Source of the DNA: Siphonodentalium dalli | Taxonomy: Eukaryota; Mollusca; Scaphopoda; Gadilida; Siphonodentaliidae | DNA: 64,000 nucleotides | Reading direction: 5' to 3' | Assembly (NCBI GenBank): GCA_032622095.1 | Contig: CP136064.1 | Span: forward strand, 255,233,863 to 255,297,862 | Shown: in pieces, positions 1 through 64,000 of the stretch | Numbering within the stretch: position 1 is the first letter of the stretch | Layout of the letters: every line of letters begins with the position of its first letter | Translations under genes and position numbers: made by a program | The notes under the pieces: model-generated | What the model was told of the DNA's origin: nothing | The model's input: only the letters and a program-made list of their open reading frames with translations | Database searches by the model: none

Positions 1-109
1 CTCATTAGAAACAGTTACAAGGCAACTACTCGAAATTTGCAGAATAAACAAATTCTAGCTTATAACGTTGTAATTATACATCAGCAAATTGCGTCTATTG
101 TGTTATTCA

Positions 110-693
110 TAGCCCAAGTTTTCTTCGGCAAAAACCAGCTAGTAAAATCGGTTGGGATAGTGCTGGTTTGTAGCCAAAGCCTGCTGCGTATACAGTTCTA
201 TGACGGGTGTATTGACCAGCTCATCTAACATTGCTAATAACTGTAATAATATCTCAAATTTGTGGTAGTATGTCTGTCTATTACATGAAATATATTATAT
301 TTGTTCCGAACTCCACAAGAGTTGCCAACTGAAAGTAGTAATTCAATCGGAAAAATAAATTATATCGCAGTGTTTACATAAATACGAACTCATTTCTTCT
401 CGCTAAATCACACTGCGAATTGAATGTGAACAACAAGAGAGTACTCACAGTACCAGGCATATTCTGAGGGTATTTAAACAGGAAATTTGGATTATAATAG
501 TATGATATATATGTACATAGTATCATATATTGATTTGTTGAACAAAATTGATTAAATGTCAGGAGAATCCCCGCCACTGAGTTTGGGTGTACACCCAGTT
601 ATAGAAATGTATACGCAGTGGGTTTCGGTTAAAAACCAGCACTATCCCAACCGGTTTCACTAGCTGGTTTTTGGCAGAAGGAAACTTGGGCTA
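110..693. mobile_element. Long-TIR foldback element with 9-bp TSD (MULE-like)
   Basis: Inverted arms of about 105 bp begin TAGCCCAAG and end CTTGGGCTA. They are flanked by a perfect 9-bp direct repeat TGTTATTCA at 101-109 and 694-702. Long inverted repeats with a 9-bp duplication are typical of non-autonomous Mutator-like elements; assignment rests on that structure only. The middle shows no coding sequence. Copy B has the same element (42626-44392), there split by a Helitron. Confidence 0.75.
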
Positions 694-1164
694 TGTTATT
701 CATTGCTCTCCCTGTACGTCACTCGCTTGAAATTTACAAAATCAAAGACTAATAGTAATAGTTTGAACATGAACACATGTGCCTATGAACTCTATTTGAT
801 GAATTTCACATTATTTGAACTTGTGTTCGGTTATGTTCAGTTGTGATGGGTAAATTGTAGGACTGGGCAGTCCTCATGAGGAAGCGGGCCGCATTTTAGA
901 TTTCCCTGACATGATGTATCGCTCCTGTATTTTTTCATAGTGGAAACCGGCGCTTTAGTGTGAATTTCTGGCCAGAATGTATTCTCACCGGAAACTCCGG
1001 CAATGGTTTTCCTGTCAACGTTCCTATCATGGACATTTAAAATATCTTTGGTTATGAGAATGAGTACAGGGATGGCAAAACAATGAAAGCTTATTGTAAA
1101 GCATGCGCCAAGCATTCTGACAGCATTCGGGGAAAAAATTACCGGTAAAGCCTTAAAGCAGTTT
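694..1164. other. Unclassified duplicated DNA with a solo inverted-repeat arm
   Basis: 765-847 matches one arm of the inverted-repeat element at 6524-8632 (the part running from the GAACATGAA motif to the TTCGGTTATG motif) without a partner arm nearby. 848-1164 shows no coding potential or repeat structure that I recognise and is kept in copy B (about 44545-44880). Confidence 0.5.
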
Positions 1165-1426
1165 GAGAAAATGGCTTTATAAGGTTCCCTGTCAAAACTT
1201 CAAAAAGTTCCCAGGTTTTGTACTGGTGGAATATTATCTATACGACGTTAGCGATAGTAGAGATTCATGGCATGATCTACATTAGGACCCTAATTGACTT
1301 TGCATTCATTGTAATAAGACCCCAGGGAATAATAATTTAAGTCAACACAAACAAAGTAGAAACAATAACATGAACATTGTAAATTAAAATTTTAATATAT
1401 AATAAGGTAACAATACTGATGGGGTA

Positions 1427-1862
1427 ATTGTCACAAGGCTCCGATCACATTCGAAGCCAGCTTTTTAATTCGATCACAAATGTAGCCAGCTTTTCGATCC
1501 CATTCATAGCCAGCTTTTCTAATTCCATGCTTTATATGGCGCGAAATATGACGTCATCGCGTTCGTGATTAAAATTTCAACATCATGCTCCAAAACTTCC
1601 GTTTATCGACTTATATTGGAATATAATTCGAGCATCTAACGACATTGATCCGAAATCTCAGGTTATTAGATGAACTAATATAAAATTTACGATGTTTTTT
1701 CATTCATCAACTCAGAAAAATGTGACTAACCTAATCTTGTTCATTGAGGCTCGCATGAATATTAAAAGCTGGCTACAAATGTGATCGCCGTTGAAAAGCT
1801 GGCAACATTTGTGATCGATTTAAAAAAGCTGGCTACGAATATGACAGGAGCCTTGTGACAAT
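1427..1862. mobile_element. MITE whose TIRs are made of ~26-bp tandem subrepeats
   Basis: Left end ATTGTCACAAGGCTCC and right end GGAGCCTTGTGACAAT are perfect inverted repeats. Each arm holds three imperfect tandem units of about 26-30 bp, each with a GATCACA-type block followed by GCCAGCTTTT. No target duplication is clear. In copy B the counterpart starts near 46031, and a hAT MITE has landed in its right-hand terminal bases. Confidence 0.65.
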
Positions 1863-2340
1863 CCCTTCCTTTTAATAGATATCGCAACCCTATAATAAGT
1901 TTATCTAACATTTCGATGTATTCTTTTAGAACTGTTGGTCCATGATTATTAATAGCTTTGGCGAATATTGCAACTAATTCCGTCGAAGCCATAACGAGAG
2001 GTTTTAAAAGTAGCTGTCTTTATTAATACTATTAACTCAGTGCTTGCTTATGGATGTCTATACCTCCAACATGACATGTATACACGAACGCTCTATATAT
2101 AACTATAATAGTGAAATTCAGGATGTGCCTGACCTGTTCAAATGTTACCTCCATAATATCTCAACTATAAGTTACAGTCGCGCAATATTGATGCTGATAC
2201 TAATAACAAACGGAAACCAATTGTACACTATGTGAATTGTGAACTACTACTAATTTGACTTTATTTTTATTTAGCAAATCAACGGCTGATCAATATGGAC
2301 CCAAAACTCATTCAACGCTGCCACTGATCAATATTTTGGT
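1863..2340. other. Unclassified part of the duplication
   Basis: No coding sequence or structural RNA is seen. In copy B a hAT MITE (47053-47683) interrupts this stretch, and its empty site is at about 2050-2060 here. Confidence 0.4.
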
Positions 2341-2658
2341 AGAAGTAGTCATTTTGATAGATCATGCCACGAATCTCTAGAATCAGTAGAGTTCATATTC
2401 CACCAGTACAAAACCCAGGGACTTAAAGTTTTGACAGGGAACCTTATAAAGTCGAAAAAATAACGCGAGGAATGTATTTGTTAATACCTGTTGCTTAATG
2501 ATTTATTCATCGGTACGTGAAGTTCCCAGCTCGAGATTACATTATTTACGTGACATTTGAGACCCGATTCCGCGATAAATATTTATTTTATTCCCCGTCA
2601 CGAAATTCATTGTCTTATCAAATACGGAAGCAATTCTGGATTGGTCGATGGCCAAAAG

Positions 2659-2739
2659 TAGGCTTGCCACGATTATTCGACTAACCTTCAACAGGTGCGG
2701 TAGTCGACGGTTATTTACTTTCGTCGACTAATCGCCCAA

Positions 2740-2776
<37 letters not shown>

Positions 2777-3219
2777 GGGCTATGTAAGCAGTAATATGCA
2801 CACATGCCATGCCTGGAAGTAAAAGCTAAGTGTATGCAGCAAAATTTACCATCGATACAGAATGGGATTCTCAGCATTCTCTGCAAAACTAACTACTAGT
2901 ACAGTCCGTTTTCAATAAATATCTAACAATTCCACAAGCTTTCAATAGGCACCTCGATGCATGTTCGCAGGGAACAATGAATGACTGGACATGTATTATA
3001 CAAATATTTCGTCCGCGGGAATAAATAATGACAAGGAGGGAGTTTACCGGCTCTTCAACTTTGAGTTTAGGTGGCCAATGACGGGCGGGTGGATGCAATT
3101 TTGAATTTTAATATCACTTGTTTACCTGGGTGTAATATAGGACGCATATATGAACGATTAATCGACTAACCGTCAATTATAACGGTCAATTATGAAAACT
3201 CATAGTCGTGACCACCCTA
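2659..3219. mobile_element. hAT element, short form (561 bp)
   Basis: Imperfect terminal repeats start TAGGCTTGCCACGA on the left and, reversed, TAGGGTGGTCACGA on the right. The flanks are GCCAAAAG (2651-2658) and GCCAAAAC (3220-3227), an 8-bp duplication with one mismatch. Copy B has the same element at 48287-50187 with several hundred extra internal bases even after its own nested hAT is removed, so this copy is probably an internal-deletion derivative. A run of 36 G lies at 2740-2775. Confidence 0.75.
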
Positions 3220-3284
3220 GCCAAAACTGAAAGTATAACTTCCCTCAACCGAACCGGTCACAAAACTGGTGAAGCTTCACATGC

Positions 3285-3486
3285 GTAACACTCACGCTGG
3301 ATTAATACTCTATATATACATGTATCTACTGTATATTGCCATTGATTTGGAATAAAACATTGTTTCGTAGATAAATCATTTGTATCGGTCTCCTTTGTAA
3401 AGAAACTTGTATCCTACGGTCCGCGGTGTCGCCGATAAAAGACAACCGTCGCATTGGATTGTGTATTAATCCAACGTGAGTGTTAC
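3285..3486. mobile_element. Small inverted-repeat MITE (202 bp)
   Basis: GTAACACTCACG...GGATTAATAC on the left is matched in reverse by GTATTAATCC...CGTGAGTGTTAC on the right, with one small bulge. No target duplication could be fixed. It is present in both A and B; in B a larger hAT element (50298-51367) sits inside it. Confidence 0.55.
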
Positions 3487-3825
3487 ACAGGGGGAGCTTG
3501 ACCCAGAATTGCTTCCGCGTTTGGTCACTTTAGACAATGAATTTCGTGACAATAAAATAAATATTTATCATGCAATCGGGTCTCAAAAGTCACGTAAATA
3601 ATGTAATCTAGAGACAGTAACTTCACGTACCGATGAATGAATCATCAAGCAACAGTTATTAACAAAGAAATACATTCCTAGGCGTTATTTTATCGTCTTT
3701 ATAAGGTTCTGTCAAAACTTTAAAAAAGTACCCGGGTATTGTACTGGTGGACTATTATGATCTCTACAGGCGTCAGCAGGAGTAGACAGGTCTGGCAAAT
3801 GTGAGAATACAGCTACAATAGCTGT

Positions 3826-5969
3826 ATTCAGCTAACCTAGCTGTATATTATACTCTCAAATCGGCTGTTTTTCGATAATAAACTAGAAGCGCTAATTTGC
3901 GCATCAAAATTAGGCTACCCTATTCTCCGGCCACCCTCAACCAAATCAAAATCGTCGCTTGTGTTCTGACAAAGTGTTGCCTTTTGTCGGCACGGCGATG
4001 GTGATTATGTGTGAAAACTTACTACGGCGGTCGATGTCGGTCATACCGGTTAATAACTCTCTTATGCAATGCGGAATACCTTGAAAAATACATTAAATAC
4101 AATATTTATCACCGAAGATGGAACATCTTAATCATTCCCGGAAGTATCAATATGATGCTGCTAAAACGCAGTTTGGTTGGTGCGTTAAAACAGGTAAAAA
4201 GGGGAACATCTCTAGCCAGAGTTTAACCGAGCGAGTTCCACTCACTGCTTGAGCTGATTCTCTCCAAAAATACGGAAACGCATACTTGTATGTCGAATCG
4301 CGAAAATACAAATACCAATGTTATGTTTTAAGTAAGTTTTCACACATTATATATTTTCCCGCCAAAACAGATTGAATAGTTCTTACTCGCTAACGACCAG
4401 GACTTCATGTTTGAAATACTTCAGAAATTATATATTAAAGTCGCATTTTCATTTCAGTTGTCCCTACTCTAGTGATCCGAATAATAGTAGGGGTCGGAAT
4501 AATAGTAGGGGGTGGAAAATTTGCCAAATTTTAATAATAGTAGGGGTCGGAATAATAGTAGGGGGTGGAAATGTCAATGAAAAAGGAGATCATTGAAGAA
4601 CACTGATTTAATTATCAAACAAAAACTTATAATAAACACTCCTCGACCCAGCACGGACAACGTCTGGTTCTTGCAGAACCTTTTCAATGTCATTGATTTG
4701 AACGGAGAACACAGCGTCAACACTTTTATACGAATTTTCAGTTCCAGCACAAGGCTCGAAAAATCTAACACTCAGGGGATCCTGAGCGGGTAACACATGC
4801 GGGAAGGGTATGGTATCGCTTTCTTATCAGAACATAACACCCAGTTTTATAAGTTTCGTCTGTAGTACTACTGGTAGTATGTTGGTTTGTATAAACGTGG
4901 TGATCTTGACATTGACAACTCGCGTGACCCGTACACCACAAGTTATTTGACGGAGGTACGCGGAAGGTTTACTTTCATGCTATTAATTTTCTTTGGTCGG
5001 AATCGGTCCACCAACTACTCAATTGTGTTCTAATTAAAGAAACTTTCAAACGTGAGCCCCAGACGTTGATTAACTTCTTAGTTAATAACGCGTCAATTGT
5101 AAAAAAAAACACAGACATAACGCGTTGTCACCTTTCTTCGCCTCACTGAACGATAAACAATACCCGCAGAGGGGGGTCTGTCTATTGCAATAGGGTCGCA
5201 CGAATTGCAAAATAGCGACACGTGCGAGGATGGAGTTACTTCCCATGGATCAAATCATTGATTATATTGCGATGCCAGACGGTTGCGCGAATTCTTTGAA
5301 CGTATTCCGTTTCATGCATGCCATTTGATTAAAAACTACGAATAATGCGATCATTCATGGAGTATGGGTGATCAAAATTAAATAATCGTAGGGGCTTGAA
5401 TAAGAATCGTAGGGGGTGGATTTTTTCTCCAAAATTAACAATCGTACGGGTACGGTTATTCGGATCACTAGAGTATGTTGTGCCATACATGTACATTTGC
5501 AATATGCCGCACAATATCTGTATATACAGTTATGAATAGTTACCAGTATCGCTCACAAACCGCTAGTGGTATGTAATTCTAAATGCTTGATATAGCCTAG
5601 GTACACCATTCTAACGCCCCCTACCGGTTTAGCATCGGGAAGAAGTAAACGAGTGTTTGGGATGAATTTGATCTTTATTTTATAAGTTAGTTAATGAATG
5701 CATTTGCAGAAAATAGTCCCCAGAATATTTACTGACATCGACCACCGTAGTAAGTTTTCACACAAAATCAGAATTGCCGTGTCGACAAAACGTCAAAAGG
5801 CAACACTTTGTCAGAACACAAGCGACGATTTTGATTTGGTCGAGGGTGACCGGAGAATATGGTAGCCTAATTTTGATGCGCAAATTAGCGCTTCTAGTTT
5901 ATTATCGAAAAACAGCCGGTTTGAGAGTATAATATATAGCTGAATACAGCTGAGCTAGGTTAGCTGAAT
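3826..5969. mobile_element. Inner element with ~220-bp inverted arms
   Basis: 3826-4040 is the near-perfect reverse complement of 5735-5969, both starting ATTCAGCTAACCTAGC. It sits within the left arm of the 5.5 kb element and holds a third inverted-repeat element. Reading frames here (for example at 4011-4226) belong to the repeat arms and are not gene-like. Confidence 0.75.
4465..5476. mobile_element. Innermost element with 20-bp perfect TIRs
   Basis: TACTCTAGTGATCCGAATAA at 4465-4484 is the exact reverse complement of 5457-5476. Next to each end are short direct repeats containing AATAGTAGGGG or AATCGTAGGGG followed by GGTGGA, four on the left and two or three on the right. Short TIRs with subterminal direct repeats suggest a DNA transposon derivative; superfamily unknown and no transposase is seen. 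Confidence 0.65.
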
Positions 5970-6523
5970 CACAGTCCTAGGAATCACTGTCCATGTAATA
6001 TTAAATTTGATTAAAATATAACAAATAGATCTAGATATATTACCTCTACTATATAGATATAAGCTACAGTTAGGCAACTTCAGATTTTGTTATTATGTAA
6101 ATCATCACCTCATTGGCTGCAGACCACCCCCTGTGCTCTATCACTAAAACGAACAATTCGATTTTTCGTTCGAAAAAAATGCATTTATCTCCCCACATTT
6201 GACATGTGACAATTAAGTTAATTGTTCTTAATGTGCTCGTCGGGTCATATCAACTGTACCTTGTCTGAGTTGTACATAAATCGTAATTTTCCATCCAATA
6301 TTCACATTGAATAACTGTCGGCTAAATTATCAAGTGACGTAATTCTGCAAAATTGTTTAAAACGGGAAGTTATCAATCCAGTTCCCTATTACACATTACT
6401 TTTGCAGCCAAACCCAGCACGAGTTATCTCCCATTGCCATTCTTGAGATGCGGAGTTAACTGGGAGCTTGGAATATAAAATTTGCTTTCACATCTCAAGA
6501 TATCAACCACCCCCAGGCGGTGC
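5970..6523. other. Unclassified spacer
   Basis: AT-rich DNA of the 5.5 kb element. No reading frame or repeat worth reporting was found. Confidence 0.4.
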
Positions 6524-8632
6524 GTATAAAAGCCGAACACAACCGAACACAACCGAACATAACCGAACACAAGTCCAAATAATGGGAAATATAACGAATA
6601 AAGTTCATAGGCGTGTGTATTCATGTTCACACTATTAATATACGAAGTTTGGTGGAGTTCGGGCCAATAATAAGTGTTTTATTCGATATTTTGTAAAACG
6701 CGTTCAGTGTTCTGCATAGAAAAGCCGAACACAAGCTTCTCTCGTGTATTAGTCTATAACGGCTGTCTAGCTAGGTGATAATTAATATCAGATATATGGT
6801 CACTAAGCCGAAAGGCTTTAATTGTTGTTGGTGGCGGTCTCTCACCTATTGTAGTTCAGTGTTTTGACATTGCAATCAGTATTTGATGGCGCCTACTATT
6901 ATAGAAACAACATGCTTTTGGTGGGCCCCGCCATGAAAGACAACGTACGATTGTAAAAACAATATTTGAGTGACAAGAAAGTGAGTTCATGGTGCAATAT
7001 CCGAGAAGTTCTATATAAGAATGTGGTATGATATTATTTGGCAAATCACAATCTCAGCAGTATTTGGCATTCTGATCACAGGTCTGAAAATTCTACAATG
7101 CCTAATTCCAAATTGATTTACCCATGTGGTGTTTGTTCCCAGGAATGTCACGAGATACGCAGCATCGGCTGCGATATGTGTGACCGATGGTTTCATGTAG
7201 AGTGCCAGCAATTGAAAATCAATGACTTTTTACTAAGTCATCGCTTGGTGACCAATTTAATTTATGCCAGAATCTTCGGCAAATTTCGACTGACGGACGT
7301 TTGACGATACCGAAAACCGCGACTATTGCCAAGAAGCCATGTCAGACTAAAAGAGTAAAGGCATGCAAAACTAGATCAATCAACCCTAGCAAGCGTCAAA
7401 AGGTATCTTGGCGCAAAATAATTATTCCTGCATATCAGACTTTTAAAAAGATACAATACGAAACGCTCTTTATTCGTATTCAGACAATTCATTTCAATTC
7501 AATCGGTATTCGATGCATGTGTTTCTACGATAAGTTGAACACTGGCTTTATATCGGCTTCCACCATACAGCATGATATATACACAAAAGTTAGGCACGCA
7601 TCAGAGCCATTTCCATCCACTGACTTCAAGGAGAACAAACTCTGCCCAAATCCGTTCCGCCGAGGACAGAATTTTCATATAAGTATATTGTATAGTATAT
7701 TGTATAGTACTTTGAACATATACTATGATTGACATCAATTCCACCAGAATTCCCTGCACCATCACCAAGAGATGTTATGTCGCCAACAAGAACACTATTA
7801 TATATAATTTTACAATGTTTACTTATGATTGCAATAAACTATTTGTTTTGTGGTTAGTATTATGTTCTCCGAACCATTTCCGCATGAGTATCTTAACTCG
7901 ACAACCGATTTACTACTTCTTAGAAGTCCGGGGCGTGCTGATATGTTCGCATTTGTCCAGTATGATCCATCTAAACTACCACATTGTACGAAATGACTTG
8001 TAATAATAACGGGGGGGGGGGGGGGGGGGGGGGGTAACATTTTAGTGAGAATGCAGACGAAAATGGACAACAAAACACGTTTTTTCTCGCGAATTAAACC
8101 TGCCAAATCCCTTCTGGCAGATATTAATTATCACCTATCAGCGGATAATCTAATCCATGAGACAGAAGTTTGTGTTTGTGTTCGGCTTTTCTATGCCAAA
8201 CACAAACGCGTTATACAAAACACCCAACAAAACACTCATTATTGAACCAAACTCCACCAAACTTCGTATAGTAATAGTATGAACGTGAATACATATGCCT
8301 ATGAACTTTACAAGGTGGTCTTATATTTAGTAGACTGTATATAGAGTTATATATCTAAAATGCCAGCTAACGCCACATCTATGCATATCTATGTGTTAAT
8401 TAATTACCGGTGACTGAGTGTCGAACATAAACTTGTGTTCGGCTTTTCTATGCCGAACACTAAACGCGTTTTACAAAATATCGAATAAACACTTATTATT
8501 GGCCCGAACTCCACCAAACTTCGTATAGTAATAGTGTGAACATGAATACACATGCCTATGAACTTTATTCGTGAAATTTCCCATTATTTGGACTTGTGTT
8601 CGGTTATGTTCGGTTGTGTTCGGCTTTTATGA
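6524..8632. mobile_element. ~2.1 kb inverted-repeat element with a PHD-finger relic
   Basis: 6524-6745 is the reverse complement of 8435-8632. The outermost part is a short tandem of CCGAACACAA units just inside ATAAAAGCCG. An extra partial arm lies at 8167-8310 in the same orientation as the right arm, so the right side has been partly duplicated. The interior has the PHD-like reading frame at 7098-7304 and a run of 24 G at 8011-8034. A solo arm of the family is at 765-847. Confidence 0.7.
7098..7304 (+). pseudogene. Truncated PHD-type zinc finger (transposon protein relic)
   Basis: The frame from ATG 7098 codes for about 68 residues. It has the spacing of the first part of a PHD finger: CGVC, then about 11 residues to CDMC, then WFHVEC, i.e. 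Cys4-His-Cys with the conserved aromatic before His. The final Cys pair of a full C4HC3 finger is missing and the frame stops soon after. A second frame at 7301-7732 is basic but not recognisable. PHD fingers occur at the N-terminus of several invertebrate transposon proteins and bind histone H3 tails in other contexts; here it is inside an inverted-repeat element, so it is most likely a decayed element gene. An earlier ATG at 7038 is open in the same frame. Confidence 0.55.
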
Positions 8633-9257
8633 GCTCCCCCCCCCAGGGCCCTACTTGAAAATATATAGATATATTAGTTTGAGATGGTCATTTCTACATT
8701 TCTCTAGTAATGAGAATGAGTTAAAATGTGTACTTAGTAGTGTACAACAGAGCCAGTTTTAACACACCCGACGTCTGTTTACTCACATCCGTAATCCCTT
8801 TTATTCGGATTATCACCGGTTGGCTATACGCGAACGAACTATTTACAAATTGGGTGGTTTTCTCAGAAATGATTAGGAATCCCCGAGAGTTGGACTTGAA
8901 TGAATATTCGAGGAACTAACAGACATTTTTCTGGTAAGTGGGTAAAGATAGAAACAATCTGAATACACCAGCGTTTCAAGAAAAAAATACGGAATATGAT
9001 GATATAAACTCAGAAAGCGAGAATGTTTGTGTGGCATAAAAATTTGTACTCTTGTAATTTCGTTCAAATCATCTACCAATGAAAATGCAGAACACAAAAT
9101 TTTTACTTGCCAAACTGGTATATATATTAATATAATAACTAACTATAATATATTGATTTAATATTATTAAATAATATTTTATTCAACTAACAGTGATTCC
9201 TAGGGACTGTGGCTGAATACAGCTATTGTAGCTGTATTCTCACATTTGCCAGACCTG

Positions 9258-9977
9258 GTACTGGTACTAGTAGAGATTCGTGGCATGATCTACCATTTTG
9301 ACAACTCTGTAACATGTGCCATGTCCTTAAAAATAAATATACACTGTTCCCTTTGATACTAACTGTTCAACAATTTTATCACAACCCTTCAATAATTGCT
9401 ATAAGTCAAGTTTGTGTAAGAAATTCTTAAAATGGTTTCAGGCCACGATGTTTTGACCGGAAGTATGATCAGGGTATGTTCGATTGTACCATAGATTACG
9501 CTCAGGTACAATCGGTCGGGAAGATTCGACCCAGGGCAGATTCGGCAGGGAAGATTCGGCCCATGGTTTGGACCGAATCTTCTCACCAAAAAAATGTTTT
9601 TATCAGTAGTATATTTATATATTTTTCTTTTGTATGTTATTTTATTATTATAATAAAGCATTTGAAATGTTGATTAAAGTGTATACAAGGGATTCATTGT
9701 TCTAGTTTATATTATATATCTTGATCTTATGATTTGATTTAATATTCTTACCTGTGAGAAAGTTGATAATAAAGTTGTACATATATCGGTAAGTTTCGAT
9801 ATAGACAGGTACATGTATCTACCTTGGATAGTTTATACCATCCCCATTGTCATCAAAAGACCGATCCCAAGTAATGGGCAATTAGCATAAAAGGCCGCCC
9901 AATGGTAGGCCTATCTGGAGAAGTCGGCCCCGCGCGAAGTCGACCAATTAACACCCACGCTACCAAACTCCAGGCAT
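9258..9977. other. Copy A continuation, no gene
   Basis: Matches copy B at about 51835-52045 and 53870-54340; B has an extra segment of about 1.8 kb in place of roughly 25 bp near 9480-9510. A block around 9510-9585 contains repeated GGGAAGATTCG motifs. No coding sequence is seen. Confidence 0.5.
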
Positions 9978-10595
9978 AGGTTATTTCCCATCGCTCCGCT
10001 GAGACACCACTGCCATAAGGACATTAATTGGTCAGGAATTCTTACGTGTTTTTATTCTTTTAAAACAAATTTGGTGGTCAAGACAAGATCATAGGTGACT
10101 AAATACAGTTTCGCGGCGATATGTAAAAATAGATTTATCGTCTGCAAAGTACCATCCTTATGGCAGTGCTATATTGCAGTGATAACGTAGCCCGATCGAA
10201 AGAGCCCTGGACCGAAAAGTCCAAGGCCGAAAGAACCCTGGACCGAATCGACCCGCTCCCTGTCAAACTCCATACAGCGCCCTCTACGCTATCGCTGCGA
10301 TATATCACTGGCACAATGAGTGTACTTTGCAGACGATAAATCTATTTTTACATATCGTTGCGGAACTGTATTTACTACTATTTAGTCACCTAGGCTATTA
10401 TCTTGTTTTGACCACCCAATTGTTTTTAAGTTTGCAATAATGGTAATTCTTCCGGTATTGATAAGAACAATATGAACTGAGCCAGACATAGACAATTTTA
10501 ATCCTAAAACATAAGAACTAAAAACACGTAAGAATTCCTTATCAATTAATGTCATTGTGGCAGTGCATGTGGTATCTCAGCGGAGCCATGAGTGA
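9978..10595. mobile_element. Foldback element
   Basis: 9978-10195 pairs in reverse with 10292-10595, sharing CGCTCCGCTGAGA, TTCTTACGTGTTTTTA and TAGATTTATCGTCTGC. The right arm has about 80 bp of extra sequence. The loop at 10196-10291 holds two CCCTGGACCGAA repeats. Copy B keeps only the left arm (to 54470) before the satellite-like array begins. Confidence 0.6.
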
Positions 10596-12789
10596 TATCT
10601 CTGTCTTGAGTTTGGGGCGCTGTATGGAGTTTGCCACGCGGCCTAATTACCCGAATTGAATGGGGACCGAATCGTCCCGGTCGAAACTTCCCTGGCCAAT
10701 ATCTCAAGCCGTTCTGGATTTCGTATAAAGAACGTTCTTTTATTATTCGACCCAGAGTCAACTTTTTAACCGGAATTGCAACCCTTAATATTTTTCGGTG
10801 GTTTATAACAGATGTACATGCGCAAATAATGAAAAAAGTCCGAGCCCGATATCGCAAGCCGTTTAAGAGGAGATACGTAAACAATAATAAAACAGATGAA
10901 GAGCGTTGTTTCTTAAGCTCAAGGTCATACAAAATTCTATATTAGTGCATCGACTGCATATGTTTAATGGCTATGCAGGTACGCAAAAGTCCCAACTCAA
11001 TATCTCAAGCCGTTCTGTATTTCGTATAAAGAGCGTTCTTTTATTATTCGACCCAGAGTCAACTTTTTAACCGGAAGAGCTACCCCAATCATCTTTCGGT
11101 GGCTAATAACACATGTACATGCGCAAATAATGAAAAAAGTCCGAACCCGATATATCAAGCCGTTTAGGAGGAGATACGTTAACAACAATAAAACAGATAA
11201 AGAGCGTTGTTTCCAAAAGTCAAGGTCAGAAGAAATTTCGTATTTGTGCATCGACTGCGTCTGCTCAATGGCCGCGCCGTTTCGATGATATAAGAAAATA
11301 AACATCGATTTTGCAGTTTTGAAATTCATTCTAGGGGTCCGAAAACCCCATAAAAATCAGGTTTTAAGCATCCATAACTCGAGAAGTTTAAGTCCGATTT
11401 TAAAAATTTGAGTGGAATAGTGGTCAGCGACAACTAAAGATTATGTCTACCAAATTTCATTAAAATCTGCGCCAAAATAGTTTTGAGATACATACCCACA
11501 CGCCCGTTCTCCCGAACCGGAAGTGAATTCCGTTAACTAAATATATCGTTCGAGAGCGCAGAATTTGCTGCACATCATGCAAAAAGTCCCAACTCAATAT
11601 CTCAAGCCGTTCTGGATCCCCTATAAAGAGCGTTGTTTTATCCTTCGACAAGTAGCGAACTTTTAAACCGGAAGTGCGGACCATATCATTTTTCGGCGTT
11701 TCATGACACACATACATGCGCAAATAATGAAAAAAGTCCGAACCCGATATCTCGAGCCGTTTAGGAGGAGATCTCTTCACAACAATAAAACCGATAAAGA
11801 GCGTTGTATCCAAAGGTCAAGGTCAGTCGAAGTTCCCTATTAGTTCATCGACTGCAAATGCGCAATGGCTAAGAAGGTTCCGAATTTCAAATCAATCGGC
11901 CAAGCCGTTTCGGCGATATAAGAAATCAAACCTCGATTTTGCAAGTCATTTTAGTTGCGCGAAGACCCCCCAAAAATCAACAAAATATCGATAACTCTGA
12001 AGGTCAAGGTCGGAAATAAATCAGGTTTTTAAACAGCCATAACTCTCGAAGTTTATGTCCGATTTTAAAAATTCGAGTTGCATAGCAATCAGTGGCATCT
12101 ACTGATGACGTCTACCAAATGTCATCAAAATATGCGCTAAAATAGTTTTGAGATACATACCCACACGCCCGCTCTCCCGAACCGGAAGTGATATCCGTTA
12201 ACTATATATATCGTTCGATAGCGCAGAGTTTGCTGCACATAATGCAAAAATTCCCAACTCAATATCTCAAGCCATTCTGGATTCCCTATAAAGAGCGTTG
12301 TTTTGTCCTTCGACCAGTAGCGAACTTTTAAACCGGAAGTGCGAACCCTATAATTTTTCGGCGGTTCATAACACACATACATGCGCAAATAACGAAAAAA
12401 GTCCGAAATAGATATCTCAAGCCGTTTCGGAGGAGATATGTGCACAACAATAAAACAGATAGAGAGCGTTGTTTCCAAAGTTCAAGGTCACACGAAATTC
12501 CCTATTTGTGCATCGTCTTTGTATACTCAATGGCTATACAAGTACCAAATTTCAAATCAATCGGTCAAGCTGTTTCGACGATATAAGAATTCAAACCTCA
12601 ATTTCGCAAGTTACTTTTGTGTCGCGAAAAACCCCCAAAAATCAACAAATGGCGATAACTCCGAAGGTCAAGGTCGGACGAAATTCTCAATGGGCCATTT
12701 TCAGAGAACTTCCAAAGTTATATACTAAAGCCGAAAACAGTAGGCGAATCGGTCCAGCCGTTCCGGAGATTAAGGCATGTTATTGGAAT

Positions 12790-12831
12790 AAGAAGAATAA
12801 GAAGAAGAAGAAGAAGAAGAAAAACAACAAT
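12790..12831. repeat. GAA/GAATAA microsatellite
   Basis: A run of AAG/AGA triplets just upstream of the Helitron-like terminal hairpin. A shorter version is at the same place in the 57600-57625 copy. Confidence 0.9.
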
Positions 12832-12852
12832 AAAAGCCAGAAGAATTACAAT

Positions 12853-12886
12853 ATACTTCCATGTTAACACATGGAAGTATAACTAG
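12853..12886 (+). other. Helitron-like 3' terminal hairpin plus CTAG
   Basis: ATACTTCCATGT, loop TAAC, ACATGGAAGTAT form a perfect 12-bp stem, followed two bases later by CTAG at 12883-12886. The same structure with loop TAAA is at 57640-57673. A decayed terminus with TACTAG but no stem is at 14272-14277. The sequence after CTAG is the same at 12887 and 14278 (AATGAAACTGTAATTGCAC), so units are joined tail to head. Confidence 0.8.
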
Positions 12887-14527
12887 AATGAAACTGTAAT
12901 TGCACAGCAATTTCGATACTTCCATGTTCACCAATGACTGAAATTGTGTCATCTGATAGAGCGTCCATATCAGTATGGAGATACTGTAGCTCATAGTTGT
13001 TTCTTAAGCTCAAGGTCATACAAAATTCCATATTAGTGCATCGACTGGGTATGTTCAATGGCTATGCAGGTACGCAAAAGTCCCAACTCAATATATCAAA
13101 CCATTCTGGATTTCGTATAAAGAGCGTCCTTTTATTATTCGACCATAGTTAACTTGTAAACCGGGAGTGCGACCCCTATCATGTTTCGTTGGTTCATAAC
13201 AGATGTGCATGCGCAAATAATGAAAAATGTCCGAACCCGATATCTCAAGCCGTTTAGGAGGAGATACGTTAACAACAATAAAACAGATAAAGAGCGTTAT
13301 TTCCAAAGGTCAAGGTCAGACGAAATTCCTTATTTGTGCATCGACTGCGAATGCCCAATGGCTATGGAGGTACATCATTTTAAATCAATTGGCCCAGTCG
13401 TTTCAGCGATATAAGAAATCAAACATCGATTTTGCAGGTTTGCAAGTCATTCTAGGGCTCCGAAAACCCCATACAAATCAAGTTTTTAAGCAGCCATAAC
13501 TCGAGAAGTTTAAGTCCGATTTAAAAAATCTGAGCAGAGTAGTGGTCAGCGACAACTAAAGATTATGTCCAACAAATTTCATCAAAATCTGCGCCAAAAT
13601 AGTTTTGAGATACATACCCACACGCCCGTTCTCCCGAACCGGAAGTGAAATCCGTTAACTATATATATCGTTCGAGAGCGCAGACTTTGCTGCACATCAT
13701 GCAAAAAGTCCCAACTCAATATCTCGAGCTGTTCTGGATTTCATATAAAGAGCGTTCTTTTATTCTTCGACCAGTAGCGAACTTTTAAACCGGAAGTGCG
13801 AACCCTATCATTTTTCGGCGGTTCATAACACACATACATGCGCAAATAATGAAAAAAGTCCGAACTCGATATCTCAAGCCGTTTAGGAGGAGATACGTTC
13901 ACAACAATAAAACCGATAAAGAGCGTCGTTTCGAAAGGTCAAGGTCAGACAAAATTCGCTATCTGTACATCGACTTCGTATACTCAATGGCTATGAAAGT
14001 ACCAAATTTCAAATTAATCGGTCGAGCCATTTTAACGATATAAGAACTCAAACCTCGATTTTTCAAGTCATTTTAGTGGCGTGAAAATTCCCCAAAAATC
14101 AGTAAAATGGCGATAACTCCGAAGGTCAAGGTCGGACAAAATTCTCGATAGGCCATTTTACTAGATATTTCAAAGTTATATCCGAAACCGAAAACAGCAG
14201 GTGAATCGGTCCAGCCGTTCCTGAGATATAAGGATGTTATTGAAAAAAAACCGGAAGAATTAGAAATATAATACTAGAATGAAACTGTAATTGCACAGCA
14301 ATTTCGATACTTCCATGTTCGCCAATGAAGTTAAATTGTGTCACCAGATAAAGCGTCAGTTGTCAGGAGACACATGTCAGTATGGTGATACTGTAGCTCA
14401 TAGCAATACTCGGCAACCGCAGATTATATCCACCAAATTTCATCAATATCTGCACCAAAAACATTTTGAGATACATACCAACACGCCCGTGCTTCCAAAC
14501 CGGAAGTGAAATCAGTAAAAATTATCA

Positions 14528-15012
14528 TATATAGGTAGTACCCACCCACCGTCCCATCCTGCCACCCATAGTATCTTATGCGTCACAGGCGCTCGTATAT
14601 AGGTAGTACCCACCCACCACCCCACCCATAGTATCTTATGCGCCGCATGCAGGCTCTCGTATATAGGTAGTACCCACCCACCATCCCATCCCGCCACCTA
14701 TAGTATCTTATGCGCCGCTGGCGCTCGTATATATGTAGTACCCACCCACCACCCCATCCCGCCACCCGTAGTATCTTATGCGCCACAGGCGCTCGTATAT
14801 AGGTAGTACCCACCACCACCCCATCCCGCCACCCATATTATCTTATGCGCCGCAGGCGCTCGTACATAGGTAGTACCCACCCAACACCCTATCCCGCCAC
14901 CCATAGTATCTTATGCGCCGCAGGCGCTCGTATATAGGTAGTACCCGCCCATCATCCAATTCCGCCACCCATAGTATTTTATGCGCCGCAGGCACTCGTA
15001 TATAGGTAATAT
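14528..15012. repeat. 68-bp minisatellite, about 7 copies
   Basis: GGTAGTACCCACCCACC recurs at intervals of 64-68 bp. Each unit includes GTATCTTATGCGCC and a small GC-rich palindrome. It lies inside one ~630-bp repeat unit, between the CCGGAAGTGAAATC and AGAGCGCAGA blocks that are adjacent in other units. Confidence 0.9.
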
Positions 15013-16067
15013 ATCATTATAGAGCGCAGACGCTGATGCACATAATGCAAAAAGTCCCAACTCAATATCTCAAGCCCTTCTGGATTCCGTATAAAGAGCG
15101 TTATTTTATCCTTCGACCAGTAGCAAACTGTTTAACCGGAAGTGCGACCCCTATCATTTTTCAGTATTTTAGAACACACATACAGGCGCAAATAATGAAA
15201 AAATCGGAACCCGATATGTCAAGCCGTTTCGGAGAAGATACGCCAACAACAATAAAACAGATAAAGAGCATTGTTTCCTAAGGTCATGGCCATAAAACTT
15301 TTCATGTTAGCGGTTCGACTGCATGTACTCAATGGCTATGCAGATACGAAAATTCAAATCAATTGGCAATGCCGTTTTGACGATATAAGAAATCAAACCT
15401 CCATTTCCAAGTAATTCTGGTGGCGCGAAAACCCCCCAAAAACCAGGTTTTTATGCAGCCAAATCTCGAGAAGTTAAAGTCAGATTTGAAAAATTCGAGT
15501 GTAATATTGATCAGCGGCAAATAAAGATTATATAAACCACATTTCACCACAATCTGCGCCAAAATAGTTTTCAGATAAGATACATACCCACACGCCTGTT
15601 CTCCAGAACCGGAAGTGAAATCCGTTAACTATATATATCTGTATACATCGCACAGTTGGACGAACATAAAGCAAAAAGTCCCAACTCAATATCTCAAGCC
15701 GTTCTGGGTTTCGTAATAAAGAGCGTTCTTTTATTATTCGAACCGGGTAAAATTTTAAACCAGAAGGGGTTCCCCTATTATTTTTCGGTGGTTTGTAACA
15801 CATGTGCATGCGCAAATAATGAAAAAAGTCCGAACCAGATATCTCAAGCGTTTTAGGATGAGATACGTTAACAATAATAAAACATATAAAGAGCGTTGTT
15901 TCCAAAGGTCAAGGTCCAACAAAATTCCTTATTTGTGCATCGACTGGGAATGGTCAATGGCTATGTAGGTACAAAATTTCAAATCAATTGGCCTAGCCGT
16001 TTCGACGATATAAGAAATCAAACATCGATTTTGCAATTCTGCAAGTCAGTCTAGGGGTCCGAAAACA

Positions 16068-16273
16068 AAAATTTGTCAAGTCACAAAGTTCCTAATTTTA
16101 ATATTCATTGTGACCTGACCTTTCCATTACTGACATAGTAGAAACAGCCAATCACCGCTCAGTGTTAGAATCGAGGTCAGGTCATAATGAATATTAAAAT
16201 GAGGACCTCGATTCTAACACTGAGCGGTTATTGGCTGTATTGGCTATAGGAACTTTGTGACTTGACAAATTTT
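16068..16273. mobile_element. 206-bp highly palindromic MITE
   Basis: The ends AAAATTTGTCAAGTCAC and GTGACTTGACAAATTTT are exact inverted repeats of about 27 bp. Inside, a second inverted pair has CACCGCTCAGTGTTAG against CTAACACTGAGCGGT, and an overlapping pair has GTGACCTGACC against GGTCAGGTCA. Nearly the whole element can fold. It interrupts the end of the preceding repeat array. Confidence 0.8.
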
Positions 16274-17649
16274 AGTTTTAAAGTTGGAATTATCGACAGA
16301 TTTCTCCTCTATAGAAATTGTTTACTGACGATCTGTTGATTTGTATGAGTAAATAAATTATTAGCCGACAAGAAATCACTGAGCGCTAAACGTTTAGTTG
16401 ATCGTTTGGCCGATTTTTAATTATAGTAAGCCGCGCGGGGGTGAAGTTATAGGAAGATTTCGGACATTTTGTTCTGAGCCGGATCAAAATGAAAATTTAC
16501 GGTCTTCGGAGACAATATTCGGTGCTTAAAACATTATCAAATGCTATGTATATGAATGGTTTTGATCGGAGTTTGTGGTATTGATTGAAAGATGAATTCT
16601 TCGCCGATACATCCGTGGTTATATCTGTGGCATTACTGGTGTGAATGAGCTATATTTGATCGATCGGCGAGTGATGGTAAAAAGGTGAATTTCTACAGTT
16701 ACCCTTGTGCTATTATTATACCATTAGCGTGAAGCAGGCGCGTATATGGGCAGCGCAAAAGGGGGGGGGGCGCGGACAGCGGAGCGCGTTACAGGCCCCT
16801 GTGGCTGTACTGGTAAAGTACTGTACTCAATTAACCCGTTTTTCACCAGTATTCTGTTTAACCCCCCAAACTCCCATTGCAGCCGGATTTTTTATGACAT
16901 ATTGCTACTGACTTTTGGTACATGTATGAATCAAAAAGATCATCTGCGAGGGGAATGGGTCCGTGGGACGGACCCGCAGCCGGCCTGGCGGAAACCCTGC
17001 TTTATAAAATTAAACCATCAAACCATTACTCCCAGGTATAACAGAGGCCAAACTGACAGTTATAGTTCTTATATACTTAAAATCATATTTTTCAGCCCTC
17101 CTACAAGCCATGAAATTGTGTATTGCTATCTTAAAGGAAAAATAGAGTTAACCCCCTTGAGCGCTAACTCATTTTTCGTCTTCCTTGGGTTATGCCGATA
17201 AATTTGATATATGACATGTATAGGAAATATTGTTGAACATTTTTTTATTCACAACAGAACATGCCTTGGGTAATCAACATTTTAGCCATTTCCAGTCTGC
17301 AGTTCACCATGACCTAGATATCTCATATATTTACTAATTATAGGTAAGACCATGGGGTCAGATCATTCTAGACATGTAATGCATCTATTTCAAGTAGAAT
17401 TCCATCACTCAGTGTTACAAGTTAGCTATTCATATTGTAGAATCCATGCTTTATTTTCAAACACCCCCCCCCCCCCCCCCCTTCCAAGGGAAGTAATCAA
17501 CAGGTGCCTGAAAATGTCACAAGGTAATTCCCTTTGTTGCATCCATGACGACATATTGTAATGACATCATTCTTTGTTATTATTTTGCTCTATGGTTTTC
17601 CAATTCTTTACATGCAAACTCGAAAAATTATTTGTTAATCTCCAACACC
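16274..17649. other. Unclassified region with repeat fragments
   Basis: 16274-16735 shows nothing recognisable. Around 16960-16990 lies GGCGGAAACCCTG, the terminal sequence of the hAT family at 21065-21735, directly before CTTTATAA. 17009-17110 matches 25410-25520 (sharing TTAAACCATCAAACCATTAC and CCCTCCTACAAGCCA). A C-run lies at 17463-17480. No supported gene. Confidence 0.4.
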
Positions 17650-18957
17650 ATGAAAAAGTCAAATAAAAGAAATCAAGGTTCTAAAGATGGCATGTTGCCA
17701 ATTAGATGGTGTAATACACGATCTAATGATCAACATGAAGAGAGTGGTGATTCTAATTCTCAGGATAAAGATCGAAAGGAAAAAAATTACGATTCTTAGA
17801 CCGAAGCGCACTGATGAATATTTAGAAGCATGCAACATGACGAGTGATGGGATTCTACCCGGGAAACTTCAGCCCATTAATTCGCCACCTGATGTGACCC
17901 AATGTGAAATTGACAGCAAGTATGAAAATAATATTGTGAATCTCAACAAAATTAATTCAGCTTATGCTTCATTCTTTTATATTTACAATAATAGGAGATG
18001 TCAGCGGCCAATTCCAGAAATGGCAATCTGCCAGAAACTAGGCATTTGTGTTTATGTGAGAATAATATGCGTGTCCTGCCAGTTGGAAGGAGTCCGCAGG
18101 GTTTTGTCTGATACATTGGCTAAATCTTCAAGGGGATTGCCTGCGGGTGGACTTAAATGATCGGTTATGCATATCCATGCTCAAAAGCAAAGTCGAACCA
18201 TCGGACAAATGTCTTATTTTGAGTTATCTGAACATTCAACATCCATCCCGTTAACTGCTGTCCAATCGTCCCAGTAAGTTCTGTGATAAGACTGTTGAAA
18301 TAAACACGATTCCTTGCAACAGAATCAGATATTCATACGAAATCTTCTGAGTGATAACCATAGCATTGATGTTTCTGTTGACACAACTTATAATAATCGC
18401 CCACAAGCTGGCTGCAAAGCTGCTACACAGTCGGTATCTGTCGTCACAGAGTAAAATGCTTAACGAAAGTTACCACTCGCAATGTCAGTTTCTAACAAGT
18501 TATGCACAATGAGATTGTGTAAACACACCGAAAGCTTTTTATGCAACAGGAATGTCGCACTTGAAAACTCAATTGCGTCGACTGAGTCCTCCTCAATGGC
18601 AAAAATGTCATTGAATTCCATAAATGCTGCTAGTCTTGTACGCGTCGATTCTGTTACAACTGGCGCCAGTTCCCAACTGCAGAAATCTGTCCGAGACATT
18701 TCAACGACATCAGCGCCGATAGCACACTTTACATGTTTCATCCATTCATACGAAGCCTGCAAAAGAGAATGCAGAAACTAAAATTAAATACCAAACCTGC
18801 AGTTTTAGGGGGAGACAAATCATGATTTGTAAAGAAACTTTCGTCAAGTGTACTCAACTGGGTGAGAATGGAGCTTGTTCGCATCAGGAAATTGTTTCGA
18901 CATAAGGACAAATTTGTTAAACAAGACAGTCAATGACTGTGGGGTTGCCCACCAGAC
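17650..18957 (+). pseudogene. Mutator-like transposase relic
   Basis: Conceptual translation across frames gives consecutive blocks in the order expected for the Mutator-like transposase domain common in mollusc genomes. There is an N-terminal charged stretch from ATG 17650; a Cys-containing block near 18000-18100 (ICVSC); VDLNDRL...LNIQHPSR (18147-18256); SVDTTYNN with AATQS (18376-18440), where the first catalytic Asp is expected; NKLC (about 18494); VDSVTTGASS (18643-18672); and an Arg/Lys-rich C-terminal block around 18862-18950. The frame changes at least near 17790, 18150 and 18480, and several stops interrupt it (for example after HPSR and at 18824). The block that normally reads TTDGDS reads TTGASS, so an acidic residue is lost. 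Family assignment rests on motif order by eye. It cannot encode an active enzyme. Confidence 0.75.
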
Positions 18958-19039
18958 TGCAGACTGGTAAGACTGGGACTCTGGAGACCACAACAGTCAG
19001 AACTTTTCATAATCACTTTAAAAGTAGATATCTAAAGAG

Positions 19040-19429
19040 TTAAATCTAAAAAAAAAAAAATTGAGTTATGTCCCTGGCCCCGTCCACATTTGACCCAGTG
19101 ACCTTATTTGAACAATCTGAACCCCAGTCACCCAAGGATCCTTCATACCAAATATGAACCCATATGGCCTGATGGTATTTGAGAAGAAGTCATTTTAAGA
19201 ATACTATGGAGGGAAAGAGTTATGGCCCTGGCTTCGCAACTATTTGAACCAGTGACCTCATTTGAACAAATCTGAATGAGAGTCACCTAGGGAACATCCA
19301 CACCAAATATGAACCCATTCGGTCTGATGGTTCCAGAGAAGAAGAAGTTTAAAGAATTGTTGACGGATGGACGGACGGACGAGGAGTGATGACTATAGCT
19401 CCACCGGAGACTTCGTCTCAGGTGAGCTA
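19040..19429 (+). mobile_element. Hairpin-ended tandem-repeat element (Pearl/HINE-like), two units
   Basis: Two units of about 154 bp carry GAGTTATG(T/G)CCCTGGC, TTTGACCCAGTGACC-type, and CCAAATATGAACCCAT blocks. They are followed by GACGG-type repeats (19370-19385) and a terminal hairpin TAGCTCCACCGGAGAC...GTCTCAGGTGAGCTA at 19396-19429, then AAAA. This layout (internal ~150-bp tandem repeat, short microsatellite, 3' hairpin) matches bivalve Pearl elements and Helentron-associated non-autonomous elements. It is the same family as 20560-21772 and 39480-41047. No coding capacity. Confidence 0.75.
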
Positions 19430-19880
19430 AAAAGCATATAATGCTATTCAGAATGTAACTCCTTGTTTCACTAACAACCACAAGAAATTTCCAGCATGTT
19501 CACTGGTCTGTAAGGCGCATCTGAAATCATACAGCACAAAACATCTTCCATTTTCGCATCACATACACGTAAAAATAAATCTGACCAGCTCAAAATACAG
19601 AATGCGTTGAATAAATATTTCTCTATTAACATGCTACGGAAGCTCAGCCGTTTATATAATACAAACAAAAATGAAAACCATCGTGTTTTAATGTACGGAC
19701 CAAAGAGCACACTCTGGAGCAAAAAAATTCAAGGACTTTGCCATTCTGCTGTCCATTCGACCACCCACGGCGCAGGAAAATCCCTAATTTTATTGCCAAA
19801 ATCTGTTATAAATGACGGTGCAATTGAGAAAATGAGACAAATTAGCTCTTTATCATTCACGACGCCAGTCACAGAATGAC
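19430..19880. repeat. Flank duplicated at 21773-21970 and 23797-24030
   Basis: This stretch follows the hairpin-ended element and reappears, split, after the second copy of that element. Shared marks are CAGAATGCGTTGAATAAATA, ATGCTACGGAAGCTCAGCC and CAAATTAGCTCTTTATCATT. So element plus flank (about 850 bp) was duplicated locally and the second copy later took two insertions. Confidence 0.8.
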
Positions 19881-20559
19881 TATAAACATCATTACGTCAC
19901 GTGCCAAATAAGGATAAATTTACAACTTCGTAGTAAGCACTGGTAAATTCCAAGGCCGAATTGTAAACAAGGAGATGACGCAACATGATAGCGGTAAAAC
20001 TCAATAAAATTTATACATAGCGTGCTTATCGCTATAATGTCATAACATTGTTCTTTATTATATAGCATCTGAATTGCTAAATTTGCATTCTGCATGTACA
20101 GTGAAGCAATTTACATTGAGAGCATTTTATTCCACAGACGAAGAGTGACAACTCGTAAATGTTTACATGACCTCGGGCGCATGTGTATAGATCTATGTGT
20201 GTATGCAATGATAAAACACTGCCTTATGAATATTAATGAGTTTCACAAAAAAGGGAATTTCCCCTTCAGCTCTGAAATAAAATTCCCTGCGAGTGTCGTC
20301 AGATGTAGTGAAAGTAATGGGACTCAGTCGGATCAGACTGGACATGGAGATAATTAATGGCACAAACATTTTGCAGAGCAATACCAATGTATTGTGTTAC
20401 TCCTACAGCTGTGATAAAAACAAGGATTTTAATGGGGTGAAGTAGGCAGAGATGATATGGTATGGTACAGCATGGTCTGGCTTGGACAGGAGGTGGGGTG
20501 GGGGTGGGTAGCTGTGATGTGTCTAAAAAAAATCAAAGATCAAAATGCAAAAATGTAAT
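19881..20559. other. Unclassified spacer
   Basis: AT-rich with only short uncharacteristic reading frames. No repeat or gene recognised. Confidence 0.4.
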
Positions 20560-21772
20560 TTTTTGTATTTAGAGTTATATCCACGCCTCTGCCCCTAGTT
20601 GACCCAGTGACCCAATTTGGAAAAAAAATCTGAACTCCAGTCACCCATTAGGTCCCTCCGTACCAAATATAAGTTAAATCGGCCCAATCTTTATTAAGAT
20701 ATCATTCTAAGAATTACTATGAGGAATAGAGTTATGGCTCTGGTTTCTCAACTAATCAACCTGGTGACCTCATTTGAACAAATCTGAACCCTAGTCATTC
20801 AAGAACCCTTCATGCCAAATATAAGCTAAATCGGACCAATGGTTCTAGACAAGAAGTTGTTTTAAGAAATACTATGGAGGATAAGAGTTATGGCCCTGGC
20901 TTCGCAACTATTTGACCTAGTTACCTGATTTGAACAAATATGAATGGGAGTCACCTAGGGAACATCCACACCAAATATGAACCCATTCCGTCCAATGGAA
21001 TCAGAGGAGAAGATGTTCAAAGAATTGTTGACGGATGGACGGACGACGGTGTGATGACTATAGCCAGGGTTTCCGCTAGGGGTAGGGGAATGGGGCCGGT
21101 AGCCGTCAAGGGGAAAAATCCAGGTAAAAGTAGCCTGTTTTACTTTTAGCACTGGTTGAACTACTTTCGTTATATCGGCCAATAGAATCGTGTGAGAGTA
21201 GAAACGGCAGATTGTTTTGTTCCATTTCTGCCCAAGTGCCAAGCTATCAAACCTTATACATGTACCTGTAACTTTAAAACTAGTAAATTTATTAGATATA
21301 TATTAATTTACGAAGTACATTTACAGAAAACCAGTAATTTTAATCCCGAGTTAAACGTGCTCGTTAATGTTAAAAGACTCAATGTGGAAGACACAGCAGA
21401 TGTTTCGGATGCATAACGTAATCGGAATATATTAAGGCTGATTACATACAACCGCAACGTAACTAACCGACCTCAAAGGCATAGCTCCTAGCGATGTCAG
21501 TTCTGATCACTTCCTGTTTCAATTTAACAACGCGTTTAGAGTGTACACTCACAAGATATAAAATAAATTCACCTTTTAAAATTCCTTAGTACTATTCCAA
21601 CAAAATTCAGAAGTTTTAAACATCTTTATACCTTTATAGACATGCAGTATGTCCTGGGGTATGGCAGGAGGGGAAAACTTGGCGAGGGGAACGGGGCCGT
21701 CAAGGGGAGCCTGTGCCGGTATAGCGGAAACCCTGCTATAGCTCCACCGGAGACTTCGTCTCAGGTGAGCTA
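20560..21772 (+). mobile_element. Hairpin-ended tandem-repeat element, split by a hAT element
   Basis: Three units of about 156 bp (GAGTTATG-type blocks near 20572, 20728, 20884), then GACGGATGGACGG. The terminal hairpin is separated from the body by the insertion 21065-21735 and resumes at 21739-21772. Same family as 19040-19429, in the same orientation. Confidence 0.75.
21065..21735. mobile_element. hAT-like element (671 bp)
   Basis: Terminal repeats CAGGGTTTCCGCTA and TAGCGGAAACCCTG are perfect inverses. CTATAGC is duplicated at 21058-21064 and 21736-21742, and the uninterrupted site is seen at 19393-19399. Only 7 bp of duplication are visible rather than 8. A subterminal GC-rich block with CCGTCAAGGGGA recurs near both ends. 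Related, decayed sequence is at about 41646-41700. No transposase. Confidence 0.7.
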
Positions 21773-21970
21773 AAAAGCATATTATGCTATTCAGAACATA
21801 ACCCCTTGTTTGACTAACAACCACAATAAATGTCCAGCATCTTCACTGGTTTGTAAGGTGCATCTGAAATAAAAAATCTGACCAGTTCAAAATACAGAAT
21901 GCGTTGAATAAATATTTCTCTTTTAACATGCTACGGAAGCTCAGCCATTCATATGATACAAACAAAAACA

Positions 21971-23791
21971 AGAGATGGACTGTCGTCCGGTACATACCCC
22001 CTAGTGGCATACCGCCTAGTGTGGGCATATCTATAACTTATGACTGCTATACTCAGACAGATGGACCCAAAAATCAGCAATTCATATAAACGAAGATGAA
22101 TAACTATAGCACAAAAAAACAAAACAAAACAGTTAAATGTGCCATTAAATGTCCTCCTAGTGGTGAACATCCATACAAAATTTAATTGAGATCCGAGCAT
22201 TACTGTTCAAGTTATGACCTGAACAGACAACAGACGGACCAAAAAGCCAACATGTACAGATAAACAAAGATGTATAACTCTAGAATGGAAAATCCGAAAA
22301 AAACGATGGAACCCTCTTTTTAATGTCCTCATAGTAGTGAACATCCCAGTCTGGGTGAACGTCGACTCTATATTTGAAATATAGAGTCTGGAGCTTATGT
22401 AGCAAAAACCATTTCTATTCAGCGAACAGCTTCCCCAAAATGACGTCATGGATTTAAAAAAATACATCGATGATTGACAGGTGTCCCCACGTGTTATTTG
22501 TTGTGCTTCGCAATAGCAGATAATATTTGTGTGCGACTATTCTTTTTCGGGAGATGAACTCGCTGCATCAACCGGAAAGCTGCATCCGAGAGCAAAAAAT
22601 AAGGTCGTCATCAAAAATGATGCTTTAGAACTATTTAAAAGCATAAAATTAAGTCATTTCCTCGGTGTTAACTTTCAGATGATTTTTTTACGACAAATAA
22701 TTTGATTTGCAAACCATGGTACAATCATCGACGTATATTGATCGATGGTACAATAAAGTAAATCAAATACACGGACATAAGTGAGTTCTATTTATATTTA
22801 TGGGAGGCCAAGTTGGTACCATGCGCATGCCTATCTATCAGGTCTAGCACATCCTTCAAATTAATCCGAATCGTACCGAATATATAATTTCGAAGCCATT
22901 GTTTCTGTCTGCAAGCATCGCTTTCGATCGGAGAAATTCCGCTCTGTTACTATATTTAGAGGTGACATTATGGGAGTCTCCACCCACTGACACTTGTTTA
23001 TTAGCCCATACGGTTTCATTGGACGGAAAATAATTTACGCAATCAATCAGATTACGGAATCCCGACGACTTGGAAATGAAATAGCGATGTTATCCGTCAG
23101 ACCTTATATTCAATGTTGTAATGAATATTTAGGTATGAGTTTACTCAGACTGTGAACATCCATACCAAATTTCATTGAGATCCCAGCACAACTGTTGAAG
23201 TTACGACATGAACAGACACCAGACAGACCAAAAAGCCAACATTTCCAGATAAACAAAGATGAATAACTCTAGAATGGAAAATCCGAACAAAACGATGGAA
23301 CCCTCTATTGAATGCCCTCATAGTAGTGAACATCCATACCAAATTTCATTGAGATCTGAGCACTACTGTTCATGTTATGACATGAACAGACACCAGACGG
23401 ACAAAAAATCCAACATTTCCAGATAAACAAAGATGAATAACTCTAGAATGGAAAATCTGAACAAAACGATGGAACCCTCTATTTAATGTCCTCATAGTTG
23501 TGAACATCCATACCAAATTTCATTGAGATCCCAGCACAACTGTTGAAGTTACGACATGAACAGACACCAGATGGACAAAAAATTCAACATTTCCAGATAA
23601 ACAAAGATGAATAACTCTTAGAATGGAAAATCCGAACAAAATGATGGAACCCTCTATTTAATGTCCTCATAGTAGTGAACATACATACCTAATTTCATTG
23701 AGATCCGAGCACTATTATTCAAGTTATGACATGAACAGACATCGGACGGACGGACGGGTGCAAAACAGTATACCCCCTAAAAAGGGGTATA
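21971..23791 (+). mobile_element. ~1.8 kb tandem-repeat element with terminal hairpin
   Basis: Units of about 174 bp carry GAACATCCATACCAAATTTC and AACAAAGATGAATAACTCTA; they recur near 22165, 22338, 23153, 23328, 23502 and 23675. 22470-23120 is a non-repeated interior of unknown nature. Repeats of GACGGACGG lead to a hairpin TATACCCCCT...AGGGGTATA at 23769-23791. The insertion splits the flank duplicated from 19430-19880. A perfect 12-bp stem (GACTCTATATTT/AAATATAGAGTC) lies at 22365-22389. Confidence 0.7.
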
Positions 23792-24030
23792 ATGAAAGTA
23801 TCGACCATTGTGTTTTTATGTACGAACCAAAGAGCACACTCTGAAGCAGAAATTTTTCAAGCACTTTGCTGTTCTGTGGTCCATTAGACCACCCACAGCA
23901 CCGGAAAATTGCTAATTTTATTGCCAAAATATGTTGGTGTCGCTTGTCATGACACATCCAATGACTGCATTTGAGAAAATGAGACAAATTAGCTCTTTAT
24001 CATTCACTACGCAAGTCGCAGAATGACTTT

Positions 24031-25640
24031 AAACATTTATTAGTGATTTATATATGTATCTTACCTGCCGATATAACCATAACATGCACGAATGATACAT
24101 TATATGAACATCACATGATGTCTTGTACAGGCAGTCTCTCCGGTCTTTATTTATTTTGTCCGGCTGCAGTGATATATGACTTGAGTTAACAGTCCTTCTT
24201 GTGGCATAGATGAGACGCATGTTTGATGGTACTCGGTGATGAACAAAGTAGGCGAATCGATGTGCTGCAACAGACTGTACTTTGGCAACCCATCTCACAC
24301 TCAACTTCCCATATTCATCTCGCACCTGTGCAGTTCAAAAATGGCAACCAGATGAAGTTCTAAGGATGTTACGCATAATTGACTGCTGTAATGAGGCCAG
24401 TTTTCTCTCGCTCGGGACAGAGTTAAAAATCTGTGGCATTATCACCTGTAACAAGAAAAAATAAGACAGATACATTTGTGTATGGTTGACTCTATCGATA
24501 TTAATTTTATGAAGTCTCTCAATTAAATAAGACAAAAAGAGATGCCACGCAAACCCCCCTTCTTTTCCCCCATGTATGCCTTGGCTATATAATACAAAAT
24601 GGCTGCACCACCCCCCTTCATAACATTCTCCTGTGATTGTTTACAATTAATAAAGTGTCCCCTAATATAATATATACTTACTTGCGCAGTGCAGGCACAC
24701 AATCTTCAATATTCAAAATCTTAACAGGTTTTTGCAGGTGGAATAGTGCCCTATATTTAGTAACATACACATGTTTTGGTTTAAATTTGATTTTTGGAAA
24801 TGAATCCGATGTCTGAGAAAGGGAAAAGGTGTTTTATAAAGAATATACAAATAATCCAATGTTGACATGAAAATACGGAAGATTAATCGACCAAAAATAG
24901 TTAATTTCACATGCTTCTTAAAGGTAGCATAACACGATTTCTGGCCATTTTCACCATTTTGAGGGGGATACTGCATCCGCTGCACTATGGTGATTAATAA
25001 ACAGCACATGAGTGCTTGGTTAAAAGATAGAGAAATGATCAGAGCATAACCTTTTCGCAGGAATTGCCTCACAAGTTGAATTATCTCCCTTAGATTGACT
25101 TTGAAAAATATTAATTTTAACCATTTTTTGGCTGAAATTGATTGTCTTCGTTAACATAGCTAACGATGATAGAGCGCATGCCAGTTTATAACCATCTTGT
25201 GAGTCGATAGATAATCAAATATATTAAAAAAAGAAAACAAATGTTATATCAATTTTTAAATTTTGTCTTCCAAGTGCAGACGACTGTTTTCAAGGGAGAG
25301 AAATCAAGATCTTTTCCGGTGGAGTACTACCACACAGAGCTGGCCGACATCGAATTCCAAAAACATACATCAAATTCAGACATCTCATTTTGTATACTAT
25401 GGTACCTTTATAAAATAATTAAACCATCAAACCATTACTGCCAGGTATAACAGAGGCTAAACTGACAGTTATAGCTCTTATTTTGTAGACTTAAAATCAT
25501 ATTTTCAGCCCTCCTACAAGCCAAACAAATTGTACACACCAATGCCAAGCGGTACCCTAAACTATGATGCCACACGGCCCATTTTATACATATATGGGCA
25601 TAGAAACAGGAACTTTAGGAAGGGGTCTGATTAATCAACT
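24031..25640. other. Mostly unclassified region with possible exons
   Basis: Besides 24682-24812, two stretches look exon-like. Minus strand 24343-24450 follows TTTCTTGTTACAG and codes for 36 residues to a stop. Plus strand 25280-25410 follows TTTTGTCTTCCAAGTGCAG and codes for a hydrophilic peptide with FPVEYYHTELADIEFQ. Neither matches a family I know, and they point in opposite directions. 25410-25520 is a repeat shared with 17009-17110. Confidence 0.3.
24682..24812 (-). CDS. Candidate internal exon, unknown gene
   Basis: On the minus strand a strong acceptor (TTTTCCCTTTCTCAG) precedes 131 bp that are open in only one frame, followed by a perfect donor GTAAGT (24676-24681). The 43 complete codons give a basic peptide with FPKIKFKPKHVYVTKY and then VKILNIEDCVPALR. 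I do not recognise it. The exon starts in phase 0 and leaves two bases for the next exon; neither acceptor-like tract at 24448 or 24326 continues it without a stop. It could be a host exon, an exon captured by a mobile element, or chance. Confidence 0.4.
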
Positions 25641-25735
25641 AGTGTTTGATTAGCTCTTGTCAACTAATGGACTCCTGAATATCCCAAACAATTTCAACAC
25701 TAGATACAAGGGGTACGCATCCAAGATGCTATGTC

Positions 25736-26307
25736 AAGTTTATTGGCAGTCGAAAAAGACTGCCAATAACTTGGCAATAAGGCCCACACAAGGCTCAAAA
25801 TGTCGGACAAACCTGGTTTTCAAACTCGTCCGGATGAGTTATTGTTGCAAGAGACTCATACATGTATATCAAATATGGTTTGAATCAGTTAATATTTAAT
25901 TGAGTTATCGCACTAACAGTGAAAAACATGCTAAAAATAGACAAAATAAGGTCCATAAATCCAGGGACAAAATTTGGACAAACCTGGTTTTCGAACTCGT
26001 CTGAGATATTGTTGCAAGAGACTCATATATCAAATATAGTTATAATCAGTTAATATTTGATTGAGTTATCGAGCTAACAGGTGATTTAATTGCAAAAAAG
26101 TCATCAAAGATGGAGAACTGTTGTCAAAAAGTTTGGACGTGATCCATTTTCTACAGGCAGTAAATAGTTATTGGGAGCAACTCATATCCCAGAATGATTT
26201 TGAATCCATTCACAAATGTCAAAGTTATAAGGCATTCTTTAGGTCCGCCCACCACCGCCCGCCCGCCCGCCCACCGACCATAAGTCGAGTTTTTCAAAAA
26301 CTCGACT
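25736..26307 (+). mobile_element. Hairpin-bounded tandem-repeat element next to the Helentron gene
   Basis: 25736-25772 folds as a 15-bp stem (one bulge) with ATTGGCAGTC, loop GAAAAA and GACTGCCAAT. Two units of about 172 bp follow (GGACAAACCTGGTTTTC near 25803 and 25977). A (GCCC)n tract leads to a perfect 12-bp terminal stem AGTCGAGTTTTT/AAAAACTCGACT with a single-base loop at 26283-26307, then AAAAATAG. This is the same architecture as the other Pearl/HINE-like elements here, in a different family. It lies 127 bp from the end of the giant reading frame. Confidence 0.7.
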
Positions 26308-26433
26308 AAAAATAGCAAAAAAAGTATAGGGATCTTAATGTTGTTTTATACAGTTTTATATTGAATAAATTTGAAAATAATATAATATGTAATTGAAATA
26401 TACCTATAATTTTAAGGAATAATTAAATGAACT

Positions 26434-29400
26434 TCAACTTACAGTGGTGTTTACATCAATGGCAATTCCCTCGTGATAACTATAATATTCAGAGAGTCTG
26501 CTGCAAGATACAGAGAGTTCTCCTTTAAAGTAGACATGATCCAACAGAGTGCCGCCTTCTGTTGTAGGGAACTTGATAATTTGTTGAAAACCTTTGCTTT
26601 CAATGAGTGTACTTAGAGAAGAATTTTGTAAGTCATTCTGATTAAAGTCGCCTATCAGGAGCACATTTGTGTAATGTTCAGCTACTGCACAAATCTCATG
26701 TATTTTTGGCGTGAACACTTTTACCGCATATTGTGGAGGCCTGTATATTACAACCAAGAGTAAATCTAAATTGTAATTGTATGTGCAAATGTGTTCGAGA
26801 TTGATGAGACCAATCTGAGTTCTGCGGAAGTCTGATTCATTGCTCACATAAACCCCAACACCACCATGTTCTTGTTTTTTCATTTTCTTAAAAAAATTTG
26901 TGGACTCGTCAAAACATTCAGACCTGGCAGTGTGATGAAACTCATAATCATCTATATCATATCTCAAACTTCCTATATCGCTGGGGGCAAGCCACGTTTC
27001 AACGAGAGCTATACAGTCAGCAGTAAAAATTCTTTGATCTGCTTTAAGATCTTCAAAATGACATGATAAACCTTCAATATTGTGCAAAATGATTTTTAAA
27101 CATTGGCCAGATGAGGTTTTCTCAGCTTCAATGAAATCTGGCATTCTATTGAGTGCTTTTGAGACTTTTTCATCACAATAGATCTTATCAGTGATTTCAT
27201 GAGATTCACAATTTATTATTGAAAGTCCTTCAAGTGATGTCACTCGACTCAATGCAACATAGGCCATACCAGGGGAGAATATATTTTTCAGTGAGATAAC
27301 AGCCTTGTCCAGTGTAATTCCTTGAGCCTTATGAATTGTACATGCATATGACAACGTCAATGGGAACTGTTTCCTCACAGTTACTTGGCTACTTCCAATG
27401 TGATGTTCATCTGGTACAATTTCAATCGTTCGCATTTCGCCTTCTAGCCCAGAAAGTCTTTTCCTTCCAACTCTTTCATTGTCAAATCTGATATACACTC
27501 TTTTCATATCTATATCAACATTTTCAAAGTTTTTCAAATCTATCACAGTTCCAATAACGCCATTCACCAAACCATCATCAATATCTAGATTCTTCACCAA
27601 CATGACTCTGCAGCCTTCAGCTAGGACAATGGAATGAGGCAAGTAGGTTTTCAACTGCTTTGAGGTACAGGGTCTGTTTAGTCTAACAGTAACTCCAGTT
27701 GCCTTATTTGTTTTGTAATCCTGAGCATCAATGGTGAAAAGATTACTGCAAACTTTCTGCAACATTTTTGTGTTGTGATCGCCGACCTCGGCTTTTGTGC
27801 TGGCTAATAGTAATGCTTCTCCAACATCTCTATTTATACAACCAGACAACATATCAACATCCTGTGGCAACAGACGTTCAGCTCGATATTTGGTTCTACA
27901 CCTGTTTAGCATGTATGCAAAATCAGCATCATCTTTCTGTCTCATGATTTTGTCAAGAATGGCAATGGAGAAGCGTTTGTCCCAGAGTTTACGTCCAGGC
28001 ACCCTTGAAAATAGTTTGTCTTCCTCTGAGACACAAACAGGTGGAATCTGATAGAAGTCACCTACTGCTATAACAGAAACTCCTCCAAAGCAGATTTTGT
28101 CATTTCCACAAGTTCTCTTTATCTGGTTCAATCTCTCGCTCACATAGTGCAGTAGATTATATTTGATCATAGAAATTTCATCTATTATCAATAGGAGAAG
28201 AGAGCTTAATTTACACCTCATGGTATTCATAGTGTTTTCTTTTAGAGGCACACATCTTTCACCGAGAAATAATGGAATCGAGAATGCTGTATGTAGAGTT
28301 GTACCTCTAATGTTGAAGCTTGCACTACCAGTGGATGCTGTCAACAAAACAACAGTGTCATCTGGGTTGTTGGATATTTGGGATAGCAGCCGGTTCATTT
28401 CATAATACAGACATTTTATCAGAAGAGATTTTCCAGTGCCTGCTCCACCAGTTAAATGTAGAAAGAATTGTTCTGGATTTTTTCCGTGAATTTTATCAAG
28501 GCACCAGTTGCGTACTTTATGAAATATTTTGCTTTGTTGCTCATTCAGAGTTCTCATCAGTGGCAGAATTTCACTTTTATCATAGACATCATAATGTCTT
28601 TCATTCCTAGATTCAGATGGAATATTGCCAAACTCATTTTTGCAATCAATATTTTCATCCTGTCCAACTGTTGATACTGGCATATTTGAATCATCCAATC
28701 TGTCTACTTCTGACTCAGGACACATATTAGCCCATGCATCTTCAGGATTGACTTTGTGGATAGAATCCTGGGCATTATCAATTGCACTAGCATTTGCATC
28801 ATAATGCTTTCTGTTGTCCTCCACTACAGATTTCACAGTGCAAATGTCATTCTCTGATCTAATGTTTCCAGACTCATAAAAGTCCATGTACAATTGAAAT
28901 GGACTTGGCTTCAGTTGTTCTTTATTACGATGGGGCAGGTACAGTTGTAGCATGCTTTGGTAGAACTTCTCGCGTTCCTTTTCTAGTACAAATCTAGGAT
29001 ACTTTATGACAGCTGGACTTGACTTTGTTCTCTTTTGAACATATCCAAGTTCATTCTGTAGTCGGAACACAGTTGCTGTTATTTTATCCTCAGCACAATT
29101 CTCAGCATTCTTGGGAAGTTGACTTTTACAGAGAACTCTATACTCTGAACAAAATCTAGCCAAACACATTGACTTGAACTCAATCAGCAGTGGTCTTGCT
29201 TCATATCTCTCAGTGATGTTAATCATCCAAACTCGTTCAGAGTCTTCGTTTATTTGATCCAGAGGAAGACTTATTCGGACAGGATTCTCCCCAAGAGGTA
29301 TCCACACAACATTTCTTGAACATTCTTTAAGGGGCAGTTCACAAACTCTGAAGACACTTTCAATGGCCGACACATTTCGCTTGTTTAGGTATGTTGATCC

Positions 29401-32400
29401 AAGCTTTCTCATTGTTTTCTTAGCGGACAAATTCCCTTTCTCAGCTTCTTTTTTAGTCTGTTTCAAAAATGATCCCATTGTTTTCTCATTCTTTGAGATG
29501 TAGCTAATGATATACACAACACAACTGTATGCATCCAATACATACTGAATGTCAAGATTGGCATTCCAGCATCTTGAGAGATATGCATTGTATTGATTAG
29601 TCCACATGTCTTTAGGTGATCTTTTGAGAACAACAGTATTGCGTGTAGACAATCGGCTCAAAGCTACTTCCAAGTCAGACTGGTCTACATTAGCCTTATC
29701 AAGTAGTTCCTTGCAACTTGTTATCTCCTCATTCTTATCTAGCAGCAGTTTCCATAATGACTCAACTAATGTTTTTGCATTTTCCTTCTCGGTTTGATGT
29801 TCTTCAGTTTCCATACTCTTCGCTCTAGCAATGAATGACTCCTCAGATGGTGGCCTGGGAAAATTAAACCTGCAGGTTGTTCCTCGTTTGCGACAAGATG
29901 TTGTGTGGTTCTTGCTATGTTGTTGCACACTTTTAACTATGTCAAACAATTCTGGATCAGTTTCCTCATCTGGTGTAAGACAGGTTATGTATTTATCAAT
30001 GAATGCAACCACAAGAGCATCATTGTCAACATCAAACTGAGGCGCATTATCGATCCAAATCACACAATGCCAATGCGGTCTAAACTTGTCAGAATTTTCT
30101 TCCCTGATGAAGAAATCTTTAACTTTACCGATAGGTTCGGACTCTGACATAATCACCTTTTTGAAAAACTTGTGGAATCTATCTGAAAGCATTCTTGCAA
30201 CAGTCACAGGATTTGATTTCAGAATTTTGCACTTTTCATCCCAGTCCAGTTTTTCAAAAGTCCTTGTGTCATTCTGTTGAATCAAAATAGTTTTTATAAT
30301 CTCAGGCCATCGGAACTCAGCTGTAGAGAAACTTGTGAACCACGTTGGTATACCAACCATTCTTAACATAGCAAATAGATCTTTCTGGCAGTTTTCCCAG
30401 TATGCCGGACTACTTCTTATGGTCTTGAGAAATCTGTATGCCTGATCACTATTGAGTAGTTCGTCTCGCTTCTCCTTGTCTCTCAGATCACTACCAGTTA
30501 TCTCTGATCCGTCACTTGACTTAGCATTAGATTTTCTACAAGCAATAGAAATCTGGGACAGTACCTGCTGAAGCTCAGATATATACTGACTGAAGAATAT
30601 GTAATCTGTGTCCCTCGCAAACCTATTATCCACATGCATCAGTCTGTGCTTAAAATATTGTGCCAATGTTAACCGCACTTTTCGTTCACTCTTAAATGTA
30701 TGCTGCCCTTCAGGAAATTGTTTTGGAAATGCTTTACCTTCTATGTCCTCATCACCGAGCATGTACACTGGTTTGTTTCCTTCTGCTGGTGCAACATCAA
30801 ATATCTCATCACTGTGGCTATCAAGTACAAATTGACCGATATCCTCTGGTTGCAGACATGAATCAACAGGAAATGCAGAGTCGCGAGCACCATGTTCATT
30901 CTCAGAATCACTTGCACTGTCTGATTTATCATCAGTAACATCCTGTTCCATGTCAGATTCAGAATCAGTCGAGTCTGAGCTTTGGTCATTGTCCATGTTT
31001 GCTTCATTCCATCGTTCATCAATTGTTATATCCTTGAAAAACTTGTTGTGCCTTTTAAGATAGGACAAAGCAGTGATAACCCTCTTTGTATTCACATATT
31101 CATATTCATAATAACCCTCATAGCACATCTTCCGTTTCAATTTTACTCGAAGTAACGAACTTGTGTTTTCGGGCCTTGGCAAGACATCTGCAGTTTTACT
31201 CATATCAGTAGGGACACAAACTACTGAACCTCGAATTCCTTCTTGTGAACCTCTGGGTAACTTAACGATCTTTTTGAAGGGAAGTAGTGGTGCTATGAGG
31301 TGGCATTCTAGTCGGTTTATATTTGCGATCTCTTCAGGTATTGGATCAAGTTCCATGTCATTAACAAAAGAACCAGAGGGAATCTTTCCTTGCTGAATTT
31401 TGCGATGACAAGTATAGCAGATCCAGAGTTTGCTGCATGGCCTCTCAAGAAACTGACAATTATTAGGGCATTCATCCGAGCATTCATGCAAATACTTCTT
31501 AGTGATGCACTTCTTAGCAATAGCATCAACATTGGAACCTTTTAGACTATAGTTATCTAAATTACATCTCGTCACCTGGTTTTGAAACAAAACACGGTTG
31601 CAGCTGGCACATACATACTCAGGTCCATGTGCGGTTTCCTCCCTGAAGGATTTTATTACATTGTCTATTATTGACAGGTGTTGTATCCTCTTTAACATTT
31701 GACTCTTTTTGGCAAGTAGTAGGTTTTTTCGATATGCACTAGATATTCTGTACTTCCTTTTGATGCTGTTAATGAGATTATTCCTGAACTGAGAATTGTT
31801 TGTATACTTGGCTTTGGAATAACTCATAAGTTTCTTTCTGAACTCACTCTGTGTGGCATACTTGGCTTTGGAATAACTCATAAGTTTCTTTCTGTACTCG
31901 CTCTGTGTGGCATACTTGGCTTTGGAATAACTCATAAGTTTCTTTCTGTACTCGCTCTGTGTGGCATACTTGGCTTTGAAATAACTGATCTTTTTCTTTC
32001 TGAACTCACTCTGTGTGGCATACTTGGCTTTGGAATAACTCCTAAGTTTCATTCTTAACTCACTGTTGGTGGCATACTTGGTAGCAGAACGTGTCTTCAC
32101 ATCAGATCTAAATTGTTCCTGATTTTTGTACTTATCTTTTGAATCCATGCGTGCCCTGAGCCTGAATTCCTTGTTATTTTGATATTTATGTACAGACTTG
32201 GCTTTCTTTTCCAGTTTCAATGCTTTGTTAGTAGCATAGTTCTGTTGTTCCCTTTCATTCTTAGCTGTTTTGTGAGAAGCCTGGTATAAAGACACATATT
32301 CATTGCGACTTCCTGTTTTATTTTGATTTCTCACCTTCTGCCTTTTATGGTGAACAGTAAATCTGCTTTTGTTTTTTGTCTTTCGTTTTTTCTGAAACGA

Positions 32401-34521
32401 TGGTTGTTTGAATACTTCGGGATTATCGGTCTGATTAGTGAGTCCTATTTCACAATACTTGTCAGCTTGTAATTTCTGATATGATGGATGGTCCATTATT
32501 TTGGGTTTACAAGTCTGATCATCGCAGCTGGTAAGAGATTTACTTTTTCTCACAGAGTCTTGTCTGACAGCCAATACAACATTGTAGTGATTACCATTTA
32601 AATTCTGTAAAAATATCATTTCAGGATAAGATATTCTTGAACTGTTAAAGCTCTTTGGGGGATATTTCAGCCATGAAGTTGTGTGTATCATGATATAAGT
32701 ATTGAGAAGATCTGCCATAGCAAGTACTTCCATTTCAGTTGCCCAGGTACCTTCATCCTTCATCTTGGTATCATGTAGATATTGTGTGATGCTTGAAAAA
32801 GTAGGTCTCAACCACTTTTGAAATTTCAAACTTCTATCCTGCATGTGCTTGATGACTTTACCTCTAAGGTCAAGGTGAAAGTTCTCAGAACCTGTTAAAG
32901 CATAAGATATGGCTCTGAAGAAGCAATTGCCATCTCCATCAATCTGTCTTGTCAAGAAGTGGTCACTAATCAATTGACAATGTCCATATTTTATTTCATC
33001 ATTCATAGTGAGTCCTATTTCATGACACTTCACAGCACGAGATTTGTCACGCAATGGGTTAAATATGACAGCACTAGCATCAGTTTGTCCAGTTATCACT
33101 AGATTATTCTCAGGGTCATTAGAAGTTTTAACATTGAGACCAGTGAGGTCAATCTGCTGTCTCCCAACCTGATTCATTGACAGAAGTAGTTCACCAAAAT
33201 GCTCAGCAACTTCATTCAGGTTATTGAACTTCAATAAAACACTGGTTCCATCTCCATCTACTAGGCCTTGATCGTTACGTGCATGAGAATCAATCATGAA
33301 GTACTTGTTTCCTATACCAGTTTTGCCAATTATTACGGTGAATATCAGGAATGTTGCAAAACAATAATCAGAGACTTCAAAAATTGACTGTAATGCATCT
33401 ATCATTGGGATAATACCCCAACTAATCTCATCTTCATTTGATGAAAATACAGAAGCTTGAACAGGGATTTTGATATCAAACAAGAATTCTGTATCAAACA
33501 CTGTGTATATTTTTGGAAGTTCTTGAACGTCAAGAAATTTTAAATTTATTAGTGTGATCTTCTCCTGATGTGGTAACTTTTTTCGTTCATTAATGACAAA
33601 CGAATACATCCTTGAACCATGATTTATCACTTTGTCCATGTCAGACGTATTCCACAAAAAAATATTTTTAATGTGAGAGTAAGCAGCAGCTAGTAAACAG
33701 ACAGCGGCACATTGGTTACCAGCAATTAACCCGAATAATGCTGTATTACCCTGGCTATAATTACCTTGGATTGAAGACATGTCCATTGCACATTCATCAT
33801 CTTGATTCAGTGGTTGACTGTAGGTGCATGTTTTGGTACTGACGATTTTGGCATTATTGATTTCATATTTATCGCAGTCCTGTTTTTTTGGTGCAATGTT
33901 ACTCAAAACAACGCTGCATGACTTGAGAAGGCCATGAGGTATATTTCCAACATCAAAAGAAGCAGATTCAAACTTCGCACCTGAACTCTCACTTACATTT
34001 GTATAGCCACTTGTCCTATTGGCATTTGTATGATTTGCACTGTTTGTAAGATTAAGTTGGGTTTGTGTGTTAACACTGTTTGGGTTTGTATGGTTGATAA
34101 GACTTGTTTGGATGAATCGTCCATTGCGGGTTTGCATGTTTTCATTCTGAAGTTTGCTTTGCCTGGTTTGTGGTTTGTTTGTAGTTTGTTTGTAGTTTGG
34201 CAGATTAGCAGTTTGGCAGATTGGCAAATTAGCAGTTTGGCAGATTGGCAGATTAGCAGTTTGGCAGATTGGCAGATTGGCAGTTTGGCAGATTGGCAGA
34301 TTGGCAGGTTTGTTCGTAGGTTTGTAAGCAGGTTTGTTCGTAGGTTTGTTCGTAGGTTTGTTCGTAGGTTTGTTCGTAGGTTTGTTCATAGGTTTGTTTG
34401 TAAGCAAGTTCGTAGTTTGCTTTTTACCTTTTGTTTGCTTCTGTTCCTCACGTTTCTTCGTCATTAGTCGTCTGATCCTCTGTCTTCTCAGATTGTCGCT
34501 TACCACTCTTTTCTTCGGCAT
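26434..34521 (-). CDS. Helentron-type Helitron Rep/helicase/endonuclease polyprotein, apparently intact
   Basis: Rolling-circle transposase-helicase. I start at ATG 34521 (2695 aa) because the 15 codons upstream are a pyrimidine tract ending CAG, an acceptor rather than protein. Numbers below count from the upstream ATG at 34566 (residue 1); subtract 15. Low-complexity repeats 51-130; C76-like papain-fold protease 270-465 (GNQCA Cys286, IDSHAR Asp426/His428); OTU protease 541-665 (DGDGNC Cys548, His660); 18-residue repeats 774-945; Cys-rich DUF6570-like region 985-1135; Rep 1298-1695 with RPHWHCVIWID (His1498, His1500) and YIISYISK (Tyr1685, Tyr1689, Lys1692); PIF1-like helicase 2000-2445 with GGAGTGKS, LIIDEISM, GDFYQIPPV, YACTIHKAQG and YVALSRV; endonuclease (EEP fold) 2488-2706 with GDFN and LLDH. 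The usual SDH there reads SYH. The last codons overlap a donor site. No stop or frameshift in 8 kb suggests recent activity. Confidence 0.93.
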   Translation of the reverse strand: MPKKRVVSDNLRRQRIRRLMTKKREEQKQTKGKKQTTNLLTNKPMNKPTNKPTNKPTNKPTNKPAYKPTNKPANLPICQTANLPICQTANLPICQTANLPICQTANLPNYKQTTNKPQTRQSKLQNENMQTRNGRFIQTSLINHTNPNSVNTQTQLNLTNSANHTNANRTSGYTNVSESSGAKFESASFDVGNIPHGLLKSCSVVLSNIAPKKQDCDKYEINNAKIVSTKTCTYSQPLNQDDECAMDMSSIQGNYSQGNTALFGLIAGNQCAAVCLLAAAYSHIKNIFLWNTSDMDKVINHGSRMYSFVINERKKLPHQEKITLINLKFLDVQELPKIYTVFDTEFLFDIKIPVQASVFSSNEDEISWGIIPMIDALQSIFEVSDYCFATFLIFTVIIGKTGIGNKYFMIDSHARNDQGLVDGDGTSVLLKFNNLNEVAEHFGELLLSMNQVGRQQIDLTGLNVKTSNDPENNLVITGQTDASAVIFNPLRDKSRAVKCHEIGLTMNDEIKYGHCQLISDHFLTRQIDGDGNCFFRAISYALTGSENFHLDLRGKVIKHMQDRSLKFQKWLRPTFSSITQYLHDTKMKDEGTWATEMEVLAMADLLNTYIMIHTTSWLKYPPKSFNSSRISYPEMIFLQNLNGNHYNVVLAVRQDSVRKSKSLTSCDDQTCKPKIMDHPSYQKLQADKYCEIGLTNQTDNPEVFKQPSFQKKRKTKNKSRFTVHHKRQKVRNQNKTGSRNEYVSLYQASHKTAKNEREQQNYATNKALKLEKKAKSVHKYQNNKEFRLRARMDSKDKYKNQEQFRSDVKTRSATKYATNSELRMKLRSYSKAKYATQSEFRKKKISYFKAKYATQSEYRKKLMSYSKAKYATQSEYRKKLMSYSKAKYATQSEFRKKLMSYSKAKYTNNSQFRNNLINSIKRKYRISSAYRKNLLLAKKSQMLKRIQHLSIIDNVIKSFREETAHGPEYVCASCNRVLFQNQVTRCNLDNYSLKGSNVDAIAKKCITKKYLHECSDECPNNCQFLERPCSKLWICYTCHRKIQQGKIPSGSFVNDMELDPIPEEIANINRLECHLIAPLLPFKKIVKLPRGSQEGIRGSVVCVPTDMSKTADVLPRPENTSSLLRVKLKRKMCYEGYYEYEYVNTKRVITALSYLKRHNKFFKDITIDERWNEANMDNDQSSDSTDSESDMEQDVTDDKSDSASDSENEHGARDSAFPVDSCLQPEDIGQFVLDSHSDEIFDVAPAEGNKPVYMLGDEDIEGKAFPKQFPEGQHTFKSERKVRLTLAQYFKHRLMHVDNRFARDTDYIFFSQYISELQQVLSQISIACRKSNAKSSDGSEITGSDLRDKEKRDELLNSDQAYRFLKTIRSSPAYWENCQKDLFAMLRMVGIPTWFTSFSTAEFRWPEIIKTILIQQNDTRTFEKLDWDEKCKILKSNPVTVARMLSDRFHKFFKKVIMSESEPIGKVKDFFIREENSDKFRPHWHCVIWIDNAPQFDVDNDALVVAFIDKYITCLTPDEETDPELFDIVKSVQQHSKNHTTSCRKRGTTCRFNFPRPPSEESFIARAKSMETEEHQTEKENAKTLVESLWKLLLDKNEEITSCKELLDKANVDQSDLEVALSRLSTRNTVVLKRSPKDMWTNQYNAYLSRCWNANLDIQYVLDAYSCVVYIISYISKNEKTMGSFLKQTKKEAEKGNLSAKKTMRKLGSTYLNKRNVSAIESVFRVCELPLKECSRNVVWIPLGENPVRISLPLDQINEDSERVWMINITERYEARPLLIEFKSMCLARFCSEYRVLCKSQLPKNAENCAEDKITATVFRLQNELGYVQKRTKSSPAVIKYPRFVLEKEREKFYQSMLQLYLPHRNKEQLKPSPFQLYMDFYESGNIRSENDICTVKSVVEDNRKHYDANASAIDNAQDSIHKVNPEDAWANMCPESEVDRLDDSNMPVSTVGQDENIDCKNEFGNIPSESRNERHYDVYDKSEILPLMRTLNEQQSKIFHKVRNWCLDKIHGKNPEQFFLHLTGGAGTGKSLLIKCLYYEMNRLLSQISNNPDDTVVLLTASTGSASFNIRGTTLHTAFSIPLFLGERCVPLKENTMNTMRCKLSSLLLLIIDEISMIKYNLLHYVSERLNQIKRTCGNDKICFGGVSVIAVGDFYQIPPVCVSEEDKLFSRVPGRKLWDKRFSIAILDKIMRQKDDADFAYMLNRCRTKYRAERLLPQDVDMLSGCINRDVGEALLLASTKAEVGDHNTKMLQKVCSNLFTIDAQDYKTNKATGVTVRLNRPCTSKQLKTYLPHSIVLAEGCRVMLVKNLDIDDGLVNGVIGTVIDLKNFENVDIDMKRVYIRFDNERVGRKRLSGLEGEMRTIEIVPDEHHIGSSQVTVRKQFPLTLSYACTIHKAQGITLDKAVISLKNIFSPGMAYVALSRVTSLEGLSIINCESHEITDKIYCDEKVSKALNRMPDFIEAEKTSSGQCLKIILHNIEGLSCHFEDLKADQRIFTADCIALVETWLAPSDIGSLRYDIDDYEFHHTARSECFDESTNFFKKMKKQEHGGVGVYVSNESDFRRTQIGLINLEHICTYNYNLDLLLVVIYRPPQYAVKVFTPKIHEICAVAEHYTNVLLIGDFNQNDLQNSSLSTLIESKGFQQIIKFPTTEGGTLLDHVYFKGELSVSCSRLSEYYSYHEGIAIDVNTTVS
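26437..26442 (-). other. Candidate 5' splice donor at the end of the giant frame
   Basis: The frame ends ...AACACCACT followed by GTAAGT and then TGA. GTAAGT is the consensus donor. If used, the coding exon would end at 26443, right after the last endonuclease motif, and the protein would continue in a downstream exon that I cannot identify. Confidence 0.45.
31732..32247 (-). repeat. 54-bp coding tandem repeat (18-residue units)
   Basis: About nine units of the type YATQSEFRKKLMSYSKAK, four of them nearly identical (31815-32040) and degenerating towards both ends. The strongly basic, probably helical stretch links the OTU domain to the Cys-rich region and could bind DNA or carry nuclear localisation signals. 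Confidence 0.9.
34177..34416 (-). repeat. Coding minisatellites (NKPT and ANLPICQT units)
   Basis: A 12-bp unit coding for NKPT or close variants is repeated about nine times, followed by a 24-bp unit coding for ANLPICQT repeated about five times. Both keep the frame open. They lie in the disordered N-terminal region before the first protease domain and are expected to vary in copy number. Confidence 0.9.
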
Positions 34522-34545
34522 CTGAAAAAGAAAAAGAAAGAAAGT
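34522..34545 (-). other. Candidate 3' splice acceptor before the giant frame
   Basis: On the minus strand TTTCTTTCTTTTTCTTTTTCAG runs directly into ATGCCG. The long polypyrimidine tract plus CAG is a strong acceptor, and the ATG begins a basic, nuclear-targeting-like N-terminus (KKR and RRQRIRR clusters). Confidence 0.6.
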
Positions 34546-35643
34546 GTCAATGATAATGTAGCTCAATTTTGAGGATAGATGTCATATGTGTTACATTCTA
34601 TCGAGCAATTATGATCGCAGAAAGTTTAACTGATTAACTAATACTGAATATCAACATGAAGAGACACATATAATTATGGATTTAGGTAGTAGATGGAATG
34701 GCAATATATGTAAAACTATAAAGTTGCTGGAGGAATTGCAGCAACAACCCCTTTATGATCAGATAATGAACACTATTACTGTTGTCAGAATATCTATCAT
34801 GTTTGTGAAAATAAGATCAAGTCTGGATTTTGTCCCATGATAGCCATTGGCATCCATGTTTTTTAACAGTTTTCGGGAAAATGGTAAGCTCCAATCTAGA
34901 AGTCACCCCACAGATCCCTATTAAGTTTGGTGACGATCAGAGAGGGGTGTGGCCTGTAGGTGTGTAAAATAATTTAGTGATGCAAAGAGTACAATCAAAG
35001 ATGGCTGCCGGTAGCTATAATTACATTGCTGGTCTTTATAAGGTATATACCAAATTATTTAGTTAAAGTAATTACTAGTGCCCTTATAAGACATCTCATG
35101 TAAACTTTTAATAATGCTCCTAGGGTAAAGTTACCAATATATACAAATTTCTACTCCGATAGTTCAGTTATTTGGTTGCCTATAAACAGACAAACAAACA
35201 TATGGACAAAATTGAGTTTCATCAGTATAGATTTCCTATTTCGAAATGTTTTATCTTTTTTCCAAATTTGTTTGCCTCGCGTCCACCTATTATGCTGTGT
35301 ACATATTAAAGTTACCTTGGTTTAATGTGCAGAAAATTCTACGATGTTATGATCAGCAATACTGTTACTATCAGCAATACTGTAACTGCAATACTGTAAC
35401 TGCAATACTTTATATAACTGCAATAGTTCTGTATCTGAAAATAATTGGAGCATGTATGTAAATGTACGGAGATATGTCAAAGAACCTTAAAGGCCAGAAG
35501 GTATTAGTGCAAAGGGACAATATAGTCTGGGAGCTGACAGTGTGCCTTTGAACCCCCCCCCCCCCCCATCGGGATTTAACTCCACTCCACTCATTTTGTT
35601 CCTTGTTATGTCCCACAACTTTTACGCCATGTTAACTTGAAAT
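34541..35643 (+). mobile_element. Partial tandem-repeat element starting in the Helentron leader
   Basis: From 34541 (AAGTGTCAATGATAATG, then TAGCTCAATTTTGAG) the sequence matches the starts of elements at 35645, 35843 and 37751. It includes degenerate AAGATGGCTGCCGG repeat sequence near 34995. The start lies only about 20 bp upstream of the giant gene's ATG, inside the putative acceptor tract. 35040-35643 is mostly unclassified, with imperfect CAGCAATACTGTAAC repeats at 35355-35425 and a C-run at 35552-35567. Confidence 0.5.
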
Positions 35644-37464
35644 GAAAGTGTCAATAACAATGTACATGTAGCTCAACTTCGAGGAGGAATAATTTCTTGT
35701 GTTACAGTCAATGGAGTGATTAGGAATGGGAGAGTTGATCTGTCCAAGTAATACTTAGTGTTGACATGAAGAGATATATATAAAGTAATATCCAAGATGG
35801 CTGCTGGTCAGTCTGGAGTAAACTACATACTCACATATAAATGAAAGTGTCAATGACACTGTAGCTCAACTTGGAAAGGGAATAATTTAATGTATTACAG
35901 TCAATGGAGCGATTAGGAATGTGGAAAGTTGAATGTCTAATACTAGTTAAAAGACATGAAGAGAAAAGTAAAATCCAAGATGGCTGCTGGCGGCCATGTT
36001 TTCGGCCGAATGACCCCAAAATGAGTCGTTCCCATCTACATGTCATCGTTAACATCCATGACAAATTTTATGACGATCAGACTAAAGGTACGACCTGTAG
36101 CCCATGCTAAAGAATTTAGTCATACAAAGAGTAAAATCCAAGTTGGCCGCTGGCGGCCATGTTTTTTGGCCGAATGACCCCAAAATGACTCGTTCCCATC
36201 TACATGTCATTATTAACATTCATGATAAATTTTATGATGATCAGACTAAAGGTACAACCTGTAGCTCGTGCTAAAGGATTTAGTCATACAAAGAGTAAAA
36301 TCCAAGATGGCTGCTGGCGACCATGTTTTTTGGCCGAATGACCCCAAAATGACTCGTTCCCATCTACATGTCATTATTAACATTCTTGACAAATTGTATG
36401 ATGATCAGACTAAAGGTACGACCTGCAGCCCGTGCTGAAGAATTTAGTCATACAAAGAGTAAAATCCAAGATGGCTGCTGGCGGCCATGTTTTTTGGCCA
36501 AATGACCCCAAAATTACTCGTTCCCATCTACATGTCAATATTATCATCCATGACAAATTTCATGATGATCAGACTAACAGTACGACCTGCGGCCCGTGCT
36601 AATGGATTGAATTTTGAAATCCAAGATGGCCACTGGCGCCCATTGTTTTTTGTCCGAATGACCCCAAAATGACTCGTTCCCATCTACATTCCAATTTCAA
36701 CAGCCATGACAAATTTTATGATGATCGGACTAAAGGAAAGATCTGTAGCCCGTGCTAAAGGATTTAGTCATACAAAGAGTAAAATCAAAGATGCCTGCTG
36801 GCGGCCATGTTTTTTGACCGAATGACCCCAAAATGACTCGTTCCCATCTACATGTCATTATTAACATTTATGACAAATTTTATGATGATCAGACTAAAAG
36901 TACGACCTGTAGCCCGTGCTAAAGGATTTAGTCATACAAAGAGTAAAATCCAAGATGGCTGCTGGCAGCCATGTTTTTGGGACAAATGACCCCAAAATTA
37001 CTCGTTCCCATCTACATGTCAATATTAACATCCATGACAAATTTGATGATGATCAGACTAAAGGTACGACCTGTAGCCCGTGCTAAAGAATTTAGTCATA
37101 CAAAGAGTAAAATCCAAGATGGCTGCTGGCCGCCATGTTTTTTGGCCGAATGACCCCAAAATTACTCGTTCCCATCTACATGTCAATATTAACATCCATG
37201 ACGATCAGACAAACAGTACGCCTTGTAGCCCGTGCTAATGGATTGCATTTTGAAATGCAAGATGGCCACTGGCGGCCATGTTTTTTTACCGAATGACCCC
37301 AAAATGAATCTTTCTAGTCTAAATGTTGATGTCAACAGCTATGACAAATTTCATAATGATCCGATGAAAGGTACGACCTGTAGACTGCATTGTTGACGCC
37401 TTACACACACACGGACGACAAAGCCATGGCAATAGCTCAAACTTTACAAAGTAAAGTTGAGCTA
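35644..37464 (+). mobile_element. ~164-bp tandem-repeat element with terminal hairpin
   Basis: It begins with AATGAAAGTGTCAAT...GTAGCTCAACTT (a second start at 35843). About nine units of roughly 164 bp follow, marked by CAAGATGGCTGCTGGC and AATGACCCCAAAATGAC. It ends with ACACACACGGACGAC and a hairpin TAGCTCAAACTTTAC...GTAAAGTTGAGCTA at 37433-37464, then AAAATAG. The 5' AGCTCAACTT is the inverse of the 3' AAGTTGAGCT, as expected of short terminal inverted repeats. Frames of 60-70 codons here are repeat shadows. Confidence 0.75.
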
Positions 37465-37747
37465 AAAATAGTCGGTATGAATCTGAGTGTATGTTTACAA
37501 CAGCTTGCTGCTGGTGAACTATGATCAGATGTAAATATTTACTTCTTGATACAGGTTGCAACTGCTGGCGATAAATTAACGAAAACAATTTAGTCATCAC
37601 GAGTCGCTGCCTTTTGGTCAATATAAAACTGACGATGTGCGTGTTGTCAATAGGGATATAATAATTGTTAAAATAGCTACTTTGAGTTCAATTATCTTAC
37701 ATTTCTATTTTATCACCCCACCGAAGTGTTTCACTTACTTTAAACTA

Positions 37748-38620
37748 ATATAATGAAAGTGTCACTGTAGCAACTTTTGAGAGGGAATAATTTTCTCTGT
37801 TACAGTAAATGGAGCGTCTACAGATGGGAAAGTTGAAATGTCTAAGAAATACTAGATGTCAACATGAAGCGATATACTGATATAAAGTAAAATCAAAGGC
37901 GGCCATGTTACTTTATTGAGTTTCGAACAAAAAATTATGTCTCACACCTTGAGGTCACCCAGAAGATAAATCAGAAGTTTGGTAATGAACGGATGACAAA
38001 GCTGGGTTGTAGGGTGTGCTGAAAGATTTAGTGATATGAAGAATAAAATTCAAGATGGCTGCCGACAGCCATGTTATTTGGCAGAATGACCCCAAAATGA
38101 CTTGTTCCCATCTTCATGTCAATGTCAACATCCATGACAAATTTAATGAAGATGAGACAAACAGATGAACCTGCATCCCGTGCTAATGGATTTTGCAGAA
38201 AGATTTAGTCAAACAAAAAGTAAAATCTAAAATGGCCACTTGTGCCATGTCTTTTGGCCAAATAACAACCAAAATTACACGTTCCCATCTACATGTCAAC
38301 GTCCATGACAAATTTTATGATGATCAGACAAACAGTATGGCCTGTAGCCCATGCTAATGTATTTAATTTTGAAATGGCCGCTAGCGGAGATGTTTTTTGG
38401 CCGAATAACCAAAATAAATCATTCCCGTCTATAGAGACCACCCTGTTGATCTGTATGAAGTTTGCTGATGATCAGATTAGGGATGTGGTCTGTAGGCTGT
38501 GCCAAAGGATTTAGTGATGAAGTTATGACGTGAAAAGGCATCGGACAGACACACACACAGAGTCCCGGATGGACAGGTGCAAAGCGTTATACAACTCTTC
38601 TTTTTTTAAAAGGTTATAAT
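37748..38620 (+). mobile_element. Second, more decayed copy of the ~164-bp tandem-repeat element
   Basis: It starts AATGAAAGTGTCACTGTAGC at 37751, has degenerate units, then an ACACACACAGAG tract. It ends with a weak hairpin around 38587-38619 (TTATACAACTC...AAAAGGTTATAA). 37465-37747 between the copies is unclassified. Confidence 0.6.
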
Positions 38621-39421
38621 TATCCTAGAATACATCTTTTTTCAGTAGTTTAATAAAAGCCCATTTCATTTGACTAAATGTATTTATGTTCATTCTATTG
38701 TCAATATATCCAACAACAGAAGGTCAGTTTGATAAGCAATTGATCATACAAGATCTCATATATAGTCACTAAATCTACTAGTAATTGATCAATAACAATA
38801 GCTGTCATAATATACTGTGATACAGTGTTTTGTTCATTTCGAACCAGACTAAAATATTCTGCGATGATCGATTCATAACTTTTTAACACGTTGAGTGCGG
38901 GCTACGTGTTATCTCGTACTACACTATTTTCTATATTCCAGGGTGCCACTACGAGTTATCTCGTACTTTATTATGGGGTCTAGATATTCTGCTGCAGAAA
39001 TTTAAGAAATTTAGTTCCCCACATAACGATTTCATCCATCTTAAGAAGCTCAAATATATGTGAGATATGAGTGGTGCCACTGCATCTGTGTAATGAAGGA
39101 ACCTAATTTGGGCCGAAAGTATGGTTATACTGACGCAATGGCCCCTAATTATATTCTGCCGTCTGAATTGGTATTTTTTTTTATAAGATCCACAAAAGCC
39201 CCTAACATTCTGCACTACAGAATAACAAGTTAGTTCGTGTATTTGAATAGAAGACATTAATTTTGAAGTAGCACGATGACACATGTAAGATTGTATTTTT
39301 TAAATGTACGAGATAGTTCGTTGTCGGCACCCAGCGCAACCCATGTAAACCTTATGAATTTGATTAAATATTATTCTATGGGACAAGGGTGTCAGAAGCA
39401 GTGAACTTGGGTAAAGAGCCA
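38621..39421. other. Unclassified spacer
   Basis: AT-rich. The phrase GTTATCTCGTACT occurs twice (38909-38921 and 38954-38966). No gene or element recognised. Confidence 0.35.
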
Positions 39422-39436
39422 GGGGGGGGGGGGGGC

Positions 39437-39478
<42 letters not shown>
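39422..39478. repeat. G-run and (AT)n microsatellite
   Basis: 14 G at 39422-39435, then an uninterrupted AT dinucleotide run to 39478, directly before the tandem-repeat element. Confidence 0.95.
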
Positions 39479-39479
<1 letters not shown>

Positions 39480-39481
<2 letters not shown>

Positions 39482-41047
39482 CACCATAGATATGAACCCA
39501 TTTGACCTGATGGTATTTGAGATGTTTAAAAGAATTAATATGGAGGGAAAGAGTTATGGTCCTGGCTTCACAATTATTTGACCCAGTGACCTCATTTGAA
39601 CTTATCTGAATGTGATTCACCTAGGCAACATCCACACCAAATATGAACCAATTTGGCCTGATGGTATTTAAGAAGATGTGTAAAAGAATTACTATGGAGG
39701 GAAAGAGTTATGGCCCTGGGTTCGCAACTATTTGACCCAGTGACCTCATTTTAACAAATCTGAACCGCAGTCACCCAAGGATCCTTCATACCAAATATGA
39801 ACCCATTTGGCCCGATGGTATTTGAGAAGTTTAAAAGAATTACTATGGAGGGAAAGAGTTATGGCACTGGCTTCGCAACTACTTGACCCAGTGACCTTAT
39901 TTGAAAAATTCTGAACTCCAGTCAGTCACCCAACGATCCTTCATATCAAATATGAACCAATTTGGCCTGATGGTATTTGAGATGTTTACAAGAATTAATA
40001 TGGAGGGAAAGAGTTATGGCCCTGTCTTCGCAACTATTTGACCCAGTGACCTCATTTGAACAAATCTGAATGTGAGTCACCTAGGTAACATCCACACCAA
40101 ATATGAACTCATTTGGCCCGATGGTATTTGAGAAGAAGTTTAAAATAATTACTATGAAGGGAAAGAGTTATGGCCCTGGCTTCGCAACTATTTGACCCAA
40201 TGACCTCATTTGAACAAATCTGAACCCTGGTCACCCAACGATCCTTCATATCAAATATGAACCGATTTGGCCTGATGGTATTTGAGAAGATGTTTAAAAG
40301 AATTCCTATGAGGGGAACGACCCAGTGACCTCATTTGAACAAATTTGAATGTGATTCACCTAGGCAACATCCACACCAAATATGAACCCATTTGGCCTGA
40401 TGGTATTTAAGATGTGTAAAAATAATTCCTATGAGGGGAACGAGTTATGGCCCTGGGTTTGACCCAGTGAACTCATTTGAAAAAATCTGAACACCAGTCA
40501 CCCAAGGATCCTTCATACCAAATATGAACCCATTTGGCCTGATGTATTTGAGAAGTTTAAAAGATTTACTATGGAGGGAAAGAGTTATGTCCCTGGTTTC
40601 GCAACTATTTGACCCAGTGACCCCATTTGGCCTGATGGTATTTGAGAAGATGTTTAAAATAATATGGAGGGAAAGAGTTATGGTCCTGGCTTCGCAACTA
40701 TTTGACCCAGTGACCTCATTTGAACAAATCTGAATGTGAGTCACCTAGGCAACATCCACACCAAATATGAACCCATTTGGCCCGATGGTATTTGAGAAGT
40801 TTAAAAGAATTACTATGGAGAGAAAGAGTTATGGCCCTGGCTTCGCAACTATTTGACCCAGTTACCTCATTTGAACAAATCTGAATGTATGTCACCTAGG
40901 CAACATCCACACCAAATATGAACCCATTCGGTCTTATGGTTCCAGAGGAGAAAAAGTTTAAAGAATTGTTGGACGAATGGACGGACGGACAGATGACCGA
41001 GGAGCGATGACTATAGCTCCATCGGAGACTATGTCTCAGGTGAGCTA
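39480..41047 (+). mobile_element. Long Pearl/HINE-like element, ~10 tandem units
   Basis: Units of about 153 bp with GGAAAGAGTTATGGCCCTGG, CTATTTGACCCAGTGACC and CCAAATATGAACCCATTTGG. Several are truncated (around 40310-40450 and 40615-40680). It ends GGACGGACGGAC and a hairpin at 41014-41047 (TAGCTCCATCGGAGAC...GTCTCAGGTGAGCTA). Same family and orientation as 19040-19429 and 20560-21772. Frames inside are shadows. Confidence 0.8.
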
Positions 41048-42000
41048 AAAACTGATAGTGTGAAAAATTAGGACAGCTAAATTGGTAACCGATGGAAGTA
41101 TATATTGTTCATTCAACTGATTAACTTGAATTTGCCATGGCTTCCAGCAGTCGTTTATCCCTGCACCATTTTACCTAAGATTAATGCAGAAAATCAAATT
41201 TTTGATGGGTTTATACAGTAATAAATTATAATTGGCCACACAGGTAGAATGAAGTATAGTTTAATTTTGCTACGATTTTGAAAGCAGTGCGATGGATTTA
41301 TCGTAGCAGTGTCGATGTTGATTCAACACGTGCATATAAATAGGCCCCTATATTTTTATTACCATGATATAATTGTGCTTTTACAGGAATTAATCAATAG
41401 GGGCATCATCATGAGCCTCACCCCATAAGTAGACAACTATCAACTCAAACAAAAATTACTTTGACAACTTTTATTAATAACATTTACATCAAAGAATATC
41501 TTGTTCTGATCTGAAATATAAATGTGTAACAAAACAGTATATCTTAGTCTCAAGGCAATTGCCCCTTGTTGATAAGAGGCATACAATATGTCAGATGCGC
41601 AGAAATTTCAGAAATTGTGTATTGATGCCATTGTACTGATATGCAGGTTTCTACTAGGGGTGGGAAATGGTGGCCGTCACCCCCCAAGAGGAAAATACAG
41701 TCAATATTTTCAATATGGCACTGCAAATCTTATATTTTGGTTCGAATTGAATATCGGATTGAATATTCAAAAAAATTCTAATTGAATCAAACAGGGCTCA
41801 AAATACATCTTATTTTGCGAGAATCATTAGCTGAATCAAGTTAATCATAATTTCATAAAGCACTGAAAATTGAAAAGTTTCACAAGAATCATTACTGAGA
41901 ATCCGTTCAGTGATTCTCGTTGAATCTTAACCCTTTGAACCCTGACGCCGCACAGCGATCGACACCCTGACCCGGGGCTCCCAGTGGCATTTCTGCTTAA
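41048..42000. other. Unclassified region with a decayed hAT end
   Basis: 41646-41700 (CAGGTTTCTACTAGGGG, then GGTGGCCGTCACC) resembles the left end of the hAT element at 21065-21735, without a visible partner end. The rest shows no gene or repeat that I recognise. Confidence 0.35.
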
Positions 42001-42600
42001 ATTAGAGTCTACAGTGTCTAGTCGCATGGTGTTGATTATGTTTAAATTGTGACACAAATCTGAAACTTTACAGGTTTGTCCCACACAGATCAGCGATTAT
42101 TATAAGATCGCAAGACTTTACCTAGTGGCAACTCCTTGGCAACGGTTGCTAGGCAACTACCCGGAATTGACTGGAAAATGTAAATATAGCTTATAGCGTC
42201 GTAATTCAACCCCAGTGGTTGCATTTTTTTGATGCAGCTAATACCCTAACATGAAATTTGAGATATACCCGACCAGAATAGTGAAACAAATATCCAATTT
42301 AAGGGTAACAAGGGTTTCTAGCAAATACCACACATGATCGAATGACATCATTGCACTAGCCATTCAGTGGTATGTTTTGCCTTAATGTAGACAGTGTCTA
42401 GTCACACGGTGTTGGTTATGTTCAAAATGGACACCTACATGTACCTGAAACTGTGCAGGCATGCTATGCATGGACTACTGATCATTATAAGATCTGGAGA
42501 CTTTGCCACCCGATCTCTCATTAGAAACAGTTACTAGGCAACTACCCGAAATTTGAAGAATAAACAAATTCTAGCTTATAACGTTGTAATTATACATCAG
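42001..42600. repeat. ~390-bp diverged tandem duplication leading into copy B
   Basis: 42010-42210 and 42400-42605 share ACAGTGTCTAGTC, GTGTTG(A/G)TTATGTT, TTGCTAGGCAACTACCCG-like and TAGCTTATA(G/A)CGT blocks, with substantial divergence. The second unit runs into the start of copy B, so copy A probably has the same sequence outside the window. Confidence 0.65.
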
Positions 42601-42625
42601 CGAATTGCGTCTATTGTGTTATTCA

Positions 42626-44392
42626 TAGCCCAAGTTTTCTTCGGCAAAAACCAGCTAGTAAAATCGGTTGGGATAGTGCTGGTTTGTAGCCAAAGCCTGC
42701 TGCGTATACAGTTCTATGACGGGTGTATTGTCCAGCTCATCTAACATCGCTAATAACTGTAATAATATCTCAAATTTGTGGCAGTATGTCTGTCTATTAC
42801 ATGAAATATATTATATTTGTTCTGAACTCCACAAGAGTTGCCAACTGAAAGTAGTAATTCAATCGGAAAAATAAATTATATCGCAGTGTTTACATAAATA
42901 CGAACTAATTTCTTCTCGCTAAATCACACTGCGAATTGAATGTGAACAACAAGAGAGTACTCTCAGTACCAGGCATATTCTGAGGGTATTTAAACAGGAA
43001 ATTTGGATTATAATAGTCTATACTATATATTTTGAGACTTCGTATATATATATGTATGTATGTACTTCATAGAATCCAAAACGCGTGTACAGATTGAGAT
43101 CAAATTTCGTATGTAAGTGTAAAATCCCACCGACACCGCCGTAATCGTGTTTTCGAGAAGCTCTGAGCACCCTTTATCCACTCCCAGTCATCGAAATCAG
43201 CTCAAACGGCACGGCCGGGGTTAATAACGTCATTATATATATATATGAAGTCAGAGTCTCCAAAGTTATACCGGAACAAACACGTGTTTACGTCGTCTTG
43301 GGGGTCCACGATGGGAGTCTGACTTCAATGCAATGTTATCGCTCGAAACACGTGTTTACTTCGTGTTGAGGTTCACGATGGGAGTCTGACAATTGTTATC
43401 GCTCGAAATATACATTAGGACGGGAACGGCTGGACAGATTGAGCTCAAACTTCCTATCTAAAGGTAAAATATCACGTACGATGTCGTCCACGCGTTTTCC
43501 AGAAGCTCCGAGCACCCGTACTCCACTCCCAGTCATAAAAATCAGCCCAAACGGCACGGCCGGGGTTAATAACGTCATTATATATATATATACGAAGTCA
43601 ACGTTATTAGCATCTGCATTGAGTGCATTTCCTAGAACGCAACACGTGTTTTACGTCGTCTTGAGGTTCACGATGGGAGTCATTTCAATGCAATGTTATC
43701 GCTCGAAACACGTGTTTACTTCGTGTTGAGGTTCACGATGGGAGTCTGACATTTCAATGCAATGTTATCGCTCGAAATATTATGCAGAAAGGCAGATCTC
43801 GGAAACGGGTGGAGCTATCGACCTGAAATTTGCTATGTGAATGTATCTTGCACCGGGTACAAATTTTATCGGGTCGCCGAGCCCATGCGACGCCCGTGCA
43901 GCGCATGCGCAGACGAGATCTCGGAAACGGGTGGAGCTATCGACTTGAAATTTGCTATGTGAATGTATCTTGGGCCGGGTACAAATTTGATCGGGTCGCC
44001 GAGCCCGTGCGACGCCAGCTTCGCGCATGCGCAGACCAGATCTCGGAAACGGGTGGAGCTACCGGGTACAATTTTTTCTTATTGAAACGCGTGGAGCTAA
44101 AAATTAAAAAAAAATATAAACAAATGTCACAATTAACTCATTGAAAAACAAAAAATGTCATGTTTCGGACAAGCCGCCGGTGGCGGGCTACCCTGCTAGT
44201 ATCATATATATGTAAATAGTATCATATATTGATTTGTTGAACAAAATTGATTAAATGTCAGGAGAATCCCCGCCACTGAGTTTGGGTGTACACCCAGTCA
44301 TAAAAATGTATACGCAGTGGGTTTCGGTTAAAAACCAGCACTATCCCAACCGGTTTCACTAGCTGGTTTTTGGCAGAAGGAAACTTGGGCTA
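42626..44392. mobile_element. MULE-like foldback element split by a Helitron
   Basis: Counterpart of 110-693 with the same ends and the same 9-bp flanking repeat TGTTATTCA (42617-42625 and 44393-44401). The interior is interrupted by the Helitron at 43017-44199. Confidence 0.75.
43017..44199 (+). mobile_element. Canonical non-autonomous Helitron, 1183 bp
   Basis: It starts TCTATACTATATAT, matching the Helitron 5' consensus. It ends with a GC-rich hairpin (AGCCGCC-GGT-GGCGGGCT with a one-base bulge, 44172-44189), seven bases of spacer and CTAG at 44196-44199, followed by T. Copy A is uninterrupted at 500/501, giving an exact empty site and no target duplication, as expected for Helitrons. The base before TC is G rather than the usual A. 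Inside are a duplication of about 350-365 bp (starting near 43040 and 43405) and about two units of a 122-bp repeat (43795-44060). No Rep or helicase is encoded, so it depends on an enzyme from elsewhere. Confidence 0.9.
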
Positions 44393-45085
44393 TGTTATTC
44401 ATTGCTCTCCCTGTACGTCACTCGCTTGAAATTTACAAAATCAAAGACTAATAGTAATAGTTTGAACATGAACACATGTGCCTATGAACTCGATTTGATG
44501 AATTTCACATTATTTGAACTTGTGTTCGGTTATGTTCAGTTGTGATGGTTAAATTGTAGGACTGGGCAGTCCTCATGACGAAGCGGGCCGCATTTTCGAT
44601 TTCCCTGACATGATGTATCGCTCCTGTATTTTTTCATAGTGGAAACCGGCGCTTTAGTGTGAATTTCTGGCCAGAATGTATTCTCACCGGAAACTCCGGC
44701 AATGGTTTTCCTGTCAACGTTCCTATCATGGACATTTAAAATATCTTTTGGTTATGAGAATGAGTACAGGGATGGCAAAACAATGAAAGCTTATTGTAAA
44801 GCATGCGCCAAGCATTCTGACAGCATTCGGGGAAAAAATTACCGGTAAAGCCTTAAAGCAGTTTGACAAAATGGCTTTATAAGGTTCCCTGTCAAAACTT
44901 CAAAAAGTTCCCAGGTTTTGTACTGGTGGAATATGATCTATACGAGCGTTAGCCATAGTAGAGATTCATGGCATGATCTACATTAGGACCCTAATTGACT
45001 TTGCATTCATTGTAATAAGACCCCAGGGAATAATAATTTAAGTCAACACAAACAAAGTAGAAACAATAACATGAACATTGTAAAT

Positions 45086-45975
45086 TAGGGTTGAAACGAT
45101 TAATCGACTAGTCGTAGACGACGCTGAAATGTCAGAACGTCGACTCTGAATTTTGCCGTCGACTAGTCGGAACATAGTGTATTAGTTCCATGTATAACGT
45201 TTTCAAGATCGATTCCGACATAAACGGTGTTAACTGCGCGTAAGTTGTGGTAAGTATAACGCTTGGTGGCACCCGGAATTGACAGTGTTACTAGTATAGA
45301 CACACACGGTGACCCGACTATTAATCGAAAGAATGAAATTGACATCACAATGTCTCACTCGTCGTTTGAGGTCAAAGACATCACTGCGACATGATGGCAA
45401 TGATTGACGCGGCTTTATCGTTTGTCGGAGACCGCTTTGATCTAGACACTGTGTATATTTCAATTGATCAATTGAAGGTTGCTTAAGGCGACGTCATTGT
45501 TGCTACCGTATATAAATGATACTGACATTAAGAACTGGCTATCGTATTCTGCAACATTGCCTATTCTATAGGGCGTATTTAGTCGGAACATTAACATTTT
45601 ATAGTGACACCGCCCGGCACCGGTTTATTGGTGATCACGTGACTAAACGAAATCTCGAACGCAGATATTAAATTTAAAACCTGTATAAATGATCGAGTTT
45701 CTAATCATTATCCACCACATTTCTAATTATATAATTACATTCAGTGTGTTGGATAAATATCAAGATGTTTACAGTATTATTTCCCAAATAAATTGTTGTC
45801 TATGCAGGGAAATGCGCTACGCAATAGACGTCATTGCATCAGTCATCAGTGTACGCCATGTACGATGAATTTTCCGTACCATGTTATGTTTGAAAGTTTT
45901 GATATCGGGTACAGACTAGTCGACTTTTGGGTCTCGACTAGTCGACTCTGAAATTCACTAATCGTTTCAACACTA
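45086..45975. mobile_element. hAT non-autonomous element, 890 bp, copy 1
   Basis: Ends TAGGGTTGAAACGATTA and, reversed, TAGTGTTGAAACGATTA. Perfect 8-bp target duplication TTGTAAAT (45078-45085, 45976-45983); empty site in copy A near 1379-1386. Subterminal palindromes TCGACTAGTCG occur near both ends and probably serve as transposase sites. Frames inside (45163-45348, 45230-45463) recur in copy 2 but look non-coding. Confidence 0.92.
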
Positions 45976-46452
45976 TTGTAAATTAAAATTTTAATATATA
46001 ATAAGGTATTAAACAACACCGATGGGGTAATTGTCACAAGGCTCCGATCACATTCGAAGCCAGCTTTTTAAATCGATCACAAATGTAGCCAGCTTTTCGA
46101 TCCCATTCATAGCCAGCTTTTCTATTTCCATGCTTTATATGGCGCGAAATATGACGTCATCGCGTTCGCGATTAAAATTTCAACATCATGCTCCAAAACT
46201 TCCGTTTATCGACTTATATTGGAATATAATTCGAGCATCTAACGACATTGATCCGAAACCTCAGGTTATTAGATGAACTAATATAAAATTTACATTGTTT
46301 TTTTTTTAAATGTGACTAACCTAATCTTGTTCATTGAGGCTCGCATGAATATTAAAAGCTGGCTACAAATGTGATCGCCGTAGAAAAGCTGGCTACATTT
46401 GTGATCGATTTAAAAAAGCTGGCTAAGAATATGACAGGAGCCTTGTGACAAT

Positions 46453-46827
46453 CAGGGGCGCCGGAAGAGGGGGGGCAGAGGGGGCAGCTGCCCCCCCTGC
46501 CCTTGACCAAGGGGGGCGAGCGGGGGCAGGACTTGCCCTTTTTCTGGAGACAGAAAATGCTTTTTGTGTGTTTAATCTCGTGTTTTTATAGCAAAATGTG
46601 ACTTTTTTGGTCCAAATACCACCAATTTCACAAGGAATATTAATTTTTTGTCAATTTTATCACAAAACGGCCATAAAAACCAACAAATACCATTAAAATA
46701 GGGATTTTTGCCACAATGAATTTATGGTTATTTTCCCGAGTTTGCGGAGAAAATGCCCTTTTTTGCGGAAAAGTGCCCTTTTTGTAGGCTCTGCCCCCCC
46801 TGCCCTTGGATGCTTCCGGCGCCCCTG
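46453..46827. mobile_element. hAT MITE, 375 bp
   Basis: Ends CAGGGGCGCCGGAAG and CTTCCGGCGCCCCTG are perfect inverted repeats. 8-bp duplication GTGACAAT at 46445-46452 and 46828-46835; empty site in copy A at about 1856-1863. It landed exactly at the terminal bases of the MITE corresponding to 1427-1862. Confidence 0.93.
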
Positions 46828-47052
46828 GTGACAATCCCTTCCTTTTAATAGGTATCGCAACCCTATAATAAGTTTATCTAACATTTCGATGTATTCTTTT
46901 AGAACTGTTGGTCCATGATTATTAATAGCTTTGGCGAATATTGCAACTAATTCCGTGAACTTGCGTGAAGCCATAACGAAAGGTTTTAAAAGTAGCTGTC
47001 TTTATTAATACTATTAACTCAGTGCTTGCTTATGGATGTCTATACCTCCAAA

Positions 47053-47683
47053 AAGGGACCAGCCTAGACCATATTTTCAGGGCGAAATGAATTCGCCCTA
47101 CTATCAAAATAAGGCGAAGTGGCCGTTCTATAGGGCGAAGTGAGTCTACAAAACTTAAATTGAACAGTACTACAGTAACTACGACAGGAGTCGCTATAGA
47201 ACGAAAATAGGAGAGATGTAATATGTCAATTAAACTTATGAAACAATGGTTGAAATATGCAGTCTTTATGTTCACTTCATGACCCTAATAACTATTAATA
47301 ATAACCAAACATAATTGTGAGAGGATAGCAGCATTTTATATCGTAATTGTGGGAGAATAACAAGATTTTATTTCATATTTTTCGGGTTTTTAAAAATGCC
47401 AACAATATTTATCAAACCGAAACGAAACGAAATCATGAACACTTTCACTGCGCTCTATTAGTAATCCCGTTTGAAAATTTAATATGCTTCACAAATGAAT
47501 TTGTTTTAAAATTTCTTAACCAAACTCCATAGAGGGAGTGATGAACTGGAATTTTGCCGATTTTCGTCAGTCAACTTTGGAATTTTCAGGGCGACTTGAA
47601 CTGCGCCCGACTGCAAAAATAAGGCGAAGCGGACGGCGCTAGGGCGAAGAAGTCGCCCACGTCGCCCTCTCGGCTGGTCCCTG
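47053..47683. mobile_element. hAT MITE, 631 bp
   Basis: The left end reads AAGGGACCAGCC and the right end GGCTGGTCCCTG, so the first base has probably mutated from C. Target duplication CCTCCAA(A/C) at 47045-47052 and 47684-47691, one mismatch; empty site CCTCCAAC in copy A. Both ends carry subterminal AAATAAGGCGAAG blocks. Confidence 0.85.
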
Positions 47684-48286
47684 CCTCCAACATGACATGT
47701 ATCCAAGAACGCTCTATATATAACTATAATAGTGGAATTCAGGATGTGCCTGACCTGTTCAAATGTTACCTCCATAATATCTCAACTATAAGTTACAGTC
47801 GCGCAATATTGATGCTGATACTAATAACAAACGGAAACCAATTGTACACTATGTGAATTGTGAACTACTACTAATTTGACTTTATTTTTATTTAGCAAAT
47901 CAACAGCTGATCAATATGGACCCAAAACTCATTCAACGCTGCCACTGATCAATATTTTGGTAGAAGTAGTCATTTTGATAGATCATGCCACGAATCTCTA
48001 GAATCAGTAGAGTTCATATTCCACCAGTACAAAACCCAGGGACTTTTTAAAATTTTTGACAGGGAACCTTATAAAGTCGAAAAAATAACGCGAGGAATGT
48101 ATTTGTTAATACCTGTTGCTTAATGATTTATTCATCGGTACGTGAAGTTCCCAGCTCGAGATTACATTATTTACGTGACGTTTGAGACCCGATTCCGCGA
48201 TAAATATTTATTTTATTCCCCGTCACGAAATTCATTGTCTTATCAAATACGGAAGCAATTCTGATTGGTTGGTTGATGGCCAAAAG

Positions 48287-50187
48287 TAGGCTTGCCACGA
48301 TTATTCGATTAATCGACTAACCTTCAACAGGTGCGGTAGTCGATGGTTATTTACTTTCATCGACTAATCGCCCAAAGGGGGGGGGGGGAGGGGGGGGAGG
48401 GGGGCTATGTAAGCAGTAATATGCACACATGCCATGCCTGGAAGTAAAAGTTAAGTGTATGCAGCAAAATTTACCACCGACACCCTGTTCTCACGTCACT
48501 TATGATGCAGATTCGTTTGTCTTTGATGTCGCAGCCAACATTTAGCTTCAAAGAATTCAATGTGCGACATATTCTCATAGCCTTGGTGGGCCAGCGGCTT
48601 CCTTTGATGTCGTGTTATGGCCTTATCATTTTTTATAAATTATGTTTAACTGTGAATTTATATTCCTACAGTATGGATCGGTAATTAGCCAAAATGGACG
48701 ATCAGCATCGGACTGCATCTATGTTTCATCACTATATGTCATCACTTATTAATGCTACATACATGTACATTACAATCACCAATGTGGTAACGTATATAAA
48801 CTAGGGTTGAAACGATTAATCGACTAGTCGTAGACGACGCTGAAATGTCAGAACGTCGACTCTGAATTTTGCCGTCGACTAGTCGGAACATAGTGTATTA
48901 GTTCCATGCATAACGTTTTCAAGATCGATTCCGACATAAACGGTGTTAACTGCGCGTAAGTTGCGTTAAGTATAACGTTTAGTGGCACCCGGAATTGACA
49001 GTGTTACTAGTATAGACACACACGGTGACCAGACTATTAATTGAAAGAATGAAATTGACAACACAATGTCTCACTCGTCGTTTGAGGTCAAAGACATCAC
49101 TGCGACATGATGGCAATGATTGACGCGGCTTTATCGTTTGTCGGAGACCGCTTTGATCTAGACACTGTGTATATTTCAATTGATCAATTGAAGGTTGCTT
49201 AAGGTGACGTCATTGTTGCTACCGCATATAAATGATACTGACATTAAGAACTGGCTATCGTATTCTACAACATAGCCTATTCTATAGGGCGTATTTAGTC
49301 TGAACATTAACATTTTATAGTGACACCGATCGGCACCGGTTTATTGGTGATCACGTGACTAAACGAAATCTCGAACGCAGATATTAAATTTAAAACCTGT
49401 ATAAATGATCGAGTTTCTAATCATTATCCACCACATTTCTAATTATATAATTACATTCAGTGTGTTGGATAAATATCAAGATGTTTACAGTATTATTTCC
49501 CAAATAAATTGTTGTCTATGCAGGGAAATGCGCTACGCAATAGACGTCATTGCATCAGTCATCAGTGTACGCCATGTACGATGAATTTTCCGTACCATGT
49601 TATGTTTGAAAGTTTTGATATCGGGTACTGACTAGTCGACGCAACGCGACTTTTGGGTCTCGACTAGTCGACTCTGAAATTCACTAATCGTTTCAACACT
49701 AATATAAACTATTAAATTTGTTTCATTATTTCTGCCCCCCCCCCCCCGCTACTGTTCAGTGTTCTGCACGATGTGATGCGCTGCATGTAACAATACTTAA
49801 AGTACTATTACAAGCATCGACACGTACAGAATGGGATTATCAGCATTCTCTGCAAAACTAACTACTAGTAGAGTCCGTTTTCAATAAATATGTGACAATT
49901 CCACAAGCTTTCAATAGGCACCTCGATGCATGTTCACAGGGAACATTGAATGACTGGACATGTATTATACAAATATTTCGTCCGCGGGAATAAATAATGA
50001 CAAGGAGGGAGTTTACCGGCTCTTCAACTTTGAGTTTAGGTGGCCAATGACGGGCGGGTGGATGCAATTTTGAATTTTAATATCATTGTTTAACTGGGTG
50101 TAATATAGGACGCATATATGAACGATTAATCGACTAACCGTCAATTATAACGGTCAATTATGAAAACTCATAGTCGTGACCACCCTA
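48287..50187. mobile_element. hAT element, long form, with a nested hAT
   Basis: Counterpart of 2659-3219 with the same ends and flanks (GCCAAAAG 48279-48286, GCCAAAAC 50188-50195). It contains about 1.35 kb absent from copy A (roughly 48476-49823). Of this, 900 bp is the nested hAT at 48802-49701 and about 440 bp looks like original interior lost from copy A. No transposase motif could be read in that interior. Confidence 0.75.
48802..49701. mobile_element. hAT non-autonomous element, 900 bp, copy 2
   Basis: Nearly identical to 45086-45975, in the same orientation. Perfect 8-bp duplication ATATAAAC (48794-48801, 49702-49709). High similarity between the two copies points to recent movement. 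Confidence 0.92.
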
Positions 50188-50297
50188 GCCAAAACTGAAA
50201 GTATAACTTCCCTCAACCGAACCGGTTGCAAAACTGGTGAAGCTTCACATGCGTAACACTCAAGCTGGATTAATACTCTATATATACATGTATCTAC

Positions 50298-51367
50298 TAG
50301 GGGTGGGAAGATACACCGATGCACCGGTGTATCGCGATACGGTAACATACGATGCATGCACCGATACAAATCCTTAAATATCGTCGTATTGCGATACACG
50401 TATAATTTATAATAAATGTTTACTGTACGAAAACTTCGAAAAGCATAGTCACTTCATCGGCTATTAAGATATATCGAGAGTTTCAGTCCTAAAACAAAGT
50501 TAAAACAAGACTTCGCATGTGCATATATAGCTTCGCGCGAAAGTGATGAAACGTACTATAATGTGTCCGTGCTGCACGTGCATCGCGTGTTTGATTAGAG
50601 CCGGTGCATATTTACGCCACATGGCACAATTGATATATAACTTCCCGTTTCGTTTTCGGAAGCACATGTCACGTGCGCTCGCAGCTAACGCACAACTGCC
50701 TTCTAAATATACCGGTACTTTCCGCGGTACCCTTCATTTTGACCGCGTAATTGTACTCAATTCGTATAGTTACGAGTCCAGTGGTCTGAATCTAGTACAT
50801 TGTATTTAGAGTTACTCCTCTTACATTGGCAGCTCCGCGTTTTGTGATTTATTAACAAGTGATTTCAAGCATGATCACTTACGGACTTTCTTTGTGCAAG
50901 TCTTGATTACCCGATTTTGTGGTCATCGTCCTTGAACTCTTGAGTTTCAACATCCGTTTTTTAAAATAAGCTTTGTAAATGTAATGGCGTCTACGGAGCC
51001 AGCAGTTGAGATTCCTCAGCAATCGCAGGAAAAATTCATTATAAAACCCAAACCCGCAGACAAATACAAGTCTAAAGTTTGGCAGCACTTCGGTTTGTTA
51101 GCTACCCTAGTAAATGGGATAAAGAGTGTTTTCGACTGCTGGCGATATTATAAATGCTCAGCGCTCAATGCTGAACTCAGAAAATGTTGACACTTTAATT
51201 TTTTTGAGAAAGAACCTGCGTTAACATTAACTTACCAATAAATAGTCGATCTTGTATTTACTGTTTAGAGTAGATCTGTATATATGTATCTAGATATGCA
51301 CTCGTATCGCGAACGGTGTATCGAGATACGTATCGTATCGTGGCACTAGCGTATCTTCCCACCCCTA
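50298..51367. mobile_element. hAT element, 1070 bp, with transposase fragment
   Basis: Perfect terminal repeats TAGGGGTGGGAAGATAC, typical of animal hAT elements, with 8-bp duplication GTATCTAC at 50290-50297 and 51368-51375; empty site in copy A near 3321-3328. Subterminal CGATAC and ATCGCGATAC motifs cluster near both ends. It contains the start of a BED-finger-like protein (50984-51190). Confidence 0.93.
50984..51190 (+). pseudogene. N-terminal fragment of a BED-finger hAT transposase
   Basis: 68 codons from ATG 50984. YKSKVWQHFG matches the start of a BED zinc finger (Ser/Lys, Val-Trp, His-Phe), and CWRYYKC supplies a Cys pair in roughly the right place, though with CxxxxxC rather than CxxC spacing. 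No His pair follows before the stop. BED fingers recognise terminal repeats in hAT transposases, and the host element has hAT ends, which supports the reading. It is too short to be functional. Confidence 0.5.
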
Positions 51368-52186
51368 GTATCTACTGTATATTGCCATTGATTTGGAATA
51401 AAACATTGTTTCGTAGATAAATCATTTGTATCGGTCTCCTTTGTAAAGAAACTTGTATCCTACGGTCCGCAGTGTCGCCGATAACAGACAACCGTCGCAT
51501 TGGATTGTGTATTAATCCAACGTGAGTGCTACACAGGGGGAGCTTGACCCAGAATTGCTTCCGCGTTTGGTCACTTTAGAGTTAGACAATGAATTTCGTG
51601 ACAAGAAATAAAATAAATATTTATCATGGAATCGGGTCTCAAAAGTCGCGTAAATAATGTAATCTCGAGACAGTAACTTCACGTACCGATGAATGAATCA
51701 TCAAGCAACAGTTATTAACGAAGAAATACATTCCCAGCGTTATTTTTTCGACTTTATAAGGTTCTCTGTCAAAACTTTAAAAAAGTTCCCGGGTATTGTA
51801 CTGGTGCCAGTGGTGGACGTGCGTCAGCAGGAGTAGATTCGTGGCATGATCTACCATTTTGACAACTCTGTAACATGTGCCATGTCCTTAAAAATAGATA
51901 TACAATGTTCCCTTTGATACTAACTGTTCAACAATTTTATCACAACCCTTCAATAATTGCTATAAGTCAAGTTTGTGTAAGAAATTCTTAAAATAGTTTC
52001 AGGCCACGATGCTTTGACCGGAAGTATGATCAGGGTATGTTCGATTAACAATCACTTACTACTCCGTAACTGGGAACGTTACGCCTTAGCGTAGTGAAGG
52101 CATAGAGCTAGCGTCTGGTCTAGAGATTCCATTGATTGCTTGCTTGCTTGTTGTGGATTTCCCTCCTTTAAGTGAGGAGCACCCCA

Positions 52187-52444
52187 TTATATTGGGTATA
52201 TAAAATAATGGAAGTCGTCTGGACGTCTCTCAGACAACTCCGACCTACCGGCTGTGACACTAGACGTCGGCTGAACCACACGGGGTGGGGTGACTGGCAG
52301 ATCAACAGTCACCCCCTTCTTCTTCTTCCACTTTGCCCGTCTGGCGGCGTCCCTGTAATAATGAACCATTTGCATAAAACGCGGGTCCGTGACTACCCGC
52401 CCCCGAGACAACCCGCCCCTTTCACTCCGAGACAACCCGGCCAC
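52187..52444 (-). pseudogene. Partial duplicate of the 53016-53630 gene
   Basis: The first ~50 residues from MQMVHYYRDAARRAKWKKKK to the RRPDD block are repeated almost unchanged, then diverge into an unrelated end. It keeps a more extended upstream frame containing SRGRVVTDPRF, which may be the true preceding sequence of the gene. Confidence 0.6.
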
Positions 52445-52748
52445 CCCGGGACAACCCGCCCCCTAAAATTAATTAGCGGTAATTAGTGGCTAATTAGGCG
52501 GTTTGAGGGGATTATGAGATGTTTTAACGAAACTGGGTTGTTCTTTATAGATTTTTATTTGATGTAACAATAAATACACATGTATAATATAATATAACTT
52601 ATGAACACAAGAATGTATCAACGATGATATGTTTATTCAAGTTTAATGAACGAAATTTAAAAACGGAATGGAGAACAACGGCTAATATGAATATGAACGA
52701 AGATTAAAAACAAAATTTAATAAGTTTAACAAACGAACAAATGCATGA

Positions 52749-52901
52749 TTAATTTGGGGCGGCTGCTGTGCGTTGGCTGTCTGCATGGTGCTGGTCTCTT
52801 AATTCTTTCTTCCGTACACGTCTGAGCACTTCTTCAAAAAGCTGACAGTCGTTGAGGCGTATCATCGGCTTGCAGAATGAAGGTAGTAGAGTGAGTGGTT
52901 T
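52749..52901 (-). pseudogene. Exon-like C-terminal fragment
   Basis: An open stretch of about 50 codons ends at a TAA, with PSFCKPMIRLNDCQLFEEVL and then RRVRKKELRDQ. It has no ATG of its own and lies past the poly(A) signal of the preceding gene, so it would belong to another transcript. Not recognised. Confidence 0.3.
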
Positions 52902-52967
52902 GGGTGGCTAGCCCGGGATTCTCGAAAAGGCCGAGAGGCAACTCTCCTTAATCCCTCATTTTTTGCC

Positions 52968-52973
52968 TTTATT
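52968..52973 (-). terminator. Polyadenylation signal AATAAA
   Basis: AATAAA on the minus strand, 43 bp downstream of the stop at 53016, next to an A/T-rich tract. Confidence 0.6.
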
Positions 52974-53015
52974 ATAAACACAAGGAAAAAAAAAAATAGC
53001 ATTTTTCTGTTTGGA

Positions 53016-53630
53016 TTAGTGTTTCTTTTTTCTCTTCTTCTTAGAGTTAGGCTTTTCTGTCGAAGATTGTGGAGATTTCAGTTGTTGTTGTTGGTGTTGT
53101 TGGATGATATCTGCAATTCTTTGTTCTTGTTCTTTTTGTATTCGTTCTTGTTCTCTTTTTTGCTCTTGGTCTTCTCTCAGGCGTTCTTCATCTTTTTCTC
53201 TCCATTTCTTTTCTAGTTCTTCTTTCCAATCTTCGACATGGTTGTTGTTGGTAGTGGTGGAGCTGGGGGACACCGGGATAAGATGGAACTCCGGTGTCCG
53301 AGGTGGAAAACAGTCCAACTCCACGTCAAAGCTGGCGGCAGGAACATCTGGGGTGGTGTACACGTCCCTGTCTCCGCTTGCCTCGACGACGACAGCAGGG
53401 ATCTCCGGCAGATCAACGGAGTCCCTGCTAGCTGGTACGATGTCGCCAGTCTCCATGCAGGTCGGGTCGTCTGGACGTCTCTCAGACAACTCCGACCTAC
53501 CGGCTGTGACACTAGACGTCGGCTGAACCACACGGGGAGGGGTGACTGGCAGATCAACAGTCACCCCTTTCTTCTTCTTCTTCCAATTTGCCCGTCTGGC
53601 GGCGTCCCTGTAATAATGAACCATTTGCAT
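53016..53630 (-). CDS. Small protein, Pro-rich then coiled coil with basic tail; unknown function
   Basis: 204 codons from ATG 53630. After a short basic block (WKKKKKG) comes a Pro/Thr/Ser/Val-rich region of about 110 residues, then a highly charged Glu/Lys/Arg/Gln segment (about 132-175) predicted as a coiled coil, a Gln-rich run and a Lys-rich C-terminus (KKKRKKKH). An AATAAA signal lies 43 bp past the stop, so this is a genuine gene end. Upstream, TTCATTATTACAG|GG at about 53610 looks like a splice acceptor, so the first dozen residues may be intron. I do not recognise the family. It may be a mobile-element accessory protein or a captured host exon. Confidence 0.5.
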   Translation of the reverse strand: MQMVHYYRDAARRANWKKKKKGVTVDLPVTPPRVVQPTSSVTAGRSELSERRPDDPTCMETGDIVPASRDSVDLPEIPAVVVEASGDRDVYTTPDVPAASFDVELDCFPPRTPEFHLIPVSPSSTTTNNNHVEDWKEELEKKWREKDEERLREDQEQKREQERIQKEQEQRIADIIQQHQQQQLKSPQSSTEKPNSKKKRKKKH

Positions 53631-54470
53631 AAAATGTTTGTTTTAAAAGCACCCCTTTTAATTAGTCTTCTCTTACCTTATATATTAAGTGCCGTTCAGT
53701 TGTCAAAACATCGTGTCATTCTTTACTCCAGTCCACGCATTGACATAATTAATGAATAAACACATGTTTTGTTGGTCAAAATCTTTAATAATATATCATC
53801 AAAGAACATCAAAGAACATAATCACTATTAACAATTTCTGGACAACCCGCCCTTATTTATCGGGACAATCGGTCGGGAAGATTCGACCCAGGGCAGATTC
53901 GGCAGGGAAGATTCGGCCCATGGTTTGGACCGAATCTTCTCACCAAATTTTTTTTTTTATCAGTAGTATATTTATATATTTTTCTTTTGTATGTTATTTT
54001 ATTATTATAATAAAGCATTTGAAATGTTGATTAAAGTGTATACAAGGGATTCATTGTTCTAGTTTATATTATATATCTTGATCTTATGATTTGATTTAAT
54101 ATTCTTACCTGTGAGAAAGTTGACAAATAAAGTTGTACATATACCGGTATGTTTCGATATAGACAGGTACATGTATCTACCTTGGATAGTTTATACCATC
54201 CCCATTGTCATCAAAAGACCGATCCCACGTAAAGGGCAATTAGCATAAAAGGCCGCCCAATGGTATCTGGAGAAGTCGGCCCCGCGCGAAGTCGACCAAT
54301 TAACACCCACGCTACCAAACTCCAGGCGTAGGTTATTTCCCATCGCTCCGCTGAGATACCACTGCCATAGGGACATCAATTAATTGGTCAGGAATTCTTA
54401 CGTGTTTTTAGTTCTTTTAAAACAAATTTGGTGGTCAAGACAAGATAATAGGTGACTAAATACAGTTGTC

Positions 54471-57400
54471 ACCTGATAAAGCGTCAGTTTTCAGGAGACA
54501 CATATCAGTATGGTGATACTGTAGCTGATAGTAATACTCGGCAACCACAGATTCTATCCACCAAATTCCATCAAAATCTGCACCAAAAACAATTTGAGAT
54601 ACATACCAACACGCCCGTTCTCGCAAACCGGAAGTGAAATCCGTTAACTATATATATCATTAGAGAGCGCAGAGTTTGCTGCACATCATGCAAAAAGTCC
54701 CAACTCGATATCTCAAGCCCTTCTGAATTGCATATAAAGAGCGTTGTTTTATCCTTGGACCTGTAGCGAACTTTTAAACCGGAAGTGCGAACCCTATCAT
54801 TTTTCGGTGGTACATAACACACATAAATGCGCAAATAACGAAAAAAGTCCGAACTCGATATCTCACGCCGTTTCGGAGGAGATACTGGAACAACAATAAA
54901 ACAGATAAAGAGCGTTGTTTCCAAAGGTCAAGGTCACACGAAATTCCCTATTTGTGCATCGACTGTGTATACGCAATGCCCATGGAGGTACGGAATTTCA
55001 AATCAATTGGCCAAGCCGTTTCGACGACAAAAGTAATCAAACATCGATTTTGAAATTTTTCAAGGCATTTTAGGGGCACGAAAACCCCATAAAAAACAGG
55101 TTTTTAAACAGCCATAACTCTCGAAGTTTATGTCCGATTTTTTAAATTCGAGTTGCATAGTAATCAGTGGCAAATACTGATGACGTCCTCCAAATTTCAT
55201 CAAAATCTGCGCCAAAATAGTTTTGAGATACATACCCACACGCCCGTTATCCCAAACCGGAAGTGCAATCCATTAACTATATATATCGCTATAGAGCGCA
55301 GAGTTTGCTGCACATGATACAAAAAGTCCCAACTCAATAGCTCGAGCCATTATGGATTCCTTATAAAGAACGTTCTTTTAACCTTCGACCAGTAGCGAAC
55401 TTTTAAACCGGAAGTGCGAACCCTCTCATTTTTCGGCGGTTCATAACACACATACATGCGCAAATCATGAAAAAAGTCCGAACTCGATAGCTCAGGCCGT
55501 TTAGGAGGAGATACGATAACAACAATAAAACCGATAAAGAGCGTTGTTTCCAAAGGTCAAGGTCAGACAAAATTACCTATTTGTACATCGACTTCATATA
55601 CTCAATGACTATGCAGGTACTAAATTTCAAATTAATCGGTCAAGCCATTTCGACGATATAAGAATTCAAACATCGATTTTGCAAGTTACTTTTATGTCGC
55701 GAAAAACCCCCAAAAATCAACAAAATGGCGATAACTCCGAAGGTCATGGTCGTACGAAATTCTCAATAGGCTATTTAGCGAGATCTTCCAAGGTTTTATT
55801 CTGAAGAAAAAAACCGCAGGCGATACTTCCATGTTGCCAATGACGGGAACTTGTGTCGTCCGTTAACGAGTTAGTTGTCAGCAGACACATGCGAGTATTG
55901 TGATACTATATACCATAGTACTAGTCACCAACCACAGTATTTTATCCACCAAATTTCATCAAATTCTGCACCCACTCGCCAGTTCTCCCAAACCGGAAGT
56001 CAAATCAGTACCCTATATATAAAACTGCGAATGCTCAATGGCTATGCAGGTACAACATTTCAAATCAATTGGCCACGCCGTTTCGACGGTATAAGAAACT
56101 AAGCATCGATATTGAAATTTTACAATTCATTCTAGGGGTCCGAAAACCCCATACAAATCAGGATTATAAGCAGCCATAACTCGAGAAGTTTAAGTCCGAT
56201 TTGAAAAATCTGAGCGGGGTAGTGGTCAACGAAAACTAAAGATTATGTCCACCAAATTTCATCAAAATCTGAGCCAAAAATAGTTTTGAGATACATACCC
56301 ACACGCCCGTTATCCCGAAACGGAAGTAGAACCGTTAACTATATATACCATTAGAGAGCGCAGAGTTTGCTGCAGATCATACAAAAAGTCCAAACTCAAT
56401 ATCTCAAACTATTCTGGATTCCCTATAAAGAGCGTTCTTTTATCCATCGATCAGTAGCGAACTTTTAAACCGGAAGTGCGAACCCTATCATTTTTCGGTG
56501 GTTCATAACACACATATATGCGCAAATAATGAAAAAAGTCCGAATCCGATATCTCAAGCCGTTTAGGAGGAGATCTCTTCACAACAATAAAACCGATAAA
56601 GAGCGTTGTACCAAAAGGTCAAGGTCAGACGAAATTCCCTATTAGTTCATCGACTGCCAATGCGCAATGGCTAAGAATGTTCCGAATTTCAAATCAATCG
56701 GACAAGCCGTTTCGGCGATATAAGAAATCAAACCTCGATTTTGCAAGTCATTTTAGTTGCGCGAAGACCCCCCAAAAATCAACAAAATGTCGATAACTCT
56801 GAAGGTCAAGGTCGCGGAAATAAACCAGGTTTTTAAACAGCCATAACTCTCGAAGTTTATGTCCGATTTTAAAAATTCGAGTTGCATAGCAATCAGTGGC
56901 ATCTACTGATGACGTCTACCAAATGTCATCAAAATATGCGCTAAAATAGTTTTGAGATACATACCCACACGCCCGTTCTCCCGAACCGGAAGTGATATCC
57001 GTTAACTAAATATATCGTTCGATAGCGCAGAGTTTGCTGCACATAATGCAAAAAGTCCCAACTCAATATCTCAAGCCGTTCTAGATTCCCTATAAAGAGC
57101 GTTGTTTTAACCTTCGACCAGTAGCGAACTTTTAAACCGGAAGTGTGAACCCTATAATTTTTCGGCGGTTCATAACACACATACATGCGCAAATAACAAA
57201 AAAAGTCCGAAATCGATATCTCAAGCCGTTTCGGAGGAGATATGTGCACAACAATAAAACAGATAGAGAGCGTTGTTTCCAAAGTTCAAGGTCACATGGA
57301 ATTCCCTATTTGTGCCTCGACTTCGTATACTCAATGGCTATGCAGGTACCAAATTTCAAATCAATCGGTCAAGCCGTTTCGACGATATAAGAATTCAAAC

Positions 57401-57673
57401 ATCGATTTTGCAAGTTACTTTTGTGTCGCGAAAACCCCCCAAATATCAACAAAATGGCGATAACTCCGAAGGTCAAGGTCGTACGAAATTCTCAATAGGC
57501 TATTTAGCGAGATCTTCCAAGGTTTTATACTGAAGAAAAAAACCGCAGGTGAATCGGTTCAGCCGTTCCCGAGATATAAGGGTGTTATTGGAATAATAAG
57601 AAGAAGAAAAATAATAATAAAAGCCAGAAGAATTACAATATACTTCCATGTTAAAACATGGAAGTATAACTAG
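54471..57673 (+). mobile_element. Second array of ~630-bp repeats with Helitron-like 3' end
   Basis: Same family as 10690-16065; markers near 54829, 55456, 56518 and 57184. It ends with a GAA-rich tract (57597-57625), the perfect hairpin ATACTTCCATGT/ACATGGAAGTAT (57640-57667) and CTAG at 57670-57673. Unlike 12886, the DNA after CTAG is not another repeat unit but a different palindrome (ACTTCCAATTGGAAGT, 57684-57699). Confidence 0.75.
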
Positions 57674-60600
57674 AAATTTTAAACTTCCAATTGGAAGTTT
57701 GATACTTCCATATAATTAACATATATATTCCGACCCAAACCCCTCCTCAATCATCATCTTCCCCATAACCAAACCGTAACCAGATCCATACCCATGTGCA
57801 ACCCATACTATATCCTGAAGTCAAAAGTTTTCCCATAAGCATAACCGTGCCCTAGCCATAACTATAATTCTAACTATATATATAACACTAACCAACCCTT
57901 ACCCATCCTTTAGCCCCGACTATAGTCACTATACCAATAACCTTATTCGTGGTTATAACCCTGATCCAAGCACTAAGACTATGCATAACTTTAAGCCTAT
58001 TCACAAACCTGACATAATACTAACCATAAAACTAACTTAAACTCAAACCCTAAATCTTTCTCCAATGGTTACCTTGGTCAAGTTACCCATGTGTCCATTT
58101 GTACTAACGGAGACGAATCACACATATTCTATGAGACACCTCGGGGAAGCTGCCAATTTATCCATCCATATATTCTAAGCTGGCGATAACAATCTGTATT
58201 GCTAATGATTAGTGCTGCTTAGGTCATCTGAGGACAGATCCACGGCACCTGCCCCTAGCAATAGCATGGTCAAGTTACCCATTGTAGCAATTTCCCAACA
58301 TATCTTCTAAGCTGATAATAAACGGTATTTAATGTTTATCTTTGTTTATAGCATTTATTTGTTTGTTGCACTTTGAGTAATTTGATAGCATTTCCCTGGT
58401 CAATTTAAACATGTGTATAATTTTCAGTTCCGGTGGTCCAGTCATTTTAGGTATGTAATTATGTTATTAAGGTATTCATGAATGCCAATTTAAATCATCT
58501 GACATATGTACCCATCCGAAGACACTCCACGTGACAATGTACCATGTGTACTACAAGTCCTGCAATAAAAATGTTTATACCACGATCACATATTCTACTA
58601 TATTATTATTGCTCATTGTGAAACAAAAATAGTTAATTGTCACTGTAGGTATTAAGGCTCATTGTAGGTTGAAATGTTTCCCATACATTTTGAACGGTAA
58701 AGTGATATACCTACAGTATGGACTAAAATGCTATTGACCTCCTGGAAAAATATACACGATGATATGTTAATAAACAAAACGATTGTTATTCTTTCATAAA
58801 TCTGTGCTATTATGTGACCAATACAATGTTATAAATTTCAACAGCTTTTTAAAACTTTGCCAGGTAATGTTCACAAATTTCTTTGATGTTTCAAGTTCTA
58901 ACTTATTATTATTCTAATCAGTAGGATCATGGTATGAACAAAAACACATGTAGTGTTTCTGAATACCTATTTACACCACAAGTGGGATTGATGATTTTTC
59001 ACAGTTTATAAAAATCGTGGTGTACATTTGGTATTCAGAAACACTACATATGTAGGCTACCCTTCTACTATAAATTACAACACAATTTTATGCAAATAGC
59101 CAGAGTCTGCGCTTTATTGTGCAAAGTCAGGGAAGAGGCATATCACAAACAGCTGGTATTATTCCTGCATTAAAACAGAGATGAAACCCTTTCTTTGGGG
59201 AAAAACACTCTGAAAGCATGAAACAATACCTCACACATGACATGGATATAACATGAATCAATTTGTATCATGACAAAATAATATAATATAGAATGTATTA
59301 CTTGTTTGGTTCTGTTTTGGCCAATATTGTATACTATACTATTTGTATAATATATTTGTTGTGGAACCATGCGCTGAAAGCAAACTGGCTAAAGTGATCT
59401 ATTTGATTCATAACGCCCAAGGCGTAAACTCATTTCAATTGTAATACTGCTCACTCATAATTATCCTTGATAAATTGGGCAGTCACCAAACGAGCGCTGA
59501 ACACATTTCAGTGACCATTCAATTGTAATCACTCGTATCCATATCGACAAAAGTTATGATACTTTTCATCAAAACTTACAAAATTATTATTCTATGCAAC
59601 TTAGCCAGTACATAAGTTTCAGATAGTAGCTATCCAAACTATGAAAGTGAGAGTTTATAAGATTATACTAGAGATGTAACAATAGGCTCCTAGCTGTGTT
59701 TACAATGTGAATCATAAAAAAATTAAATCACCAACCTGAATGTGCATTTATAATTCTAAATATGACAGGAGTATTACCAATTTTTTTAGTGTTGTTTAAT
59801 GAAGATCGAATTTCCATCCACACTCAGCAATATTTTTGCTGCAATGCCATTATCCTATTGGAAAACCCAAGATATTTGAAACCAGTCTAGTTGAAACAAG
59901 ACCAAGATTTCCTTTCAATCAAGTCATGGTCCCATTGAAATGACTGGCAGAGTCAGCACATCAAATATGTTGCTTTGACCAATCAATAGCTTCCTGCAAA
60001 AGCAATTGATATAAAAACTTTTTTCACTCATTCACAAAAGCTTTCTTTTGCCATGCAGTCTTTTACTGCGGTCTCACCTACATGTAGTTACTGCAAACAC
60101 ATGCTAAGTCGCATGTGTGGGTTCAAAAACCAGCAAATATCATAACTTGAGAATGATATTATGAACAACAGATATGGGCTTTCTTGCAAGTCTATCAAAA
60201 CAGCGAACAGTGCTTTATTTGGAAACATGAATATTTATGAGCTGTTGTGAGTTAGCACCGGAGTCTCTAGACCTAGTGTTGACTGCAATGAAATATTCGT
60301 CTAGCTTCAAAAAGACTGTTTAGAAACTAATTGCCAAGTACAGTAGTAAAAAAATTATATGGACATGACTACATACATGAATATGAAACATCAGAATGAT
60401 ATAACTATTCAATGAAATATAACTACTAGTAAATCCATTTGTCCACTTAAGCATGTTCCTTGAATTTTGAAGTTGATAGTTATTGTCTGGAAAACTGAGA
60501 ATCTTGTCCATGGGATATCCTCTGCTTCATCCAAAACACTCCTCAAAACATACCTGTAACAAATTCAAGGTTCATGATTTATTAGAACATTATGATGCTT

Positions 60601-61826
60601 TCTGTATATAAAATAATTTACATCTTCAGAATAAATATAGCAGATGTCATTTGTAAGACCACTCCAAAGATTAGAAATTATGTCCACTGTTCATCAACTT
60701 GAATCTATAATGCTGAATTCACAGTAGGAAGAAACAGATGGGCTGAGGATCACATTGGCGGAGTTCAGTGAAATGACTTTTTTCACGATTCAGTGAATTC
60801 TCCAACTTGTTCATTGCTAAATTGAGGAAATTGATAGTTACCTCTGATTTTGTCCTACCAATGACTGAATGGGAATATGTCTTGTGTACAATACAGCCCC
60901 ATACAGAATAATAATTGTATGTTTTTTAACTGAATAACAGAACCATTGTCTATACAATGGGTTGGATAGGAATTTCATGTTTCAAAGCAAATAAAAGGTC
61001 AGCCGACAACAGTGTCCCCCGAAAACGTAGCAAGTCGATGCCGCTTTGTTAAAGAAATGAAAAAAAATGTTGAAATGTTTGAAGACGAAAGGGTTAATAA
61101 TTCCGTAAATAAATTTTTTTTCCGTCATCTATATACATGTTGTGATACTCAAGAGATAATATGGTCAATATTTTGTTGAACAAAATGTTGATAAATAACA
61201 TGTTTTGGGAAATATGATACCATAGTTGACAGTGGTTAGCATTATTTTGTTGCAGTTGATCAACTGTGATAATTGTGATATTTTGAAGAAATTGTGTTGT
61301 TGCAATGATATTCATAGGAAATTGTTCAAATTAAATAGCACTCATCTAGAGGTGATCTCTAAACATGTCTATTAAAACTTTCAAAAACATTTTTTTTCTA
61401 ATAATTGTAGGCTGGACGACATACTAGTACCAATGGATTAAATTGTGAACCCTAAAACAAAATTTGATAGTTCCAACATAGAGGCGGAATATCAACTTGA
61501 ATATGAAATTTGGTGATGATCGGTAAAGGATGTGGCCTGTAGAGTGTGCCAAAGGATTTAGTCATGCAAAGAGTAAAATCTATATTTAAACTAAGTCCTA
61601 TTACTCAACATGGGTCATAACACTGGAAAAAAAAATCAATGTATGCAACCTACTGTTTGTGAAAAATACGACAAATAATGACTAAGATATAAAGCTTCAA
61701 AGTTATGGATGGACGGACAGTCAAGAGCCAATTTTTACATCCCCAGCAAAACTGGTAATAGGAAACTGAATATTACACGCTCATATGAAATGAAAGAAAA
61801 TGCAAAACAGTAATCTTTGTACTCAC
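57674..61826. other. Low-repeat region without a supported gene
   Basis: 57740-58060 is rich in CCATAACC/CTAACC-like words but not a telomere array. 61495-61590 is a fragment of the AAAGGATTTAGTCATGCAAAG repeat family known from 35644-37464, followed by GGATGGACGGACAG near 61710. The other reading frames are short and uncharacteristic. Downstream exons of the receptor-kinase gene would be expected here, but I could not identify any. Confidence 0.4.
58948..59049. mobile_element. 102-bp palindromic MITE
   Basis: ATGTAGTGTTTCTGAATACC at the left is the exact reverse complement of the right end; a second inner pair is TTACACCAC/GTGGTGTA. No target duplication beyond a possible TA. Confidence 0.7.
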
Positions 61827-62002
61827 CTTTGACATTGCATCTTAGCCCGATGTGTCATGGCACCAAACTGAAGAAATAAACATCTGATTGCTTGTAAGCA
61901 CCAAAATGAAGCTTGTTTATGTAGTCATTGATTATTTCTGGGGCCATAAATCTCTTGCTCCCCTGCCTTGAAGTTGATGTGATGTCAATTTCATTGGTAT
62001 TA
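61827..62002 (-). pseudogene. BMP/TGF-beta type I receptor kinase exon with premature stop
   Basis: The acceptor TTGATTTCAG and donor GTGAGT bracket 176 bp on the minus strand. The frame reads TNEIDI, then RQGSKRFMAPEIINDYINK, LHFGAYKQSDVY and FFSLV. This is the activation-segment end and APE motif of a receptor Ser/Thr kinase (subdomains VIII-IX), closest by eye to BMP type I receptors in the TNE-D block and the GxKRxMAPE motif. The next codons align without gaps as P-stop-H-I-G-L-R-C-N-V-K-G, with TGA where the family has the invariant Trp of WE(M/I)xRRC. So the exon length is kept but a nonsense change (TGG to TGA) is present. It could be a decayed paralogue, an exon captured by a mobile element, or a sequencing error. 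No neighbouring kinase exon is visible in the window; upstream exons could lie beyond 64000. Confidence 0.75.
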
Positions 62003-64000
62003 CTGAAATCAAAAAGTATAACAGGCTTGTTATGATTCAGAAGTAAATCTCAATTATGTTTTTGAAATGTCTGTGAAAACACCCTTAATAATTGCAAATT
62101 CATGATATAAAAATGTTGCACATATTCATGGCATCAGTAATGTTTTGAAGTTTTAGGTACCTACAATACAAATTGTAACATAAATTGGTATTCACAGTGC
62201 ATATTTAATCGAACTATCCTGCCCAGAAAGGGTCAATAACTCTAAAATAAAAAAAGGATGGGGAATAGTTTCTATAGTCCTCCCCCCCGAACTTTGAAGA
62301 AGTCAGGGAACATTGAGATGAACAAGTGCAACATCAAGTGTGGCATACAGTATGCGCCTGATGCTCATTTTAGACAGTGGAAATTCAAAATATTTGTATA
62401 GATAGAAACTTTTCTAAATCCATAAAGTGGGGTGTGTATCCTTTCTTCCTAAACTGGGATAACAACACACTAAAGCCCAACAAAATCTAATAATCAATGC
62501 CCAAGTTTACAAAGCTAAATTTTCATACAAACACAAAATTCAGAAATTCCCAAGTCAAACAAAGGCTGTAACTCTGGTGAAAATGAATGGACTGTAAGTC
62601 GATATCCGTTCCCTCTAACTAAACAATCACCATAACAAAGCACAACTGATTCCGATTATACATGCCCGAGTTAAAAATCTGAAATGTTCTTCGTTCACAA
62701 AATCCAAGAATGTCCAAAATCAAACAAGGGCCATAACTCGGCTTTAAATCTATGGACAAAAGATGTGTTTCACTCAACATGTGTTATCAATATGCCAAAA
62801 AACAAAAAAATCAGATAATTGACACCTGAGCTACAAAGTGCTATGTTCCGACGACATAAGGACAGACGGGGGAAGATATCCTGGGGGGGAAGATGACGTG
62901 TTACACCGGTACTAGTAACTGGAATAAGGAGGGATGGATGGCTGGACAGATAGATGAAGCGATATATATTATATCCCAAATTTGTCTCATGATGGTTAAA
63001 ACATACATGTAATTATGGATTACTGGGCTTGGCTCTCTGTGTAATTAAGGCTTTAAAATCAACATATTGGAATAAAATTTGATTAACACATTGAAAGTTG
63101 GGAGTATTCAGGTAATGAGCCCACATGATGTTCACCAAATGAATGAATGGGATTCATATAACTATTGATCAGTGAGTATCATATCCATTGACATGTAATG
63201 AGATCAATCGTACCATTTTTGCCAGGCAAGACAGACATCTGCATGTCAGTCTCTCATTGAGGAATGCCTTGTCTTCAGAATTAGGCCAAGAACATCAGTG
63301 AGGGTGTACATTGTTTGATAGTCACCAATATTTCAGGCTCCAACACTATCATAGTTGATTCTTTTGGAGAGTTGGCATAAAGTTCTGGTACATAGGTTGT
63401 AGTTCCCCATGTTTCGTCAATAACACCAATTTGTACACACGAACACATAAAATAATCAAGAGGTCAATTATAACACAAGGTGGTTTAAAAATTGAAAAGT
63501 ATGGAGCATGATGTGATTTGAGAACTACCAGCCTACAGAATAATAACATCAGACACAATATATATTTTTTCAAGAGGCTACAAATGCCTAGTTTGATAGC
63601 ACAAGATTAGTTGTTTTATGGAATATAAGCAAGTTCTTGAATATACACCCTTTAAATTTCGACAGTGATAAATTTGATTATTCGTGATTTTGGTGACAAG
63701 TATTTTTTTAATAAAAAAAAGTCGATCCTGAATGTGATGTGGTAATCTAAAAGAATTAAATTTCACATTCTAATAGCATAACAATTCTGATTGACCATGG
63801 GAGCTCACTGCAAAATAAGCATGTGCCAAGAAGTTGTATCAAATGTTGTCAGAAAGCTGGGGACAGATATTGAGAAAATCCTGGGAAATATTAAATGTAT
63901 GACAAGATCAATCAATCAATTGATGTTCTACAAAAAGTGCATATATTTTAGATATAAATCATTATCTAAAAGAAATATTATACTGACCAAAAAAGCCATG
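62003..64000. other. Low-repeat region, degenerate tandem-repeat element
   Basis: 62230-62960 holds diverged units (AATAACTCT, GGCTGTAACTCTGG, GCCATAACTCGG) followed by GATGGATGGCTGGACAGATAG, a decayed relative of the tandem-repeat elements. The rest, to 64000, shows no supported gene. Confidence 0.4.

Follow-up and report, generated by a model that had tools for sequence, protein, structure and literature searches.

A probable Helentron protein with VTD and OTU protease domains, and its unevenly diverged copies, in the genome of the scaphopod Siphonodentalium dalli

Introduction

Why should a transposable element keep two unrelated protease domains in the very protein that is expected to move it? 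The question is raised by a 64,000-nucleotide stretch of the Siphonodentalium dalli genome, here called the window, in which an intact Helentron transposase with a papain-type and an OTU-type domain had been predicted from the letters alone. Helentron structure was described in Mob DNA in 2014, with OTUs carried occasionally (PMC4067079), and a 2019 review lists OTU and AP endonuclease for animal Helentrons (PMC6431247). VTD domains in Helentrons, 121 of them also with OTU, were reported by Erven et al. in 2022 (PMC9741609); activity was shown for zebrafish Helentron VTDs, one of which came from a VTD and OTU element, and the transposon OTUs were stated to be untested. The pairing of the two domains, presented as a surprise in the original prediction, has been in print since that year together with VTD activity assays (PMC9741609).

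The open frame and its domains

The intact frame of 2.7 kilocodons, predicted with no strand given, was found at the expected position on the minus strand, and a plus-strand reading of 26434-34521 was rejected, having stops throughout. Started at a TTG, the same frame runs 34566..26434 on the minus strand and encodes 2,710 aa; residues are numbered throughout with this TTG as 1, so that the ATG is 16. The features of the frame, in window positions, are as follows.

34521..26434, minus strand: single open frame, 2,695 aa from the first ATG, open upstream to 34581
34166..34419, minus strand: N-terminal low-complexity tandem repeats (Pfam PT), the most variable part between copies by polymorphism per 50 codons
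33142..33759, minus strand: VTD, a peptidase-C76-like (herpes-tegument-type) cysteine protease domain, residues 270-475, with Cys286, Asp426 and His428
32557..32964, minus strand: OTU protease domain, residues 535-670, with Asp545, Cys548 and His660
31804..32081, minus strand: in-frame 54-bp tandem repeat in a linker, 5.1 copies of an 18-aa repeat, from tandem-repeat finding
31012..31392, minus strand: DUF6570 (PF20209, E 4.9e-20), with a stretch rich in Cys that precedes it and takes in its start
29467..30657, minus strand: Rep (HUH) region, from Pfam Helitron_like_N and motifs
27187..28548, minus strand: PIF1-type helicase, from Pfam PF05970 and a PDB PIF1 match
26452..27084, minus strand: C-terminal EEP/AP-type endonuclease of weak score, from Exo_endo_phos and LINE-1 endonucleases

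Along the whole chain the Pfam order is OTU, DUF6570, Helitron_like_N, PIF1, Pif1_2B and a weak Exo_endo_phos. The short motifs fall in the same progression, with GNQC at 283-286, DSH at 426-428, DGDGNC at 543-548, NGNH at 657-660, HWH at 1498-1500, YIISY at 1685-1689 and GGAGTGKS from 2040. An open frame of 2.7 kilocodons with ordered domain matches is not chance.

The Helentron character of the protein, as predicted, is supported by its Rep, helicase and nuclease parts. Helitron_like_N is matched in the whole chain at E 2.7e-23, and the HUH and two-Tyr motifs of Rep are present, which we take HWH and YIISY to be. The PIF1 helicase is matched at E 1.3e-28 by PF05970 in the whole chain and at E 1.2e-35 by PIF1 in the PDB. 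The C-terminal EEP endonuclease scores weakly: PF03372 (Exo_endo_phos) gives E 0.0062 in the whole chain and, with the C-terminal 231 aa alone, E 4.2e-5 at 23.8 bits, 0.7 bit short of the cut-off of 24.5; the region matches LINE-1 endonucleases at E 0.03-0.3 and is located as expected for a Helentron. We are fairly confident that the frame encodes the protein by which a recently multiplied Helentron is replicated and transposed, and that its proteases are of a catalytically competent kind.

Two unrelated protease domains with invariant residues

The presence of two unrelated protease domains in one chain was borne out by the domain matches. OTU is found directly by Pfam in the window protein (whole chain, E 6.8e-9); a Pfam search of the whole chain gave no row for PF04843 at E 10. 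The VTD piece alone reached PF04843 (herpesvirus tegument) at E 0.0012, with 18.9 bits against a cut-off of 25, and as a single sequence it matched PDB 8add at E 0.11 in an alignment that takes in both its Cys and its DSH motif. When ten relatives were combined in a profile, 8add, which is a zebrafish Helitron VTD, was matched over nearly the full domain length at E 4.9e-8, and structures of OTUD5, OTUD1 and OTUD3 at E 1.6e-8 or better. The papain-type region of the original prediction thereby finds a cysteine-protease match by sequence to a solved structure.

The alignment behind this profile comprises the window and nine divergent members from the same genome, which are 38-81% identical to it. 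PF02338 (OTU) matches all ten members, and PF04843 matches nine of them at E up to 0.1 (best 1.6e-6), the window itself being below the cut-off. Cys286, Asp426, His428, Asp545, Cys548 and His660 do not vary in any of the ten, and we take these six to be the catalytic residues, in part on the basis of PMC9741609.

Copies in the genome and selection on the proteases

The genome comprises 2.23 Gb in nine contigs (C1-C9), with the window on C4. A core probe, window 30000-30600, found 27 places, 16 of which are 98-100% identical (the window included) and lie on C1-C6; six others are at 91-92%, two at 70-71%, and three short ones at 66-67%. The element has multiplied recently, and the possibility that no similar copy exists elsewhere, which would have told against the prediction, is refuted by these matches. 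When residues 240-700 were searched in the same genome, 73 match rows were obtained, the best 92 of 307 candidates having been scored. At least 28 of these rows carry VTD and OTU in one stop-free frame at 39-100% identity, a row being counted if it starts at query residue 24 or earlier, ends at 427 or later and contains no stop. With the window included, 15 of the 28 are at 94-100%, three at 81-82% and ten at 39-45%; their frames are of at least 2,500 aa in 21 cases and of 740-2,239 aa in seven. The remaining 45 rows are partial, broken or weaker, and several are pieces of one copy. As a source of relatives, viral contigs gave one stretch that matched a pattern, and no relative by tblastn.

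Ten near-identical copies were taken with about 10 kb on each side. Nine of them retain an unbroken frame of 2,677-2,790 codons, and the tenth, C6a, is split into 2,056 and 630 codons; at least one other near copy, C3:126966206-126967582, is degenerate, with several stops. Similarity to the window extends, with gaps, over most of the 20 kb taken per copy. Copies C3a and C3b are 99.985% identical over 20 kb (after removal of hits that were under 500 or 1,000 bases, below 90% or over 7 kb from the diagonal), while C5a and C6b, on different contigs, share 27 kb at 99.7% identity and 2.4 kb of the 3' array at 99.5%. Both pairs may be segmental duplications, judging from such similarity. Frames of 416-2,063 aa that match the OTU part only, at 32-34%, were also seen at C7:100.2 Mb (two), C3:265.65 Mb, C2:85.79 Mb and C8:122.87 Mb; these five rows are perhaps OTU-only Helentron lineages.

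Both protease domains are under purifying selection, the dN/dS ratio from a Nei-Gojobori-type counting script being below 1 in all computed pairs. Between the window and the 82% subfamily, VTD gave dS 0.31 and dN/dS 0.26, and OTU dS 0.52 and dN/dS 0.16; 200 codons of the Rep core, compared with three members of that subfamily, gave 0.04-0.08. Against three members at 39-45% identity, VTD gave 0.29-0.30 and OTU 0.19 and 0.22, with one not computable, these ratios being rough as dS is saturated. Overall, the window was compared with four of the nine members, with dN/dS of 0.16-0.30 where computable (VTD 0.26-0.30, OTU 0.16-0.22). Furthermore, seven pairs within or between other lineages gave 0.09-0.57 for VTD, the extremes on very few changes, and 0.20-0.34 for OTU. 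The claim that removing ubiquitin matters to the element gains indirect support from this selection together with the invariant catalytic residues.

Surroundings, satellite-like arrays and element limits

Outside the frame, the window contains the following features.

17000..54467, minus strand: body common to other copies, with gaps, mostly 92-99% outside repeats; neither limit is a proven element end
54467..57711, no strand assigned: satellite-like array upstream of the body
10697..16066, no strand assigned: satellite-like array downstream of the body
1..10110, minus strand: 5' portion of the adjacent copy, which is arranged head to tail and has its frame outside the window and its core probe match at C4 255222788

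The second core at C4 255222788 lies 41 kb away on the same strand, so that the window contains parts of two head-to-tail copies, and protease domains of a 43% lineage follow on the same strand 15.7 kb past the window's end. A short open frame with a PHD finger (window 7032-7301, plus strand, Pfam E 6.1e-6) sits between blocks common to the second and the first copy.

The arrays flanking the body have periods of about 0.2-2.1 kb. Samples of 200 bases taken outside four copies (C1a, C1b, C2 and the C5 copy at 132 Mb) showed that the sampled copies adjoin satellite-like arrays which are near-identical between contigs. Three of 23 samples at about 1-12 kb out were not array-like (C2 at +8 and +11 kb, C1b at 5' -10 kb), and at 15-80 kb out four of 17 were array-like, one of these over half its length. 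Since the array-like fraction falls with distance, the arrays end within tens of kilobases. The array is also present at sites with no listed frame match, for example C2:93.34-93.39 Mb and C3:117.70-117.74 Mb, among the best 40 of 2,535 candidates. Either the array is a satellite that receives insertions of the element, or it is a repeat carried by the Helentrons.

Both candidate limits of the element were rejected. Window 54467 was discarded as the 5' end, because nine of ten five-prime stretches remain alike beyond this point upstream, the window copy being the only one to break there. Window 17000 was discarded as the 3' end, as eight of 14 three-prime stretches continue alike; of the others, the window and C5b share a different insert, and four loci of a high-copy family differ. 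Between the two candidate ends, later overturned, a search for subterminal inverted repeats gave only matches of 7-8 bp, and the copies compared revealed neither the ends of the element nor a target site nor empty sites. That the element is autonomous, as predicted, is likely. The high-copy 3' family (40 of 4,886 candidates scored) was considered as a set of non-autonomous partners; this idea was dropped, since the stretch in common ends within the body and may represent a separate repeat.

Other repeats were noted in the window. The insert at 16150-16999 (right limit provisional), beginning CAGGGTTTCC, is common to C5b at the same place and absent there from eight other compared copies. Stretches 78-87% similar to 57750-60750 lie about 11-19 kb from protease domains of other lineages (C8:4.87 Mb, C3:184.1 Mb, C4:112.5 Mb), and this part may belong to the 3' region of a neighbouring Helentron, by its similarity to them; its two best matches, at C6:178.0 Mb and C9:107.3 Mb, have no such protease neighbour among the matches listed. 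Finally, a repeat at 52900-53609 recurs at many other places (the whole probe gave 6,604 candidates, of which 40 were scored) and overlaps an open frame of 208 aa for which Pfam gave no convincing match.

Uneven divergence along the gene

The near copies do not differ evenly along the frame, and one part of the locus is nearly the same in all of them.

21200..31120, minus strand: near-identical core, consisting of the Rep-helicase-endonuclease half and 3' non-coding DNA, from 400-base tiles in ten copies

Most 400-base tiles of this core are 98-100% identical, with lower values in tandem repeats (about 23.2-24.0 kb) and a few single tiles; hits under 150 bases were dropped, and 21.2-22.0 kb is covered in eight of the ten copies only. 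Apart from those repeats and tiles, the high identity extends about 5 kb downstream of the frame, whereas the remaining flanks, like the protease half, are more different between copies. Mean synonymous differences among 11 copies are 0.085 for the N-terminus, 0.049 for VTD, 0.050 for OTU, 0.063 for the linker and 0.034 for DUF6570; they then fall to 0.002 for Rep, 0.008 for the helicase and 0 for the nuclease, C6a entering by its longest open piece only. With 27 non-synonymous pair differences against 0 synonymous ones in the 11 copies, pN/pS of the nuclease is undefined. The drop is located at about codon 1150: before it, stretches of up to 150 compared bases hold 5-21 polymorphic bases each, and after it 0-3 per 150. 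This profile covers ten copies, with C6a left out; the N-terminal repeats are higher in it, and one stretch has only three comparable bases.

In pairwise tests, 53 of 55 pairs differed more in VTD-OTU than in Rep-EEP (Fisher p below 1e-3 for each, the pairs not being independent), and the remaining two had zero differences in both regions; where C6a was one of the pair, residues beyond 2000 were dropped. When the window is compared with the ten other copies, VTD-OTU differs at 0.9-3.1% of bases. Another lineage shows a different pattern, with 4-8 differences per 603 bases in VTD and 24-40 per 396 in OTU (p 5e-7 to 4e-11 in three of three pairs), and in a further lineage two tested pairs gave p 0.006 and 2e-5. 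Between subfamilies the divergence is more even, with dS of 0.31, 0.52 and 0.46. Block exchange or gene conversion between copies would be the simplest reading of this pattern, because selection on the protein cannot erase synonymous differences from one half.

Proposed mechanism and alternatives

The domain content suggests how the protein could work. As in the family, the HUH/Y2 domain of Rep would nick and join DNA ends, the PIF1 helicase would peel off a strand for rolling-circle copying, and the C-terminal EEP nuclease would probably cut the target. VTD and OTU would most likely be active deubiquitinases that strip ubiquitin from their own protein or its partners, and such stripping could keep the transposition machinery from degradation or silencing by the host. 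A suggestion of this kind, that transposition proteins are protected from degradation, was made by the authors of PMC9741609. Shielding of the transposition machinery by two active deubiquitinases is proposed here tentatively, with a chance that we put a little under even.

Viral papain-like proteases process polyproteins, and the two proteases could likewise release Rep, helicase and nuclease as separate products from the 2.7-kilocodon chain, as the original prediction had also considered. Both are located close to the N-terminus, in a chain that is very long and has low-complexity linkers; this would suit such a role, which has been proposed for Helentron OTUs (PMC4067079). However, a search for Gly-Gly-type sites found such pairs only at 2040, 2161, 2568 and 2671, in the helicase and nuclease parts, with no LxGG-like site in any linker, and characterised relatives act on ubiquitin (PMC9741609); processing is unsupported by these data and seems very improbable. 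That the domains are catalytically dead, persisting as binding modules or leftovers like the inactive VTD proteins of insects, of which there are many (PMC9741609), is likewise most improbable: in its favour, near-copy pN/pS is higher in VTD (0.29) and OTU (0.30) than in Rep (0.10), with 0.47 on few changes in the helicase, but the catalytic residues are invariant in all ten members and dN/dS is below 1 for every computed pair. Deubiquitinase shielding is kept as the working proposal for the proteases.

A different kind of alternative concerns how the copies arose. They could be units of a satellite-like region whose number rose by unequal exchange and segmental duplication and not by transposition through this protein, a view in line with the 20 of 23 short samples at about 1-12 kb outside four copies that are array-like, with same-strand neighbours at distances of 41 and 54 kb (and of 32 kb within the 92% subfamily), and with two copy pairs, C3a/C3b and C5a/C6b, that are similar past the body. 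Against it stand copies on contigs C1-C6 with intact frames under purifying selection, as well as frames of 2,538-2,864 aa retained at six of ten divergent-lineage places; kept open frames argue against purely passive copying, which would not maintain them, and we consider this origin rather unlikely. A similarly low probability is given to a view that joins the arrays to the uneven divergence, by which the copies would form a recombining population anchored in shared satellite arrays, with the Rep-helicase-nuclease half repeatedly overwritten by conversion and the protease half diversifying against the host. Blocks would then be exchanged at different places in different lineages, with VTD homogenised and OTU diverged in one of them, and conversion of the Rep-helicase-nuclease half would possibly be started by the element's own nicking.

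Known systems and significance

The element of the window is a well-preserved new example of the known VTD and OTU kind of Helentron, and not a new system. The zebrafish DrT2 Helentron resembles it in having one active VTD with an OTU and in belonging to the group with a C-terminal AP-type endonuclease (PMC9741609), but it is another element, likened by description and not by sequence identity. VTD2 of zebrafish DrT1 is the 8ADD structure matched by the VTD profile at E 4.9e-8; DrT1 itself combines two VTDs and lacks an OTU (PMC9741609). In Helentrons of mite, Culex and Drosophila, Rep/helicase is likewise fused to a C-terminal AP endonuclease, with OTU occasionally (PMC4067079); their ends are defined, and they show subTIRs, a 3' palindrome and a TT preference, features not established here. 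Cg_HINE of the oyster is also Helentron DNA with tandem repeats spread through a genome (PMC7492417), but it is non-autonomous with satellite-like central repeats, in contrast to the coding copies flanked by arrays in S. dalli. No mention of the uneven divergence or of the array setting was found in the available part of PMC9741609, and prior publication is possible.

In conclusion, the pairing of two deubiquitinase-like domains is real and conserved in this genome, where at least 21 long frames of several lineages are at hand for testing why it is kept. What is added to published work is the natural variation within one genome, in which VTD and OTU lineages occur beside five rows that match OTU only. 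The strongly uneven divergence along the gene is a further addition, and it suggests that blocks are exchanged between copies.
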